A stretch of 47,950 bases of DNA from a virus: IMG/VR virus record IMGVR_UViG_3300005617_000161, positions 1-47,950 of that record; one strand, 5' to 3'. Below, piece by piece: positions 1-47,950 of the stretch. The position numbers were made by a program, and so were the translations under genes. Within the stretch, counting starts at the first letter, position 1, and each line of letters opens with the position of its first letter. The notes beneath the pieces were generated by a model that worked only from the letters and a program-made list of their open reading frames with translations, had not been told where the DNA came from and searched no databases.

Positions 1-725
1 GGGCAGGAGCCATCATGCCCAACTCTAATCCTGATCTGATTACCTGTCTCCGCTCAGGCGTGCGCACGCTCTATTCGGATCTGCGCAACGTTGGCGATCC
101 GCAACTGATTCTCGACAACTATATCCTGACGAATCTTCCGCTGATTAATTCCAACTATGGCCCCGGAGTGCCAAACCCTGCATTTCGCGTAACGCTCGGC
201 TACAACGGATTCCATGACGGTGTGATGTGGCACCCCAACTGGACGTTGCCCGTCTCGACGCGCAGAGTTCTTGCCATCAACGAACGCCAGTCAGGAACCA
301 ACGATAACTTTCAGCCTGTGGCTCCAGCCCCATTCGGCTTACCGGGCGTGATGCAGGGAAATTACAACAACCTATGGGCGATGGAGCAGGGCGCTGTCGT
401 GATGCCGGGGACCGTTCAGGCGGTTGACCTTCGGCTCAGAGTGAGAATTGGCTATCCATCGAGCTACAACGTTGCCAATCTGGATTTCAATACCACCTAC
501 ATCCCGATTCTGAACTGCGCTGATGCGGTCGTAGCCAAAATGCTTGTGGAGTATGCCAAGCGTTTCGCTCCCGAGCAGTACCAGATGGTAAAGGCCGAAG
601 AGAAAGACCAGATGGACAAGCTCTTTCTTGAATCTGTTCGGCAGATGCAGCTCAACGAGAATCAGCGTTCGGAGTTCGGCAGCGAAGCGGTGCAGGACTT
701 CGCTATTTCCTGGTCGTGGCTCTGA
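1..725 (+). CDS. Virion protein (probable head-tail connector region), 3' part of a split gene
   Basis: The frame is already open at the window edge; ATG at 15 is the first start but has no clear ribosome site. Joining to the last 113 bases, with one G fewer at the junction, gives one 278-residue protein, so I read this as the C-terminal 240 or so residues. The sequence is soluble, with Asn/Pro-rich beta segments and a charged helix near the C-terminus (KAEEKDQMDKLF). It follows the capsid-region genes and precedes a strong ribosome site (gaggagg) for the next virion gene. A connector or adaptor role is inferred from position only. Confidence 0.75.
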   Translation, partial: AGAIMPNSNPDLITCLRSGVRTLYSDLRNVGDPQLILDNYILTNLPLINSNYGPGVPNPAFRVTLGYNGFHDGVMWHPNWTLPVSTRRVLAINERQSGTNDNFQPVAPAPFGLPGVMQGNYNNLWAMEQGAVVMPGTVQAVDLRLRVRIGYPSSYNVANLDFNTTYIPILNCADAVVAKMLVEYAKRFAPEQYQMVKAEEKDQMDKLFLESVRQMQLNENQRSEFGSEAVQDFAISWSWL

Positions 726-767
726 GAAAGAGCCCTCAACCCTAACTGGAACTGAGGAGGTTCCCAC

Positions 768-1379
768 ATGGCAGTCAATTTCATCGCAATTCCCAGCGGC
801 TACCCCGATGGCATCGACACAACTACGCGCAAGACCGTGGTTACCGGCCAGCTTCTGCCTTACAACTCAGCCAATGCGCTGATTCAGATCACGGCGTTTT
901 CGATCACCTCAAACGTAGTGACGTTCACCGCGGCCAACGCTCTTACCGCGGGCGGGTCGGATGCGATCTTTGTCGCAGGGTTTGAAGGTGCTCTCGCTTA
1001 CTTGAATGGCGGATACACAACCACCTCAGCGACAGCAACCACCATCGTGGCTGCGCTGACACATGCGAACGTGGCATTAACCAGTGCATTGGGACTCGCT
1101 ACGCTTGCTCCTAACTATGCAACGAGCGGCCTTGCGCTCGGAGGCTTCTATTCTCTCTCCGGCAAAGCGACAGGCATCGGCACAATTGGGCCCAGGAGCT
1201 ATCCGACCAACCTCAGCGTGTTCTCGCTGCTCGGCACGCGCCAGTATCCCGTCAACCTCCAGCCTCAGCCTGCATTGATCCTAGATTACACGCTGGCAGG
1301 AGTTCAGGCCACCAACGCAGCCGCTGTGCCGGCTGATTCGATCGGCTTCCGCGCCGAATACAACAAGAACGCTTACTAA
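768..1379 (+). CDS. Small beta-rich virion protein
   Basis: 203 residues, preceded by the best ribosome site of the region (gaggaggttcccac). Ala/Thr/Gly-rich with a central repeat-like beta segment (SNVVTFTAANALTAGG, then LNGGYTTTSAT and LTHANVA). The same LTHANV signature occurs in the product of 9680-10369, and a comparable module lies inside the 1334-residue protein that follows, so these look like paralogous virion surface or tail modules. It ends one base before the next start. The order in the late operon supports a structural role; the exact part is unknown. Confidence 0.7.
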   Translation: MAVNFIAIPSGYPDGIDTTTRKTVVTGQLLPYNSANALIQITAFSITSNVVTFTAANALTAGGSDAIFVAGFEGALAYLNGGYTTTSATATTIVAALTHANVALTSALGLATLAPNYATSGLALGGFYSLSGKATGIGTIGPRSYPTNLSVFSLLGTRQYPVNLQPQPALILDYTLAGVQATNAAAVPADSIGFRAEYNKNAY

Positions 1380-4300
1380 ATGCACGGAGTCACTGAAGGC
1401 GCACCTGTACCACTGAATTCGTATGGGGGATTGGTTACCCTAGCCGATCCCTCATCGATTCCTGAAGGTGCGTCTCCGAGAACCTACAACACGGATTTCA
1501 ATGTGGGCGCGGTGATGACTCGCCCAGGGCTCCGAAAAGTCTTCAACGCATCGAATGCCTCGATAGGTCCAAACCGCCCAACTGTAGCGCTATCCCCTAA
1601 TTGGATCAATCCTCTCAACATCCTTCTAGGCGATGGGGTATATACGCAGTCTGTCGCCAATGGAACCAATGCGTTGACGATTGAGAATTTCACCTTCTCG
1701 ATCCCATTCGGCGACATTCCCACGGGCGTGCTTATTCCCTTGGTTGGCTATGCGACCGCGGGAAGCGTAAGTATTGTCGGGCAATTGCTCAAAAACGGCG
1801 TTCTGGTGGGAGAGCGACGCGCTGTCACAATGCCGACAGTTTCAGGAGGCTTCTCTCTTGGCGGCGTGAATGACACCTGGGGAACATTTCTGTCTGCCGC
1901 AGACATCAACAACCACCTTTGGGGCGTACAGCTCACCGCTACATCTACCCTGTTCCCAGGAGCAACGGCGTTTCTCGATAGTGCGCAAGCAACGATTGGA
2001 ATCACCACAGGCGGGTCTAACTTCCAATACATCGGCACATTCACACAGCAGGATGACACGATCAAGAACATTGCCCTCGATGCTGCCGGGAATTTGTTTG
2101 TTGAGGACGTAACGAACAATCCCGGAGTGCTTACAGAGATCCGCACCGACATCACGCCTAACTCTGCTTCCGTGCAAGTGAATGGGCCGGACGTGCAGTT
2201 CATGGCATTCTCTGACTATCAGACGGGATCCGACATGCCTCTGCAGTATGGGTCAGATGGATCAATTTCAAGGATTACAAAGGTCGGCCCCGGTGCTCCT
2301 CCAGCCTTCACTCCACAGATTGCCAGCTCCGTAAATTTCGACATTGCAACCATCACGCAATATGCTGCGAAATCGAACATCCTGAATCCGGGGCATATTT
2401 CTGTGCTCTTGTGGTCTGCAGGTCCGGGCTCGACGCAGCCGGGAAACGTCATCACGGTTTACTACTCTCCCTCGTTTTATTCAGGCGCACCACAACCTGG
2501 GGCTGAAGATAAAACCCTCGTCAATACATTCAATTCAGGCGTTCCAACCTACGTGTTTCTCGATGGCATGCCGTTTGGAGATGGGACGTATCTCGTTACC
2601 TCAGTCGGCAATGCGTTGCCTCCCGGTGTTGACCACTTCCGCTACTATTTCACCGTCCAGACAACAACGAGCAATTATCAGAAGCAAAACGAAGCCGCGG
2701 GCACCTATCAGCAGACCATCGGAACGATGACGATGGTTGATCCAGTCCCCGGCCTGGAAGCAGGGAATGTCGTCACTGTTGCAGGAGCTTCGGTAGCGGA
2801 TTGGGATACAGCTTGGCCTATTGTAAGCACCGTCAACTCGGCAGAGATGACGATTACCAACACTGCCGTGACCGCATCGGTTGCAACGTACAACTATGCG
2901 GTAATTGGGGCAGGTAGTCCTCCCGCCGCAGGAGAATTGGTCACCGTTACAGGCACGACAAATGCCAATGGGCAACTCAATGTCACGAACGCAGTGATTC
3001 AGACCTCCACGGGAGGAGGGACAGGATCGTTTACCCTGAGCGTTCCGGTAGTCACTGCTGCATCCTCGCCTGAATCCGGCCAAGCTACGACAGCAGGCAC
3101 GATATTCACGATCGACCCGGGTCCGGTAGAAGCAGGAACTGTGACCAGCCCGATCTTTGGCAATTCCACGGGCGGAACCTTGACCTTTACCGCCGCCGAT
3201 GCGCAACTGATTGGTGTCGGAACGAGGCAGGGTTCCGTATTTTTCATCTATCCGAACGGCTACTACACATTTCCCGCGCCGCCAGTGACTTTTACCTGCC
3301 CCGAAAATACAACGGGCATCGTGGCGACGAACATCCCGATTGGCCCTCCTGGCGTAATTGGGAGAGGGGTCATTGTCACCGAAGCGGGGCAGAATGGAGT
3401 ACCGGGAGCCAACTTCTTTACTATTCCAACGCCAGTCGATTACATCGTCAACAATCAGACCTACACCGCATCGTCTCTTCTGATTCAGGACAACACTTCA
3501 ACGTCCGCATCGTTCACGTTCACAGATTCAGTGCTCCTAAATGCGCTCGCTGTCGATGTGTATGGGTATAACCTCTTCAATCAGATTGAAATCGGCGATC
3601 CTGGCTGGCTTGTCTCGTACAACTCTCGTATGTGGTATGGGCTTTGCCGGAACAAGGTGCAGAACTTCAATAACCTGAGTTTCGATGGCGGATACCTGCC
3701 CGCGCAGCAGCAAGGGCAGCTAGTTCCTTTGGGTTGGTCAACCCCGGATCAAAATGGGGGCTTGGTAGTCTCGCCGAGATCCGGCAATGCCTATTACATC
3801 AGCAACTCGACCGGCTCAACGTTGTCCGTTGCAGGGTTGATTTCACAGTCCGCTTATCAGGATGCCTACAAGCAGCCGATCATTTTGCCGAACACGCTTT
3901 ACTCGGTGCGGGTAACAGCGCGCATTCCTTCGGCGAGTCTCGCGGGGAACCTGGTTATCACGCTCACAGCCAATGGAATTACCTATGGGACATACACTCT
4001 TCCGTTTACAGGAATGTCCACGGATTACGGGATCTATAGCGGAACACTGCTGACCACTGCGTTTACAACGGTCCCGACAGGATTAACGCTGAATGTCTCG
4101 GCGACAACGGTGGGCAATGGCGCCGACGTAGAGATCGATCGCATCGAGCCTTACCCGACAGCTATTCCGGTTCTTCTCAATACCATCTACGGCTCTTACG
4201 CTGGATTGTCGGAGCAGGTTGACGCGGTAACCGGGCAAGTGCAGACATCGAACGAGAATCAGCAGCCCTGCAACGGAGCGGTGGTTATGTATGACACGCT

Positions 4301-5384
4301 CTATCTTCTAAAGGGCTCGATTGAAGGCACGAGCATGTATTCGCTTCAATCTTCTGCGAATCTTGAGCCTGCACAGTGGGATGAGCCGGAAGTTGCGCAG
4401 AAATCCGGGTCCATCGGAATCCTTGCTTACGACTTCGGTGAGCAGTGGATTGTGATGGCGAACCGGAACGGGCTTTATTTGTTTGAGGGTGGCCAGCCGG
4501 GAAAGATCACGCAGGAAATCTATCAGATCTGGGACTCAATCTACTGGCCCTCTGCTAACAAGATTTGGGTCAAGAACGATGTGATTCACCGGAAGCTGTA
4601 TGTTGGCATTCCTCTGCCGACGCCGAATTTCTGGATGCCGAACGCTCCGGTAAATCAGGCTCCAGTCAGCCCCAACGTCATCCTAATGTTGAACTATCAA
4701 GGCCTCGATTCAGGGGAAACTCTGAAGTTTGGGGCGCAGATGCACACCACGATGTTCGGCGCCCTGAACTCGACAGACGAGCGCAGAAAATGGTCTTTGT
4801 GGGACATCGCTTCGCCCTACGCAAACATCGTCACAGATGCTCTGCCCATGCTGATCACAAGGCGAATCGGACATATCACCTACACGTTCATCGGTCCCGG
4901 TCCGATTGATGAAGGCCTATACATCTGCAATGGCTCGGGAACTTCTACCGTCTATTACCTCGACAGCACAAGCGAAACCGATGACGGAGTAGCGATTGAT
5001 TCTCTCTACACCACTGCAGGGCTAGTAGAGGCTACAAAGAAGCAGACCGTGCCGATCTTCGGACCGGGGTATGCGAGATGGTCGTACATGACCGTGCAGC
5101 TCCAGTCTTCGGGCAACGTGCAGTGCAGGCTTCTGCCGAACATCCTGATCGGACCTGACGACGATGCCACGAACTACAACGCATGGACCGTTCCCGGTGG
5201 TTTCTCTCCCGGAAATCCTGCTTTGTACGACTGCGAAATGGCGCTGAATTTCTATGCGATGAGAACGTTCTGGGAGTTCCGCGAAAATGACGGCCACGGC
5301 TTCTCGCTCTCGAACTTCGTCGGATATGGCAAGCAGGATACTTGGAATCGACGCCGCGGAATTAAGGCAGGTGTATTGGCATGA
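1380..5384 (+). CDS. Very large virion/tail protein
   Basis: 1334 residues; starts immediately after the previous stop. The N-terminus has the pattern DPSSIPEGASPRTYN followed by TRPGLRK, which resembles the N-termini of large podovirus tail or head-completion proteins. The middle (about residues 450-600) carries Ig-like beta modules with VTVTGT and NGQLNVTN strands; the C-terminal third is mixed, with aromatic-rich segments. No signal peptide or membrane span. It overlaps the next gene by ATGA. I infer a tail hub or side-plate protein; no enzymatic motif was recognised. Confidence 0.7.
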   Translation: MHGVTEGAPVPLNSYGGLVTLADPSSIPEGASPRTYNTDFNVGAVMTRPGLRKVFNASNASIGPNRPTVALSPNWINPLNILLGDGVYTQSVANGTNALTIENFTFSIPFGDIPTGVLIPLVGYATAGSVSIVGQLLKNGVLVGERRAVTMPTVSGGFSLGGVNDTWGTFLSAADINNHLWGVQLTATSTLFPGATAFLDSAQATIGITTGGSNFQYIGTFTQQDDTIKNIALDAAGNLFVEDVTNNPGVLTEIRTDITPNSASVQVNGPDVQFMAFSDYQTGSDMPLQYGSDGSISRITKVGPGAPPAFTPQIASSVNFDIATITQYAAKSNILNPGHISVLLWSAGPGSTQPGNVITVYYSPSFYSGAPQPGAEDKTLVNTFNSGVPTYVFLDGMPFGDGTYLVTSVGNALPPGVDHFRYYFTVQTTTSNYQKQNEAAGTYQQTIGTMTMVDPVPGLEAGNVVTVAGASVADWDTAWPIVSTVNSAEMTITNTAVTASVATYNYAVIGAGSPPAAGELVTVTGTTNANGQLNVTNAVIQTSTGGGTGSFTLSVPVVTAASSPESGQATTAGTIFTIDPGPVEAGTVTSPIFGNSTGGTLTFTAADAQLIGVGTRQGSVFFIYPNGYYTFPAPPVTFTCPENTTGIVATNIPIGPPGVIGRGVIVTEAGQNGVPGANFFTIPTPVDYIVNNQTYTASSLLIQDNTSTSASFTFTDSVLLNALAVDVYGYNLFNQIEIGDPGWLVSYNSRMWYGLCRNKVQNFNNLSFDGGYLPAQQQGQLVPLGWSTPDQNGGLVVSPRSGNAYYISNSTGSTLSVAGLISQSAYQDAYKQPIILPNTLYSVRVTARIPSASLAGNLVITLTANGITYGTYTLPFTGMSTDYGIYSGTLLTTAFTTVPTGLTLNVSATTVGNGADVEIDRIEPYPTAIPVLLNTIYGSYAGLSEQVDAVTGQVQTSNENQQPCNGAVVMYDTLYLLKGSIEGTSMYSLQSSANLEPAQWDEPEVAQKSGSIGILAYDFGEQWIVMANRNGLYLFEGGQPGKITQEIYQIWDSIYWPSANKIWVKNDVIHRKLYVGIPLPTPNFWMPNAPVNQAPVSPNVILMLNYQGLDSGETLKFGAQMHTTMFGALNSTDERRKWSLWDIASPYANIVTDALPMLITRRIGHITYTFIGPGPIDEGLYICNGSGTSTVYYLDSTSETDDGVAIDSLYTTAGLVEATKKQTVPIFGPGYARWSYMTVQLQSSGNVQCRLLPNILIGPDDDATNYNAWTVPGGFSPGNPALYDCEMALNFYAMRTFWEFRENDGHGFSLSNFVGYGKQDTWNRRRGIKAGVLA

Positions 5385-5953
5385 GTCTTCCTGGGCGTGA
5401 CTTGCTGGCGCATATCAAGAACGAGAACCCAAAACTGGGAGCGTTTCTTGAGAACTACGTGCTGCCCCAGATCCAGACCACGGCAGGAAACGCAGCGGTC
5501 AGCGCGGTGGGCAAGATCTCAGCGCCCGATCCTCCTGAAAGCGTGACGGTTGTTCCTGCAACGTCTGGCGACATGATCCAGGTGGTAACGAACCATGCAG
5601 CGGCAATTCAAAAGGGAGCGCACTACATCTACTCGATTGCCGACAATCCTCAATTCTCAGGAGCCATGACGCGGATTGAGCCTGCTACGAGAGCCCCGGT
5701 GCATTTCGCTCTGCCGACATTCAAAGCAGACGGCACAACCAAGCATGACTGGCATGTTGCCGTGCAAGTTCAATACCAAGGATCCGATCCTTCACCGGCC
5801 ACGTATCACGGTGGAGTAAGCCCATCGAAGATCAACCTGAACGGCACGGCATCAATGGATTTCACTCCCGGCACAGGCTCAGGCACCGCAGAGAACGGCG
5901 GCCAGACTTTAGTAGGGCTAGGCAAAGCGCAAGTGAGGCTCGGAACGAAGTGA
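5381..5953 (+). CDS. Virion-associated protein with Fn3-like segment
   Basis: 190 residues; ATG overlaps the previous stop (ATGA). The N-terminal 40 residues are helical; residues about 45-145 read like a fibronectin type III-like beta sandwich (PDPPESVTVVPA, then HYIYSIADNPQF, HDWHVAVQVQYQG). The C-terminus is Gly/Thr-rich. This architecture is usual for small tail accessory proteins that bind carbohydrate or decorate the virion. The call rests on general sequence character, not on a recognised family. Confidence 0.6.
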   Translation: MSLPGRDLLAHIKNENPKLGAFLENYVLPQIQTTAGNAAVSAVGKISAPDPPESVTVVPATSGDMIQVVTNHAAAIQKGAHYIYSIADNPQFSGAMTRIEPATRAPVHFALPTFKADGTTKHDWHVAVQVQYQGSDPSPATYHGGVSPSKINLNGTASMDFTPGTGSGTAENGGQTLVGLGKAQVRLGTK

Positions 5954-6348
5954 TCCGCGATTACAAGCCAGAAGATCTCGAAGCACTGAAAGCAATTCAT
6001 AAAGAGCAAGGATTCGATTACAGTTTTCCTGCTGATCTCGACTCGCCGCTGTTCCTTATAAAAAAGGTGCGCGAAGTTGATGGGCAGCCCGTAGCCGCAA
6101 TGATCTTGCGAATCACGGCAGAAACATTCCTTCTCGTCCAAGGAAGCCCGGTTGCAAAAGGTCGTGCAATTGAAGAGTTGCAGCCAGAAGTTATCAGGGC
6201 AGCTTGGGAGCAGGGAATCGATGACGTTTGCTGCGTCATCCCGCCTGAAATCTCCATCCAGTTTGCCCCTGTACTTGAACGATTGGGCTGGTCTCGTAAT
6301 CGGGACTGGCCGATGTACCAAAGGAGCACTGGATGCGATCAGCAGTAG
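5950..6348 (+). CDS. GNAT-like N-acetyltransferase domain protein
   Basis: 132 residues, GTG start overlapping the previous stop (GTGA). The N-terminus IRDYKPEDLEALKAIH is the classic first strand and helix of GNAT acetyltransferases, followed by QPVAAMILRI as a central strand and a helix ending near the C-terminus (FAPVLERLGWSRN). The acetyl-CoA P-loop (R/Q-x-x-G-x-A) is weak; VAKGRAIEEL may be the remnant. Proteins of this kind sit among the structural genes of several phages, but their substrate is unknown. Confidence 0.6.
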   Translation: MIRDYKPEDLEALKAIHKEQGFDYSFPADLDSPLFLIKKVREVDGQPVAAMILRITAETFLLVQGSPVAKGRAIEELQPEVIRAAWEQGIDDVCCVIPPEISIQFAPVLERLGWSRNRDWPMYQRSTGCDQQ

Positions 6349-6887
6349 GTCAGGCGGGCAACGCCTACAAGCAAGCGGTAGGTACGGCGACAGACCTGGG
6401 CGGAAGAGCCTCGGGGATCAACGCCAACCTTACTCCCTTTCTGACATCTGAGATGCTGCACCCTCAAGGCTTAGGACAAGAGGGCATCGCAGCAGAAACG
6501 TCTGCCGCTCTCGGCGGGGCTGGGGGAGCCGCGTCGGGATTCGTGGGGCAGGCTGCTCAACGGGCGGCCGCCTCACGAAACCCAGCAGCGTTCCAGGCTT
6601 CGCTTGCCGATGCAGCCAGAAGCCGCGACAAGGCCGCTGCGCTTGGTTCGGAACAAATCCAGTCCCAGAACGAGCAGATGAAAGAGCAGCAGCGTCAGGC
6701 GGGCGCTGGAGGCCTCGAAAAACTCTATGGCGTCGATACCAGCGGCATGCTGGAGTCGCAAGGGCAGGAGGCCGGAGACATTAACGCAGAGGTGGGCGCA
6801 AACAAGACGGGCTGGCTGCAGAACGTTAACGACACGATCGCAACACTTTCAGGCGCAGCCAAAGCATATAAGCCGGGTGGATACTAA
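6333..6887 (+). CDS. Ala/Gly-rich virion protein, candidate internal (ejection) protein
   Basis: 184 residues, ATG 16 bases before the end of the acetyltransferase-like gene. Very rich in Ala, Gly and Gln with low-complexity helical stretches (GGAGGAASGFVGQAAQRAAA; QIQSQNEQMKEQQRQ). First of three consecutive helical, hydrophilic genes (here, 6887-8254, 8254-9555) placed as the three ejection proteins are in P22-like podoviruses. Function inferred from position and composition only. Confidence 0.55.
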   Translation: MRSAVGQAGNAYKQAVGTATDLGGRASGINANLTPFLTSEMLHPQGLGQEGIAAETSAALGGAGGAASGFVGQAAQRAAASRNPAAFQASLADAARSRDKAAALGSEQIQSQNEQMKEQQRQAGAGGLEKLYGVDTSGMLESQGQEAGDINAEVGANKTGWLQNVNDTIATLSGAAKAYKPGGY

Positions 6888-8254
6888 TGGGCGTTTGGGC
6901 AGATGTACGAAAACCGCTAGCTCCCGATGAACCGCCTCCCGAGATGCCTTCGGTATGGGCAGTGCCGGACTCTCAGCCTGTGCCAATGTCGTCTCCGGTT
7001 GCCAATGTGCGCGGTCCCAGGATGCAGCTATCGACAAACACAGCGCAACAGGGTGACCTTGCAAAGATTGCCGCACGCGACACGCTGACGAACGACATTG
7101 ACCGCCTGAACGATACGCGGTGGAAGCAGGCGCATCCGTGGGGCTCGGCTGATAACCACCCCGGCAAGCTCGGCAAGATCGCTCACGCCTTTTCTGTGCT
7201 TGGAAACGTAGCCGGAAACATCGTTGCGCCGAACGTGATGGCAAATATCCCCGGCACACAGCTCAACATGCAGGAGAAGGAACAGGGGCTCGCCAAGAAG
7301 CTCGATACAGACGTGCAGCACCAGTCTGAGGACGAACTACATGGAGCGCAATCCCGAAATCTGACCGCCGAAGCCGCGAGAACCGAAGCGGAGCAGCCCT
7401 ATGTTGCCCCAAGCGCGGAAGCCAAGAACCGCCTTGAAAATGCACAGGCCACCGAATTGGAAAACACAGCCGCAGCGGGGCCAAACCTTGCAACCGGCTA
7501 TGCTCATGCCGTAAATGACGCTATGAAGCGCGGCGTTGATCCCGCACAAGATCCCATTGTGCAGCATATTGCAGATGCAATTACGAGCATCCAGAAGCAG
7601 CCTGCTCCGAAAGATGAACAGACCAAAACTGCCACATATATTCCACCGGGCGGCACGAAGCCAATGGAATTCCAGTGGGACCCGAAAACCAACAAGTACG
7701 ACATTCCGCTTGGCGAGCACTATGAGCGCCCCATCACTGTGAATAACAATCCAGAGCGCAAAGAGCGTGGCGAAATACTCAAGATTTACCAGCCTGCCCT
7801 TGATTCTGGCGAGCGCTTCAACGTGATGAACGAGAGCTTCCTGAAAGCCGTCAAGGATCACGACCAGCAGGCTATGCTCAACCTTCTCGCCAACCATCTC
7901 GGCATGACGATGGGGCTCCAGAAAGGCGCTCGACTCACGAAGGACATCGTTCAGGAAGCCCAACACTCATTGCCGTTCCTTCAGGGAATCAAGGCAAAAT
8001 TCGGCCCGGATGGATATGCAACTGGCGTCAATCTCAGCCCTGAACAGATGCGCCAAATGGTTGATCTAGGACGCTCCCGATTCTCAGAGGATGCCGTAAA
8101 AGCTCGCAGTGCGGGGCGGTATCTCGGGGATACCGGAGATGGTCCAGACCGTATTCCCAATGAGGCAACGATCAAGTATTACAAGTTCCTTGCCAACGGT
8201 GACGGAGCCAAAGCAAAGGCGCTCGCAGCGCAAGACGGATGGAGCGTTAAGTAA
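6887..8254 (+). CDS. Helical virion protein, candidate internal (ejection) protein
   Basis: 455 residues; starts on the last base of the previous stop (TAATG). Pro-rich N-terminus, a moderately hydrophobic segment near residues 95-130 (IAHAFSVLGNVAGNIVAPNV) and then long charged helices (RNLTAEAARTEAEQPY). No catalytic motif. With its neighbours it forms a three-gene block between the tail-completion genes and the fibres, the usual place for DNA-ejection proteins in podoviruses. An alternative is a tail needle or chaperone protein. Confidence 0.55.
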   Translation: MGVWADVRKPLAPDEPPPEMPSVWAVPDSQPVPMSSPVANVRGPRMQLSTNTAQQGDLAKIAARDTLTNDIDRLNDTRWKQAHPWGSADNHPGKLGKIAHAFSVLGNVAGNIVAPNVMANIPGTQLNMQEKEQGLAKKLDTDVQHQSEDELHGAQSRNLTAEAARTEAEQPYVAPSAEAKNRLENAQATELENTAAAGPNLATGYAHAVNDAMKRGVDPAQDPIVQHIADAITSIQKQPAPKDEQTKTATYIPPGGTKPMEFQWDPKTNKYDIPLGEHYERPITVNNNPERKERGEILKIYQPALDSGERFNVMNESFLKAVKDHDQQAMLNLLANHLGMTMGLQKGARLTKDIVQEAQHSLPFLQGIKAKFGPDGYATGVNLSPEQMRQMVDLGRSRFSEDAVKARSAGRYLGDTGDGPDRIPNEATIKYYKFLANGDGAKAKALAAQDGWSVK

Positions 8255-9555
8255 TGCCTGATAAAGATCCGTGGGCAGATGATCCGAGCATAAAGAAAGC
8301 GGAACCCGCCAAGGGAGAGCCTGCGCCGTCTGGCGACGACGATTACAAGCTTTTTGGCGCTAGCGGCTCTAGCGGAGGCGGTGATTCGTCAGGGTCCATA
8401 TTTGCGGGAACTACTCAACTGCATAAGGCCATCGATAAGGCCGCAGAAAGCGAGCCAGTAACCGGGCTTGGTTCTGTCGTGCGAAATCTCGGCGCAGGAG
8501 CAGTACGCGCAATACCGCAGGCGCTAGCACATCTCCCGAGCACTATTGGCGGCATGGCGAAAATGGTCACGCAAGATCCGAGCGGTGCAGTCGGATTTGG
8601 CTTGGACCTGCTGAAACCAGAAGAGGGCAAATCAGGCGGCGAAGCAATCGCCAACATCCCTCCAACCATTATGGGATTTGCCGGAGGGGGCGAAGCAGCT
8701 AGCTCTGAGGGCGGCATGGCTCGCATCCCGTCTCTTGAGCTCGGTGAGCGGTTTGGGGGTTATAAATCTCCAGTTATCCCTGCTCCGCTACAGGCGGCAA
8801 GCAAAGCGGCAGAAGCTATCAGGCCCCCGGGCGGCATCCTGCCCGATTTCGAGCAGAACCTAGCGAAGAATCTGCCTAAGATCAAAGCATTTGCCTCTGA
8901 GAACGGCAATCCGCTTCATTCTCAGTGGGAAACCGCCGAAGCTGCTCGATCTCTCGCAAATAAAGGTCTCGACCACTTCAAAAGCAACTTTCTTTCTCCA
9001 GTTGAGCGTGAACCAATTTCAATGCGCTCGGTTCCTGAATACCAAGGACCGGTATCTGGCGAAGGCCGCATGACTACTCTGGGCCAGATCGAGAAGCGCA
9101 TTTCGGATATTAACGATATGCAGCGGGCAGCGACAAAGAACGCAAAAACCACAGGCGCTCAAATGTCCGCAGAACAGGCGTTGGGACTCGAAAACGAAGC
9201 TGGAAAACTGCGCGACATCCTCTATCGCGAAATCGGGAAGCGCACAGGCGTGGACCCGGAAGTTATCAGGGATTTGCGCCAGAGCTACGGTCAGCAATTC
9301 AACATTGCAGACACGATCGATGCTGCTCGCAGAGCACGGCTTGGACAGACCGGAGCATCCGCAGAGATGGGCGGTTCAGTGCCATTCAGTAAGACAGGGC
9401 TCCTAGAGAAAGCCATGCAGGGAATACGCGGCGGGCAGGATTACATCGCCAACGCTAGACTGCGCAAGGCCTTGCAGGCATTTGAACCGGAAAAGGTTGA
9501 ATATCCATTGGCGAAGACTATCGGAAATGCAGGTGGTCGCGCACCTCGGCAATAA
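8254..9555 (+). CDS. Virion protein, candidate internal (ejection) protein
   Basis: 433 residues; TAATG coupling with the previous gene. The N-terminal 60 residues are acidic and Gly/Ser-rich; residues about 65-150 hold amphipathic, moderately hydrophobic stretches (VRNLGAGAVRAIPQALAHLP; IMGFAGGGEAASS); the rest is a charged helical region with coiled-coil character (GRMTTLGQIEKRISDINDMQ). Membrane-active helices followed by coiled coil fit a protein ejected with the DNA. The last 38 bases are overlapped by a minus-strand small gene. Confidence 0.55.
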   Translation: MPDKDPWADDPSIKKAEPAKGEPAPSGDDDYKLFGASGSSGGGDSSGSIFAGTTQLHKAIDKAAESEPVTGLGSVVRNLGAGAVRAIPQALAHLPSTIGGMAKMVTQDPSGAVGFGLDLLKPEEGKSGGEAIANIPPTIMGFAGGGEAASSEGGMARIPSLELGERFGGYKSPVIPAPLQAASKAAEAIRPPGGILPDFEQNLAKNLPKIKAFASENGNPLHSQWETAEAARSLANKGLDHFKSNFLSPVEREPISMRSVPEYQGPVSGEGRMTTLGQIEKRISDINDMQRAATKNAKTTGAQMSAEQALGLENEAGKLRDILYREIGKRTGVDPEVIRDLRQSYGQQFNIADTIDAARRARLGQTGASAEMGGSVPFSKTGLLEKAMQGIRGGQDYIANARLRKALQAFEPEKVEYPLAKTIGNAGGRAPRQ

Positions 9556-9616
9556 TCGCCCCGCCAACGACGACGACAAGCGCAGCTAGTAACAAGCCCC
9601 CAGCAATAGCAAGCAT
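9518..9616 (-). CDS. Minus-strand single-span membrane micropeptide
   Basis: 32 residues: ATG at 9616, stop at 9518. One clean transmembrane segment (LAIAGGLLLAALVVVVGG) followed by a short charged tail (AEVRDHLHFR). A G-rich stretch (gcgggg) lies directly before the ATG as a weak ribosome site. It lies opposite the seam between two plus-strand virion genes, overlapping the end of the upstream one by 38 bases. Similar antisense membrane peptides occur at other seams of this genome, which raises the chance that it is real. Role unknown. Confidence 0.4.
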   Translation of the reverse strand: MLAIAGGLLLAALVVVVGGAIIAEVRDHLHFR

Positions 9617-9679
9617 CCCCGCACATTACCACAGTTCCCTCGTCCGTAACCAGCCGGAAGAAAAAGCGAAAGGAAACCC

Positions 9680-10369
9680 ATGCCCTCTTACGTCAACTCT
9701 CCGTTTCAGACCCCTCCTCTCGTCCAGAAGGGAGTTTCGACCTATCTGATCGGCTCCTATTCGCAGCAGGTCGGGAACACCAATCTAGCCGTGGCAACTG
9801 TTGCGCTCACTACAAACGTGGCAACTATAACGGCGATCCTGCTCAACGGTCCATTGCCCACAGCAAACACGCTCATCTCGATTAACAACTCCACCAGCAC
9901 GTCAGGGCTGTTCAATGTGACGCGCGTGGCGGTGACTTCGGTGAGCTACGATGCGCCGACCAACACAGCAACCATCGTCTTTCCGCTGACGCATGCCAAT
10001 GTCGTCTCGGCTGCTGATGTGGGCAATGTGATTCTCGAACCCGCCGAAGTAGGCGAGTCGGTCACCAGTGCTGGCTATACCTCCATCGCATGTTGCGTGC
10101 AAGCTCCGGAAGGTGATTCGCAGTTCACCGTTCCGTTCGCCTTCAACGCTGCGGCTGGAGTCACGGCTGCGACAGCAACCCTACAGGTCGCGCTCAAGAA
10201 CATCGACTCCGAGTTCACCAACACGACAACCACGATTGTGAAAACCGGAGCCAGTACCTACACGGCAGGGCAGGTTGCGCAGGCGACGTTGCAGCGCGGC
10301 TACTTCTATCGCGTTGCGGTGACAGGCGTAACAGGTTCGGGCCTCGCAGTAAGCAAGATCGGAGGGTAG
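9680..10369 (+). CDS. Beta-rich virion/tail protein
   Basis: 229 residues, good ribosome site (gaaaggaaaccc). Beta-rich, Thr/Val/Ala-rich; central module TTNVATITAILLNGPLP ... SGLFNVTRV ... LTHANVVSAADVG shares its strand order and LTHANV signature with the product of 768-1379. The C-terminal half (QFTVPFAFNAAAGVTAATAT) looks like a second sandwich domain. It sits just before the fibre genes, so a fibre-anchoring or decoration role is plausible. Confidence 0.6.
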   Translation: MPSYVNSPFQTPPLVQKGVSTYLIGSYSQQVGNTNLAVATVALTTNVATITAILLNGPLPTANTLISINNSTSTSGLFNVTRVAVTSVSYDAPTNTATIVFPLTHANVVSAADVGNVILEPAEVGESVTSAGYTSIACCVQAPEGDSQFTVPFAFNAAAGVTAATATLQVALKNIDSEFTNTTTTIVKTGASTYTAGQVAQATLQRGYFYRVAVTGVTGSGLAVSKIGG

Positions 10370-10370
10370 T

Positions 10371-10949
10371 GTGGCACTCGCACGCGATGACAGGTGGTTA
10401 GCGGATGCCCAGGGACGGGCTTTGGCAGGAGCGCAGGTCTACTACTGCTCTCAGCCTGCCACAGTGCCTGCAGATGCCCCTCCGTCTCCATTGCTGACGG
10501 TTTACGGAGACATTGATGGCACGACGGCAGCAACGCAGCCGCTCATCACTGACGGCTTTGGGCATTGCGATGCCTACGTGACCACCGGAGTCCTTTTTAC
10601 GGTCGCCATGTATCACCCGCTCTTCGGAGAGTTCCCTGTCGTTCTCCCAGATCAGCAGGTAGGCGGTGGAGGTGGTGGAGGCTCAGTAGTCACTCCATTT
10701 GCCGGGGTGCCTGATGGAGTGATCGATGGCGTAAACACCACATTCATTCTTCGCAACGGCCTGACTCCGCTTACCGCTGTTCCGACGCAGATGGAGGCGT
10801 GGCTGAACTACTCGCAGATTCCAAATGTGGGCTATTCGGTCGGACTTCTGGGAGGCTTCGCGACGATCGTTTACTCCACCCCTCCACAACCAGGAACCGA
10901 CTCCGCACCCGCAGACGTGATTTACGCACAGGGCCTGACCATCGTTTAG
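10371..10949 (+). CDS. Tail protein with poly-Gly hinge
   Basis: 192 residues, GTG start one base after the previous stop. N-terminal domain (about 1-95) ends in VVLPDQQ and is joined by a run of Gly residues to a C-terminal beta domain (about 105-192). The first domain reads like a small beta module (GRALAGAQVYYC) seen at the base of phage fibres. Two short domains on a flexible glycine hinge, directly upstream of the giant fibre, fit a fibre adaptor. Confidence 0.6.
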   Translation: MALARDDRWLADAQGRALAGAQVYYCSQPATVPADAPPSPLLTVYGDIDGTTAATQPLITDGFGHCDAYVTTGVLFTVAMYHPLFGEFPVVLPDQQVGGGGGGGSVVTPFAGVPDGVIDGVNTTFILRNGLTPLTAVPTQMEAWLNYSQIPNVGYSVGLLGGFATIVYSTPPQPGTDSAPADVIYAQGLTIV

Positions 10950-10954
10950 GAGAG

Positions 10955-13900
10955 ATGAGATTGAAAAAGACACTTGCACTACTTTTATTCGCATCTCCCC
11001 TGCTTGGGCAGAGCCCCGTCAACCCAACCACGCAGATCCAGTGGGGCAGGCTGACCGGCACAGGCTCTCCGGCCTCGAATGGCTACGTGTGTACGACCAA
11101 CACGACTGGCGATGCTACCCATGCGGTGCAGGGCACGATGTACACCGATGTGGCAGGGCCGCACTACTGGACCTGCGGGAAGCCTGGTGGGGTGGCAACG
11201 TGGTATCAGGTTGATCAGGCCGGCCTCTCGACCATCATTCAGGTCAACGGCGATCCTACGGTTCCTACAAGCCCTGTCGATCTCAACGATACGACTCCTG
11301 CAGCAGACGCGGGGTACATCAATGCCAAGGTAAGAAAGACAGGAGCATCTGTAAGCTTTGAGGTTCCTAGTTCTCTTGCTACTGCTCTGAGAATGCAGCC
11401 GGGCGAAGACGAGACTCACGTCTTTGTTCCCTTTACTGTTTGCGCATTGACTACCGATAACGGAAGTCTCTTGGCTGCTGGATCATCTTGCAATGAAGCG
11501 CTCGGCGGCCAAATGTCCACCTATGCAGGAGGGCTGTTCAACCACAACATCAACGCGCACCTTACATTCAGCGTTCCGGTTCTTCCTTCATGGCTTCCTG
11601 CTGGGAATGTTACGGGCGTGCAGGTGCAGGGCTATGCAAATGGATATGGAGGAGGGGATTCGAGCGGATGCGGAGGTTCTGGGATTTCCTGCGGTAGCTG
11701 GGCTGTGCAGACAACCCAAGGGCCGAATACGGTCAATGTCACTGGAGTCACAGGGGCAACCATCGGCACTATGACTGCTGTAGCGAATCTTTCGCAGTCC
11801 GTATACTGCACCGGATGTCCGAGCGCTTTTTCGATCATCTCTGCCGATAACATCACGCAAGTCGGGCTCCTCGTGGCGTTCTCAGGTGTAACCAATCCGA
11901 ACTTTCCAGCCAACACCGTCAATCTACTGGACCCGCTAACCTACGACCCTGCCGCAAATGCAATTGGGGTAAGACCTACTTATCCGCAAAAGCTCCAGTC
12001 GGTTCTCACGGCCAATCTTCCCACAACCGCCCCGGTGTTCTCGATGGCGATTACCAACGACAACACCCAGACAGTTGCAGGTCAGCCCTGCACCGGAAGC
12101 GGGTCCATTTCCACTGACTACGCGTGGTGCATTTCCAACGATGGGAAGTGGGTTTATGCAGGAGAGATGTTTAGCGGTGGCGGGGGTGGAACGGTCACAT
12201 CCGTTGGAACCGGAGCAGGGCTGACAGGTGGGCCAATTACGCACTCTGGCACGGCTTCCATCGACTTCTCCCGCGTCAATACATGGACAGGCAAACAAAC
12301 ACAACCAGCACCAGTTCTCTCTGATCTAGCAGGGGGCGGCACGCAGTGCCTGCAGACGGACAATTCCGGGCAGGTATCAGGAACTGGCGCGGCGTGCGGT
12401 TCGGGCGGGGGTGGGACAATTGGCGGCTCCGGCACAGCAAATTGGTACGCGCTCTGGACCGCCTCAACCACTCTTGGCAATGGGAACCTGGATGACGGGG
12501 TTACGACAGCATCAACAATCACTGCGCATGAGCCCGTACAGATCACTGACGGAACAGGCAAGGCTGGTGCGGTAGCAATCGCGCAGGGCACTGCTGCCTC
12601 AAACAGCACCACTGCGGTAACTCTGACCGCTCCGACTTCCGTAACATCGTATCGCGTTCAACTTCCCGGATCTCAGCCTCCCGACTCATCGCATGAAGTT
12701 CTGACCTGCACGAATGCAGATCCTGCAGTGTGTTCATGGGGAACAGGAGGCGGCACTGGAACGGTTACGACTACAGGCACCCCCGCTTCAGGCAATCTCA
12801 CCAAGTTCTCTGGCGCATCCTCAATCACCAATGGGGATCTGACAGGCGACGTAACGACGTCCGGCACGCTGGCAACGACTCTCGCCAGCACCGCAGTGAC
12901 GCCAGGAAGCTACACCAATACCAACCTGACAGTGGATGCCAAGGGACGCATTACGGCGGCCGCAAATGGCTCAGGTGGTAGCGGCGGGCAACCGCATTCG
13001 TGCTCAGTCTCTGTAGGCAATCAGCTTTGCATCACTGACACGACGTACAACGCATCGGGACAAGGTGGAACCACCACAACCGTCTCTGGAACGTGGACGG
13101 CTGGAACTTCGGGAACGGTAGGATCGTGCTCTACATTCAGCGCCAATCAGGGTGTCTATATTGCGGGCGCTGGCGCTGCGGGCGCGGCCTATATCGGCAC
13201 GATTGTTTCCTGCTCCAGCACGACGATGACGGTCACGCCAGCAACAAGCACGACGGTCTCCTCAAGCAACGTTGTACAGCATGACGACACCGCAGCATTT
13301 CAGGCAGCCATTACCTACTTCGGGACGAACACCACAGGCGGCTCGATCCTAGTGAACGATGGACTCTACCTCATCAACGGTCCATTGCAGGATACGAGTC
13401 ATGCCGAAGGCAACGCGAAGCTCTTGCTGCCTTCGATTGAATACGGGTTAAGTTCCCCGCAGCCAATCAGCATCACCATCACTGGCTTCACGGTCCCAAC
13501 GCAGACTGGCGTCAACCAAGGCGCAATTCTTAAGACTTCTGGAACATCTGGCAATCTGATCGGTGGCTATTACACAGGAGGCGGCAGTCCGCCCTTCGGC
13601 GTTTTCACGAATGTCTATCTCGACCTTGAAAAGCTCACGCTCCGCTCGTATACCAATCCGACGATCCAACTCTGGAACGCGGGATACACGGCTGGAGCAC
13701 GCTGGAACCATCTCTGGATGGATGCAGGCGCAACGATCTCAACCCCCGGAAGCGGAACGACTGTTGCCTTCACGATGCCGTACAAGCTCAATAGTTCGTT
13801 TGTTGAGGGTTCTGACCTAACCATCATCGGGTACGGCACGGGCTTCATCGCAGGCGAGCACGCCTCGATTCATTCAGTGAGAGGCGCTAACAATTTCAAC

Positions 13901-15460
13901 TGCTTCAAGTTCGATTCTGGCGCGAATGGACTCGGCGGCGGTGATCCAAACTCAATTCAGGTAGATGAGCTATGGGCGCAGGGCTGCGTGAATGAAATCG
14001 TTGGCCCCTCATCTGGTTCTATTCCTACAACGGTCAACATCCAGAACGCTGACATCGAATCCTATATAACCAACGGCATCAGCGATCCCAACAACCTTCT
14101 TTACGGAACGATCAATTACCTCAACACCTCTGCTCCTACCACTGCAATTGCTCTGAGTGGCGGAGCCAACGTTTGTGTTAACAACCTGCGCGCGCCAAAC
14201 CAGAGTCTCCACTGTCCGGGCGGGGCAGCGCAGGCAAGTTCATTTACGACCGTGCCAAGTGCTCCGTGGGCAATCTCTAACGTTCAGTCTGCGGGGACGG
14301 CTGCGAATATCGGTTCCGAAAGCGGCACGACGGCGTGGACTTTTATGAGTTGCAGTACTGCGGGGGATTGCGGCCTGATCCATGACACCACCCGCGATTT
14401 CACTCTCGCCACCTCTACCGCTACCAGCGGAACGGGATATACGGCGTGGTTCAAGCGCGACCACACTACAGGTGCTTTGCAGTGGACATTCTTCGCAGGC
14501 ACAGGTTCCAGATGTCTGCATACCGACGCAAGCGGAAACGTAACCCCATCGGCTGCGGATTGCAATTCTGGAGGCACCGCAAACGCTCTGACCATGAACA
14601 ATGGCGGCGCTGGAGCTGCGAGCGGATCGACGTTCGATGGCTCAGTCGCGAAGACGATCTCTTACAACACAATCGGGGCAGCGCCAGCCGCATCTCCGAC
14701 ATTCACAGGAACGGTAACGACTCCAATCACCGGATCAACGCAGTGTCTTCAGGTGAATTCATCTGGAGTGCTTTCAGGGTCTGGAGGAGTTTGCGGAGGT
14801 GGTGGGTCAGCATTGCCACTGACGTTCGTGCAGAGCTTGATGTGGAATTCCGCCAACTCCAACGTTACTAGCCAAGCCGTAACCTTCCCGAAGACTTCAG
14901 CGGCGAGCGGGAACACGCTTTGGATGATCGTCTCGACGGATGGCTCTGCGACAGTTACCGCGCCTTCGGGATGGACCGTAGACCTTAACCAAACGCAGGC
15001 ATCCTTCGCTCGCATTATGGTTCTGCATAAGGCGGCGGCGTCCGATACCTCAGCAACCTTCACGACCGCTTCAGGAACGAGCTATTCGGGGTGGTTCTTT
15101 GAAGTCACTGGCAGCCATGCGATCGACGCATCGTCCTGCTCTGGAACAACGAACACCGCTACTCTCTCATTCCCGGCCATCACGCCGACAGCGGCATCTA
15201 TGCTGTTCGCTTTTGAGGGGTTCGCTGCCAACGGAACAGCGCAGTGGCCCGTATTCTGGCCTGCTCCGGTGGATCCATTCTGGGTTCCGGTATTTCAGGG
15301 AAATCTAAGCCTGAATAGCGGGAGAGCTCTGATAGGTACGTATGGAACTCAGGCGGGGGTTCACTCTAGTACAACTCCGCCGAGCATAAGGATAGACACC
15401 ACCAACATCACGCAGTTCTCAGGCAGCGGTATCGCTTACTGCTCCTTCTCGATCCTATGA
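10955..15460 (+). CDS. Giant tail fibre with N-terminal signal-like peptide
   Basis: 1501 residues. ATG at 10955 is chosen for its ribosome site (aggaga, close to the ATG) and because the protein then begins with a signal-peptide-like segment (RLKKTLALLLFASPLLGQ). The body is typical phage fibre: GLTGGPITHSGTASIDF, then GDVTTSGTLATTLA and NTNLTVDAKGRITAAANG, a repeat common in tail fibres. A pectate-lyase-like beta-helix entry follows (HDDTAAFQAAITYFG, about residue 780), then more fibre repeats. The C-terminal 200 residues form a separate beta domain probably binding the host surface. The export signal is odd for a cytoplasmically assembled virion part. Confidence 0.85.
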   Translation: MRLKKTLALLLFASPLLGQSPVNPTTQIQWGRLTGTGSPASNGYVCTTNTTGDATHAVQGTMYTDVAGPHYWTCGKPGGVATWYQVDQAGLSTIIQVNGDPTVPTSPVDLNDTTPAADAGYINAKVRKTGASVSFEVPSSLATALRMQPGEDETHVFVPFTVCALTTDNGSLLAAGSSCNEALGGQMSTYAGGLFNHNINAHLTFSVPVLPSWLPAGNVTGVQVQGYANGYGGGDSSGCGGSGISCGSWAVQTTQGPNTVNVTGVTGATIGTMTAVANLSQSVYCTGCPSAFSIISADNITQVGLLVAFSGVTNPNFPANTVNLLDPLTYDPAANAIGVRPTYPQKLQSVLTANLPTTAPVFSMAITNDNTQTVAGQPCTGSGSISTDYAWCISNDGKWVYAGEMFSGGGGGTVTSVGTGAGLTGGPITHSGTASIDFSRVNTWTGKQTQPAPVLSDLAGGGTQCLQTDNSGQVSGTGAACGSGGGGTIGGSGTANWYALWTASTTLGNGNLDDGVTTASTITAHEPVQITDGTGKAGAVAIAQGTAASNSTTAVTLTAPTSVTSYRVQLPGSQPPDSSHEVLTCTNADPAVCSWGTGGGTGTVTTTGTPASGNLTKFSGASSITNGDLTGDVTTSGTLATTLASTAVTPGSYTNTNLTVDAKGRITAAANGSGGSGGQPHSCSVSVGNQLCITDTTYNASGQGGTTTTVSGTWTAGTSGTVGSCSTFSANQGVYIAGAGAAGAAYIGTIVSCSSTTMTVTPATSTTVSSSNVVQHDDTAAFQAAITYFGTNTTGGSILVNDGLYLINGPLQDTSHAEGNAKLLLPSIEYGLSSPQPISITITGFTVPTQTGVNQGAILKTSGTSGNLIGGYYTGGGSPPFGVFTNVYLDLEKLTLRSYTNPTIQLWNAGYTAGARWNHLWMDAGATISTPGSGTTVAFTMPYKLNSSFVEGSDLTIIGYGTGFIAGEHASIHSVRGANNFNCFKFDSGANGLGGGDPNSIQVDELWAQGCVNEIVGPSSGSIPTTVNIQNADIESYITNGISDPNNLLYGTINYLNTSAPTTAIALSGGANVCVNNLRAPNQSLHCPGGAAQASSFTTVPSAPWAISNVQSAGTAANIGSESGTTAWTFMSCSTAGDCGLIHDTTRDFTLATSTATSGTGYTAWFKRDHTTGALQWTFFAGTGSRCLHTDASGNVTPSAADCNSGGTANALTMNNGGAGAASGSTFDGSVAKTISYNTIGAAPAASPTFTGTVTTPITGSTQCLQVNSSGVLSGSGGVCGGGGSALPLTFVQSLMWNSANSNVTSQAVTFPKTSAASGNTLWMIVSTDGSATVTAPSGWTVDLNQTQASFARIMVLHKAAASDTSATFTTASGTSYSGWFFEVTGSHAIDASSCSGTTNTATLSFPAITPTAASMLFAFEGFAANGTAQWPVFWPAPVDPFWVPVFQGNLSLNSGRALIGTYGTQAGVHSSTTPPSIRIDTTNITQFSGSGIAYCSFSIL

Positions 15461-15633
15461 AACATTCGCCACAAGAACGGAGGTTTGCCAGAACAGTCTT
15501 TCTCGTGATTGCTCCATCTGCCTGCCTGCCAATAGGCGGCCCTTCGGGTGGGCACTGTATCGAGCTTCTTGCGACATACAGAGCAGATAACTGCCACGCC
15601 AAGGTTAACGGGTCTCAGTACCACGCTTTGCAT
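15436..15633 (-). CDS. Minus-strand small zinc-finger-like protein
   Basis: 65 residues, ATG at 15633 behind a strong ribosome site (aggtgggggca). It contains CSVC and, 28 residues on, H-x4-C (HEKDC), a plausible zinc-binding set, in a basic, aromatic-rich context. It overlaps the 3' end of the fibre gene by 25 bases on the opposite strand and follows another minus-strand gene (15605-15775) whose end it overlaps. The good ribosome site and ordinary codons favour a real gene. Function unknown; a small regulator is possible. Confidence 0.5.
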   Translation of the reverse strand: MQSVVLRPVNLGVAVICSVCRKKLDTVPTRRAAYWQAGRWSNHEKDCSGKPPFLWRMFHRIEKEQ

Positions 15634-15775
15634 TGCCCCCACCTTTCTCAATCCACTTTTCACCCCAACAGATAAAGGAAACAGCACCAGCTATGATGAC
15701 TGCCGACGCAACCAGAATCCACGGAAGCAAGAGGGCTGCTTGTCTGCGCACTTCCGGGTTGGGCGGCTCCAGCAT
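15605..15775 (-). CDS. Minus-strand single-span membrane protein
   Basis: 56 residues from ATG 15775 (an in-frame ATG at 15784 is an alternative). Short N-terminus (LEPPNPEVRRQA), one transmembrane span (LLLPWILVASAVIIAGAVSF), a Cys, then a basic tail (EKWIEKGGGNAKRGTETR). A gga lies about 8 bases before the start. It overlaps the start region of the plus-strand spike gene and is the first of a two-gene minus-strand unit between the two host-recognition genes. Possible roles are superinfection exclusion or an antiholin; both are speculative. Confidence 0.5.
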   Translation of the reverse strand: MLEPPNPEVRRQAALLLPWILVASAVIIAGAVSFICWGEKWIEKGGGNAKRGTETR

Positions 15776-18700
15776 CCTCGCCATCCTAGCATTCTGCCTG
15801 CTGGCCCCTCTACAACTTTTGGGGCAGGCATGGAGCCCTTTTCTCGATTCAAGCCGTGCGATCGACTGGAGCGGGGCAGGCTTCACCATCCCAAGCTATA
15901 CGGTGAACTGCGCGACTCAGCCGACTTTGACTAGCGGTTCTGGGGCAGCAGGGAGCAACGCCACGGCGATTCAAAACGCCCTTGCTTCGTGCGATGCAAC
16001 GCATAACGTGGTCAAGATTCCGGCAGGAACCTTCTATGTCGCAGGAATCACCTTCCCCTCGCATGGCAAGCAGGTATTGCGGGGAGCAGGCCCGACTCAA
16101 ACCAAGCTCATCTCCACAGGTCAGGCTGGTTGCGAGGGCTATCAGGGCGGCATCTGCATGATCGATGGATCTCCGAACTACTCAGGAGATGCGGCGGTGC
16201 AGTACAACACAGGCTCCCAGACTTGCCGACTTGCCACGTTGACCAAGGGTGCAACAACCCTTTCCCTGACCAACTGCAATTCCGCTCCTCCCTTGAATCG
16301 CCTCATGATCCTTGACCAAATCGTCGACCAGGCGGATACCGGAGGCGTGTATGCCTGCAACGAGACAACCCCGGCAAGCTGCAACTACGACGGTACGGGC
16401 GGGAGCTACGGGCGGCCCACTAGAAACCAGACGCAGACGGTCTATACGACTGGCGTCACCTCTCTTGGGGGAGGGAACTACACCGTCACCATCGCCGCTC
16501 CGGGGATTGTCTTTACCAACCTTCAGTCAGGCAGGAATCCGGGAGTATGGTGGGCTGGCGGTACGGCAACTCTCGACGGACTTGAGAACCTGACCATCGA
16601 TGGAACTTCCGACTCTCAGTACACCGTCAATATGTTCGACTGCTACCAGTGCTGGGTTAAGAATGTCACGTTCCTCAATGGTGGGCGGGGAAGCATCGCA
16701 GCACTTCAATCCGGGTATGTAGTGATTCGTGATTCCTACTTCTATCAGGCGCAGTCTTCAGGAACCTCGGTCAGCTACAACATTGAAACCCAGTTGAGTT
16801 CATCGGGACTGGTAGAAAACAATCTCATCCAACAGACCGTCCTCCCCTACGTCATCAACAACGGAACGGGGTGGGTGTTCGACTACAACTTTGCGGTGAA
16901 TGAGAAGAGTTTTGCTTCAGGGTTTCTGGGAGCGGCATTCGCCTCTCACGGCGCGGGGAACCAGTTCAATCTCCATGAGGGAAACGCGGTCAAGGGGTAT
17001 CAGGCCGATGATGCATGGGGATCGACTACGCAGCAGACCTTCTTCCGAAACTTCCTGACCGGATGGGATGTGGGGAGAAATCAGGCGACGACTCCATTTA
17101 TCAATCGTAGCTACGTCCGGGCTATGAACGTTGTCGGGAATGTCTTGGGTCAGCCTTCCTATAGCACCCAATATCAGGCGGTGGGAACCAGCGCAACCGC
17201 ATCTTCTGGACTGGCTGCACAGGATACGTCTATCTATCTCCTGGGAATCGCCGGGAATCCCAACCCTCCCAAGTTCAACGCCGCGGGATGCGGAACAGGC
17301 ACGGCGCAATCCAGCCCTTCCTGCGATGCTCTGGCGAATTCCACTCTGATGCGGTGGGCGAACTGGGATGCTGTTGGTGGGGTGACGAAGTTTGATTCGA
17401 CCGAGGCTAGCCCGGGGGCGGTCACCTACGTCAACGCGAACTTCTCCTCAAGCTATTTCACATCCCTAGCGCACACTCTTCCCGCGTCCCTCTACTACTC
17501 CTCCACCCCATCATGGTGGCCTGCGGGCAAGCCCTTCCCGCCGATTGGGTTCGATGTCAACTCGTCCAACCTGAAGCTCTGCTCTGGCGGATCAATGAGT
17601 GGGGCAGCGGTTACGACGATCACAGAATGCCCTGGAGGATCGCTAGTTACTGCGTGGGGAGGACATGCCAATTCCCTCCCGATGCAGGATTGCGCGAGCG
17701 CACTTGGGATGCCTGCCGATGGAACAGGGCCTGCGCTGGCGTATGACTACAACGCAGGAGGCTGCCCCGGATCTTCAACGCCTACCGTACCTGCGCCGTC
17801 CTTCGCTCCAGGCACAGGAACTTACTCAACCCCGCAGTCAGTAACAATCTCAGATTCTCTGGCAGTGGCGGATGTGCAAATCACCACACAAGAAGGATCG
17901 AACGCAAACGCATCGAACGGGGACACGCCTAGCAGAAACCTCTATACCAACTGTGCAACGACCTGCTCAAGCGGAACTCCGTCTCCTTCTCCGGCAGGGC
18001 AGAGATGGTGCAACTCGAGTCAGGTAGTCTCCTGCGGTTCGTTCGGCTCTTCTGTCGTCGCGTCGACGATCACCGGCACCGGAACGCATTCGCTCGATAA
18101 CGGACGCGGAGCAGGCGGGGACGACTCTGCTACACAGCTGACGTCGACATATGGCGGCTCAACAACTAATCCGTGCGCGTCTCAATGGGGGCAGCCTACC
18201 GGATTCCCTGGACTGACTCTTCCCGCTGCGCAAGCCAATTCCGCGGCGTTCTACTCGATCACCACGCAGTCTTCCAACGTCAATACCTCTCTATTGTCGC
18301 CGACCAAGAACACCATGAATACGGCGCTGAGCGATGCGATTGACCACTACCTGACCGTCAGTTGCATGGACATCAACAACACCACGGCTTCAGGCGTGCA
18401 TGCGGAGTTTGATACCAACCACACCATCGCGACGGATGACTATTTCGGCTTCGGCAAGCACTTCAACTTCGCAACATCGAAGTTCTATTTCTGCCCTCAA
18501 GGCTGCTCTGGCTGGAAAGAGATGGACCTGAAGGAAGCCAACGGAACTATGCACACGACGTTCTCATGGCCTGCCAACCACAAGATCTTCATGTACACGA
18601 TTGACCACAGAGATCCCGGCTGTACTTCGAGCTCGGGTTCTAACTGCATGTGGTATGACGGGGCCTGCTTCCAGGATGTGACTGCAGGTTCAGCGCAGAT

Positions 18701-19604
18701 CTGCGGCAACTGGATTGACCCGGTTACTGGCATAGCTCCCGGAGGAATTCCGGTTCACAAGTCTGGTTTCACGATCAACGAAATCAACACCCAGACGCAG
18801 ATAGATATCAATGCAGCAAGCGTGACCATCGCCCAGAATGTCTGGCGAAGCTTCGTTGGCTATAACCTGAACGGCGTCTCGATCTTCTACACGAACAACG
18901 GCTCTGTCCCGACCACCAGCAGTACGCCGTATGTCGCGCCGATTTCCGTTGCAACCTCGCAGACGCTCAAGGCACTTGCAACGGCACCAGGCTACGCCAA
19001 CTCTCCGGTAAACACGGCGAATTACACCATTACGGCCGGCACAAACTACACCCTGACCATCACCGCGCCAAACGCAACGGTGTCAGGCACAAACAACACG
19101 TCAGGAACCTACACGTCAGGGACCACGCTCGGCGCATACACAATCACTCCCGCGGCTGGATACACGATCACATCGATTACAGGCACAGGTTCTACGGCAG
19201 GCTGCACGAGTTCCCCCTGCGGCTCCTACACTATCGGGGCGAACTCCTCGATTACAGTGACCACGGTTCAACAGACGGTTGCCACGCCAACATTCTCACC
19301 GGGAGCGGGTACCTATGTTGGCACGCAGACGGTAACGATCTCTGATGGCACATCGGGATCAACCATCTGCTACACCACGGACGGAAGCACCCCGACAGCG
19401 AATGGCGCAGGAGCGTGTACGCACGGCACAACCTATTCGACGCCAGTCAGCGTAGCGACAAGCGAAACGCTCAAGGCGATCGGCTCGAAAGCGGCATTCC
19501 TCGATTCCGCGGTTGGCTCTGCAGCCTACGTTATCAACTCCTCCACGGTCCACGTAACACTTTCAGGCACTCAATCCTTCTCAGGGAGCGTAAAGGTCCA
19601 ATGA
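15693..19604 (+). CDS. Secreted-type beta-helix tail spike/adhesin with chitobiase-like C-terminal domains
   Basis: 1303 residues from ATG 15693 (15696 also possible). Residues about 12-45 form a signal peptide: basic start (GSKRAACLRTSG), hydrophobic core (ILAILAFCLLAPLQLLGQA). Then a right-handed beta-helix of pectate-lyase type (NAIQNALASCDATHN, KIPAGTFYVAGITFP) to about residue 560. A distinct Cys-containing domain follows (TSKFYFCPQGCSGWK). The C-terminus holds chitobiase/hexosaminidase-type Ig-like domains (FSPGAGTYVGTQTVTISDG, CYTTDGSTPT), known from polysaccharide-active enzymes. Likely binds or depolymerises host surface glycan. No catalytic residues can be assigned. Confidence 0.75.
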   Translation: MMTADATRIHGSKRAACLRTSGLGGSSILAILAFCLLAPLQLLGQAWSPFLDSSRAIDWSGAGFTIPSYTVNCATQPTLTSGSGAAGSNATAIQNALASCDATHNVVKIPAGTFYVAGITFPSHGKQVLRGAGPTQTKLISTGQAGCEGYQGGICMIDGSPNYSGDAAVQYNTGSQTCRLATLTKGATTLSLTNCNSAPPLNRLMILDQIVDQADTGGVYACNETTPASCNYDGTGGSYGRPTRNQTQTVYTTGVTSLGGGNYTVTIAAPGIVFTNLQSGRNPGVWWAGGTATLDGLENLTIDGTSDSQYTVNMFDCYQCWVKNVTFLNGGRGSIAALQSGYVVIRDSYFYQAQSSGTSVSYNIETQLSSSGLVENNLIQQTVLPYVINNGTGWVFDYNFAVNEKSFASGFLGAAFASHGAGNQFNLHEGNAVKGYQADDAWGSTTQQTFFRNFLTGWDVGRNQATTPFINRSYVRAMNVVGNVLGQPSYSTQYQAVGTSATASSGLAAQDTSIYLLGIAGNPNPPKFNAAGCGTGTAQSSPSCDALANSTLMRWANWDAVGGVTKFDSTEASPGAVTYVNANFSSSYFTSLAHTLPASLYYSSTPSWWPAGKPFPPIGFDVNSSNLKLCSGGSMSGAAVTTITECPGGSLVTAWGGHANSLPMQDCASALGMPADGTGPALAYDYNAGGCPGSSTPTVPAPSFAPGTGTYSTPQSVTISDSLAVADVQITTQEGSNANASNGDTPSRNLYTNCATTCSSGTPSPSPAGQRWCNSSQVVSCGSFGSSVVASTITGTGTHSLDNGRGAGGDDSATQLTSTYGGSTTNPCASQWGQPTGFPGLTLPAAQANSAAFYSITTQSSNVNTSLLSPTKNTMNTALSDAIDHYLTVSCMDINNTTASGVHAEFDTNHTIATDDYFGFGKHFNFATSKFYFCPQGCSGWKEMDLKEANGTMHTTFSWPANHKIFMYTIDHRDPGCTSSSGSNCMWYDGACFQDVTAGSAQICGNWIDPVTGIAPGGIPVHKSGFTINEINTQTQIDINAASVTIAQNVWRSFVGYNLNGVSIFYTNNGSVPTTSSTPYVAPISVATSQTLKALATAPGYANSPVNTANYTITAGTNYTLTITAPNATVSGTNNTSGTYTSGTTLGAYTITPAAGYTITSITGTGSTAGCTSSPCGSYTIGANSSITVTTVQQTVATPTFSPGAGTYVGTQTVTISDGTSGSTICYTTDGSTPTANGAGACTHGTTYSTPVSVATSETLKAIGSKAAFLDSAVGSAAYVINSSTVHVTLSGTQSFSGSVKVQ

Positions 19605-19909
19605 AACGAAGAAAATTCATCGCATCAGCAATGGGAGTGGGGCTTGTCACGGCAGCGTCTAGCCAAGAGGCCGTTACCAGCAGCATAACCACTCAGGGGC
19701 TTACGTTTACAACGAGCACTCCTCTATCGCCAGAAGAGCGCAAGCGCCAGTACGCAATCTGCAAAGAGCGGGGTCACGTTCAAGACCTTGAAGCGGGCGG
19801 GATCGTGCTCACTAGTTACCCTGCCATCTATCCCAAGCCTGTCTGCAAGTTTTGCGGCACTCGGTTCTGGACCGAAGAGGTCAGCCACGAAGAAGGAGCA
19901 CCACAATGA
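19601..19909 (+). CDS. Small exported protein with twin-arginine-like signal and Cys pair
   Basis: 102 residues, ATG overlapping the spike stop (ATGA). The N-terminus KRRKFIASAMGVGLVTAASS resembles a Tat signal (RRKFI). The mature part has a charged helix (PEERKRQYAICKERGHVQD) and a CKFCG pair with an upstream Cys, so a metal site is possible. It is translationally coupled to a spike on one side and another signal-peptide protein on the other. It may be a lysogenic-conversion product or a spike partner. Confidence 0.6.
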   Translation: MKRRKFIASAMGVGLVTAASSQEAVTSSITTQGLTFTTSTPLSPEERKRQYAICKERGHVQDLEAGGIVLTSYPAIYPKPVCKFCGTRFWTEEVSHEEGAPQ

Positions 19910-20280
19910 AAAAGCGCATCATTCAGGGCATCGGCTTTGCCATCCTCGGCCTCAGCGTCGGCTTTGCCTTCGGGCAATCAGGCCACACCGTCACCCTCAC
20001 CGTAGCTTCGCCAGACACGTCGAGCAGTGCGCCCGGTACAGCAACGATCCTTCGCGCAGCAGGGGCCTGCCCTGCGTCCGGCGTGCCTGCAAGCGGCACC
20101 ACGCTTACCTCTAGCCTGAGCGTGCCTGGAACGGCGAATTACAGCGATACGTCAGTGACAGGCGGGAGCACCTATTGCTACTGGTCGCTGCTCAAGACGG
20201 CAGGAGGTGGTAGCGGCGTCTCGAACACCTTTCAAGGGGCAATTACCGTCGTCGTTACCTTGTCAGGGACTACCCAGTAA
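19906..20280 (+). CDS. Small exported beta-sandwich protein
   Basis: 124 residues, ATGA overlap with the previous gene and a good ribosome site (gaaggagcaccaca). Signal peptide KKRIIQGIGFAILGLSVGFA ending at FGQ, then an Ig-like beta domain (HTVTLTVASPDTS, CYWSLLKTAGGG, VVVTLSGT) with two Cys that could form a disulfide. The short domain resembles isolated fibre-tip or adhesin modules. Last of four consecutive genes with export signals. Confidence 0.65.
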   Translation: MKKRIIQGIGFAILGLSVGFAFGQSGHTVTLTVASPDTSSSAPGTATILRAAGACPASGVPASGTTLTSSLSVPGTANYSDTSVTGGSTYCYWSLLKTAGGGSGVSNTFQGAITVVVTLSGTTQ

Positions 20281-20298
20281 GCAGCCGTGGTACTGCCG

Positions 20299-20400
20299 AT
20301 GGTTTGGGATCGGATGCAAGAAGTGTTGAACCCTGTCTGGGACAGTAATGGTCCAGCCGAGAGGTGCAGGGAATTCTATGGGCCTTGGGGAAAAGAGTGA
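20299..20400 (+). CDS. Small hypothetical protein upstream of the lysis genes
   Basis: 33 residues from ATG 20299; an in-frame GTG at 20287 would give 37. Aromatic and proline-containing (RCREFYGPWGKE), no membrane span. It ends in TGATG, sharing its stop with the start of the next gene, which suggests translational coupling. No good ribosome site, so confidence is limited. Confidence 0.4.
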   Translation: MVWDRMQEVLNPVWDSNGPAERCREFYGPWGKE

Positions 20401-20819
20401 TGCCTGATGATTTTGGAGCTCAAATACACGGTCTTCAGCGCGACCTCAATTCTCTAGAGCGCCGCGTATCGAAGACTGAGAAATGGTGCGAGGAAGAATC
20501 GCCGGAGTTTCATAGACGCGTGGAAAGATTCGTTACCAGATACGAAGCTATCGAGTCAGAGCGCACCCTTCGCGATGCGCAGAGGCACAGAGAGAACGTC
20601 GAGCGCATGGAGCAGATCCGGCTCCGCAACGAACGGACACAGCAACGCAATGACCGCTGGAACATCATCATCGCGGCTCTCGGCCTGATATGCGCTCTCT
20701 GCATGCTGTATCTCGCAGCACGGGCCTCCAACCATGCAACAGCTAATCCGCTTCATGTAGGACAGCACAGCGATCCACAAATGGCGCAGCAAGAATCAGC
20801 ACACATTCCAATTCTCTGA
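20400..20819 (+). CDS. Coiled-coil protein with one membrane span, candidate holin
   Basis: 139 residues; ATG 20400 is preferred for its ribosome site (gggga) and TGATG coupling. A long charged coiled coil (about 10-85) ends in one transmembrane span (IIIAALGLICALCMLYLAA) and a polar C-tail. Cytoplasmic coiled coil plus C-terminal span, next to the endolysin cluster, resembles XhlA-type haemolysin/holin helpers or class III holins. The exact role in lysis is inferred from position. Confidence 0.55.
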   Translation: MPDDFGAQIHGLQRDLNSLERRVSKTEKWCEEESPEFHRRVERFVTRYEAIESERTLRDAQRHRENVERMEQIRLRNERTQQRNDRWNIIIAALGLICALCMLYLAARASNHATANPLHVGQHSDPQMAQQESAHIPIL

Positions 20820-20827
20820 GGTGAAAG

Positions 20828-20932
20828 ATGAGCACGACGCCTACCAAGCCAAACCCGCCAACCAACCCCGACCCCAACGACCCTAGCCCTCTGCCTCACA
20901 ACCCTCCACCAACGCCGGCCGCCTATGCCTGA
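20828..20932 (+). CDS. Proline-rich 34-residue peptide
   Basis: ATG 20828 with ribosome site (gaggtgaaag). Extremely rich in Pro, Asn and Thr (KPNPPTNPDPNDPSPLPHN), no signal peptide and no lipobox Cys, so it is not a recognisable Rz1 spanin despite its composition and place in the lysis region. Overlaps the start of the next gene. Confidence 0.5.
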   Translation: MSTTPTKPNPPTNPDPNDPSPLPHNPPPTPAAYA

Positions 20933-21107
20933 GACCAACGAAATGACGCGCCCACTCCCGGCAGGGGTCACGGATCCAGATGCCGTGCTCACTGAGAGAA
21001 CCGTTCACTTGGTTAAGACAGGCCAAATGAGGCCGACTCCCAACGCCATCTATGCCCTGTGTCGGGACTGGGAATTAGCCTACGGGCCTCAACGCGATGA
21101 CCTCTAA
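20925..21107 (+). CDS. Small hypothetical protein in the lysis operon
   Basis: 60 residues, soluble, one Cys. It overlaps the proline-rich peptide upstream by 8 bases and the endolysin start by 11. Sequence (TERTVHLVKTGQMRPTPNAI, ALCRDWELAYG) shows no recognised domain. Tight packing between lysis genes is the only functional hint. Confidence 0.55.
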   Translation: MPETNEMTRPLPAGVTDPDAVLTERTVHLVKTGQMRPTPNAIYALCRDWELAYGPQRDDL

Positions 21108-21591
21108 GCAGAAGGCATTTCTTGACCTGATCGCATGGTCTGAAGGGACCAGCACCAACCGCCTCACCAAGCAAGGAGGCTACGATGTTGTGGTCACCGG
21201 ACCTCAAGGACCTGAAGTCTTCACCGACTTTTCAGATCATCCTTTCGCACAGGGGAGACCAGCAAAGCTCATACGACCTGCACATGACGGAGTGGCAGCA
21301 CTGTATTCCACTGCCTCGGGTCGCTATCAGCTACTTCTCCGGTACTGGCGGGCATACCAGGGCATGCTACATCTACCTGACTTCAGCCCAGCGTCTCAAG
21401 ATGCCGTGGCCCTCCGACAAATCCACGAACAAGGGGCAGACGGAGCCATAGAGTCAGGCGACGTAGAAGACGCCATCTTTAAGTGCGCAAATATCTGGGC
21501 CTCGCTACCGGGGAACACCTACGGACAGCACGCGCACACGATCCAGGCACTACTCGATAAGCATTCAGAACTCAGCACGGAGGCAGCATGA
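21097..21591 (+). CDS. R: Endolysin, lambda R-type lytic transglycosylase
   Basis: 164 residues, close to the 158 of lambda R, collinear along its length. It cleaves the MurNAc-GlcNAc bond of peptidoglycan. Catalytic Glu16 lies in AWSEGT, and the family blocks FTDFSDHP, GRYQLLLRYW, DFSPASQDAVAL and NIWASLPGNTYGQ are all present. No signal peptide, so release should need a holin. The start overlaps the previous gene by 11 bases and the end overlaps the next by ATGA. This is the best-supported enzyme of the lysis region. Confidence 0.93.
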   Translation: MTSKQKAFLDLIAWSEGTSTNRLTKQGGYDVVVTGPQGPEVFTDFSDHPFAQGRPAKLIRPAHDGVAALYSTASGRYQLLLRYWRAYQGMLHLPDFSPASQDAVALRQIHEQGADGAIESGDVEDAIFKCANIWASLPGNTYGQHAHTIQALLDKHSELSTEAA

Positions 21592-21872
21592 ACCCTGTTC
21601 TAGACAGCGCACTCAAAAACTGGAAATCAACTGTGCAGTCCGTCCTCACCGTGACGCTGTTTACCACGGCAACCCTACTCACCCTGCCGTCTGTGCAGGC
21701 CTATCCGCGGCTGATTACTGGCCTGAGTGTCGCCCAGGTGCTTGCAAAGCTCTGGATCGGGCTCATCTCGCACGATGCCAAGCCCTCGTCTACGTCCTCG
21801 GTGACGATTGAAAGCACGTCTCCGATCGAAGTTCCACCTATTGAAGTCACACAAGCAAAGGAGAAACCATGA
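21588..21872 (+). CDS. Small membrane protein, holin candidate
   Basis: 94 residues, ATGA overlap with the endolysin. Two hydrophobic stretches (VLTVTLFTTATLLTLPSV and ITGLSVAQVLAKLWIGLI) separated by a short polar turn, then a polar Ser/Thr/Pro-rich tail. Two spans, short length and coupling to the endolysin fit a class II holin, though sequence families were not recognised. Confidence 0.6.
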   Translation: MNPVLDSALKNWKSTVQSVLTVTLFTTATLLTLPSVQAYPRLITGLSVAQVLAKLWIGLISHDAKPSSTSSVTIESTSPIEVPPIEVTQAKEKP

Positions 21873-22258
21873 GCTTTTGGAGCGGTTTGAAGGTATTCGG
21901 CAAGGGAATCGAAAAGGTGTTCTCGTGGGCAGCCAGCGACAAGGGGCAGGCCATCATTGGAACGGGAGAGACAGTCATTGGCAGCATCTTCCCGTTCGCT
22001 CTGCCCATCATTGGCCTATTCAACTCGTGGTTTCAGAAGTCCTACGTTGTTGAAGCCTTGGCCGTAGCGGCTGGTAAGTCCTCAGGGAGCGGAGCAGACA
22101 AGGCAGCGCTTCTAATTCAAACGATCACGCCGGAAGTGCTCAAATATGCAGAGCAGGAAGGCTTGAAACCTCGCACTGTCGAGCAGATCCAAGCGGCAAA
22201 CGATGCGATCGTGGCGTTCATCAATGCCATGACGAAAGATCCAGCCCCTACCGCATAA
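21869..22258 (+). CDS. Membrane-associated protein at the end of the lysis operon
   Basis: 129 residues, ATGA overlap and ribosome site aaaggagaaacc. One hydrophobic segment (IGSIFPFALPIIGLFNSW, about 42-60) preceded by amphipathic helices, and a soluble C-terminal helical half. It may be a holin partner or antiholin. Its last 11 bases face the end of a minus-strand micro-gene. Confidence 0.55.
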   Translation: MSFWSGLKVFGKGIEKVFSWAASDKGQAIIGTGETVIGSIFPFALPIIGLFNSWFQKSYVVEALAVAAGKSSGSGADKAALLIQTITPEVLKYAEQEGLKPRTVEQIQAANDAIVAFINAMTKDPAPTA

Positions 22259-22343
22259 CGAAAGACAGCAGGAAAGCCACAAGGCACCAGAAGGCGTAAA
22301 TTATCAGCCGCGCCTCCCGGTACTTGCGATCCCACATACTCAT
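22248..22343 (-). CDS. Minus-strand 31-residue membrane micropeptide
   Basis: ATG 22343, stop 22248. Basic N-terminus (WDRKYREAR) then one hydrophobic span (IIYAFWCLVAFLLSFVM). A gaggga stretch lies upstream. Convergent with the lysis operon, overlapping it by 11 bases, and downstream of the leftward accessory operon. Size and topology resemble the other antisense micropeptides here. Expression unproven. Confidence 0.4.
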   Translation of the reverse strand: MSMWDRKYREARLIIYAFWCLVAFLLSFVMR

Positions 22344-22358
22344 CGTCCCGTCCCTCAC

Positions 22359-22379
22359 GCCCCGGCCTTGTGCTGGGGC
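22359..22379. terminator. Hairpin between convergent operons, possible terminator
   Basis: Eight-base-pair stem (gccccggc / gctggggc, one G-U pair) with a five-base loop, located where the late/lysis operon and the leftward operon converge. There is no U-run on either side, so intrinsic termination is uncertain. Confidence 0.35.
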
Positions 22380-22391
22380 GAACTATTTGTG

Positions 22392-22486
22392 GCGGAGCCG
22401 TCCATACCGAGCAAGGAGCTCGCAGTAGACAGTGCACGTCCACCTCCCGCCTTCGCTCCTCAGCGGGAAGCATCCCTCGGCTCCGC
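22392..22486. other. Structured intergenic element, possible three-way-junction RNA
   Basis: A perfect 9-bp closing stem (gcggagccg at 22392-22400 with cggctccgc at 22478-22486) encloses two inner hairpins: gagc/gctc with a five-base loop (22409-22421) and tcccgc/gcggga (22445-22468). No convincing coding frame fills it. The strand is unknown, and it lacks tRNA T-arm or anticodon features. Confidence 0.35.
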
Positions 22487-22516
22487 AACTTCGTTTTGCT
22501 GAACTTGAAACGCGAC

Positions 22517-22738
22517 TCAGTTTTCGGTACCCTTTCGCCACATAATCAAATGACCTGCTGCGTGAAAGCAGTCAAGCTCAAACCCACGACCGCGAGCCAG
22601 ATATTCTAACTTCAGCCGAGCTTCATTGAGCGTCATATGGCGAGGACGGTTAACCTCTACGCGATGCCAATGAGCAAGCTCTTCGAGGATGGGCGACCAA
22701 TTAACAAATTCTTTCGTTCGATCACGCACCCGGCTCAT
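22517..22738 (-). CDS. Small hypothetical protein, end of leftward operon
   Basis: 73 residues from ATG 22738, chosen because aagga lies at proper distance; a start at 22747 would add three residues. Basic, His-containing (EELAHWHRVEVNRPRHM; CFHAAGHLIMWRKG). Overlaps the upstream minus gene by 17 bases. The C-terminal half resembles small sugar-phosphate- or RNA-binding beta folds, but no family is assigned. Confidence 0.5.
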   Translation of the reverse strand: MSRVRDRTKEFVNWSPILEELAHWHRVEVNRPRHMTLNEARLKLEYLARGRGFELDCFHAAGHLIMWRKGTEN

Positions 22739-22904
22739 ATCTGCCATCCTTATTCACCATAACGAATGGGCCCCGTACAACTGTTCCGATAAGCTGGGGC
22801 ATGGTTGGACAATGGTGAGTAAGCCCGACGAATACAGGGTTGCCGCATTTCGCGCACGGTCCAGCGCCTATTAGATTTCCGCTCGTACTTTGTGTCACGC
22901 CCAT
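22722..22904 (-). CDS. Small zinc-ribbon-like protein
   Basis: 60 residues from ATG 22904, which has a strong ribosome site (gaaggtggagag); the longer frame from 22955 lacks one. Contains CAKCG and, 11 residues later, HHC, a likely zinc site, followed by a short beta segment (LIGTVVRGPFVMV). It sits 28 bases below the secreted protein gene in the leftward operon. Confidence 0.55.
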   Translation of the reverse strand: MGVTQSTSGNLIGAGPCAKCGNPVFVGLTHHCPTMPQLIGTVVRGPFVMVNKDGRYEPGA

Positions 22905-22932
22905 CTCTCCACCTTCCTCTACATCCCCTAAG

Positions 22933-23457
22933 TCACTGCTTGGCCTCTTTGGCAAACGTTCTCATCTTGAACTGATTCAGCAGGGCATTGTTGAAGATGA
23001 TTTCTGCGTCTCTAGTGCGCGCCATTTCGATCTCTTTGTAGTTGTTCGGTATGCCGCAACTAGGAGCACCACCACACCAGTTAATCGTTCCGCCCCCTTC
23101 AGACTCGGGAATCAAATCCGGTCCCGCCTCCAAAATCTCTTTCATTTCTGCGTCTGTCACAACGCGAGTGCGAAGAGCGACCCATAGGGCCTTTTTGTGC
23201 GCAACTTCAGCCTTAACCTTAGCGATGTATTCATCGTTCTCAGCCCTGCGCTTCTGCGTGGCCTGCTCGTCTACGACCCACTTTCCGCTCCTGCAAACCT
23301 TAACGGAATCGTCCTCTGGCTCTCCCATGATCCGTAGCAATTGCTGAGATACGTCGCCTTCTTTGCATTCCACTTTTGGCTTAGGTTGAATGTGTTTCGG
23401 CTGCTGCCCCACACACACCGTCCCCACCAGGAGGGCCATCACGAGAAGTGTTTTCAT
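22933..23457 (-). CDS. Secreted or periplasmic protein of the leftward operon
   Basis: 174 residues; ribosome site gaggttcaa and ATGA coupling with the gene above. Signal peptide KTLLVMALLVGTVCVGQQ, then a basic/proline stretch and a charged helical body with Cys residues that may pair (VECKEGD, VKVCRSGK, NWCGGAPSCG). The Cys in the signal is not in a good lipobox. A lysogenic-conversion factor acting in the cell envelope is plausible, since the operon is oriented against the lytic genes. Confidence 0.6.
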   Translation of the reverse strand: MKTLLVMALLVGTVCVGQQPKHIQPKPKVECKEGDVSQQLLRIMGEPEDDSVKVCRSGKWVVDEQATQKRRAENDEYIAKVKAEVAHKKALWVALRTRVVTDAEMKEILEAGPDLIPESEGGGTINWCGGAPSCGIPNNYKEIEMARTRDAEIIFNNALLNQFKMRTFAKEAKQ

Positions 23458-23660
23458 TTGAACCTCACAGGCTCGGGAAGATCAACGGTTGTCCCAAATG
23501 GGACGAGAACACGCACATCAGTGATTTCGTCAGGAGTCAGCCACTCAGGAAGCGAGACATCACATCCCCAGCAGACCCACACTGACTGCTGCGGAGGATG
23601 TGGATCGGAAGTTGTTATCGCAGTTCCGATCACCAAGAGGGCTAAGAGAGGGAGTTTCAT
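23454..23660 (-). CDS. Small exported protein
   Basis: 68 residues from ATG 23660, coupled (ATGA) to the gene above. Hydrophobic signal (KLPLLALLVIGTAITTSD) followed by a short domain with CWGC and an acidic segment (LPEWLTPDEITDVRV). Followed by a second secreted protein; the pair may act together in the envelope. Confidence 0.5.
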   Translation of the reverse strand: MKLPLLALLVIGTAITTSDPHPPQQSVWVCWGCDVSLPEWLTPDEITDVRVLVPFGTTVDLPEPVRFK

Positions 23661-23845
23661 TGGTGGTCCCCAAACGAGATTCCGTACACGGCAAGCCCAA
23701 GAGCGTTCTTGAAAGACGTTTCGCCGCCGTCCAAACAAAGCATCACCAGCCTTGTTCCGATAGCGTCTGCGCCATATAGACGAACGGCGTCAAAGAGCTT
23801 TATCTTGTCCACTTCAATGACGAATTTCTCGGTTATCGCCATCAT
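23657..23845 (-). CDS. Small hypothetical protein
   Basis: 62 residues, ATG at 23845 overlapping the previous stop. Mixed alpha/beta sequence (KFVIEVDKIKLFDAVRLYG) with no recognised domain. Coupled both upstream and downstream in the leftward operon, so it is likely translated. Confidence 0.5.
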   Translation of the reverse strand: MMAITEKFVIEVDKIKLFDAVRLYGADAIGTRLVMLCLDGGETSFKNALGLAVYGISFGDHQ

Positions 23846-24249
23846 TCCCCTTTCCCAAGTCGTCTTCCCCTGTTGAAGGCTTCGAGCACAGCGGCGTCAT
23901 ACTCTTTACGGCTCGGCTCCCAAAGGTTCTGGCAAGTAGGTGAGAGCAGGTCTTTAATCTCAGGCGGTATCTCCGGCTCTGGGGCGAGAAACATGCGGCG
24001 TTGAAACTCAATCAACACGAATGAAGTTTCTCCGGTTCCAAGGGCTAAATGATTGCCCTCATGCCACGCCGCGTTAATAGCCTTTAGTTGCTCAATGGTC
24101 GGCACAATCGGATTCTCAGAGAGCCAGCGGAGAGCGGATTCGAGGACGGTCAGATAGTGTTTTTGTGCCCATGACGTGCAGCCAGCATGTTCTCCGGCTA
24201 AGACCGCCTTCAACATCCCATCTGGGACTTTGATCTTCTTATCGCTCAC
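23842..24249 (-). CDS. Conserved-type phage hypothetical protein
   Basis: 135 residues, GTG start overlapping the upstream stop (GTGA). N-terminal KVPDGMLKAVLAG resembles the start of many small phage proteins; helices follow (LTVLESALRWLSENP, IEQLKAINAAWHEGNH). Second gene of the leftward operon after the small regulator. Function unknown. Confidence 0.55.
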   Translation of the reverse strand: MSDKKIKVPDGMLKAVLAGEHAGCTSWAQKHYLTVLESALRWLSENPIVPTIEQLKAINAAWHEGNHLALGTGETSFVLIEFQRRMFLAPEPEIPPEIKDLLSPTCQNLWEPSRKEYDAAVLEAFNRGRRLGKGE

Positions 24250-24407
24250 TTCTTCCTTCCGATCTGCGCCACAGCCATCCTGAGAGCATAGCGAATCGCC
24301 TCTGCAGCGCTCACCTTGAGATTCTGCTTCTCAAGATACTTCCGAATCGCTTCGATGTTATCCCGGTCTTCCTGCTCGAAGGCCATCGTGGTCCTTTGCT
24401 TTACCAT
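24246..24407 (-). CDS. Ribbon-helix-helix DNA-binding regulator
   Basis: 53 residues, first gene of the leftward operon, below a good promoter at 24429-24457. The pattern fits a ribbon-helix-helix fold: strand RTTMAFEQED, helix 1 RDNIEAIRKYLEKQ, turn, helix 2 SAAEAIRYALRMAVAQ. Such Arc/MetJ-type proteins bind operators as dimers and often repress their own promoter. It faces the integrase across a 176-base intergenic region, an ideal place to control the lysogeny switch. It ends in GTGA coupling with the next gene. Confidence 0.7.
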   Translation of the reverse strand: MVKQRTTMAFEQEDRDNIEAIRKYLEKQNLKVSAAEAIRYALRMAVAQIGRKK

Positions 24408-24428
24408 GTCACTGTTATGCACGAATTA

Positions 24429-24457
24429 ATCATACCGCCATAACTTTTATGTTGCAA
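24429..24457 (-). promoter_or_regulatory. Leftward promoter of the accessory operon
   Basis: On the minus strand TTGCAA (24457-24452), 17 bases, then TATGAT (24434-24429), followed about 22 bases later by the ATG at 24407. A near-consensus sigma-70-type promoter in an AT-rich stretch. No obvious dyad operator was seen within it. Confidence 0.6.
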
Positions 24458-24583
24458 TGGGAATCTAATTTGTAATAAATTGCGATTCATCGTTACTTTC
24501 CTCCTTGCCAACAGGGTCTTTCGTACCGTTACCGTCATTCCCCATAAGTGCCATTACATCGGTGCAATCCGAGGAGTAGAACT
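24458..24583. other. AT-rich integrase leader, candidate attP region
   Basis: The stretch between the leftward promoter and the integrase start holds no gene. It is AT-rich to about 24500 (aatctaatttgtaataaatt) with short dyads, and it ends in the integrase ribosome site gaggag at 24571-24576. Its place beside the integrase makes it the best candidate for the attachment site, but no core sequence or tRNA fragment can be recognised. Confidence 0.3.
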
Positions 24584-25648
24584 GTGTCCACACAGCACAC
24601 ACTGAATCATTTCCGCTGTCCAGCGTGCGAGCTGCAAGCAGGGCCTTTCTCCATGCTCACGCCTGAAAGTGCATTTTCTGTTGCCGCGCAAATCTGGTTA
24701 GCCGATCACTCTCCGTATATCAAGCCGGGTACGCTGAGAGTCTATCGGCAGTACGCCAAGACGCTAACCCAGTTCCTAAATGACATTCCGCTCAGAGAGA
24801 TACACATCGGCAACGTCCGAGCTTATCAGCGCGAACGCTCGCAGAGAGCCTGCGCCCAGAGGATCAATGCCGAGGTGATTGCCGTTCTGGTGCCGGTGCT
24901 CAGGGAGGTCGGTTTGTGGCATCGCATCTCGGACGTTTACAGGCCCTTGCCTGTGCCGAAAAAGAAGGTTCGCCAGAACATGAGCGAGGAGGAAGAGAGG
25001 CGATTCTTAGCCGTCGCGCTCGATGCTGGACACCCAAAACGGCTCATGGCAGGTCACTGTTTAGTAATCATGGCGAATACCGGAATGGGCTTTGGAGAGC
25101 TCAGGCACCTGAGAAGGGAGGACGTTACTTTAGATGTAGAGAAGCCTTTCGTAACCGTCAACCCAGAGGGCGCCAAGAATGATTTCCGCGTCAGAACGAT
25201 TCCGCTGAACTGGATTGCGCTGCGATCGATGCGATGGCTCTTGCTCCGGTGGAAGAATCTGGGCGGCAAAGAGCCTACAGATTACCTATTGCCGCACCAC
25301 GGAACAAGAACAGAGCACGAGAAAGCCGACCCAAGCCATAGAACCAGCCAGGCAGACTTCAGCCGGCCAATCACAGGTATCTATAGAGCAGGCAATGAGA
25401 TCTTGCGCGAAGCTGGGCTAGAACACCTGAAGCTCTACGACATGCGCTCCCACTTCTGCACCAAGCTGCTCTCCGATCCGAACGTATCTGACCAGATGTT
25501 CAAAGAGCTCTTCGGCCATACTACGCAGGACATGCGCAACCGCTATTCAGCGCAGCGCATGGAGAAGAAGTCTGTAGCTGTTGAAAAGCTGGCGCTTGAT
25601 CCGGCTCCAACCCTTAAGTTGATTGCGTTTCCGGGCGGCAGAAAATAA
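24584..25648 (+). CDS. int: Tyrosine recombinase integrase
   Basis: 354 residues from GTG 24584, preferred over the upstream GTG (24548) because gaggag lies seven bases before it. N-terminal SAM-like DNA-binding region (YIKPGTLRVYRQYAKTL), then the catalytic domain: Arg174 in GELRHLR, a Lys near 198 (EGAKND), Arg288 in YDMRSHF, His312 in LFGHTT and the nucleophile Tyr321 in RNRYSAQ. The first box is Tyr-x-x-Arg rather than His-x-x-Arg, which is tolerated in the family. A CPAC pair lies near the N-terminus. It integrates and excises the prophage. Confidence 0.93.
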   Translation: MSTQHTLNHFRCPACELQAGPFSMLTPESAFSVAAQIWLADHSPYIKPGTLRVYRQYAKTLTQFLNDIPLREIHIGNVRAYQRERSQRACAQRINAEVIAVLVPVLREVGLWHRISDVYRPLPVPKKKVRQNMSEEEERRFLAVALDAGHPKRLMAGHCLVIMANTGMGFGELRHLRREDVTLDVEKPFVTVNPEGAKNDFRVRTIPLNWIALRSMRWLLLRWKNLGGKEPTDYLLPHHGTRTEHEKADPSHRTSQADFSRPITGIYRAGNEILREAGLEHLKLYDMRSHFCTKLLSDPNVSDQMFKELFGHTTQDMRNRYSAQRMEKKSVAVEKLALDPAPTLKLIAFPGGRK

Positions 25649-25662
25649 TTCTTCCAACCCTA

Positions 25663-25691
25663 TTGACATCGTTAACCGTCCGCGTTAATGT
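25663..25691 (+). promoter_or_regulatory. Promoter of the Cro-like gene with overlapping GTTAA operators
   Basis: TTGACA (25663-25668), 17 bases, TAATGT (25686-25691). The core is filled with GTTAA-type half-sites: GTTAAC, then GTTAAT and TTAAC, about 10-17 bases apart, probably operators. Initiation would fall about 3-5 bases before the ATG at 25702, so the message should be almost leaderless. Confidence 0.6.
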
Positions 25692-25701
25692 TTAACCCAC
25701 G

Positions 25702-25920
25702 ATGTCAAAACAGTTCACCCACGATCAAGTGTTGGCGGTTATCCGCAAGGAAGTAGACGGCAGTTCAATGACTGCAGTCGCTGCCCGGATCGGAGTCAGC
25801 ACGCCGTTTCTCAGCGACATCTTGGCTGGCAAGCGGCTTGTGAGCGAAACCGTTGCAAAAGCATTCGGATTCGAACGCGAAGTTACGACCACAATGGTTT
25901 TCCGTAAAAGAGCAGCGTAG
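25702..25920 (+). CDS. Cro-like helix-turn-helix regulator
   Basis: 72 residues. Helix-turn-helix near residues 22-45: SMTAVAARIGVSTPFLSDIL, with the usual Ala and Gly at the turn. The short, basic C-tail resembles small Cro or excisionase-type regulators. There is no ribosome site: the ATG follows the promoter -10 by 10 bases, so translation is probably leaderless. It lies directly behind the integrase and ahead of the early operon, so it is a likely switch protein. No larger CI-type repressor with a peptidase domain was found. Confidence 0.75.
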   Translation: MSKQFTHDQVLAVIRKEVDGSSMTAVAARIGVSTPFLSDILAGKRLVSETVAKAFGFEREVTTTMVFRKRAA

Positions 25921-25931
25921 CCAGTAACCAA

Positions 25932-25961
25932 AGGCGAGCGTACAAGTAACGTACCTCGCCT
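25932..25961 (+). terminator. Hairpin after the Cro-like gene, possible attenuator
   Basis: Stem aggcgag/ctcgcct plus an inner gtac/gtac with one bulged C, loop aagtaac, followed by gattt. It lies between the Cro-like gene and the long early operon. A weak terminator or antitermination site, comparable in position to lambda tR1, is possible. Confidence 0.45.
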
Positions 25962-25987
25962 GATTTCAGCCCAGAAAAGGAAAGCGT

Positions 25988-26323
25988 ATGAGCCTTACCA
26001 ATTCCTCCGCTATCCGCAGCGTCAGAGTGGATGGTACGCTGCCCCAAGCCGCAGACGGTGTGTCCTCCGTCACCCGACCCGAAACCATTCTGGAGATGGC
26101 AGATCGCATTTGTGACGCCATGTTTGGGCCGACATCCTATTCAGCCGTTACCAAACTGAACCGTGCTGCCGAGTATTGCAGCGACCAGTGCCTCATTGAA
26201 GCAACGAAGGACGGGGCTTACTGCGAAGGTTTCGCCAAAGCCTGTCTGCTGCTCTCTGACCTTGCCGATTCGATCGACGCATATCTGGTGGAGTCGTTTC
26301 TGGATAACGGCGGTGTGCAATGA
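25988..26323 (+). CDS. Early operon hypothetical protein
   Basis: 111 residues, ribosome site aaaaggaaagcgt. First gene of the early operon. C-terminal half is helical with several Cys (AEYCSDQCLIEAT, YCEGFAKACLLL). No family recognised. Coupled to the next gene by ATGA. Confidence 0.6.
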   Translation: MSLTNSSAIRSVRVDGTLPQAADGVSSVTRPETILEMADRICDAMFGPTSYSAVTKLNRAAEYCSDQCLIEATKDGAYCEGFAKACLLLSDLADSIDAYLVESFLDNGGVQ

Positions 26324-26454
26324 ACCCCTTCATGATGCCCCTCGAAGAGCGCAAGCGCAGAGAGTTTCATAGCTTCGCCAAGCTCTGCGTCTATGCCATC
26401 ACATTCGGCCTGTGCCTAGCAGCGTTTATCTATGCGACGAAGTGGGGGTTCTGA
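26320..26454 (+). CDS. Small single-span membrane protein
   Basis: 44 residues. Basic N-terminus (LEERKRREFHSFAKL) then one span (CVYAITFGLCLAAFIYAT). ATGA overlap upstream; the next ATG follows directly after its stop (TGATG). Small membrane proteins of this type are common in phage early operons; the role is not known. Confidence 0.6.
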   Translation: MNPFMMPLEERKRREFHSFAKLCVYAITFGLCLAAFIYATKWGF

Positions 26455-26747
26455 TGAGCAAGCATACGCCGGGACCGTGGACCATTGGCGGACCTAACAG
26501 AGTAGGGGAGGAAGCGCTCGGGATTATCGAAGGCAAGGACAAATATGTCGTCGCCGATGTTTGGGCGGATGTAGAAGAACTCGATGCCCGAGCCAACGCC
26601 AACCTCATCGCCGCTGCTCCTGAGATGTATGAGGCGCTGAAGAAATGCCAACTGCAACTTCTTCAGTCGGGCATAGATCACGAGTACGTTTCTGAGGCGC
26701 TAGGCGAGGCTCAAATCGCACTCGCCAAAGCGGAGGGACGCCAATGA
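26455..26747 (+). CDS. Conserved phage protein of the HTPGPW type
   Basis: 97 residues from ATG 26455, chosen because the protein then begins SKHTPGPWTI, the hallmark of a widespread phage family of unknown function. The middle matches the family pattern (ARANANLIAAAPEMYEALKK). The longer frame from 26412 overlaps the membrane gene and is not needed. Confidence 0.75.
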
Positions 26748-26920
26748 AGTGGACTCCCGCCCAAATCCAGACCATCAAGGACCGCAAGATTGCCTACCTC
26801 ATGCGCAAATATCTCGGCATAGAGAAGCAGTCAACCATAGAAGCCCGAGAGCGCTGGAGAGCAACGAATTCCAGCTGGGCAAGCACGCCGGAGCAGCCGA
26901 CGCCGGAGGAGTACCGATGA
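26744..26920 (+). CDS. Small basic hypothetical protein
   Basis: 58 residues, overlapping both neighbours by ATGA. Basic, helical (PAQIQTIKDRKIAYLMRKYL), with a Pro/Glu-rich tail. The overlaps and coding character make it credible, with no domain assigned. Confidence 0.55.
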   Translation: MKWTPAQIQTIKDRKIAYLMRKYLGIEKQSTIEARERWRATNSSWASTPEQPTPEEYR

Positions 26921-27348
26921 TCCTGAACTACACAACCAAGATTTCTGCTTCCCGCACCATTGCGGAGATTCAGCAGATCCTTGCCGCTAAAGGTGCGGGG
27001 CATGTCTCCGTGGATTACGAGGATTGCAAGGCTACAGCAGTTGTTTTCTCTGTGAGGGTTGGCCCGACGTTTGTCAACTATCGCTTGCCCTGCAATGTGG
27101 TTGGTGTGGCAAATGCGCTGAAGCGGGAACGGCCACACGCGTCCATCTGGCGAGATGTTGACCAGTGCGAACGGATCGCATGGCGAATTGTGAAGGATTG
27201 GGTTGAAGCGCAGATGGCCCTAGTTGAAGCGCAGCAGGCCGAGTTTGGCGAAGTGTTCCTGCCCTATGCAATCGACGTTAAAGGGCAGACGTTCTTTCAG
27301 AAATTCAAGGGCGATCAACTAGCCCTAACGGCAGGGGAGGCCGCATGA
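26917..27348 (+). CDS. Conserved phage recombination-module protein
   Basis: 143 residues from ATG 26917 (the longer frame begins in another gene). Features: TKISASRTIAEIQQILAAKG at the N-terminus and WRIVKDWVEAQMALVEA near the middle, then VFLPYAI. This pattern belongs to a common phage family found next to single-strand annealing genes. Function unknown; likely helps DNA recombination or replication. It is coupled to the ERF gene by ATGA. Confidence 0.65.
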   Translation: MILNYTTKISASRTIAEIQQILAAKGAGHVSVDYEDCKATAVVFSVRVGPTFVNYRLPCNVVGVANALKRERPHASIWRDVDQCERIAWRIVKDWVEAQMALVEAQQAEFGEVFLPYAIDVKGQTFFQKFKGDQLALTAGEAA

Positions 27349-28106
27349 CTACATCTCTAGCAACGAAGCCCCAGCTTGATCCCGAGTTTGCGCAGCGCCA
27401 ATTGAGCATCGTTGAGTATGCGATTGAGCGTGGCGCAGGGATCGAAACGATTGAGCGCCTGATTGCGCTGAAGCGCCAGGAAGAGTCTGACGTGGCGCGG
27501 AGAGCTTACAACGCAGCATTCAATGCTTTCAAGGCTAACCCTGTCTCTATCAACAAGAACAAGCACGTTGATTTCACCGGCAAGACTGGCATGCGGACGA
27601 ACTACAAGCATGCAACGCTCGACAACGTTTGCGACGTAATCGGCACGGCTCTGGCAAAGCACCAGCTTTCCTATCGCTGGGAGACAAAGCAGGACGGTGC
27701 AAAGATCACCGTTACCTGCATCCTCTCGCACGAGCTTGGGCATTCGGAAAGCACTTCCCTCTTTGCCGAGCCCGACCAGACGGGCAACAAGAACAGCATC
27801 CAGGCGGTAGGGTCCACGGTCACCTACCTGCAGCGCTACACGTTGCTTGCCTTGACTGGCATGGCGACAACCGATCAGGACACGGATGCGCGGATCACGC
27901 CGGCACAGGCCGAGCAAGGCCCTGCGATCAGCGAGAAGCAGGAAGCCGAGTTGCAGGACTATGCCGACGCTCTGAGACAGTGCGACTCTGAAGCGCAACT
28001 GAAGGGCGTGTTTGCCGATGCCTACAAGTTCGCCGGATCGGTGAGCGCACATGCCAAGTCTGAAATGACCCGCGTCTACAACGAGTGCAAAGCGAGGCTG
28101 AAATGA
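27345..28106 (+). CDS. erf: ERF-family single-strand annealing protein
   Basis: 253 residues. The ERF signature NSIQAVGSTVTYLQRYTL followed by TDQDTDAR is complete, after the upstream block TNYKHATLDNVCDVIG. ERF proteins form rings that anneal complementary single strands during phage recombination and circularisation. Coupled to a YqaJ-type exonuclease directly downstream, forming a two-component recombination system. The C-terminus is a helical tail. Confidence 0.92.
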   Translation: MTTSLATKPQLDPEFAQRQLSIVEYAIERGAGIETIERLIALKRQEESDVARRAYNAAFNAFKANPVSINKNKHVDFTGKTGMRTNYKHATLDNVCDVIGTALAKHQLSYRWETKQDGAKITVTCILSHELGHSESTSLFAEPDQTGNKNSIQAVGSTVTYLQRYTLLALTGMATTDQDTDARITPAQAEQGPAISEKQEAELQDYADALRQCDSEAQLKGVFADAYKFAGSVSAHAKSEMTRVYNECKARLK

Positions 28107-28903
28107 GAATCGTTTGCACGACGCAGCACACCGCGGAATGGATGCAAGCGCGTACAGGCGTCGTCACTGCCTCGCGCATGTCTGATGCGATGGCAAAGCT
28201 CGGCAGGGCTTCAAAGAATGGCGCGAAGGGTGACTATGCGGCCGCGCATTGGAAGTACGTTTCTGAGCTGGCTTGGGAACGCATTACGGGGGTCTGCGCA
28301 GAGCACTACGTATCGAAGCCGATGGAAATAGGCAGCCAGTTCGAAGGCGAAGCCAGAGTTGAGTATTGGCAGAGATTCGGCACGGACGTAGAAGAGACAG
28401 GTTTTGTGCTGCACCCGAGATTGGACTTCCTGGGGGCCAGTCCGGATGGGCTGGTGGGAGTGGATGGGGGGCTTGAAATCAAAGTTCCCCTATTCCATAC
28501 GCACTGCTCCTATCTCGAATCGGGCGAGATTCCTGAAGAGTACATGCTGCAGATGTACACGAACATGCTCTGCTGCGATCGCAAGTGGTGGGACTTCGTT
28601 TCCTACTGCCCTCCCGATGTAGCGCCAGAACTTCCTGACGAGTTCCGCATGTTCAAGAAGCGCATGGAAGCGGACCAGACGATGTTCGATGCCATCGAGG
28701 AAGCCGCCACAGTGACCATGCAGCACGTCGCAGAGCGCATGGAGACGCTACGGCGCATGTATCCAGCAAAGGGAGCGCCAAAGAGCAAGACGCTGGTCCA
28801 GTTTGAGCAGAGCGTACACGCACTGGAAGCCTCAGAGGACGTGAATGACTTCACTTCAGGCGCGTACTCGTTTCTCGATGACAACTTAGCGGGGGTGCCG
28901 TAA
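28103..28903 (+). CDS. YqaJ-type phage exonuclease
   Basis: 266 residues from ATG 28103 (ATGA overlap with erf). YqaJ fold with N-terminal TAEWMQARTGVVTASRM, active-site ASPDGLVG followed by GLEIKVP (Asp, Glu, Lys nuclease triad) and a Gln-containing helix EEYMLQMYTNML. It digests one strand of duplex ends so that ERF can anneal the other. The C-terminal helical extension is variable. Confidence 0.9.
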   Translation: MRIVCTTQHTAEWMQARTGVVTASRMSDAMAKLGRASKNGAKGDYAAAHWKYVSELAWERITGVCAEHYVSKPMEIGSQFEGEARVEYWQRFGTDVEETGFVLHPRLDFLGASPDGLVGVDGGLEIKVPLFHTHCSYLESGEIPEEYMLQMYTNMLCCDRKWWDFVSYCPPDVAPELPDEFRMFKKRMEADQTMFDAIEEAATVTMQHVAERMETLRRMYPAKGAPKSKTLVQFEQSVHALEASEDVNDFTSGAYSFLDDNLAGVP

Positions 28904-29127
28904 TGGTCCTCTGGTCTTCCAGAAGTCGTCTCAACCCTGAGCGTGGCAAGCGCTGTCCAATCATCATCGCCAAGAAGAACGATTCCTATGAGTGTTTGCG
29001 ACCGGCGAAAACTTATGCGCAGACGCTAACTAAAGGGAAAGAGCTATTCGATCTAGGCTCCATCACGTGCTGCAAGAGCCATGCCAAATTGATCGAGGCT
29101 CAAGGCGTAAAGCTGAGGGCCATATGA
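28903..29127 (+). CDS. Small Cys-containing early protein
   Basis: 74 residues; TAATG coupling with the exonuclease. Basic, with a C-terminal CCKSHAKLIE and earlier single Cys residues; a zinc site is possible but not clear. Placed between exonuclease and HNH endonuclease, where small recombination accessory genes often lie. Confidence 0.6.
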   Translation: MVLWSSRSRLNPERGKRCPIIIAKKNDSYECLRPAKTYAQTLTKGKELFDLGSITCCKSHAKLIEAQGVKLRAI

Positions 29128-29447
29128 AGCGCACCCCATTGCAGCGCAAGACATGGCTCAGAGCACGCCGCCCTACGCCAAGGACGCACAAGCTGGTGCC
29201 ACGGCTTACAGGCAAGGCTCTGGAGCAGCTACGCAATGACTGCTACTGGAGAGACGGTGGTATCTGCCAGGAGTGCGGAGTGAGGGTCAGCGATCTCTAT
29301 CCAGACTGGCATGGGCTGAAGTACCACATGGCTCATCGTCGCAACAAACGCAACCGCGGAGATTCGCTAGAGAACGTTCGGAGTTTATGCGGGGATTGTC
29401 ATCGTGCAGAGCACGGCAACCCGCTACCGAAAGGACTGAAGGGATGA
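29124..29447 (+). CDS. HNH endonuclease-like protein
   Basis: 107 residues from ATG 29124. N-terminus KRTPLQRKTWLRARRP is typical of a phage HNH family. Zinc pair CQECG, then HMAHRRNKRNRGDS (HNH core) and NVRSLCGDCHRAEH. The usual histidine and second Cys pair are present. Function could be resolution or nicking; coupled to the methyltransferase downstream. Confidence 0.8.
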   Translation: MKRTPLQRKTWLRARRPTPRTHKLVPRLTGKALEQLRNDCYWRDGGICQECGVRVSDLYPDWHGLKYHMAHRRNKRNRGDSLENVRSLCGDCHRAEHGNPLPKGLKG

Positions 29448-30085
29448 GTCCTTACTACGAGCATGCCGGGATCACGATCTACCACGGCGACTGCCGAGAG
29501 GTACTGCACGGCCTTGATTATGATGTGCTGCACTCAGACCCGCCCTACGGGATCAATCACCCGACAGACTATGCCAAGCGCGGCAGGTCAAAGCTGGCTC
29601 CATGTAGCGACTTTATCCCTGTTTTTGCCGATGATTCACCGTTCGATCCCGCGTTCTTGCTTGACTCTCGGCAGTGCATCCTTTGGGGCGCAAATCACTA
29701 TGCGAACAAGCTGCCTGCAACCAGCGGTTGGCTCGTATGGGATAAGGAAAGGCCGGAAGACCTAGACCAAGCAACGTGTGAGCTGGCATGGACGAACTGC
29801 ATTAAGGGCGTGCGCAGATTTCGCCATCTTTGGCACGGCATGATGAGGGCCAGCGAGAACGAACCGCTGCAACATCCGACACAGAAGCCAGTGGCTCTAG
29901 CGCAATGGGCGCTCTCGCTCCGATGGGTGATTGATGGGACCGTCTGTGATCCGTATATGGGCTCAGGAACAACGCTAGTCGCTGCGAAGAATCTAGGGCG
30001 CAAAGCCATCGGCATTGAGATCGAAGAGAAGTATTGCGAGATTGCCGCAAAGAGATTGAGTCAAGAAGTATTCCAGTTTCAGTAA
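29444..30085 (+). CDS. DNA methyltransferase (beta-type amino-MTase)
   Basis: 213 residues from ATG 29444. Catalytic motif IV DPPYGI near residue 32 precedes the AdoMet-binding DPYMGSGTTLVAAK near 170, the order of beta-class N6-adenine/N4-cytosine enzymes; HPTQKPVALAQW lies between. It probably methylates phage DNA against host restriction or regulates packaging. Only a short target-recognition region is seen. Confidence 0.88.
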   Translation: MSPYYEHAGITIYHGDCREVLHGLDYDVLHSDPPYGINHPTDYAKRGRSKLAPCSDFIPVFADDSPFDPAFLLDSRQCILWGANHYANKLPATSGWLVWDKERPEDLDQATCELAWTNCIKGVRRFRHLWHGMMRASENEPLQHPTQKPVALAQWALSLRWVIDGTVCDPYMGSGTTLVAAKNLGRKAIGIEIEEKYCEIAAKRLSQEVFQFQ

Positions 30086-30118
30086 CTCGGGGACCGCAGT
30101 TCGGGGGATGGGGAGCAA

Positions 30119-30877
30119 GTGGGACGCATAAGAACGATCAAACCAGAGTTTCCGCAGTCAGAATCAATCGGCAAGTTGTCGAGAGAAGCGCGTCTCTTAT
30201 TCATCCAGTTGTGGACCGCCGCTGACGACGAGGGGAGGCTTCGCGGGGCCTCGCGAATGCTCGCGAGTACTCTCTACCCTTACGACGAAGATGCTCCGCA
30301 GTTAATTGAGGGCTGGTTACTCGAACTAGAGACCAATGAACACATCCGGCGCTATGTGATCGCAGCCAATACTTACATCGAGATCATTAACTTCAGTACT
30401 CACCAAAAGATAGACCATCCCAGCAAATCAAGATTGCCAGCTTTCGCGAAGCCTCGCGAATCCTCGCGCCGGAAGGTATCTAGGACCAAGGATCAGGACC
30501 TAGGAAAGGGATCAATTGCGCGGAGCGTTCCGCCAGAAGAACTGGCGGGAACACTTCCGCTGGTAGATGGTTCTGATTTTCAGATTTCCAAAGAGCAAGT
30601 CAAAACCTGGACCGATGCGTACCCGGGCGTGGAAGTGAAAACGAGTTTAAAGCAGGCTAAAGCGTGGCTGGAGGCGAACCCGACGCGAAAGAAAACGCGA
30701 AAGGGGATCATGCGATTCACGGTTGCATGGCTAGACAGGGCACAGAACTCAGGAGGGGCGAATGGACGACAAGATCAAAAACGCATTGAAGGCAATGTTG
30801 GCGCTCAGGGCAGCGAAGATGGACCCGACCTCTATGCGGCTTTATACGGCCCGGTTGAGCAAGGAAAACTCAACTGA
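30119..30877 (+). CDS. Replication initiator-like protein with embedded origin repeats
   Basis: 252 residues, GTG start with ribosome site ggggagcaa. N-terminus RIRTIKPEFPQSESIGKLS and ARLLFIQLWTAADDEGRL are typical of phage replication-organiser proteins with a winged-helix N-domain; FSTHQKIDHPSKS follows. The C-terminal part has WLEANP and RFTVAWLDRAQ, also seen in this family. The gene carries two iteron triplets (30241-30265, 30444-30468), so the origin probably lies inside it, as in lambda O. No helicase gene was found, so host DnaB loading is likely. Confidence 0.8.
   Translation: MGRIRTIKPEFPQSESIGKLSREARLLFIQLWTAADDEGRLRGASRMLASTLYPYDEDAPQLIEGWLLELETNEHIRRYVIAANTYIEIINFSTHQKIDHPSKSRLPAFAKPRESSRRKVSRTKDQDLGKGSIARSVPPEELAGTLPLVDGSDFQISKEQVKTWTDAYPGVEVKTSLKQAKAWLEANPTRKKTRKGIMRFTVAWLDRAQNSGGANGRQDQKRIEGNVGAQGSEDGPDLYAALYGPVEQGKLN
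30241..30265. repeat. First iteron triplet (TCGCG x3, 10-bp phase)
   Basis: TCGCG begins at 30241, 30251 and 30261, exactly one helical turn apart. The three copies fall in all three reading frames, so the pattern is not caused by repeated residues. Confidence 0.65.
30444..30468. repeat. Second iteron triplet (TCGCG x3, 10-bp phase)
   Basis: TCGCG begins at 30444, 30454 and 30464, again 10 bp apart and in all three frames. The middle copies of both clusters share gcctcgcgaat. A 13-bp-spaced AGGACC pair follows at 30482-30500. Confidence 0.65.
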
Positions 30878-31277
30878 CGTGGTTGCTGTTTTGCAGAAGC
30901 TTGCGGAGATGCCGAGAGCTGAGTTTGAAACTGCAGTACCGGACATTGCCACAATCACGGCCATGATTCGCGCCGAGGAGATAGCTCGGAAGAACCGATC
31001 GACAGCGCAAAAGTCGCAACGGCTAGTCCGCTATGTCTGCCCAAGTTGCGGTGCTACCCGCTGCGCTTTCCCCGGCATCACTGAGGATTTGTTTCGCAAG
31101 TGCTATCGCGTCGTGGGCTTCGATGAGCGCGGCGCCAAGCTGGAATGCGGCTATGAGCTCACAGTGATCTTCGATGAGAACCAGGAGCCAGATGGTGAGC
31201 GCGTGTATTACAAGGCCCCTGCTTTTGTGGAGAAGGCGCTAAAGGAAACGCCCAGAGTACTTCCGGAGGTTCTGTGA
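30762..31277 (+). CDS. Early protein with C-terminal zinc-ribbon-like part
   Basis: 171 residues, ATG 30762 with a strong ribosome site (ggaggggcga). It overlaps the initiator-like gene by 116 bases in another frame. The N-terminus (NALKAMLALRAAKMDP ... RLYTARLSKE ... VVAVLQKLAEMP) resembles small helicase-loader or loader-inhibitor folds, a weak match. The C-terminal half has CPSCG and later C (KLECGYE), a zinc site. Position behind the initiator supports a replication role. Confidence 0.6.
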   Translation: MDDKIKNALKAMLALRAAKMDPTSMRLYTARLSKENSTDVVAVLQKLAEMPRAEFETAVPDIATITAMIRAEEIARKNRSTAQKSQRLVRYVCPSCGATRCAFPGITEDLFRKCYRVVGFDERGAKLECGYELTVIFDENQEPDGERVYYKAPAFVEKALKETPRVLPEVL

Positions 31278-31450
31278 CCGACTTCTACGAACTCAAGCGC
31301 CACGAGCGCAAGGGCTGGAACCACGGGTTAATCGCAGCCTGTGTGTTCACCCTGATGGTCTGGGCAGGAGTGATCTTGCTGGCGATAAATGCAATTCAGT
31401 GGTGGCAGGCGATCGTGGAGTTCTTGGAGAAGGTGGGGCTGGGGGGATGA
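31274..31450 (+). CDS. Small membrane protein
   Basis: 58 residues, GTG start overlapping the stop upstream (GTGA). Basic N-terminus (YELKRHERKGWNHG) and one span (LIAACVFTLMVWAGVILLAI), then a short tail. Ends in ATGA coupling with the methyltransferase gene. Confidence 0.6.
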   Translation: MTDFYELKRHERKGWNHGLIAACVFTLMVWAGVILLAINAIQWWQAIVEFLEKVGLGG

Positions 31451-31845
31451 ATCGAGTTCACTTCAGTGCGGCATCGGATCGTTGGGCCACACCTCGGGAT
31501 ACCTATGAGGCGCTGGACAGGGAATTCCGATTCGACTTCGACCCATGTCCGCTAGATGGGGAGCAGGATGGAACAGCCTCGCTCTTCGTCGCATGGCAGG
31601 GTAAGCGCGTGTTCTGTAACCCGCCCTATGGTCCAGACCTGCGCAAGTTCCTTGAACGTGCTCACGAGGCGGATTTGGCGGTTTTCCTGATTCCTGCCCG
31701 AACAGACACGCGCTGGTTCCATGAAATCGTGCTGCCTCACGCCAAAGAGATCCGCTTTCTCAAAGGACGACTCAAGTTCGGAGATTCGGTTAACTCCGCG
31801 CCATTTCCAAGCATGGTTGTGATTTTCGAGAGGGCCACAGCATGA
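31447..31845 (+). CDS. Phage Dam-type adenine methyltransferase
   Basis: 132 residues. Motifs of the phage Dam (PF05869-type) family: FDFDPCPLDGEQDG, then FCNPPYGPDLRKFL (catalytic NPPY), FLIPARTDTRWFHE and FLKGRLKF. It is somewhat shorter than usual but the order is intact. It methylates adenine in DNA; a cognate nuclease was not seen. Second methyltransferase of the genome. Confidence 0.88.
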   Translation: MNRVHFSAASDRWATPRDTYEALDREFRFDFDPCPLDGEQDGTASLFVAWQGKRVFCNPPYGPDLRKFLERAHEADLAVFLIPARTDTRWFHEIVLPHAKEIRFLKGRLKFGDSVNSAPFPSMVVIFERATA

Positions 31846-32021
31846 ACGTAGCCGAGCTGCAGCACATTCCTCTCAATCAAGCCTACATCTGCTTAGAGGC
31901 CGACTGCGGCTGCATTGGGAACTCGAATTCCTGGTGCCCTGCATGCAATTCAACGAAGGTCTGGCCAGTAACGCGGTGGGTAGCAGAGCTGGTGACGCGG
32001 TACGCGAAGGAGAGCAAGTGA
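31842..32021 (+). CDS. Small Cys-rich protein
   Basis: 59 residues, ATGA overlap upstream and GTGA overlap downstream. Contains CLEADCGCIG and CPAC, enough cysteines for a zinc knuckle. Role unknown. Confidence 0.55.
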   Translation: MNVAELQHIPLNQAYICLEADCGCIGNSNSWCPACNSTKVWPVTRWVAELVTRYAKESK

Positions 32022-32344
32022 GCGAGACAAGTTCCCTCACCGGCCCGATTGTGGAGGAGTTTACCAAGATGGGCATCTTCGCCATGCGCTTGAACTCGGG
32101 CACTGCCAAGCGAGGGCGCTATTACATCAAGCTCTGCCCTCCCGGTACGGCCGATGTGGTCGCGTTCATGCCGGGTCGAGTGATCTGGGTCGAAACGAAA
32201 GAGGTTCGCGATTTAAAGCGCAAGGGAAGCACGGCAGATGCCCAGAGCGCATTCCGCGCCACAGTGGAGATGCTTGGGCATACCTATGTGCGGGCAACGT
32301 GTCTGGATGACGTTCTGGAAGTTCTGAGAAAGGAAAGCAAGTGA
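32018..32344 (+). CDS. VRR-NUC nuclease-domain protein
   Basis: 108 residues, GTG start behind ggagagcaa. VRR-NUC core: NSGTAKRGRYYIKLCPPGTADVVAF in two parts, the acidic Asp in GTAD, then VIWVETKEV (Glu, Lys) and a Gln-containing helix. These single-domain PD-(D/E)XK enzymes cut branched DNA in phages. The start is set by GTGA coupling. It probably trims or resolves replication and recombination intermediates. Confidence 0.85.
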   Translation: MSETSSLTGPIVEEFTKMGIFAMRLNSGTAKRGRYYIKLCPPGTADVVAFMPGRVIWVETKEVRDLKRKGSTADAQSAFRATVEMLGHTYVRATCLDDVLEVLRKESK

Positions 32345-32448
32345 GCGAAGTTATCTGGCTGTGCCGAGTTTGCAAAGCGTGGTTTCGCGGTGCTCCAACG
32401 TGCCCTTATTGCGGCCGAAACGTTCTGGAATATCCGAGGGCCGCATGA
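32341..32448 (+). CDS. Tiny zinc-ribbon protein
   Basis: 35 residues, GTG start. CRVC and CPYCG spaced 12 residues apart form a classical zinc ribbon. Overlaps both neighbours (GTGA upstream, ATGA downstream). Confidence 0.55.
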   Translation: MSEVIWLCRVCKAWFRGAPTCPYCGRNVLEYPRAA

Positions 32449-32765
32449 GCGACGGAGTGATTGAAGCAGGATTCTACGCGATTATGGGCAGTCTGATTGA
32501 AGCCAAGCGCAAGGAGCGCAAGATGACGCAGACCGAAGTGGGCAACATGATCGGCGTCCACCGAAACACAATCATGCGATGGGAAAGCGGCGAAATGCGC
32601 ATGGACATTTGGCAGTTCATCCGACTATCAGATGCTTTGGCTTGCAGTCACCTGAAACTGCTTCCGCCGCGCAAGTTCACGTGGGGAGTTGGATTCGAGG
32701 AAGCGGTATATGAGCGCGATGCCCCGCTCACCAGACGCCAAAGCGAACAAGAGCGAATCGCATGA
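32445..32765 (+). CDS. XRE-type helix-turn-helix regulator
   Basis: 106 residues from ATG 32445. Helix-turn-helix near residues 28-55: MTQTEVGNMIGVHRNTIMRW followed by ESGEMRM, textbook XRE spacing. The C-terminal part is basic. A second regulator within the early operon; it may control late expression or an accessory gene. The longer frame starting at 32361 overlaps the zinc-ribbon gene and is rejected. Confidence 0.8.
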   Translation: MSDGVIEAGFYAIMGSLIEAKRKERKMTQTEVGNMIGVHRNTIMRWESGEMRMDIWQFIRLSDALACSHLKLLPPRKFTWGVGFEEAVYERDAPLTRRQSEQERIA

Positions 32766-32839
32766 TCGTCATCTGGGACCACCAGGCCGGCTGGTTCCCG
32801 CAACTGAGGGCGAGATGGAAGAAGTGGAGGGGGAAGTGA
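32762..32839 (+). CDS. Possible 25-residue basic peptide
   Basis: ATG overlaps the stop upstream (ATGA) and its stop overlaps the next start (GTGA), so it could link translation. Trp/Lys/Arg-rich (RARWKKWRGK). No other support. Confidence 0.3.
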   Translation: MIVIWDHQAGWFPQLRARWKKWRGK

Positions 32840-33060
32840 ACCTTTGGAAACGATTTTTGCGATGGAAGCGGCGAGATGCGTATTGGGAGCAGAGCAGGGC
32901 GACAAATCTACTTCAGGACGCATGGGGTCATCTCTATCGAAGCTATTGGTGGACGGCATCGGCAAGAGAGCGCGAAGCCTTGCTTCCAGAACAGAAAGAG
33001 GCGCTAGATATTCTTCATAACTTGGCGCACGAATCACTCGAAAGACAATGCGAACTGTAG
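32836..33060 (+). CDS. Small helical hypothetical protein
   Basis: 74 residues; GTG 32836 is preferred by the GTGA coupling, though an ATG at 32815 is possible. Charged, Trp-rich helices (LWKRFLRWKRRDAYWEQ; LYRSYWWTASARERE). Soluble; no domain recognised. Confidence 0.5.
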   Translation: MNLWKRFLRWKRRDAYWEQSRATNLLQDAWGHLYRSYWWTASAREREALLPEQKEALDILHNLAHESLERQCEL

Positions 33061-33069
33061 CCCCTATCA

Positions 33070-33084
33070 GGGCAACACAGAGGA
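33070..33084 (+). repeat. 15-bp direct repeat, left copy
   Basis: gggcaacacagagga, repeated exactly at 33312-33326, in the leader of the gene at 33093. Flanks a single gene like a cassette boundary. Confidence 0.7.
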
Positions 33085-33092
33085 GCAACAGG

Positions 33093-33311
33093 ATGAGCGC
33101 GTTTCATTATGAGATTCCCGAGGGGTGCATCTGTCTGGGTGATGGCCTGTATGGAATGCACTGCGATGCCAAAGAGCACGTCCGGTACTTCTGTCGGTGT
33201 GGCTGCGGCTGCACGAAAGAGTTGAAGTCTTACGAAGTGAGTTGGGCGCAGAAGAATCCACGCGATCCCCGAGCGTATTACTGCGGCAAGTGCTATCAGG
33301 AAATGGCTTAG
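33093..33311 (+). CDS. Small Cys-rich zinc-binding protein
   Basis: 72 residues, ribosome site in the repeated leader (gagga). It contains several Cys pairs (CRCGCGCTK, CGKCYQ) plus CICLGDG, so one or two zinc sites are likely. Flanked by 15-bp direct repeats. Confidence 0.6.
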   Translation: MSAFHYEIPEGCICLGDGLYGMHCDAKEHVRYFCRCGCGCTKELKSYEVSWAQKNPRDPRAYYCGKCYQEMA

Positions 33312-33326
33312 GGGCAACACAGAGGA
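33312..33326 (+). repeat. 15-bp direct repeat, right copy
   Basis: Second copy of gggcaacacagagga, 242 bases from the first, in the leader of the next gene. Confidence 0.7.
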
Positions 33327-33334
33327 TAGCGGAG

Positions 33335-33640
33335 ATGGCAACACGAATTCAGCGTAAGCGCACGAAGGGCTGGAGGATGCCGGAAGGCGCGGTGTATGTT
33401 GGCAGGCCGACACCTTGGGGGAATCCGTGGAAGGCCGGGCAGTGGATGAGCGCAGAGAACGCCATCAAGAACTTCAGGGAACTGATTGCCAGCAGGGACG
33501 CAACGCCAAATTGGCGATTCACGGATATTCGGTCTGAAGACATTAAGACAAAACTTCGCGGCAAAGACTTAGCCTGCTGGTGTCCGCTTGACAAGCCCTG
33601 CCATGCAGACGTGCTGCTGGAAATCGCAAACAAAGATTAA
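33335..33640 (+). CDS. DUF4326-type protein
   Basis: 101 residues from ATG 33335. The family features are present: KGWRMPEGAVYVGRPTPWGN at the start and LRGKDLACWC with CHADVLLEIA at the end. DUF4326 proteins are frequent in phages; their function is not known. The conserved Cys and His suggest metal binding. Confidence 0.8.
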   Translation: MATRIQRKRTKGWRMPEGAVYVGRPTPWGNPWKAGQWMSAENAIKNFRELIASRDATPNWRFTDIRSEDIKTKLRGKDLACWCPLDKPCHADVLLEIANKD

Positions 33641-33655
33641 AGGGGGACGGCACAG

Positions 33656-34075
33656 ATGGGCGTCGAGAGACAGATACCGGAAGACTTGAAGGAACTTTGG
33701 GGAGCAACTCAGTCGTTTAAGCATCACTCTCCAGACTTGTGCGAGTGCGATCTTGAGGGCGGAGACCCTGATTGCAAGATCGAGCCGAAATGTCCAACAC
33801 CTTACGAGTGGCAGCGCATGACAAGTCCAGCAAAGATCGCTGCCCTGATTGAGCGCATCGCCGACCACGCCGCAGAGGTGGAGAGGTACGAAAAGGCGCT
33901 GAACCAAGCCGAGCTTTGCATTCATCGGCTGCAAGGCTACCTTCCGCACAAAGACCATGCTGCCTACGACAGCAACGTTCGCACTCTGGACGCGCTCGTA
34001 GAGGACACCACGAAGGCCATAGATGCAGCTAGGCGCACAGACCAGCAATTGCAGCCCAAGGGAGAACAGGGATGA
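33656..34075 (+). CDS. Hypothetical early protein with coiled coil
   Basis: 139 residues, start after gggggacggcacag. N-terminal half has two Cys-containing loops (DLCECDLEGGDPDC); the C-terminal half is a helical coiled coil (AALIERIADHAAEVERYEKA). Ends with ATGA coupling. Function unknown. Confidence 0.55.
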   Translation: MGVERQIPEDLKELWGATQSFKHHSPDLCECDLEGGDPDCKIEPKCPTPYEWQRMTSPAKIAALIERIADHAAEVERYEKALNQAELCIHRLQGYLPHKDHAAYDSNVRTLDALVEDTTKAIDAARRTDQQLQPKGEQG

Positions 34076-34227
34076 ACGAGTTGAAGCGGAAAGATCCACG
34101 GTGTAAGTGGTGCAGGTGTTCTCTGCCGATTGGAGTGATCGTAACCTGCCTAAAGAATCCCAACGGCTTATTTTGTGAGCGAGAAGTAGACGACACGCGC
34201 CAGACGCAGGGAGGAGAGAGCAAGTGA
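34072..34227 (+). CDS. Small Cys-rich basic protein
   Basis: 51 residues. Contains CKWCRC and later C residues in a basic sequence; a zinc finger is plausible. Coupled on both sides (ATGA and GTGA). Confidence 0.5.
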   Translation: MNELKRKDPRCKWCRCSLPIGVIVTCLKNPNGLFCEREVDDTRQTQGGESK

Positions 34228-34403
34228 CAGCAGAGGAAAAGGTAAAAGCGAAGTACCCGGACGCATATCTAGTGGCTACATCTAGGCGCGGTCCCGAGTG
34301 GTACCAGGTGCAGACAAAAGGGGCGCTATTGAGCGAATGGAAGTACACGGAATCTTGGGCATGGGAAGACGCGGCTAAAAGGATCGGGGGAGGGGAGAGA
34401 TGA
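34224..34403 (+). CDS. Small hypothetical protein
   Basis: 59 residues, GTG start with gagagcaa. Contains EWYQVQTK and WKYTESWAWEDAA, aromatic-rich. No domain recognised. Overlaps the next gene by ATGA. Confidence 0.5.
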   Translation: MTAEEKVKAKYPDAYLVATSRRGPEWYQVQTKGALLSEWKYTESWAWEDAAKRIGGGER

Positions 34404-34645
34404 GCCAGATACAGAGGTACTTTCACAAAACATTAGCTCCAAATGACAACGGGAATGTCGTGCTCTATTCCGACTACGAGGCGCTGCAACGGGAGAACGA
34501 GCGCCTGAAGGCTCCGGTGACACGGGAAGAGCTTGAGAACCACTTCGGCGTCAAGACTGCTCACGAGCTGGTGGTCACTGCAAATAACGTCAACGCCTTC
34601 ATCGCATCAAGGGCCACACAGCCAGCCCCACAGGAGGGGAAATGA
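34400..34645 (+). CDS. Small hypothetical protein
   Basis: 81 residues. A short N-terminal strand region, then a helical stretch (DYEALQRENERLKAPVTREE) and a C-terminal helix. No function assigned; coupled on both sides. Confidence 0.5.
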   Translation: MSQIQRYFHKTLAPNDNGNVVLYSDYEALQRENERLKAPVTREELENHFGVKTAHELVVTANNVNAFIASRATQPAPQEGK

Positions 34646-34803
34646 GCACAACTTCTCTACCGATGCCAGCAGGGACATGCATGAGATGCGGCTACGAGAT
34701 TTACCACGGTTCGACGCACATGTGTCCTACGGCGCCATGCCTCACAAGAGTGAAGATTGTTAGAGCGCATCAGGCCCCACAGAGTACGGAGAACGCTCAA
34801 TGA
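34642..34803 (+). CDS. Small zinc-finger-like protein
   Basis: 53 residues. CMRCG then HMCPTAPC form a zinc-binding pattern. ATGA overlaps at both ends. Confidence 0.5.
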   Translation: MSTTSLPMPAGTCMRCGYEIYHGSTHMCPTAPCLTRVKIVRAHQAPQSTENAQ

Positions 34804-34922
34804 TTCGATCGATCACCTGTTTTTTCTTCGGCCATGATTGGCGCGACAGAAACGTCGGCACCGATTGGGGCTATGAGCTTTGGAGTCTATGCCATAGATG
34901 CGGAAAGGTTAACTGTCTATGA
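34800..34922 (+). CDS. Small hypothetical protein (40 residues)
   Basis: ATG overlaps the previous stop and its stop overlaps the next start. Short, Trp- and Cys-containing (HDWRDRNVGTDWGYELWSLC, HRCGK). The C-terminal LCHRCGK may be half of a zinc site. Confidence 0.45.
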   Translation: MIRSITCFFFGHDWRDRNVGTDWGYELWSLCHRCGKVNCL

Positions 34923-35173
34923 TTCGAGGCCAACTAAGAGGCTGCTTACCTTCGCACATGACCAGGCGTGTCGTTTCCGAGCCCTCGCAATGGGAAAAGC
35001 TGGTCTTGCGCCTGCATATGACCGAATCGGAAGCGATCGAATCGATCCGCTCAGGCAAGTGCAAGATGCTGATTCAGTGGGCATGCAAGAGCTGGGGCAC
35101 CTGCTATGTGCCTGAAGCAGTAGGGGAAATCTTAGGCATGCAGCTTGACTTCGTAGCTTGGCGCCGCGGCTGA
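34919..35173 (+). CDS. Hypothetical protein, last clear gene of the early operon
   Basis: 84 residues from ATG 34919 (another ATG follows at 34958). Basic N-terminus, then EAIESIRSGKCKMLIQWACK and a C-terminal strand-helix. Function unknown. Confidence 0.5.
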   Translation: MIRGQLRGCLPSHMTRRVVSEPSQWEKLVLRLHMTESEAIESIRSGKCKMLIQWACKSWGTCYVPEAVGEILGMQLDFVAWRRG

Positions 35174-35185
35174 ATCTCAGGGAAA

Positions 35186-35275
35186 ATGAGCACGCGCTCC
35201 GACTTGAGCCCATTTGGTAGCTGGACGTGGATGATTAAGCGGATCTTTGCCACAAATCACCGCAGATTCAAGTGA
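35186..35275 (+). CDS. Possible 29-residue basic peptide
   Basis: ATG 35186 with a close ggaaa. Sequence TWMIKRIFATNHRRFK. Its end overlaps the minus-strand membrane gene. Weak evidence. Confidence 0.25.
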   Translation: MSTRSDLSPFGSWTWMIKRIFATNHRRFK

Positions 35276-35412
35276 GTGCTGCCCAACAGAATGCTTAGAC
35301 ACCAGAAACTCATTCCCAGCCATCCCAGATTGACTCTCGGGGGAGTGGGAACGTTGAAGGCTGCCAAAAGCAGCAACACAAACGCCAGGACCATCAGGAT
35401 TAATGTGAGCAT
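35257..35412 (-). CDS. Minus-strand two-span membrane protein
   Basis: 51 residues from ATG 35412, with ribosome site aggt seven bases upstream; the longer frame to 35571 is not needed. Two spans: LTLILMVLAFVLLLLAAF and LGWLGMSFWCLSILLG, separated by VPTPPRVN. Very similar in pattern to a widespread phage family of small membrane proteins found near regulatory regions. It lies divergent to the packaging operon. Confidence 0.7.
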   Translation of the reverse strand: MLTLILMVLAFVLLLLAAFNVPTPPRVNLGWLGMSFWCLSILLGSTHLNLR

Positions 35413-35444
35413 TTCGGTGACCTCTGTGCACGTTTGATGCAGAA

Positions 35445-35460
35445 TGTTCCACGGGGAACA
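35445..35460. promoter_or_regulatory. 16-bp dyad operator upstream of the late promoter
   Basis: TGTTCC-acgg-GGAACA, a perfect 6+6 inverted repeat with four-base spacer, ending 10 bases before the -35 box. A repressor or activator site for the packaging operon, or for the divergent minus gene. Confidence 0.5.
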
Positions 35461-35470
35461 ATGTTTTCGC

Positions 35471-35498
35471 TTGACACTATCTACAAACGCTTTATATT
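35471..35498 (+). promoter_or_regulatory. Strong promoter of the packaging/structural operon
   Basis: TTGACA (35471-35476), 16 bases, TATATT (35493-35498). The best sigma-70-type match I found in the window. A leader of roughly 90 bases follows to the ATG at 35597. Confidence 0.7.
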
Positions 35499-35596
35499 TG
35501 CAATTGCATTCTCCCTTTTGCTGTCCTGCCGCGCCTGACACAGGTTCAAAGGTCGGGCATCCCTGCGACAACCCAAGCCCTTGGAGTCTTCAGAAG

Positions 35597-35944
35597 ATGG
35601 CCGATGTGCAGCGTGTGTACAATCCAGAGACAAAATGCAAGATGAAGCTCAAGAAAGCGCTCGACATGCAAAATCAGTGCTTGATTGAGATCAACATGGC
35701 AACAATGACTTATAAAAACCTCACACTTGCACAAATCGTGCAAAGACGTTCAGCGCTCCAGGCCGTGCTTATAAGCGGGTTCACGTATTACGTCGAAGGG
35801 AAAGACGGCAAGCTAGTGCCAAAAGCCTACTTTGCTGAGCTCCCCGGCCTCATCTTCAAGCCTGCTCAGAAGGATCAAGCCCTAACACGTCAAGGATTCG
35901 CTCTGATTCAGCAGGCAAATCACTTCTGCCTAGAACATGCCTAA
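35597..35944 (+). CDS. Hypothetical protein upstream of terminase
   Basis: 115 residues; ATG 35597 is chosen since the frame's earlier ATG (35444) lies upstream of the promoter. Soluble, Lys/Gln/Ala-rich; segment AQIVQRRSALQAVLISGFTY. Overlaps the small terminase gene by 8 bases. No family recognised. Confidence 0.6.
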   Translation: MADVQRVYNPETKCKMKLKKALDMQNQCLIEINMATMTYKNLTLAQIVQRRSALQAVLISGFTYYVEGKDGKLVPKAYFAELPGLIFKPAQKDQALTRQGFALIQQANHFCLEHA

Positions 35945-36326
35945 GATCGTTCCCTGGAATTCCAAGATAGAAGAGCAGATTTGTGAAGATATCGAATCTG
36001 GTTTGACGCTTCGTGCTGTCGCAGAAAAGAACAACGTTTCTAAAGCGCTGATTTTAAAGAAAGTAAAGGACTCGAAATCATTTCATGACCAATACACGCG
36101 CGCGATAGAAGCGAGAACTGAAACTGATTTTGAAGGACTTGCAGACACAATCGCAGAAAAGCCAGCCTACTCTAAAGGCGCTGTCGATAGTGGCTGGGTG
36201 AACTGGAAGCGGCTGCAGATCGACACAATCAAGTGGGCATTGAGCAAGCGAAACCCGAAGAAGTATGGGGAAAAGGTCGAGCACAGCGGAGAAATTGGGG
36301 TTAAGCGCGTAGTTTCCGACCTCTGA
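35937..36326 (+). CDS. terS: Small terminase subunit
   Basis: 129 residues. Helix-turn-helix region ICEDIESGLTLRAVAEKNN, then a charged helix and the C-terminal KWALSKRNPKKYGEKVEHSG typical of small terminases. It binds the packaging site and recruits the large subunit. Directly upstream of the large subunit; ends 72 bases before its start. Confidence 0.8.
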   Translation: MPKIVPWNSKIEEQICEDIESGLTLRAVAEKNNVSKALILKKVKDSKSFHDQYTRAIEARTETDFEGLADTIAEKPAYSKGAVDSGWVNWKRLQIDTIKWALSKRNPKKYGEKVEHSGEIGVKRVVSDL

Positions 36327-36329
36327 GCC

Positions 36330-36373
36330 TTAATTGTATTAACCGCGCTCGCCGAGCCAACTTAACAATGTTA
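36330..36373. promoter_or_regulatory. Paired AT-rich dyads between the terminase genes
   Basis: TTAATtgtATTAA (36330-36342) and TAACaatGTTA (36363-36373), centres about 32 bp apart. Candidate packaging site or operator in the terS-terL gap. Confidence 0.35.
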
Positions 36374-36398
36374 GGCGCTCTGAACGGATCTAAACGAC

Positions 36399-37916
36399 TT
36401 GCAGACGTTTGAGGATGTTTCCCTCCGCGACCTGATCAAACCTGAGCCGAAGCAGGACGAATGCTTTAAGGCGACGGACAAGTACCGATTCGTGCTTTAT
36501 GGCGGGGCGGCTGGTGGTGGGAAGTCGTACATGCTGCGCTGGTGGTGTTTGCGCCAGCTTATTCGCAGGTATGAAAAGACCGGCATTCCGAATCTGGTTG
36601 CCGGCCTATTCTCGATCGATTACCCCACGCTGCAGGATCGGCAGATCTCAAAGATTGAGCGCGAGTTCCCTGCCTGGTTAGGTCAGACGAAGCGCACAGA
36701 GAAAGAAGGCCTTTGCTTCTTCATCCACCCTGACTTTGGTGGCGGCCGGATCGCACTGAGGAATCTCGCAGATGCTAGCTCTTATAAGTCGGCTGAGTTC
36801 TGCGATATCGCGGTTGAAGAGCTCACAGAGAACAAGCGCGATGTCTTCGAGGATCTGGTTCTATTCAGACTTAGAACTCCTGGAATCGAACGACCCTGCT
36901 TTTTGGGCGGAACAAACCCGACAGGCATCGGCTTGCAATGGGTCAAAGCACTCTGGATCGATCGCAAGTTCCCGCAAGAACTCCAACACCTAAAGCATGA
37001 GTTCTTTTACGTTCCAGCCCTGCTCGATGACAACAAGTATCTCGGCAAGGATTACCGCGAATCGCTCGAAGGCCTGCCCGACAAGAAGCGCAGGGCGTTG
37101 CTTGAGGGCGATTGGACGATTCCCGAAGGGCAATACTTCACCAACTTTGAGCGTAACGAGCGCAAGGTTCACCCGGCCATCGCAGGCCAGATCATTCAGC
37201 CGTGGTGGAATCACTGGCTATCGCAGGATTGGGGTTTCAAGCATCACACGCCTGTTCACTGGCACGCAGTCGGGAATGTTCTGCCGGAACAAGCTAAGCT
37301 CTTAGGTCGGGGTTGGGATACGCCGAAACGTTGCGTATTTACCTACCGCGAAAAGATCACAGCGCTATCCGAGGCAGCACAGTCAGAACGTCAGTTGGGT
37401 GCAGATGTTCGCCGTCTAAGCGCGAAAGAACGCATTTCAGCGTGGATTCTGTCGAAAGACGCGTTTGGCGAGAAGACCAGCCAGAACACCGCGGCGCAGT
37501 TGTTAGCAGCAGGCGCAGGGTCAGGCAAAGACTTCCCGCTCCCGACGCCCGCAAACATGGCTCCAGGCTCCAGAGTAGTGGGCTGGCGCTTCATGTACAC
37601 GCTGATTCAGGATGATGCGTGGTTTATATCGGAAGCCTGCCCTGAAGCCCTAGATGCAATTCCAGCCCTTGAATATGACTCCGAAAAGGGCGGCGAAGAC
37701 ATACTCAAAACCGATCATCTCTATGACGATATTGGCGATGAGTTGCGGTACGGATTGGTAGACATGCTGGGCACGGCAAAGAAGCCGTATGACGTCGAGT
37801 TAGCCGAGCGCATCCAGGCAGCAGAACAGGTCAGCCCGACAGAAGCACACTTCATGCGGCTTAGGGAAACCGAGCGCAGAGCCAAGGCGAATCAGCCGCT
37901 GAACTATTGGGAGTGA
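36399..37916 (+). CDS. terL: Large terminase subunit (packaging ATPase-nuclease)
   Basis: 505 residues; the start is TTG 36399, since an in-frame TGA lies just upstream and no ATG follows before the Walker A. ATPase domain: Walker A GGAAGGGKS (35-43) and Walker B CDIAVEEL (135-142, catalytic Glu). The C-terminal half holds the nuclease: SQDWGFKHHTPV and the acidic ILKTDHLYDDIGDEL. It drives DNA into the prohead and cuts it. Followed by small morphogenesis genes. The rare start may keep its level low. Confidence 0.92.
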   Translation: MQTFEDVSLRDLIKPEPKQDECFKATDKYRFVLYGGAAGGGKSYMLRWWCLRQLIRRYEKTGIPNLVAGLFSIDYPTLQDRQISKIEREFPAWLGQTKRTEKEGLCFFIHPDFGGGRIALRNLADASSYKSAEFCDIAVEELTENKRDVFEDLVLFRLRTPGIERPCFLGGTNPTGIGLQWVKALWIDRKFPQELQHLKHEFFYVPALLDDNKYLGKDYRESLEGLPDKKRRALLEGDWTIPEGQYFTNFERNERKVHPAIAGQIIQPWWNHWLSQDWGFKHHTPVHWHAVGNVLPEQAKLLGRGWDTPKRCVFTYREKITALSEAAQSERQLGADVRRLSAKERISAWILSKDAFGEKTSQNTAAQLLAAGAGSGKDFPLPTPANMAPGSRVVGWRFMYTLIQDDAWFISEACPEALDAIPALEYDSEKGGEDILKTDHLYDDIGDELRYGLVDMLGTAKKPYDVELAERIQAAEQVSPTEAHFMRLRETERRAKANQPLNYWE

Positions 37917-37919
37917 GAC

Positions 37920-38159
37920 GTGGAACTTAACGGATTCTGGTACAACACAGCAACCCAAGAACTTCAAGCCTATTCGCACGGCGATCTTCTCGGCAGCTTG
38001 AGCGCAGATGCGGCCAGCAACCAAGCAACTAGAGCACATTGGGAGCTAGATGTTGTGCATGTATTGGCATCGCGTAAACCTCAGGACCTTGTGGCTTTTG
38101 TTATGGGCTATCGGCTCAGTAAAACAGGCTTACCGCCCACGATTCCCGTAAACGCATGA
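37920..38159 (+). CDS. Small hypothetical morphogenesis-region protein
   Basis: 79 residues, GTG start (37920) close behind terL. Short beta-alpha sequence (GFWYNTATQELQAYS). No recognised domain. Overlaps the next gene by ATGA. Confidence 0.5.
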   Translation: MELNGFWYNTATQELQAYSHGDLLGSLSADAASNQATRAHWELDVVHVLASRKPQDLVAFVMGYRLSKTGLPPTIPVNA

Positions 38160-38419
38160 ACTGGCTTAAACGCAAATTCGAGCAGTTTCGCGCATGGCTG
38201 ACCGGCCCTCTGCCCTCCGTCGAGATGTACAAGGCGATGGAGTTGAAGCAGCGCGAGCGCCACGAAGAACTGATGGGCGCAATCCAGGGCCTCACGCAGA
38301 CGCTGCAACAGGCTCACGTCACCAGACCGACAGTTCAGGCTTTTGAATACACAGATTGGGACTCGGCGCAGCTTGCCGCAATGATCGAAATGCAACGGAA
38401 TCCAGAGAAGGAGCACTGA
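38156..38419 (+). CDS. Small helical hypothetical protein
   Basis: 87 residues, basic helical N-terminus (NWLKRKFEQFRAWL) and a coiled-coil stretch (LKQRERHEELMGAIQGL). Coupled to both neighbours (ATGA before, TGATG after). Possibly a head-region accessory protein. Confidence 0.5.
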   Translation: MNWLKRKFEQFRAWLTGPLPSVEMYKAMELKQRERHEELMGAIQGLTQTLQQAHVTRPTVQAFEYTDWDSAQLAAMIEMQRNPEKEH

Positions 38420-38571
38420 TGGACCCAATACATCAAGCATTTCTCGATCAGGCTGCCGCACATGAGGAACTGGTTCAACAGTATTTCCGAAATGAAGAGC
38501 GCTCGCGCAAGATGGCGGAGGCGCTGAGCGAGATAAAGTACCCCAAAGAGTTCCGGACTAAGGAGAACTAA
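38419..38571 (+). CDS. Small helical hypothetical protein (50 residues)
   Basis: ATG shares a base with the previous stop. Helical, charged (FLDQAAAHEELVQQYFRNEE). Short but with the same coding bias as its neighbours. Its stop directly precedes the next ATG. Confidence 0.5.
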   Translation: MDPIHQAFLDQAAAHEELVQQYFRNEERSRKMAEALSEIKYPKEFRTKEN

Positions 38572-38832
38572 ATGGCATTCAACTTTCCAGTTGGCTCAGC
38601 CAACAAACCGAAGCCCAAAGAAGCGCCGAAGCATTCGGAACCGGATGGCGATGAGCAGCCGATGCCGGAAGCGGCCCCGGAAGAGCAGGGCGGCGACGAT
38701 ACCGCGCAGGCTCAGCAGGAGTTCTCGCAGGTCATGGATGCTGTATCGCAAGGCCAGCAGCCCGACCCTGAAATGGTTCACCAGCTCGTGCAGTATCTGA
38801 GTCAGTTCCTGCCGGGAGGTAGCAATGCCTAA
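38572..38832 (+). CDS. Acidic hypothetical protein, scaffold-region type
   Basis: 86 residues, rich in Pro, Glu, Gln and Asp (EPDGDEQPMPEAAPEEQ), with a C-terminal helix (VHQLVQYLSQFLPGG). Disordered acidic small proteins like this often accompany portal genes. Overlaps the next gene by 8 bases. Confidence 0.5.
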   Translation: MAFNFPVGSANKPKPKEAPKHSEPDGDEQPMPEAAPEEQGGDDTAQAQQEFSQVMDAVSQGQQPDPEMVHQLVQYLSQFLPGGSNA

Positions 38833-39109
38833 GCCATACGGTTCAGCGCCTCCGCTCGGGGCAGCCCAGCCGATCGTTGATGACGTAAAGAATGGCATCG
38901 GCTCAATGATCGACAAGGGGAAGAACTTCATGTCTCATCCGCTCGATTCGATCAAAGGGATGCTGGGAATGCCTGCAGACGGTGCGCCGACGGGTGCTCC
39001 GACGCACGACCAGGAAGTCCAGAAGATGAATCAAGACATGAACGCGCACAAGAACGATGCAGCGAATGCCTCGTTTCTGCCGCGTCGAGCAGTGCCGAAA
39101 ATGAAGTAG
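38825..39109 (+). CDS. Small Gly/Pro/Met-rich protein
   Basis: 94 residues. Low complexity with amphipathic segment (VKNGIGSMIDKGKNFMSH) and MNQDMNAHKNDAANA. Possibly a small virion component. Seven bases separate it from the next gene. Confidence 0.5.
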   Translation: MPKPYGSAPPLGAAQPIVDDVKNGIGSMIDKGKNFMSHPLDSIKGMLGMPADGAPTGAPTHDQEVQKMNQDMNAHKNDAANASFLPRRAVPKMK

Positions 39110-39116
39110 GTGCTCG

Positions 39117-39536
39117 ATGGATGAAGTAATCCACGTATTACACCGGATCGAACGCCACGCGAAGCAGAACGAAGAACTCAACGCAGCACAACTGGATACC
39201 CAATTCCTCATCCTCAAGGAGATCAGACATTTTATGAGCACAGTTCAACAAGGACTCCAGGATCTTCAGCAGGACGACGCTGATCTGACCCTAGCCGTTA
39301 CCTCCCTCACCTCCGCAATCAACGCAGCCGCGCAGAAGATTGCCGACCTGACCGCCGAACTTGGCAGCAACGAAGACTCTACTGTTCAGACCATCGCAGC
39401 GCACATCAAAACACAGATTGCCGGGATTGTGGATGCGGCTGCAGTTCTGAACAACGCGGTCACGCCTCCGCCTCCTCCGGTTGTCGAACCGCCTGCGCCA
39501 GAGCCCACAGAAAAGCCGGCAGAACCCACCGCGTAA
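39117..39536 (+). CDS. Coiled-coil protein with Pro-rich tail
   Basis: 139 residues. The N-terminal 110 residues form a heptad-rich coiled coil (QQGLQDLQQDDADLTLAVTS, IAAHIKTQIAGIVDAAA), the C-terminus is PPPPPVVEPPAPEP. Looks like a trimeric coiled-coil spacer or internal protein. It ends directly before the portal ATG. Confidence 0.55.
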   Translation: MDEVIHVLHRIERHAKQNEELNAAQLDTQFLILKEIRHFMSTVQQGLQDLQQDDADLTLAVTSLTSAINAAAQKIADLTAELGSNEDSTVQTIAAHIKTQIAGIVDAAAVLNNAVTPPPPPVVEPPAPEPTEKPAEPTA

Positions 39537-42107
39537 ATGGAAGATACGCAACAGGGCGAGTCGAAGACCGAACCTGGTTCTCGGCTCACGCCTATCGATT
39601 TTGCGGCGATCAACTACGTTCCCGGTGCCAGAGCGCCGTGGTTCTGTGGTGCCCAAAAAGATGGCAAAGAAGTCTGCTTCGGCCCTGATGAGTTAGGCGA
39701 ATATGCCAAGCACATCGAGGAGATGGTTGAGAACGTCAACCGCGCCGACTCCGCTGCTCGGATATGGGAAGTACTGCAAGCATGGGAGATGCGGCTATTC
39801 AATCGCAACTACCACTTCCTGAATGCAGGCTGGAAGGGCTGGGGCATGTTTGGCGGCTCTTCAGGTACTTCGGGCGCATCGATCATGCAGACGCAGAACG
39901 CGATGAAACTCTTCGCGTGCAACGTCTTTGGCGCTCGGCATGACAAGATTGTGGCGGCACTGAGCCGTGAGGTTCCCGGGGTAGCGGTTGTTCCGAAGGA
40001 TGAAGCTGATCCGATGGATCAGACCGCGCAGGAAGAATCGGAAAAGTATCTCAAGGTGTATCGCAATGACTCGAATCTCAAGAAAGCAGTTACGCAGACG
40101 GCCTCCTATTTCTACACCGATGACCGCGTTCTCTGGCTCACATATACGATTGCCGATCAGTCTCGCTGGGGAACAGAAACGCCAGATCGAGCACAAGAAG
40201 GCTTCGGCGCACCTGAGGCTGACGGAGTTACACCTGAGACAGAAGGACAACCTGCTGCTCAGTCGTCTGATCAACCTGCTCGCAGAGAAGAAACCCGCGT
40301 CTACGGCAAGCTAGAGTCCAAGGTCCCGCTCATGGCTGATGAAGAGCATGAGATGAACTGGGCACGTGCCGAGTGGGAAACCTCCGTCAACACGCTCAAA
40401 GCGAAATACCCTTGGGTGCGCGACAAGATCGCAGCGGGTGGCGCGAAAGAGGGCATGGACCAGATTGCAAGGCTGGCACGGATCAACGTGCGTCTGGCCG
40501 TGCAGTCGAGTTCAAGTTCAGGCGAGGCCTACAAGAACGATGCTACTGAAGGGGTCACGTTCTTCAAGCCGTCAGAGTATGAGGGCATCAAGGATGAAAA
40601 TGTCCGAGAAATCTTTTACAGCGAGTTTCCTGACGGTCTGGAAGTCTGGCACGCTGGCGGCCAGCTGGCAATGGTTCGCAACGCCCGAATGTCCAAGCAT
40701 GTCAAAGTTGGGCACCCCTCTCCCGGTTCAGGCCAGAATCGCCGTGCCATTGGAACCAATTACCTGCCACTTCAAAAAGTCCTGAACGCGAATATTTCGC
40801 TGATCGATCGCTACTTTCGGTCAATGGTTCCACGCCGTTATGCGATGGAGCCTTACATCGATACGCAGACGATTAATTCTCAGTCCAACGATCCTGCCAA
40901 GGTTACCGCAGTCTATCTGAATGGGCAGACAGGCCTTCGCATTCCCGACATTACAGGCGTCGAGAACGTCCCCCAGCCCAACAATGCGCTATTTGAGTTC
41001 GTGCAATGGCTGATTCAGGGTGCTCCCGAAATCATGGACAACGCCTCGCCTGCGATGTTCGGAGCCGACACTGGAACAGAGCAGACATTCGGCGAAGCGC
41101 GATTGGATCGCGACCAGGCACTGCAAGTCTTCTCGATGCCGTGGGGCACAATGTGCGAATTGGTATCTTGCGCCAGCCTTCAGGCCATCGAATCGGCAGC
41201 TGCCAACAGGCAGGCAAATATCTCCGCATCGCTTCCCGGCCAGCAACGACTTGAAATCGAGATTGAAAAGCTGCAGGGCTCTGTTCTTGCTTATCCCGAA
41301 TCGCTTGAAATTCCGCGCACTCTGGCTGAGCAGGAAGAGCAGATGCAGCAGTTGATTGAGCAGAGTCCTAACGTGGCTTTGTATCAGTCCATCCTCTCCG
41401 ACCCGCGCAACATCGCCGTCATCGCCAAATTCCCATCACTGGCTGACCTCGATGTACCGGGAGCCGATCAGGTCGAGCAGCAGCAGGGCGAGTTTGAGAT
41501 CCTGATGCGCTCTGGACCGATGCCTAATCCCGACTACCAGAAGATTGCTGACCAGATCAAGGAAGGCGAAGTTGAGATTGCGAACATTCAGGAGATGGCT
41601 GCTACCGACCTCACCGGAGCCGCGCAGCAGATCCTCGAACAGCATCAGCAGGCGATGGAGCAACTACAGCAACTCCTCCAGCAGACGCCTCCAGAGCTAT
41701 CCACGGTGCAGGTTGCCAAAGATACCTCCGAGAACCATGAGATTCATGCGCAGATCACGCTCGGCATGCTGACTTCTCCGACAGGCCGCAAGCTCAAGAA
41801 CGGCGATGAGGAGCAGCAGAAAGTCTGGAATAACCTCAAGCTTCACTGGCAAGAGCACATGGACATGGCACAGAAGCTCTCGCCCCCCAAAGAAATGGAA
41901 TTCAAGGGCTCAGTTTCAATCGATCCCTCGAAATTCCCGCCTCAGGCCCAGGCCCAGATGTTTGAGGCTATGGGCCTTGAAGTTCCGCCCCACTCGCTTG
42001 AGCCTGCAGAGCAGACGCACGAGATCACGCAGGAGCAAGAGGGCATGGATGCCAACGGAATACCGACCAAAACCAAGGTTGCAGTTTCTGGGGCACCGCT
42101 GAAGTAG
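39537..42107 (+). CDS. Portal protein
   Basis: 856 residues, the large size of P22-like podovirus portals with a long C-terminal helical barrel. N-terminal half has the portal body (NAMKLFACNVFGARHDKI, YLKVYRND, WLTYTIAD, then ARLARINVRLAVQSSSS). The C-terminal third is a Gln/Glu-rich helical region (AAQQILEQHQQAMEQLQQLL) fitting a barrel. Directly follows the coiled-coil gene and precedes the scaffold-like gene after a minus-strand insert. It forms the dodecameric DNA port at the capsid vertex. Confidence 0.75.
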   Translation: MEDTQQGESKTEPGSRLTPIDFAAINYVPGARAPWFCGAQKDGKEVCFGPDELGEYAKHIEEMVENVNRADSAARIWEVLQAWEMRLFNRNYHFLNAGWKGWGMFGGSSGTSGASIMQTQNAMKLFACNVFGARHDKIVAALSREVPGVAVVPKDEADPMDQTAQEESEKYLKVYRNDSNLKKAVTQTASYFYTDDRVLWLTYTIADQSRWGTETPDRAQEGFGAPEADGVTPETEGQPAAQSSDQPARREETRVYGKLESKVPLMADEEHEMNWARAEWETSVNTLKAKYPWVRDKIAAGGAKEGMDQIARLARINVRLAVQSSSSSGEAYKNDATEGVTFFKPSEYEGIKDENVREIFYSEFPDGLEVWHAGGQLAMVRNARMSKHVKVGHPSPGSGQNRRAIGTNYLPLQKVLNANISLIDRYFRSMVPRRYAMEPYIDTQTINSQSNDPAKVTAVYLNGQTGLRIPDITGVENVPQPNNALFEFVQWLIQGAPEIMDNASPAMFGADTGTEQTFGEARLDRDQALQVFSMPWGTMCELVSCASLQAIESAAANRQANISASLPGQQRLEIEIEKLQGSVLAYPESLEIPRTLAEQEEQMQQLIEQSPNVALYQSILSDPRNIAVIAKFPSLADLDVPGADQVEQQQGEFEILMRSGPMPNPDYQKIADQIKEGEVEIANIQEMAATDLTGAAQQILEQHQQAMEQLQQLLQQTPPELSTVQVAKDTSENHEIHAQITLGMLTSPTGRKLKNGDEEQQKVWNNLKLHWQEHMDMAQKLSPPKEMEFKGSVSIDPSKFPPQAQAQMFEAMGLEVPPHSLEPAEQTHEITQEQEGMDANGIPTKTKVAVSGAPLK

Positions 42108-42110
42108 GGA

Positions 42111-42269
42111 CTAAAGGTAGCCCAGATAGAACGTTTGCTTATCGTCGCTCCACCACGAAACTTCAGGCTTAACTAATCCGCACTGATCAGATTCGTCGTG
42201 TTCTACAACGACTTCCGCATCAGGGTTAGGCGCGTTCTTTAGTTCCTCGATTAGTTCTCTGACAGTCAT
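42111..42269 (-). CDS. Minus-strand small acidic protein between portal and scaffold genes
   Basis: 52 residues, ATG 42269, stop 42111, nearly filling the 190-base gap. Begins TVRELIEELKNAPNPDAEVV, a well-formed pattern shared with small phage proteins, then an acidic stretch with one Cys and a Trp pair (VSWWSDDK). No clear ribosome site. The insertion of an opposite-strand gene into a packed late operon suggests a moron. Confidence 0.6.
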   Translation of the reverse strand: MTVRELIEELKNAPNPDAEVVVEHDESDQCGLVKPEVSWWSDDKQTFYLGYL

Positions 42270-42297
42270 GCCGCAAGTTTAGCAAAGGTTTTAGGAG

Positions 42298-43629
42298 ATG
42301 GACATGGATGGAATGGATATTGGCGCAGTCGCCGATGCGCCGGAAGTAGAACTAGAAGTACAGGACGCGCCTGAAGAAGTAGAGGGCGCAGAATCTCCAG
42401 AAACTCCCGAATCTGAGCAGCAAACAGGCAATAAACTCAGCCGGGAATACTCGCAGTGGATCAAGAACGGCATGGACCCGAGCCATCCGAATGCCCAGCG
42501 CTTCGGAAGGATGGCGAAAGACGATCATGCCAGGGGTTATGCGCTCTCTCAAATCGATCCACGCGGAATTGATGGGATTCGAGAGCTCAAAGCCCAGATC
42601 GATGCAGTTGAGCATGGGGAATTACGCGGCGTTCAGGCAATCCAGGCAATTCAAGACACGCTGAACGAGGTTTCAGCGCTCGATGAGCGGATTGTGCAGG
42701 GAGATTTCGGGGTAATTGAGTCTTTTGGGCCTGAAATGCAGGCCGGGATACTCAAAATGGTCCCGAATTTCCTTGAAATGCAGCAGAAGTCGGACCCGGA
42801 AGGTTACGCAAAGACGCTTTTACCGCATTTCGTCTCTGCCTTGCGCGAATCTCCGATGGTACAGAGCTTTAATTCTCTCGTAGATGCTCTGCAAGAGGCT
42901 CCCCCGCAGGGAATGCCGGCTGAAGCGCAGAAATGGTTTGAGCAGCAGCGCTGGCAAAAGGCTTCGACGCACATTAATTCGATCGCTGAGTGGCTGAATA
43001 CTCAGGACAAGCAAGCCAAGGCGCTCCAGAACGGCAATACGGCGCAGGGAGCAAAACCACAGGCTCCAAGCGTGCAGGATGAACGCACTAAGCTCGATCA
43101 AGAGCGCCAGAAGCTGCATTACGAGACAAACGTCACTCCGCAAACCAACAAATATGCGGATACGCAATTTAAAGACCTTCTGAAGCCCTACGATTCACGC
43201 CTGAAGCTGAACGACACAGCCAAAGGGCGTCTGGCACAGGATTTCGTCTCCGCAGTGATCAAAAAAGCGAATGCCAACCCGGTATATCGCTCTCAGATGG
43301 ACCGCTTCTACAAGTCGCGGAACCCAGATCCGAAGCAGGTAGTCAACCTGTTCAAAGTGGAGTTCGATAAGCACGCGAAAAGCGTGATGAAAGACCTTGT
43401 AACCGAGCGCTATGGCAACTTCCTGAACGCAAGAGGTTCCCAGCAGCCTGCGGCTCGCCCCGCACCTGCAAATGGCGCTAAAGGGCCTGTGGCAGCGAGA
43501 GAGTACGTTGTTTCCTCTCGGCCCAGCTCGAATGACATCGACCACCAGCACCCGAAGTACATGGAACTCTATGCCCAGCGGAAATACCCGATGAAAGATG
43601 GTCGGATAGCCGTTTGGCGTCAGCAGTAA
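42298..43629 (+). CDS. Scaffold-like capsid assembly protein
   Basis: 443 residues, ribosome site taggag. Acidic N-terminus (EVELEVQDAPEEVEGAES), long helical middle and a basic C-terminus (KYMELYAQRKYPMKDGRIAV). No protease triad. Directly upstream of the major capsid gene, where scaffold proteins lie. The name rests on position, size and acidic-helical-basic layout. Confidence 0.65.
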   Translation: MDMDGMDIGAVADAPEVELEVQDAPEEVEGAESPETPESEQQTGNKLSREYSQWIKNGMDPSHPNAQRFGRMAKDDHARGYALSQIDPRGIDGIRELKAQIDAVEHGELRGVQAIQAIQDTLNEVSALDERIVQGDFGVIESFGPEMQAGILKMVPNFLEMQQKSDPEGYAKTLLPHFVSALRESPMVQSFNSLVDALQEAPPQGMPAEAQKWFEQQRWQKASTHINSIAEWLNTQDKQAKALQNGNTAQGAKPQAPSVQDERTKLDQERQKLHYETNVTPQTNKYADTQFKDLLKPYDSRLKLNDTAKGRLAQDFVSAVIKKANANPVYRSQMDRFYKSRNPDPKQVVNLFKVEFDKHAKSVMKDLVTERYGNFLNARGSQQPAARPAPANGAKGPVAAREYVVSSRPSSNDIDHQHPKYMELYAQRKYPMKDGRIAVWRQQ

Positions 43630-43651
43630 AAAGCAGCACCGCATCAATTCG

Positions 43652-43704
43652 ATCCGGGGGGACCGGGATACAAAAGAGGCTTAACGGCCGCTCGAATTCA
43701 GCGG
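43652..43704 (+). promoter_or_regulatory. Two hairpins in the major capsid leader
   Basis: Hairpin 1: atccgg / cc-g-ggat (43652-43669, loop gggga, one bulged G). Hairpin 2: ccgct / agcgg with a seven-base loop (43688-43704). They lie in the 132-base gap before the capsid gene, 58 bases before its ATG. May stabilise the abundant capsid message or act as a processing site. Confidence 0.4.
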
Positions 43705-43761
43705 AGATGACATGCACAGCACGGCTCCAAAAGCGCGTGACTTCATTTCTGAGGAATTCGT

Positions 43762-45111
43762 ATGTCTCTGGCGACAGAAACAGCAGTACAGGCTATCGAA
43801 CTTGAAACCTTTGTCGAGGAGATCGCCGATCTCCAGGCACGCTTCAATAAACTCCAAACCCGTCTTGAAAAGGGCGGCGTCAAGAAACAGATTTCGAACC
43901 AAACCCTTCGCGGCGCAACTCAGCGCTCTCCTTTCTGGGCACCTGTCCGCGTGCAGGGCGGCGCTGGCGTTCAGCAGGCTACCGCAGATACCTCTTCGAC
44001 GGTGTTTGCATGGCCTCGCGGAACTGGTTCTCAGTACCAGTCGTTCGTAGCCTCTCCGGTTCGCATCATCAACGTGTGCGAGATTTCAAACCTTGCGCAG
44101 GAAGCGACCAACGGCAAAGAACGCTCGCTCACCAAGTTCTCGAAGCAGGAGATGGAAGAATCTCTCTTGTCGCATGAGAACGGCGTCGAAGGCGTGCTGA
44201 ACCGCGACGGCTCGGGCACCATCGATGTGATTCCGGCCTCAGCCACGATTACCACGGGCGGATCTGGAGCGACCACATCGATCATCGCCGGCATGAATAA
44301 CGCGGCCAGCTTCTCCGATCAGCAGGGCGTCTGGGTCTTCCCGAGCGTCGGCGGATCGCAGCGGACCACGGGCATCACAACGGCTCTGATCTCCTACGTT
44401 GATCCGGTGACGAACACGCTGAACTTCTCGACAGCGCTTCCGACCGGAACCACGCAGGGCGACTTGCTGGTGATTCAGGGTGCCACAGGAGCAGCAGGCT
44501 CCTCGATCTACGGCAAGGATTACTGGATCTCGAACGGCTCTACCGGAACGATTGGCGGCCTCAACAAAGCCCTCTATCCCGGACGCCTTTCGACTCCCAC
44601 CATCAACTTCGGCGGGACGGGCACTATCAGCAACTCCACAGCGCAGCGGATTGAATCGATTCGCATGCGTGCGCTTGGCGACGAGTACGACGAGAACGAA
44701 TCGGCGTTCTGGTATGCCAATCCAGTGCAGGGCGTGGCGCTCAGCGGCAACTTCTACAACCCCGGATACACCCGTCTCGATGAGGGTGGCGACAGGGTCG
44801 TGGATACGGCCAAGAAGTACATGCAGAAGACCTGGGCGGGACGCGAAATCGTCTGGTCCTCGACTGCAGAGCCGACCCGCATGGACCTGATCGTGCCGAA
44901 AACATGGTGCTTCGGGGAACTCTTCCCGACTCGCCTGCATGAGTGGACACCGGGCAATCCGATTGCTGCGGTGCCGACGAATGACGGTGCCGGAACAACC
45001 ACGTACTACGACAGCCAGCAGTTTGGTTATGAGCGTGGTTTTAATGTGATCTGTCAAGATCCCAAAAAACAATTCTATATTCAGGGGTTACCTGTACCTG
45101 CAGACTCGTAG
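43762..45111 (+). CDS. Major capsid protein
   Basis: 449 residues, ribosome site gaggaattcgt. Helical N-arm (residues 1-45), then beta-rich body with many Gly/Ser/Thr and the long C-terminal domain (TRMDLIVPKTWCFGELFPTR, CQDPKKQFYIQG). Placed after the scaffold-like gene, the usual order. Size fits an HK97-fold capsid with an inserted domain. Cleavage or crosslinking residues cannot be assigned. Confidence 0.75.
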   Translation: MSLATETAVQAIELETFVEEIADLQARFNKLQTRLEKGGVKKQISNQTLRGATQRSPFWAPVRVQGGAGVQQATADTSSTVFAWPRGTGSQYQSFVASPVRIINVCEISNLAQEATNGKERSLTKFSKQEMEESLLSHENGVEGVLNRDGSGTIDVIPASATITTGGSGATTSIIAGMNNAASFSDQQGVWVFPSVGGSQRTTGITTALISYVDPVTNTLNFSTALPTGTTQGDLLVIQGATGAAGSSIYGKDYWISNGSTGTIGGLNKALYPGRLSTPTINFGGTGTISNSTAQRIESIRMRALGDEYDENESAFWYANPVQGVALSGNFYNPGYTRLDEGGDRVVDTAKKYMQKTWAGREIVWSSTAEPTRMDLIVPKTWCFGELFPTRLHEWTPGNPIAAVPTNDGAGTTTYYDSQQFGYERGFNVICQDPKKQFYIQGLPVPADS

Positions 45112-45159
45112 AATTGTTTTAACTTGACGTGACAGTACCATGTACAGCAACATAGATGC

Positions 45160-45759
45160 ATGGACACTAAAACCTGCAAAGTCTGTAACGAGACGAAGCC
45201 GCTAGATGCTTTTCCGGCAAGGGGTCGAACCTGCAAGGCGTGTTGGGTTATTTGGCAGCGTGCCTTTAGGCGAAACAAGCGGATCGAGTATTTAGCGGCT
45301 CACCCTCCACAACCAAAACCCACAGAAAAGGCTTGCCGAATCTGCGGAATCGTTAAGCCGCTTGAAGAATTCAACTTCGCTAGAAAACAAGCCAACCAGC
45401 GAACCTCTTACTGCCGACCATGCGCGTTAGAGCGTGCTTATGCTACCCGGGCACTTCGCGGTCGCGAGAATGAGGAGTTGTTTTACCGCTGCCGCAGGAT
45501 GGGTACTACGGCAGAGTGGTATCGGCAAAAGTTAGCCGAGCAGGACGGAAAATGCGCCCTGTGTTTGCAGCCTGAAGTTCACCCGGTTGTTCGTGGTGGT
45601 CGTACCAGGAACCTCGCCATCGACCACGATCACGGAACTGTACAAGTACGCGGCCTACTCTGCTTCCGCTGCAATACCGCACTTCACTCGCTTGAGAAGC
45701 ACGGGGCAGCATGGGCAGAACGAGCCGTTACTTACCTAAAGAAGTACGAAAGGACATGA
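45160..45759 (+). CDS. Endonuclease VII-like HNH nuclease
   Basis: 199 residues. N-terminal zinc ribbons CKVCNETKPLDAF and CRICGIVKPLEEFNF, followed by the catalytic core CALC, then NLAIDHDHGTVQVRGLLCFR with CFRCN, matching phage recombination endonuclease VII (Holliday-junction cleaver). It lies between the capsid gene and the GroES-like gene, a place where homing endonucleases insert. It overlaps the GroES gene by ATGA. It may resolve junctions before packaging or be a mobile gene. Confidence 0.85.
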   Translation: MDTKTCKVCNETKPLDAFPARGRTCKACWVIWQRAFRRNKRIEYLAAHPPQPKPTEKACRICGIVKPLEEFNFARKQANQRTSYCRPCALERAYATRALRGRENEELFYRCRRMGTTAEWYRQKLAEQDGKCALCLQPEVHPVVRGGRTRNLAIDHDHGTVQVRGLLCFRCNTALHSLEKHGAAWAERAVTYLKKYERT

Positions 45760-46073
45760 CCATGTTTCCAATCAAGCCTCTGCTGGACCGCGTGATTGTG
45801 CGCGAGATTCCAGTGAAAGAATATTTCCGCGTTGATGAGCTCGTAAGCAGCGAACTGCTCGACAACTCGAACATCAAAGCGCTGTCCGATCGCGGCGTTG
45901 TTGAAGCCGTGGGCAGCAAGGTAGAAGACGTGCAGGTAGGCGATACCGTCATGTTCGATGAGTTCGCACGGAATGACGAAATCTATCTGAACCCAGCCGA
46001 CAAGAACAGAAGCGATCTACCGCGGTACTTCCGCATCAGGGAAGCCGATTTGCAGGGCGTGATCAGTGCCTAA
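45756..46073 (+). CDS. GroES-like co-chaperonin
   Basis: 105 residues, ATG 45756 (45762 also possible). Core GroES features: PIKPLLDRVIVREI at the start, DRGVVEAVGSK and VQVGDTVMFDEFA in the middle, and YFRIREADLQGVISA at the end. The segment VKEYFRVDELVSSELLDN may be the mobile loop that binds host GroEL. Next to the capsid gene, so capsid folding in a modified GroEL chamber is likely, as with T4 gp31. Good match in length to host GroES (about 97). Confidence 0.85.
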   Translation: MTMFPIKPLLDRVIVREIPVKEYFRVDELVSSELLDNSNIKALSDRGVVEAVGSKVEDVQVGDTVMFDEFARNDEIYLNPADKNRSDLPRYFRIREADLQGVISA

Positions 46074-46239
46074 GCCGACCGCCGAAGAAATCATTAAAGC
46101 GCTCGGCAAGTTGGCAAGCTGCTTTTCCATCCCGGCGTCAGATGATAGCCATTACGTGAATGTCGTTAAGCCTGTCGGGGAAGTAGAAATGGCATATCTC
46201 GAAGCGCTGGACATTCTTATGCGGTATCACCATGCGTGA
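46066..46239 (+). CDS. Small helical hypothetical protein
   Basis: 57 residues, GTG 46066, overlapping the GroES gene by 8 bases and the next gene by 8. Sequence PTAEEIIKALGKLASCFSIP then EVEMAYLEALDILMRYHH. No family. Confidence 0.45.
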   Translation: MPKPTAEEIIKALGKLASCFSIPASDDSHYVNVVKPVGEVEMAYLEALDILMRYHHA

Positions 46240-46933
46240 GTGCCCTCCGTGGTTTCAGCGGGAACTAACCCGACTCGGCGGCACGAACCATTACGGCGAA
46301 CCAATCTTCAAGCTGGTCTGGTCGCCTGAGCCGAAACGAACGATCGGCGGCAGGTTTCAGGACGGCTATGTAGGCTATCGCAGGTTCCCCGAGATTCAGA
46401 GCGTTCCTTGCTGGGCGCTGATGGTTTGGGAAGCACGCGAGACGCAAGGCTCTCCAATGCGCTGGGAGATGGATTTCCGTGATCCCGAAACAGGGCTGAT
46501 GGATTGCGGCGGCTATCCCAAGTACGGCCGGTATCGCTGCCTGCATAAGCTGATTCATCACGAGATCACGCAGAAGCCGAAAGAGCAGGTCTGGTTTGAC
46601 GGGCCAGTGCTTCGCAGGGAAACGGTCGAAGTGCCCTTCATGAAGGTTCACCGCATGGAGCCCTGCGGATTCATTTTGGACGTAATGCTTCCCATGCTGA
46701 TGATGTGGCGCAAGCTCTCGGACAAAGCCAAGATAGCCGCCCTACAGCAGGAAGAGAAGTTGAAGCAGGAAGAGATTCTGAAACAGGCGAAGGACATTCG
46801 GCACGGCTGCCGGATTAGCAGAGGATCGGCTCTCGTAGCGAAGAGGGCGGAAATCATCGAGAAGGGTATGGCGCAGGCCATGAAAATGGCGGCTCAATAC
46901 GGCCTCGGCACAGTCATCGGAGGACATGAATGA
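46232..46933 (+). CDS. Conserved-type phage structural-region protein
   Basis: 233 residues. N-terminus WFQRELTRLGGTNHYGEP followed by IFKLVWSPEP is a pattern I recognise from phage genomes in this position. C-terminal half is a long charged helix (KAKIAALQQEEKLKQEEILK). Function unknown; probably head completion. Coupled to the next gene by ATGA. Confidence 0.6.
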   Translation: MRECPPWFQRELTRLGGTNHYGEPIFKLVWSPEPKRTIGGRFQDGYVGYRRFPEIQSVPCWALMVWEARETQGSPMRWEMDFRDPETGLMDCGGYPKYGRYRCLHKLIHHEITQKPKEQVWFDGPVLRRETVEVPFMKVHRMEPCGFILDVMLPMLMMWRKLSDKAKIAALQQEEKLKQEEILKQAKDIRHGCRISRGSALVAKRAEIIEKGMAQAMKMAAQYGLGTVIGGHE

Positions 46934-47733
46934 AAGTCATTGGCTTAACAGAAGGCAAGAGCGCCGAAGAGATGCGCAGGATGAATCCAGGCGCATTCAA
47001 CCCGCTTATTAACGGCAGAATGCTGCGCGAACCCATCAGGACCCTCTACATCCACTCGGTTGCGAAACAGGACTTTGTTGTGCGCAACGAACCGCTGTTC
47101 AAAAAGCTGGTTCTGAGGGGATGTACGAACGGCGAGCGCTACGTTACCTGCTCATCGCATCCCGACCCTTTACCTCAAAGCTGCACCGACCACGAGCGCG
47201 GCGGAACGCGCATTGACGACAACGATACATGGCTCTGCCTGATCGATCTTCTGAAGCCGGGGAATTACACGCTCGATCCATACGCGGGATCTGAGAATCC
47301 AGACTTCTACGCCAACCGCATCGGGACCAATCTGATCTGTGAAGGCGTGTTTCCGTCCGAGAACGAAGTTCCAACAGAAGAAGAGCTGAAAAGGGCTGAG
47401 AAATCACGCGATAAGCGTTACCGCTGGATGACGCAGGAAGCCATGAAGCTCGCGGCGGTATCGACCAAGCAACTCAATGAATTTCTTGAGCAGGTTCCGG
47501 CAGTCCACATCGCTATGGATGCGCTCGGACTTACGGCGCCGTGGCATCAGTCGAACGAAGTACGGACGATCTGCCCCAACTGCGGAGATCCAGTGAGACA
47601 GGGTATCGCCTTCCATCAGTCGAGCGCTGGGATGCTGTGCGTGATCGATGAGGAGCGCTATATGCGCATGAAGCGCATGAGCGAACCAGAGAAACGCGGT
47701 CCCGGAAGACCACCTAAGACAGAAGAAGTTTAG
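46930..47733 (+). CDS. Zinc-ribbon protein with AT-hook-like tail
   Basis: 267 residues. Helical body, then CPNCGDPV and a later Cys (SAGMLCVIDE) forming a probable zinc ribbon, and a C-terminal RGPGRPPK, an AT-hook-like DNA-binding motif. A DNA-binding protein in the head region is unusual. Follows the conserved protein by ATGA and precedes a structured RNA element. Confidence 0.6.
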   Translation: MKVIGLTEGKSAEEMRRMNPGAFNPLINGRMLREPIRTLYIHSVAKQDFVVRNEPLFKKLVLRGCTNGERYVTCSSHPDPLPQSCTDHERGGTRIDDNDTWLCLIDLLKPGNYTLDPYAGSENPDFYANRIGTNLICEGVFPSENEVPTEEELKRAEKSRDKRYRWMTQEAMKLAAVSTKQLNEFLEQVPAVHIAMDALGLTAPWHQSNEVRTICPNCGDPVRQGIAFHQSSAGMLCVIDEERYMRMKRMSEPEKRGPGRPPKTEEV

Positions 47734-47737
47734 CGGC

Positions 47738-47827
47738 CTTCGGGGAGAGTCAACCCGGCGAGGGGCTTTGGCATGGCATGTTCGGGACTCATGTCCCCCG
47801 GATAGCGCTGTGCGGCTCTCCCTGAAG
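47738..47827 (+). promoter_or_regulatory. Structured leader element, 12-bp closing stem
   Basis: Bases 47738-47749 pair fully with 47816-47827 (12 bp, one G-U). Inside are a strong hairpin gggac-tcat-gtccc (47784-47797) and ccgg/ccgg (47755-47758 with 47798-47801). The ribosome site aaggag of the next gene (47829-47834) lies one base after the stem, so folding could control its translation. Confidence 0.55.
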
Positions 47828-47837
47828 TAAGGAGCGT

Positions 47838-47950
47838 ATGCAGGCAACAGTTGGCGGGAATGTCGTTTATCCGAATCTGCAAGAGATTGCAGACTTGTTT
47901 CGCTTTCAGATAAACGACACCTTCAATCGAGCAGGCGGGTCAGGAGTTGG
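47838..47950 (+). CDS. Virion protein, 5' part of a split gene
   Basis: ATG 47838 with ribosome site aaggag; 37 residues then runs off the window. Contains YPNLQEIADLFRFQINDTFN. Continuous with the protein at 1-725 if the junction holds four rather than five G (...SGVG-AGAIMPNSN...), giving 278 residues. Probable connector-region protein; function by position only. Confidence 0.75.
   Translation, partial: MQATVGGNVVYPNLQEIADLFRFQINDTFNRAGGSGV

Follow-up and report, generated by a model that had tools for sequence, protein, structure and literature searches.

Composition of the locus

The analyzed window, the whole stretch of 47,950 bp, is one complete IMG/VR virus record (IMGVR_UViG_3300005617_000161) and represents a temperate tailed phage. 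The four consecutive genes on the plus strand between positions 10955 and 20280 that were described in the initial annotation were confirmed and are here named A to D. The features of the window referred to in this study were as follows (a slash marks a predicted cleavage site):

1380..5384, plus strand: 1334-aa phage protein, probably structural, with 53% identity to a protein in an integrated Acidobacteriota prophage
8254..9555, plus strand: 433-aa Cys-free protein with 28% identity to Tunturi 1/2 ORF37/38, part of a conserved order ahead of the cluster
10371..10949, plus strand: non-exported neighbour of gene A and candidate connector; in relatives, exported fibres have a first mature domain similar to the N-terminal domain of this protein
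10955..15460, plus strand: gene A, 1501-aa fibre with the Sec signal peptide MRLKKTLALLLFASPLLG/QSP and 30 Cys in the mature part
15693..19604 (ATG 15693), plus strand: gene B, 1303-aa spike with a signal peptide, a right-handed beta-helix (mature 1 to about 590), CHB_HEX_C_1 and Fn3_assoc domains and the C-terminal tag SGTQSFSGSVKVQ
15774..15824, plus strand: hydrophobic core and c-region of the B signal peptide, with predicted cleavage before Gln45
19563..19601, plus strand: C-terminal tag of B, shared with three unrelated exported phage spikes
19601..19909, plus strand: gene C, 102-aa Tat-like exported protein, MKRRKFIASAMGVGLVTAASS/QEA, with three Cys and one His
19906..20280, plus strand: gene D, 124-aa exported small beta protein, MKKRIIQGIGFAILGLSVGFAFG/QSG, with two Cys
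21097-21591, plus strand: endolysin, directly downstream of the four-gene cluster and first of the lysis genes
24548-25648: integrase
36399-37916: terminase

Gene A begins 5 bp after the phage gene at 10371-10949, within a run leading to the lysis genes. Its start codon is either ATG 10955 or TTG 10961, the latter with the better AGGAG spacing. The genes B and C as well as C and D overlapped by 4 nt each (ATGA). Two overlapping ORFs on the minus strand, real or due to chance, were found between A and B (15436-15889), where they overlap the start of B; one encodes 83 aa, including a CxxC motif followed further on by HxxxC, and the other 94 aa with one membrane segment. A further 94-aa protein with a signal-peptide-like start (LPSVQA/YPR) is located in the lysis region (21588-21872) and is a possible lysis helper.

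Gene A had no match in Pfam and no significant match among the PHROGs; its residues 777-969 matched a faecal phage protein without a signal peptide, a partial relation. Scans of IMG/VR with C, the whole of A and Tunturi 2 ORF11 revealed no relatives, and phmmer searches of A, C and D against the proteins of the relatives gave no matches. The chitobiase-like domains noted earlier in B were identified correctly, since Pfam assigned PF13290 (E 1.6e-22) and PF13287 (E 8.5e-20). Protein C carries a Tat-like RR-x-F motif. It also has a weak zinc-finger match in Pfam, and its three Cys and one His possibly constitute a zinc site. The term Ig-like for D found no support in Pfam; the protein reads like one fn3-type domain. 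AlphaFold models calculated without alignments were too poor for use (pLDDT 34 for B and 41 for D).

The 1334-aa protein shared its 53% identity, over its length, with a protein of the Acidobacteriota genome G275. There the homologue belongs to a prophage with host genes behind it; a signal peptide is encoded by the fibre gene of this prophage and, as judged by eye, by the next gene as well. Together with a homolog of spike B in a genome of the same class, this indicates that the host of the window phage is almost certainly a member of the Acidobacteriota, in the class of Tunturiibacter.

Signal peptides

Each of the four proteins starts with a basic n-region and a hydrophobic core, followed by a small residue at -1 and then Gln. 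The predicted cleavage sites were LLG/Q for both A and B, ASS/Q for C and AFG/Q for D. In B a long charged n-region precedes SSILAILAFCLLAPLQLLG/QAW. Signal peptides were called with a home-made rule-based Sec test, which in its Q-weighted form gives a bonus for Gln at +1. Signal prediction had been proposed as a check in the initial annotation, and in the Q-weighted form of this test the signal-like N-terminus was recovered for all four proteins. Without the bonus A, B and D still passed; C failed, in agreement with a signal of the Tat and not the Sec type. The test had a false-positive rate of 0.4% (3 of 820 internal Met-started segments of soluble host proteins).

The Gln at +1, found in 4/4 window proteins, agrees with the Q-rule. 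In strain X5P2, the host of Tunturi 2, 14 of 38 signal peptides (SPI) exposed Gln as well when scored without the bonus. The host itself thus partly obeys a Q-rule like that of Bacteroidetes (PMC5837995).

Related clusters in phages and prophages

The same kind of cluster was present in the isolated phages Tunturi 1, 2 and 4, in integrated Acidobacteriota prophages (G275, G637 and G594, the last with five exported genes in a row) and in about 25 IMG/VR contigs, among them L011 and L012. It recurs in phages that differ in their wider gene order. Several relatives share, wholly or partly, an order of a large virion-type protein, in some cases an acetyltransferase, one or two Cys-free proteins and then the exported cluster (the window, G594, L084, L078 and L012).

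Among annotated phages the best matches of B were found in Tunturi 1 and 2, which are podoviruses of Tunturiibacter (PMC11924767). In Tunturi 2 the exported run is flanked by a tail gene and the endolysin, as in the window. Here signal peptides are present on ORF12, 13, 14, 16 and 17, whose annotations are fibre, pectin lyase, virion protein or hypothetical protein, and ORF15 within the run has a hydrophobic start that fails the Sec rule. The siphovirus Tunturi 4 encodes three exported proteins (ORF111, ORF113 and ORF114). The GenBank start of ORF111 (L009:30076-33171, tail fiber) is too late; from the true start, TTG at L009:30076, the protein begins with MNRISKAIGLCALALSVGSSYG/QTAAVK, nearly identical to the signal peptide of ORF113. 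By the same rule no signal peptides were found among the annotated fibre genes of Tunturi 3, a phage of the host strain of Tunturi 1 and 2. The export route is therefore optional and not obligatory.

Small helix-rich proteins of 88-113 aa recurred inside the clusters, most of them with a signal peptide and two late Cys (L194:10471-10776, L085:4672-4938, L081:3858-4157, L092:11626-11904 and L004:18005-18346). They are possible periplasmic helpers in fibre folding. One cluster also contains an exported 133-aa protein with a collagen-like GPPGPAGPQGKPGPAG stretch (L085:4274-4675). Two further contigs (L002:2160-2463 and L003:10210-13157) carry a relative of the window gene at 10371-10949 followed by a fibre gene whose product bears an export signal. 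Cys is scarce in L003, whose repeat style may point to a different host phylum.

Cysteine content and the shaft module

Cysteine made up 2.28% of A to D as compared to 0.43% of 13 other proteins of the window phage, taken as a structural set (permutation p 0.001). High Cys content as a simple mark of export was considered and rejected: exported proteins of X5P2 had a mean of 0.66% Cys and soluble ones 1.33%. Since the exported host proteins are Cys-poor, the high content is specific to these phage families and some of the host beta-helix families.

A shaft module, NVGxCGDATHVxQVTxDAKGRATxC, is common to ORF111 and ORF113 of Tunturi 4. Scanning IMG/VR with the Cys-containing module yielded 23 loci. 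A second scan, based on the proteobacterial phage version of this module, which is Cys-free and has Phe or Tyr in place of the first Cys, yielded 79 loci. Signal peptides were called by rule in 22/23 fibre genes with the Cys module, and in the remaining one (L081) by eye. Among the 64 Cys-free loci with a complete start a single one passed the rule (L095, probably false). This difference was highly significant (Fisher p 2e-18) and persisted after clustering at 50% identity (17/18 versus 1/25, p 7e-10). The median Cys content was 1.88% in the Cys-module fibres and 0.08% in the Cys-free homologues.

All 22 distinct modules contained exactly two Cys, the first one and one partner, the latter either 7 residues downstream (12 modules) or at about +20 (10 modules). 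Both partners were never present together, and neither was a module without any. The first Cys belonged to the search pattern and thus has no evidential value; the second was outside the pattern. Disulfides require an oxidising compartment. One Cys with two alternative partners has the look of a disulfide staple and therefore supports real export, the pairs being as expected of disulfides formed outside the cytoplasm. Fibre A of the window lacks the stapled module; the argument extends to it through its own content of Cys and the common architecture.

Spike B and host polysaccharide loci

The spike B was 66-67% identical to an exported beta-helix protein encoded in a polysaccharide locus of the Acidobacteriota genome G560, with the same cleavage site, and 30-40% identical to many further host proteins. 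Relatives of its mature beta-helix were found in 34 of 349 genomes of the class. With a signal peptide and homology over the full length of the mature beta-helix, B belongs to a family of exported host proteins. Gln45, located right after the predicted cleavage site, was invariant in all 15 aligned homologs, whereas the signal peptide varied freely. The residues D208, E429, D439 and R452, conserved throughout the family, are retained in B. The family has no Pfam name; its profile weakly resembles polygalacturonase 1bhe (E 0.003).

All ten host copies that were fetched lie within 20 kb of homologs of a flippase or a polymerase of locus L218 (Polysacc_synt_3 and Wzy_C in Pfam). Similarly, Tunturi 2 ORF14 shared 38% identity over its length with an exported protein of its own host X5P2, in a locus with Wzz, polysaccharide export, Wzy and glycosyltransferase genes. 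Tunturi 4 ORF114 and Tunturi 2 ORF17 have exported relatives in X5P2, the genes of which neighbour polysaccharide-type genes. Taken together, these comparisons give three spike families with host relatives in or near polysaccharide loci. The glycan contact previously proposed for the spike is thus supported.

Virion part or free protein

Some features favour the exported proteins being virion parts. The exported protein of L093 matched a tail-fibre PHROG (E 1.5e-14), and the module of Tunturi 4 ORF113 is also present in a tail fibre of Acinetobacter phage ME3. An N-terminal domain of exported fibres showed a modest similarity to the non-exported window gene at 10371-10949 (hhalign P 1.4e-4, 25% over 53 columns). 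When the exported N-terminal domains were compared by profile with a broader range of non-exported domains, the result was not convincing.

The C-terminal tag of B, with a pattern of roughly hydrophobic-SGxVx-hydrophobic-SGxAx-hydrophobic-Q, was also found in the spikes L078:6942-9059 (ISGNVKISGKATIQ), L085:1149-4277 (ISGSVSISGSAKIQ) and L194:12941-14848 (MSGSVSASGKVTLQ). A strict regular expression retrieved these three proteins only, and a looser similarity test added B of the window. The four spikes, which have no mutual BLAST matches, reached tag scores of 40-41, compared to at most 27 in 1470 background C-termini. Tunturi 2 ORF14 failed the looser test, and the tag was not found in the six host relatives inspected.

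Proposed role of the cluster and alternatives

Export of the cluster proteins is well supported. Their predicted signal peptides are of the kind used by the host, the mature parts are Cys-rich, with the Cys paired in relatives, and B is related to an exported beta-helix protein of the host. As a whole, we consider it somewhat probable that A to D form a module of exported host-recognition proteins of a temperate Acidobacteriota phage. Late in infection the four proteins would be made together with the tail proteins and would cross the inner membrane via Sec (A, B and D) or Tat (C). The signal peptide would be removed before Gln, which would then probably be cyclised, and the proteins would fold in the periplasm with disulfide staples. 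They would bind or cut the host exopolysaccharide. Their loading onto tails, as a last assembly step, would occur once the contents of periplasm and cytoplasm mingle at lysis. This loading, which we place slightly ahead of free enzymes, is the most likely fate of the proteins and also the least certain step of the proposal.

The proteins might instead be free exoenzymes, that is soluble or surface-bound polysaccharide-modifying enzymes and adhesins which are exported during infection, aid the escape or spread of the progeny and never join the virion. We regard this as rather unlikely. B, Tunturi 2 ORF14 and ORF17 and Tunturi 4 ORF114 are all related to host proteins of exopolysaccharide-type loci. 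In ORF114 the beta-helix directly follows the signal peptide, and the spike has no attachment domain; its occurrence in a siphovirus, with a relative in ORF17 of a podovirus, would be easy to explain if no docking to the virion is needed. Moreover, receptor binding in Tunturi 4 could fall to its cytoplasmic tail-tip candidates and not to the exported proteins. However, proteins of the gene A type consist of fibre shaft modules that are also found in annotated tail fibres and have no obvious enzymatic role, and the cluster occupies the usual position of receptor-binding genes. In addition, the tag on B and on three unrelated exported spikes is of a phage type and absent from the inspected host relatives.

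Lysogenic conversion, in which expression from the prophage would modify the surface of the lysogen (adhesion, exclusion of other phages), appears very unlikely. The window phage does have an integrase, the 232 bp ahead of B could hold a promoter, and P. gingivalis phages carry genes with Q-rule signal peptides that are thought to alter the host surface (PMC10367356). However, the short distance of A from a gene of the tail run, the position of B, C and D ahead of the lysis genes, and the presence of the same cluster at the same place in the plaque-forming isolates Tunturi 1 and 2 all argue against it. That the hydrophobic start is an uncleaved anchor or an assembly element of a protein that is not exported is the least probable reading: N-terminal membrane segments are used by some phage proteins, but here Gln45 is invariant behind a freely varying stretch, the Cys of the mature related fibres are paired and the host relatives resemble ordinary exported proteins.

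Hence, export and glycan contact remain from the initial interpretation, while export by lysogens and anchoring by the hydrophobic start were not supported. If these proteins are virion parts, the underlying premise of a cytoplasmic location of such parts up to lysis seems to fail for this phage group. Building on the module of exported host-recognition proteins, we tentatively suggest, as a possibility, that in Acidobacteriota phages the receptor-binding fibres are built extracytoplasmically, with Sec export, disulfide stapling in the periplasm and attachment to tails only at lysis, using the C-terminal tag and small exported helpers. If true, tailed phages would possess a second assembly line, one outside the cytoplasm.

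The existence of a phage group whose fibres are exported and stapled by disulfides would alter the way in which such genes are recognized and would open a route to very stable binding proteins. It would also mean that, for a phylum dominant in soil, the host range of phages is tied to the exopolysaccharide enzymes of the host. As Tunturi 1, 2 and 4 and their hosts are available as isolates, the idea is directly testable.

Comparison with known systems

The cytoplasm is regarded as the place where tail fibres fold and assemble. In a survey of DGR phages the diversified (DGR target) phage proteins were without signal peptides, and this absence was used to support a phage origin (PMC6199706). Exported tail fibres were not reported in the literature searched, with most subscription journals and preprints outside its coverage, and their novelty is provisional.

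The nearest case was that of the Porphyromonas gingivalis phages (PMC10367356), which together with the Q-rule of Bacteroidetes resemble the window in host-adapted signal peptides with Gln at +1. The function of the P. gingivalis phage genes is unknown, whereas here fibres and spikes in a conserved cluster are concerned, and in another phylum. Cleavable signal peptides on phage proteins are also present in Lom of lambda (PMC12309495) and, according to a title cited in PMC13274417, in RI of T4. These are outer-membrane and lysis-control proteins, unlike the fibres described here.

The beta-helix proteins of Acidobacteriota exopolysaccharide loci are the closest counterparts of B on the host side. 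B differs from them by its extra chitobiase-type domains, the C-terminal tag and its location in a phage. The tail fibres and tailspikes of the Caudoviricetes, as represented by tail-fibre PHROGs and pectate-lyase-like spikes, are similar to the cluster in genome position, shaft modules, beta-helix spike and presumed binding of host glycans. To these the cluster type of the window adds signal peptides, a high content of paired Cys and exported relatives in the host, while the Cys-free control fibres have neither signal peptides nor a high content of paired Cys.

Follow-up and report, generated by a model that had tools for sequence, protein, structure and literature searches.

A probable lambda O-like replication origin of phased TCGCGA-type repeats embedded in a phage initiator gene

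In lambda and the Stx phages, the replication origin lies in the middle of the O gene and comprises 19-bp imperfect inverted repeats (four in lambda, six in Stx phages) together with an AT-rich tract (PMC7466680). For the Mycobacterium cluster A phages that carry RepA, Wetzel et al. placed the origin probably in or next to repA, and no repeats were found (PMC7157519). In Francisella phage KIRK, an origin has been predicted from putative iterons within a replication gene (PMC7924643). The iteron plasmids (P1 RepA, R6K and RK2) combine direct repeats at helical-turn multiples with a winged-helix initiator (reviewed in PMC4980987). No description of the repeats reported below was found in the open-licence literature.

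The window, i.e. the whole stretch of 47,950 nucleotides that was analysed, carries on its plus strand a gene with a GTG start (P0001, 30119..30877) for a 252-residue protein. This protein matched the profiles PHROG 16167 (E 3e-27), 2149 (E 2e-25) and 1408 (E 2e-23), all of which are named replication initiation protein. A word search on the same strand placed the pentamer TCGCG exactly where the first-pass annotation had reported it, at 30241, 30251 and 30261 (cluster I, 30241..30266) and again at 30444, 30454 and 30464 (cluster II, 30444..30468), with a spacing of 10 bp within each triplet and 203 bp between the two. The palindrome TCGCGA is complete in four of the six copies. Cluster II is followed by a purine-rich, degenerate 7-bp tandem array with the unit CTAGGAC (30480..30511, plus strand; the array evidence covers 30480–30505). 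The two AGGACC copies that had been noted behind cluster II, at 30482 and 30495, are correctly positioned and turned out to be members of this array, which in the window is not significant by itself and is clear and strong in relatives; these copies are a weak, decayed form of the relatives' array. Single-strand folding of the window array was unremarkable (z −0.9).

The analogy to the lambda origin in gene O, drawn in the first-pass annotation, holds for the layout and fails in the detail. As in lambda, the initiator has an N-terminal DNA-binding domain and a linker, the putative binding sites lie well within its own gene, and the linker codons hold repeats (here cluster II and the array); a helicase loader gene follows in lambda, and a P-like loader or DnaB follows in several relatives of the window gene. 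In contrast to the single cluster of lambda and the Stx phages, two clusters about 200 bp apart are present here; the 19-bp inverted repeats are replaced by 6-bp palindromic cores 10–11 bp apart, and the AT-rich tract by GC-rich surroundings and a purine-rich 7/8-bp tandem array. The window protein is not a member of the lambda O family by Pfam. Iteron plasmids share the direct repeats at helical-turn multiples and the winged-helix initiator, but their repeats, about 17–22 bp each, lie outside the rep gene rather than inside coding sequence with a period of 10–11 bp. The initiators of the cluster A phages are likewise phage initiators, of RepA type, but are 320–350 residues long, with a helix-turn-helix at about residues 95–132 and no repeated motif (PMC7157519). 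The KIRK origin, likewise inside a replication gene, is AT-rich, has four sites and belongs to another protein family (Phg_2220_C; PMC7924643).

Neither Pfam nor NCBIfam returned a match for the window initiator, the Pfam model of phage O protein matched neither it nor any of 64 relatives, and a sequence search of solved structures found no relative; the family has no Pfam or NCBIfam model, and PHROGs names it replication initiation protein. An AlphaFold2 model built from a 64-sequence alignment (mean pLDDT 83) comprised a winged-helix DNA-binding domain (residues 1–109, 30119..30445 on the plus strand; pLDDT mostly 93–98), a disordered linker (residues 110–140, 30446..30538, plus strand; pLDDT 47–63 for residues 111–140) and a C-terminal domain (residues 141–218, 30539..30772, plus strand; pLDDT 92–97 for residues 141–210), which is supposed to contact a loader or to bind single strands. 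The top Foldseek matches of the N-terminal domain were the winged-helix regulators CodY, BlaI and MecI, all weak (E 0.02–0.2). Cluster I encodes part of helix 2 of the winged helix. Cluster II encodes the start of the linker, and cluster II and the array together encode residues 109–131, which are disordered in the model.

The pattern TCGCG-N5-TCGCG-N5-TCGCG has two sites in the window, both in the initiator gene, and none in 100 dinucleotide shuffles; single TCGCG words are below expectation (111 observed versus 171 expected). Permutation of synonymous codons over the gene's first 480 bp produced a triplet in 57 of 20,000 trials and both clusters in 0 of 20,000. It had also been argued that the copies fall in all three reading frames. 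This argument is weaker than it looks because a 10-bp period visits every frame automatically, although the conclusion that protein repeats do not explain the copies still stands.

We scanned 2.9 million viral contigs for the double TCGCG triplet by its DNA pattern only. This returned 69 stretches, and all 69 lay inside genes of this initiator family: 67 with a full gene start that the initiator-family seed recognised, and two (L061 and L064) with the start missing that nevertheless read as the same initiator protein. Relatives were also selected by protein, using conserved bait peptides, one of which overlaps cluster I; exact triplets were present in 58/77, 24/72 and 32/78 of these genes, where synonymous permutation expects 0.2–0.5. 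Cluster I occupied the same place in four of the first five relatives, as it does in most close relatives. The loss of phased repeats from relatives that retain the protein, which had been anticipated as evidence against an origin, was not the prevailing pattern. With identity measured over the DNA-binding domain, 74 of the 82 protein-selected genes at ≥60% identity have cluster I, 66 have cluster II and 60 have both; at 50–60% identity (n = 29) the numbers are 20, 19 and 14, about a third lacking one cluster. Below 50% identity TCGCGA is rare, and distant relatives are often without recognizable repeats. Considerably more than a hundred related genes of phages and prophages share the hidden double-repeat layout. 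A gene from a Planctomycetota MAG (L281) has, at its nucleotides 345–400, five cores of TCGCGA type with 11-bp spacing and GGGAACA arrays behind them; either the bin is mixed or the scheme is not confined to Proteobacteria and Actinobacteria.

Neighbouring cores in the relatives are spaced by one or two whole helical turns: 10 bp occurred 456 times, 11 bp 158 times, 21 bp 73 times and 20 bp 13 times, with very few spacings of 13–19 bp. The direct repeats at helical-turn multiples that characterize iteron origins are present, with 10, 11 and 21 bp dominating. In the proteobacterial family, cluster I encodes SRMLAS (alignment columns 45–50, codons ~41–50); in the actinobacterial family it encodes REPSRT and the following residues (columns 59–64), about 15 codons further on. 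Cluster II always falls in the variable linker of the relatives, and all three reading frames are used.

In divergent branches of the family the repeat sequence differs, but it changes jointly in the two clusters, and several relatives without TCGCGA have another repeat in both. A shared hexamer occurs at least twice in both clusters of 110 of 153 representatives, where about 11 are expected. TCCCGGA is found in both clusters of L202 and L159, TCGACGA in both of L153 and L155, and TCAGTGA/TCACTGA in both of L296, L304, L305, L307 and Streptomyces phage Austintatious (L317). Such joint change would be expected of clusters that are recognized by one and the same protein. How many genuine repeat switches there are is uncertain, since automatic detection did not score TCAGTGA as significant in L317 and L296, where it was read by eye. 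When used as scan patterns, TCAGTGA gave three matches, all in the initiator family and all close relatives, and TCCCGGA gave one of five in the family, so this short pattern is not specific. Paired TCCCGGA sites with 11-bp spacing and ~200 bp apart were seen outside the initiator family at L323:7209-7426, L325:1790-2017, L326:12436-12673 and L327:11047-11285, where further repeat-type origins, or else control sites, may lie.

In most relatives, cluster II is followed by a tandem array with a mean purine content of 0.75 on the coding strand, built from 7-bp units (GGATCAA, CCTAGGA, GGGAACA) or from the 8-bp unit GGGGAACA. The order of the array is also set at the DNA level, because neither 7 nor 8 is divisible by three. 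A G-quadruplex was rejected as an explanation of the array, as the G-tracts fit the 8-bp GGGGAACA type and not CCTAGGA. GATC, a possible methylation target for a Dam-type enzyme, is present in many of the family A arrays (GGATCAA), and a Dam-like methyltransferase gene lies downstream of the window initiator at 31399–31845.

The concern that similar phased triplets might be frequent elsewhere in the genome was not realized. In both the window and Gordonia phage Lucky10, runs of at least three cores were confined to the initiator gene, and in seven further virus records the triplet occurred only as two nearby groups fitting the gene layout, with no occurrence of the reversed control pattern. 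The capsid protease gene of Mycobacterium phage Fishburne contains a single stray run of three TCGCG cores, spaced by 10–11 bp (L322:4708-4733). The GC-skew check suggested in the first-pass annotation neither supports nor excludes an origin at the repeats, as the cumulative minimum lies at ~25–27 kb and not at 30.2 kb; this minimum (25000–27000) is near an integrase gene (24548–25648), 3–5 kb from the repeats. An AT-rich tract adjoining the repeats was sought and no peak was found, the AT fraction after cluster II being 0.38–0.45 in family A and 0.31–0.41 in family B.

The gene that overlaps the end of the initiator gene (30762..31277, plus strand) encodes 171 residues with a CxxC zinc-finger-like motif and gave no match to PHROG, Pfam, NCBIfam or phage records, nor to any known loader; from its position only, it is supposed to be a helicase loader. 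Directly downstream of the initiator in some relatives lie a P-like helicase loader (L236) or a DnaB helicase (L250 and L024), and a helicase loader is annotated in Lucky10 and a DnaC-like gene in Mx8.

Binding of iterons by plasmid initiators serves copy control, and the repeats could be a control site, at which the initiator or a repressor regulates its own transcription or ties origins together while replication starts elsewhere. The position of cluster I only about 120 bp into the gene and the GC-skew minimum 3–5 kb upstream would suit such a site. Against it, a scan of 29.9–30.9 kb gave no promoter better than chance, both clusters lie deep within the coding region, the tandem array is always placed behind cluster II, and lambda and the Stx phages have their origin in this very place (PMC7466680). 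We regard a control site as improbable. Another protein might instead bind the repeats, for example the N6/N4 DNA methyltransferase encoded directly upstream of the initiator (29444–30085, identified by profile matches), whose target would perhaps be TCGCGA. A methyltransferase gene is also near the initiator gene in Lucky10 and Fishburne, but as read from the starts of the upstream proteins it lies directly upstream in only one other of ~27 relatives; a methyltransferase requires no helical phasing, and the repeat changes jointly in both clusters within the initiator family. This reading is given a very low probability, about half that of a control site.

That conserved residues together with codon bias gave rise to the repeats is the least credible of the alternatives, with next to no probability left to it, even though cluster I overlaps the conserved SRMLAS motif and the genomes are fairly GC-rich. 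The synonymous-permutation nulls, the differing frames of cluster II, the placement of cluster I at non-homologous protein positions in the two families (columns 45–50 versus 59–64) and the use of other codons for the same residues in some relatives (e.g. L113) all argue against it; protein repeats and codon bias were rejected on the permutations and on the shifted positions and frames.

The repeats, their conservation at the DNA level, their helical phasing, the joint change of the clusters, the domain layout and the replication-gene neighbourhood of the relatives were all computed here. Read together, the sequences suggest that the repeats are very probably the docking site where the initiator starts copying its own genome. 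That they form a lambda O-like phage replication origin, situated within the very gene that encodes its initiator and working by the full mechanism proposed below, is held with high confidence. For binding by the initiator, origin function, the melting site and the role of the next gene, we infer the following course. The winged-helix domain (residues 1–109) would bind the TCGCGA-type repeats. With a whole number of helical turns from copy to copy, initiator molecules would align along the same face of the DNA and form two groups separated by about 20 turns. The two groups would probably be bridged or wrapped into one complex, which would most likely open the duplex at or next to the purine-rich array behind cluster II, whereupon the C-terminal domain and the product of the next gene would bring in a DnaB-type helicase.

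A broader proposal, which we advance tentatively and judge as a whole somewhat less probable than an even chance, is that the locus represents an undescribed and widespread class of phage origins, bipartite, GC-rich and contained wholly in initiator coding sequence, in which clusters ~20 turns apart are bridged and melting via a purine-rich 7/8-bp array replaces the AT-rich tract; in the same joint proposal, cluster I of the actinobacterial family would encode the probable recognition helix, such that a change of the repeat alters the helix that reads it.

The origins of these temperate phages appear to be unmapped, and the family includes isolates with laboratory hosts, namely Gordonia phage Lucky10, Mycobacterium phages Fishburne and Bernal13, and Streptomyces phage Austintatious. 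The finding would also pose the problem of how duplex opening proceeds at a GC-rich origin that lacks an AT-rich tract. If the reading is true, sequence alone would locate the origin in many temperate phages, a large family with hosts among the Proteobacteria and Actinobacteria, and the locus would cleanly exemplify DNA that carries two codes at once, together with natural variants in which the binding site has changed.
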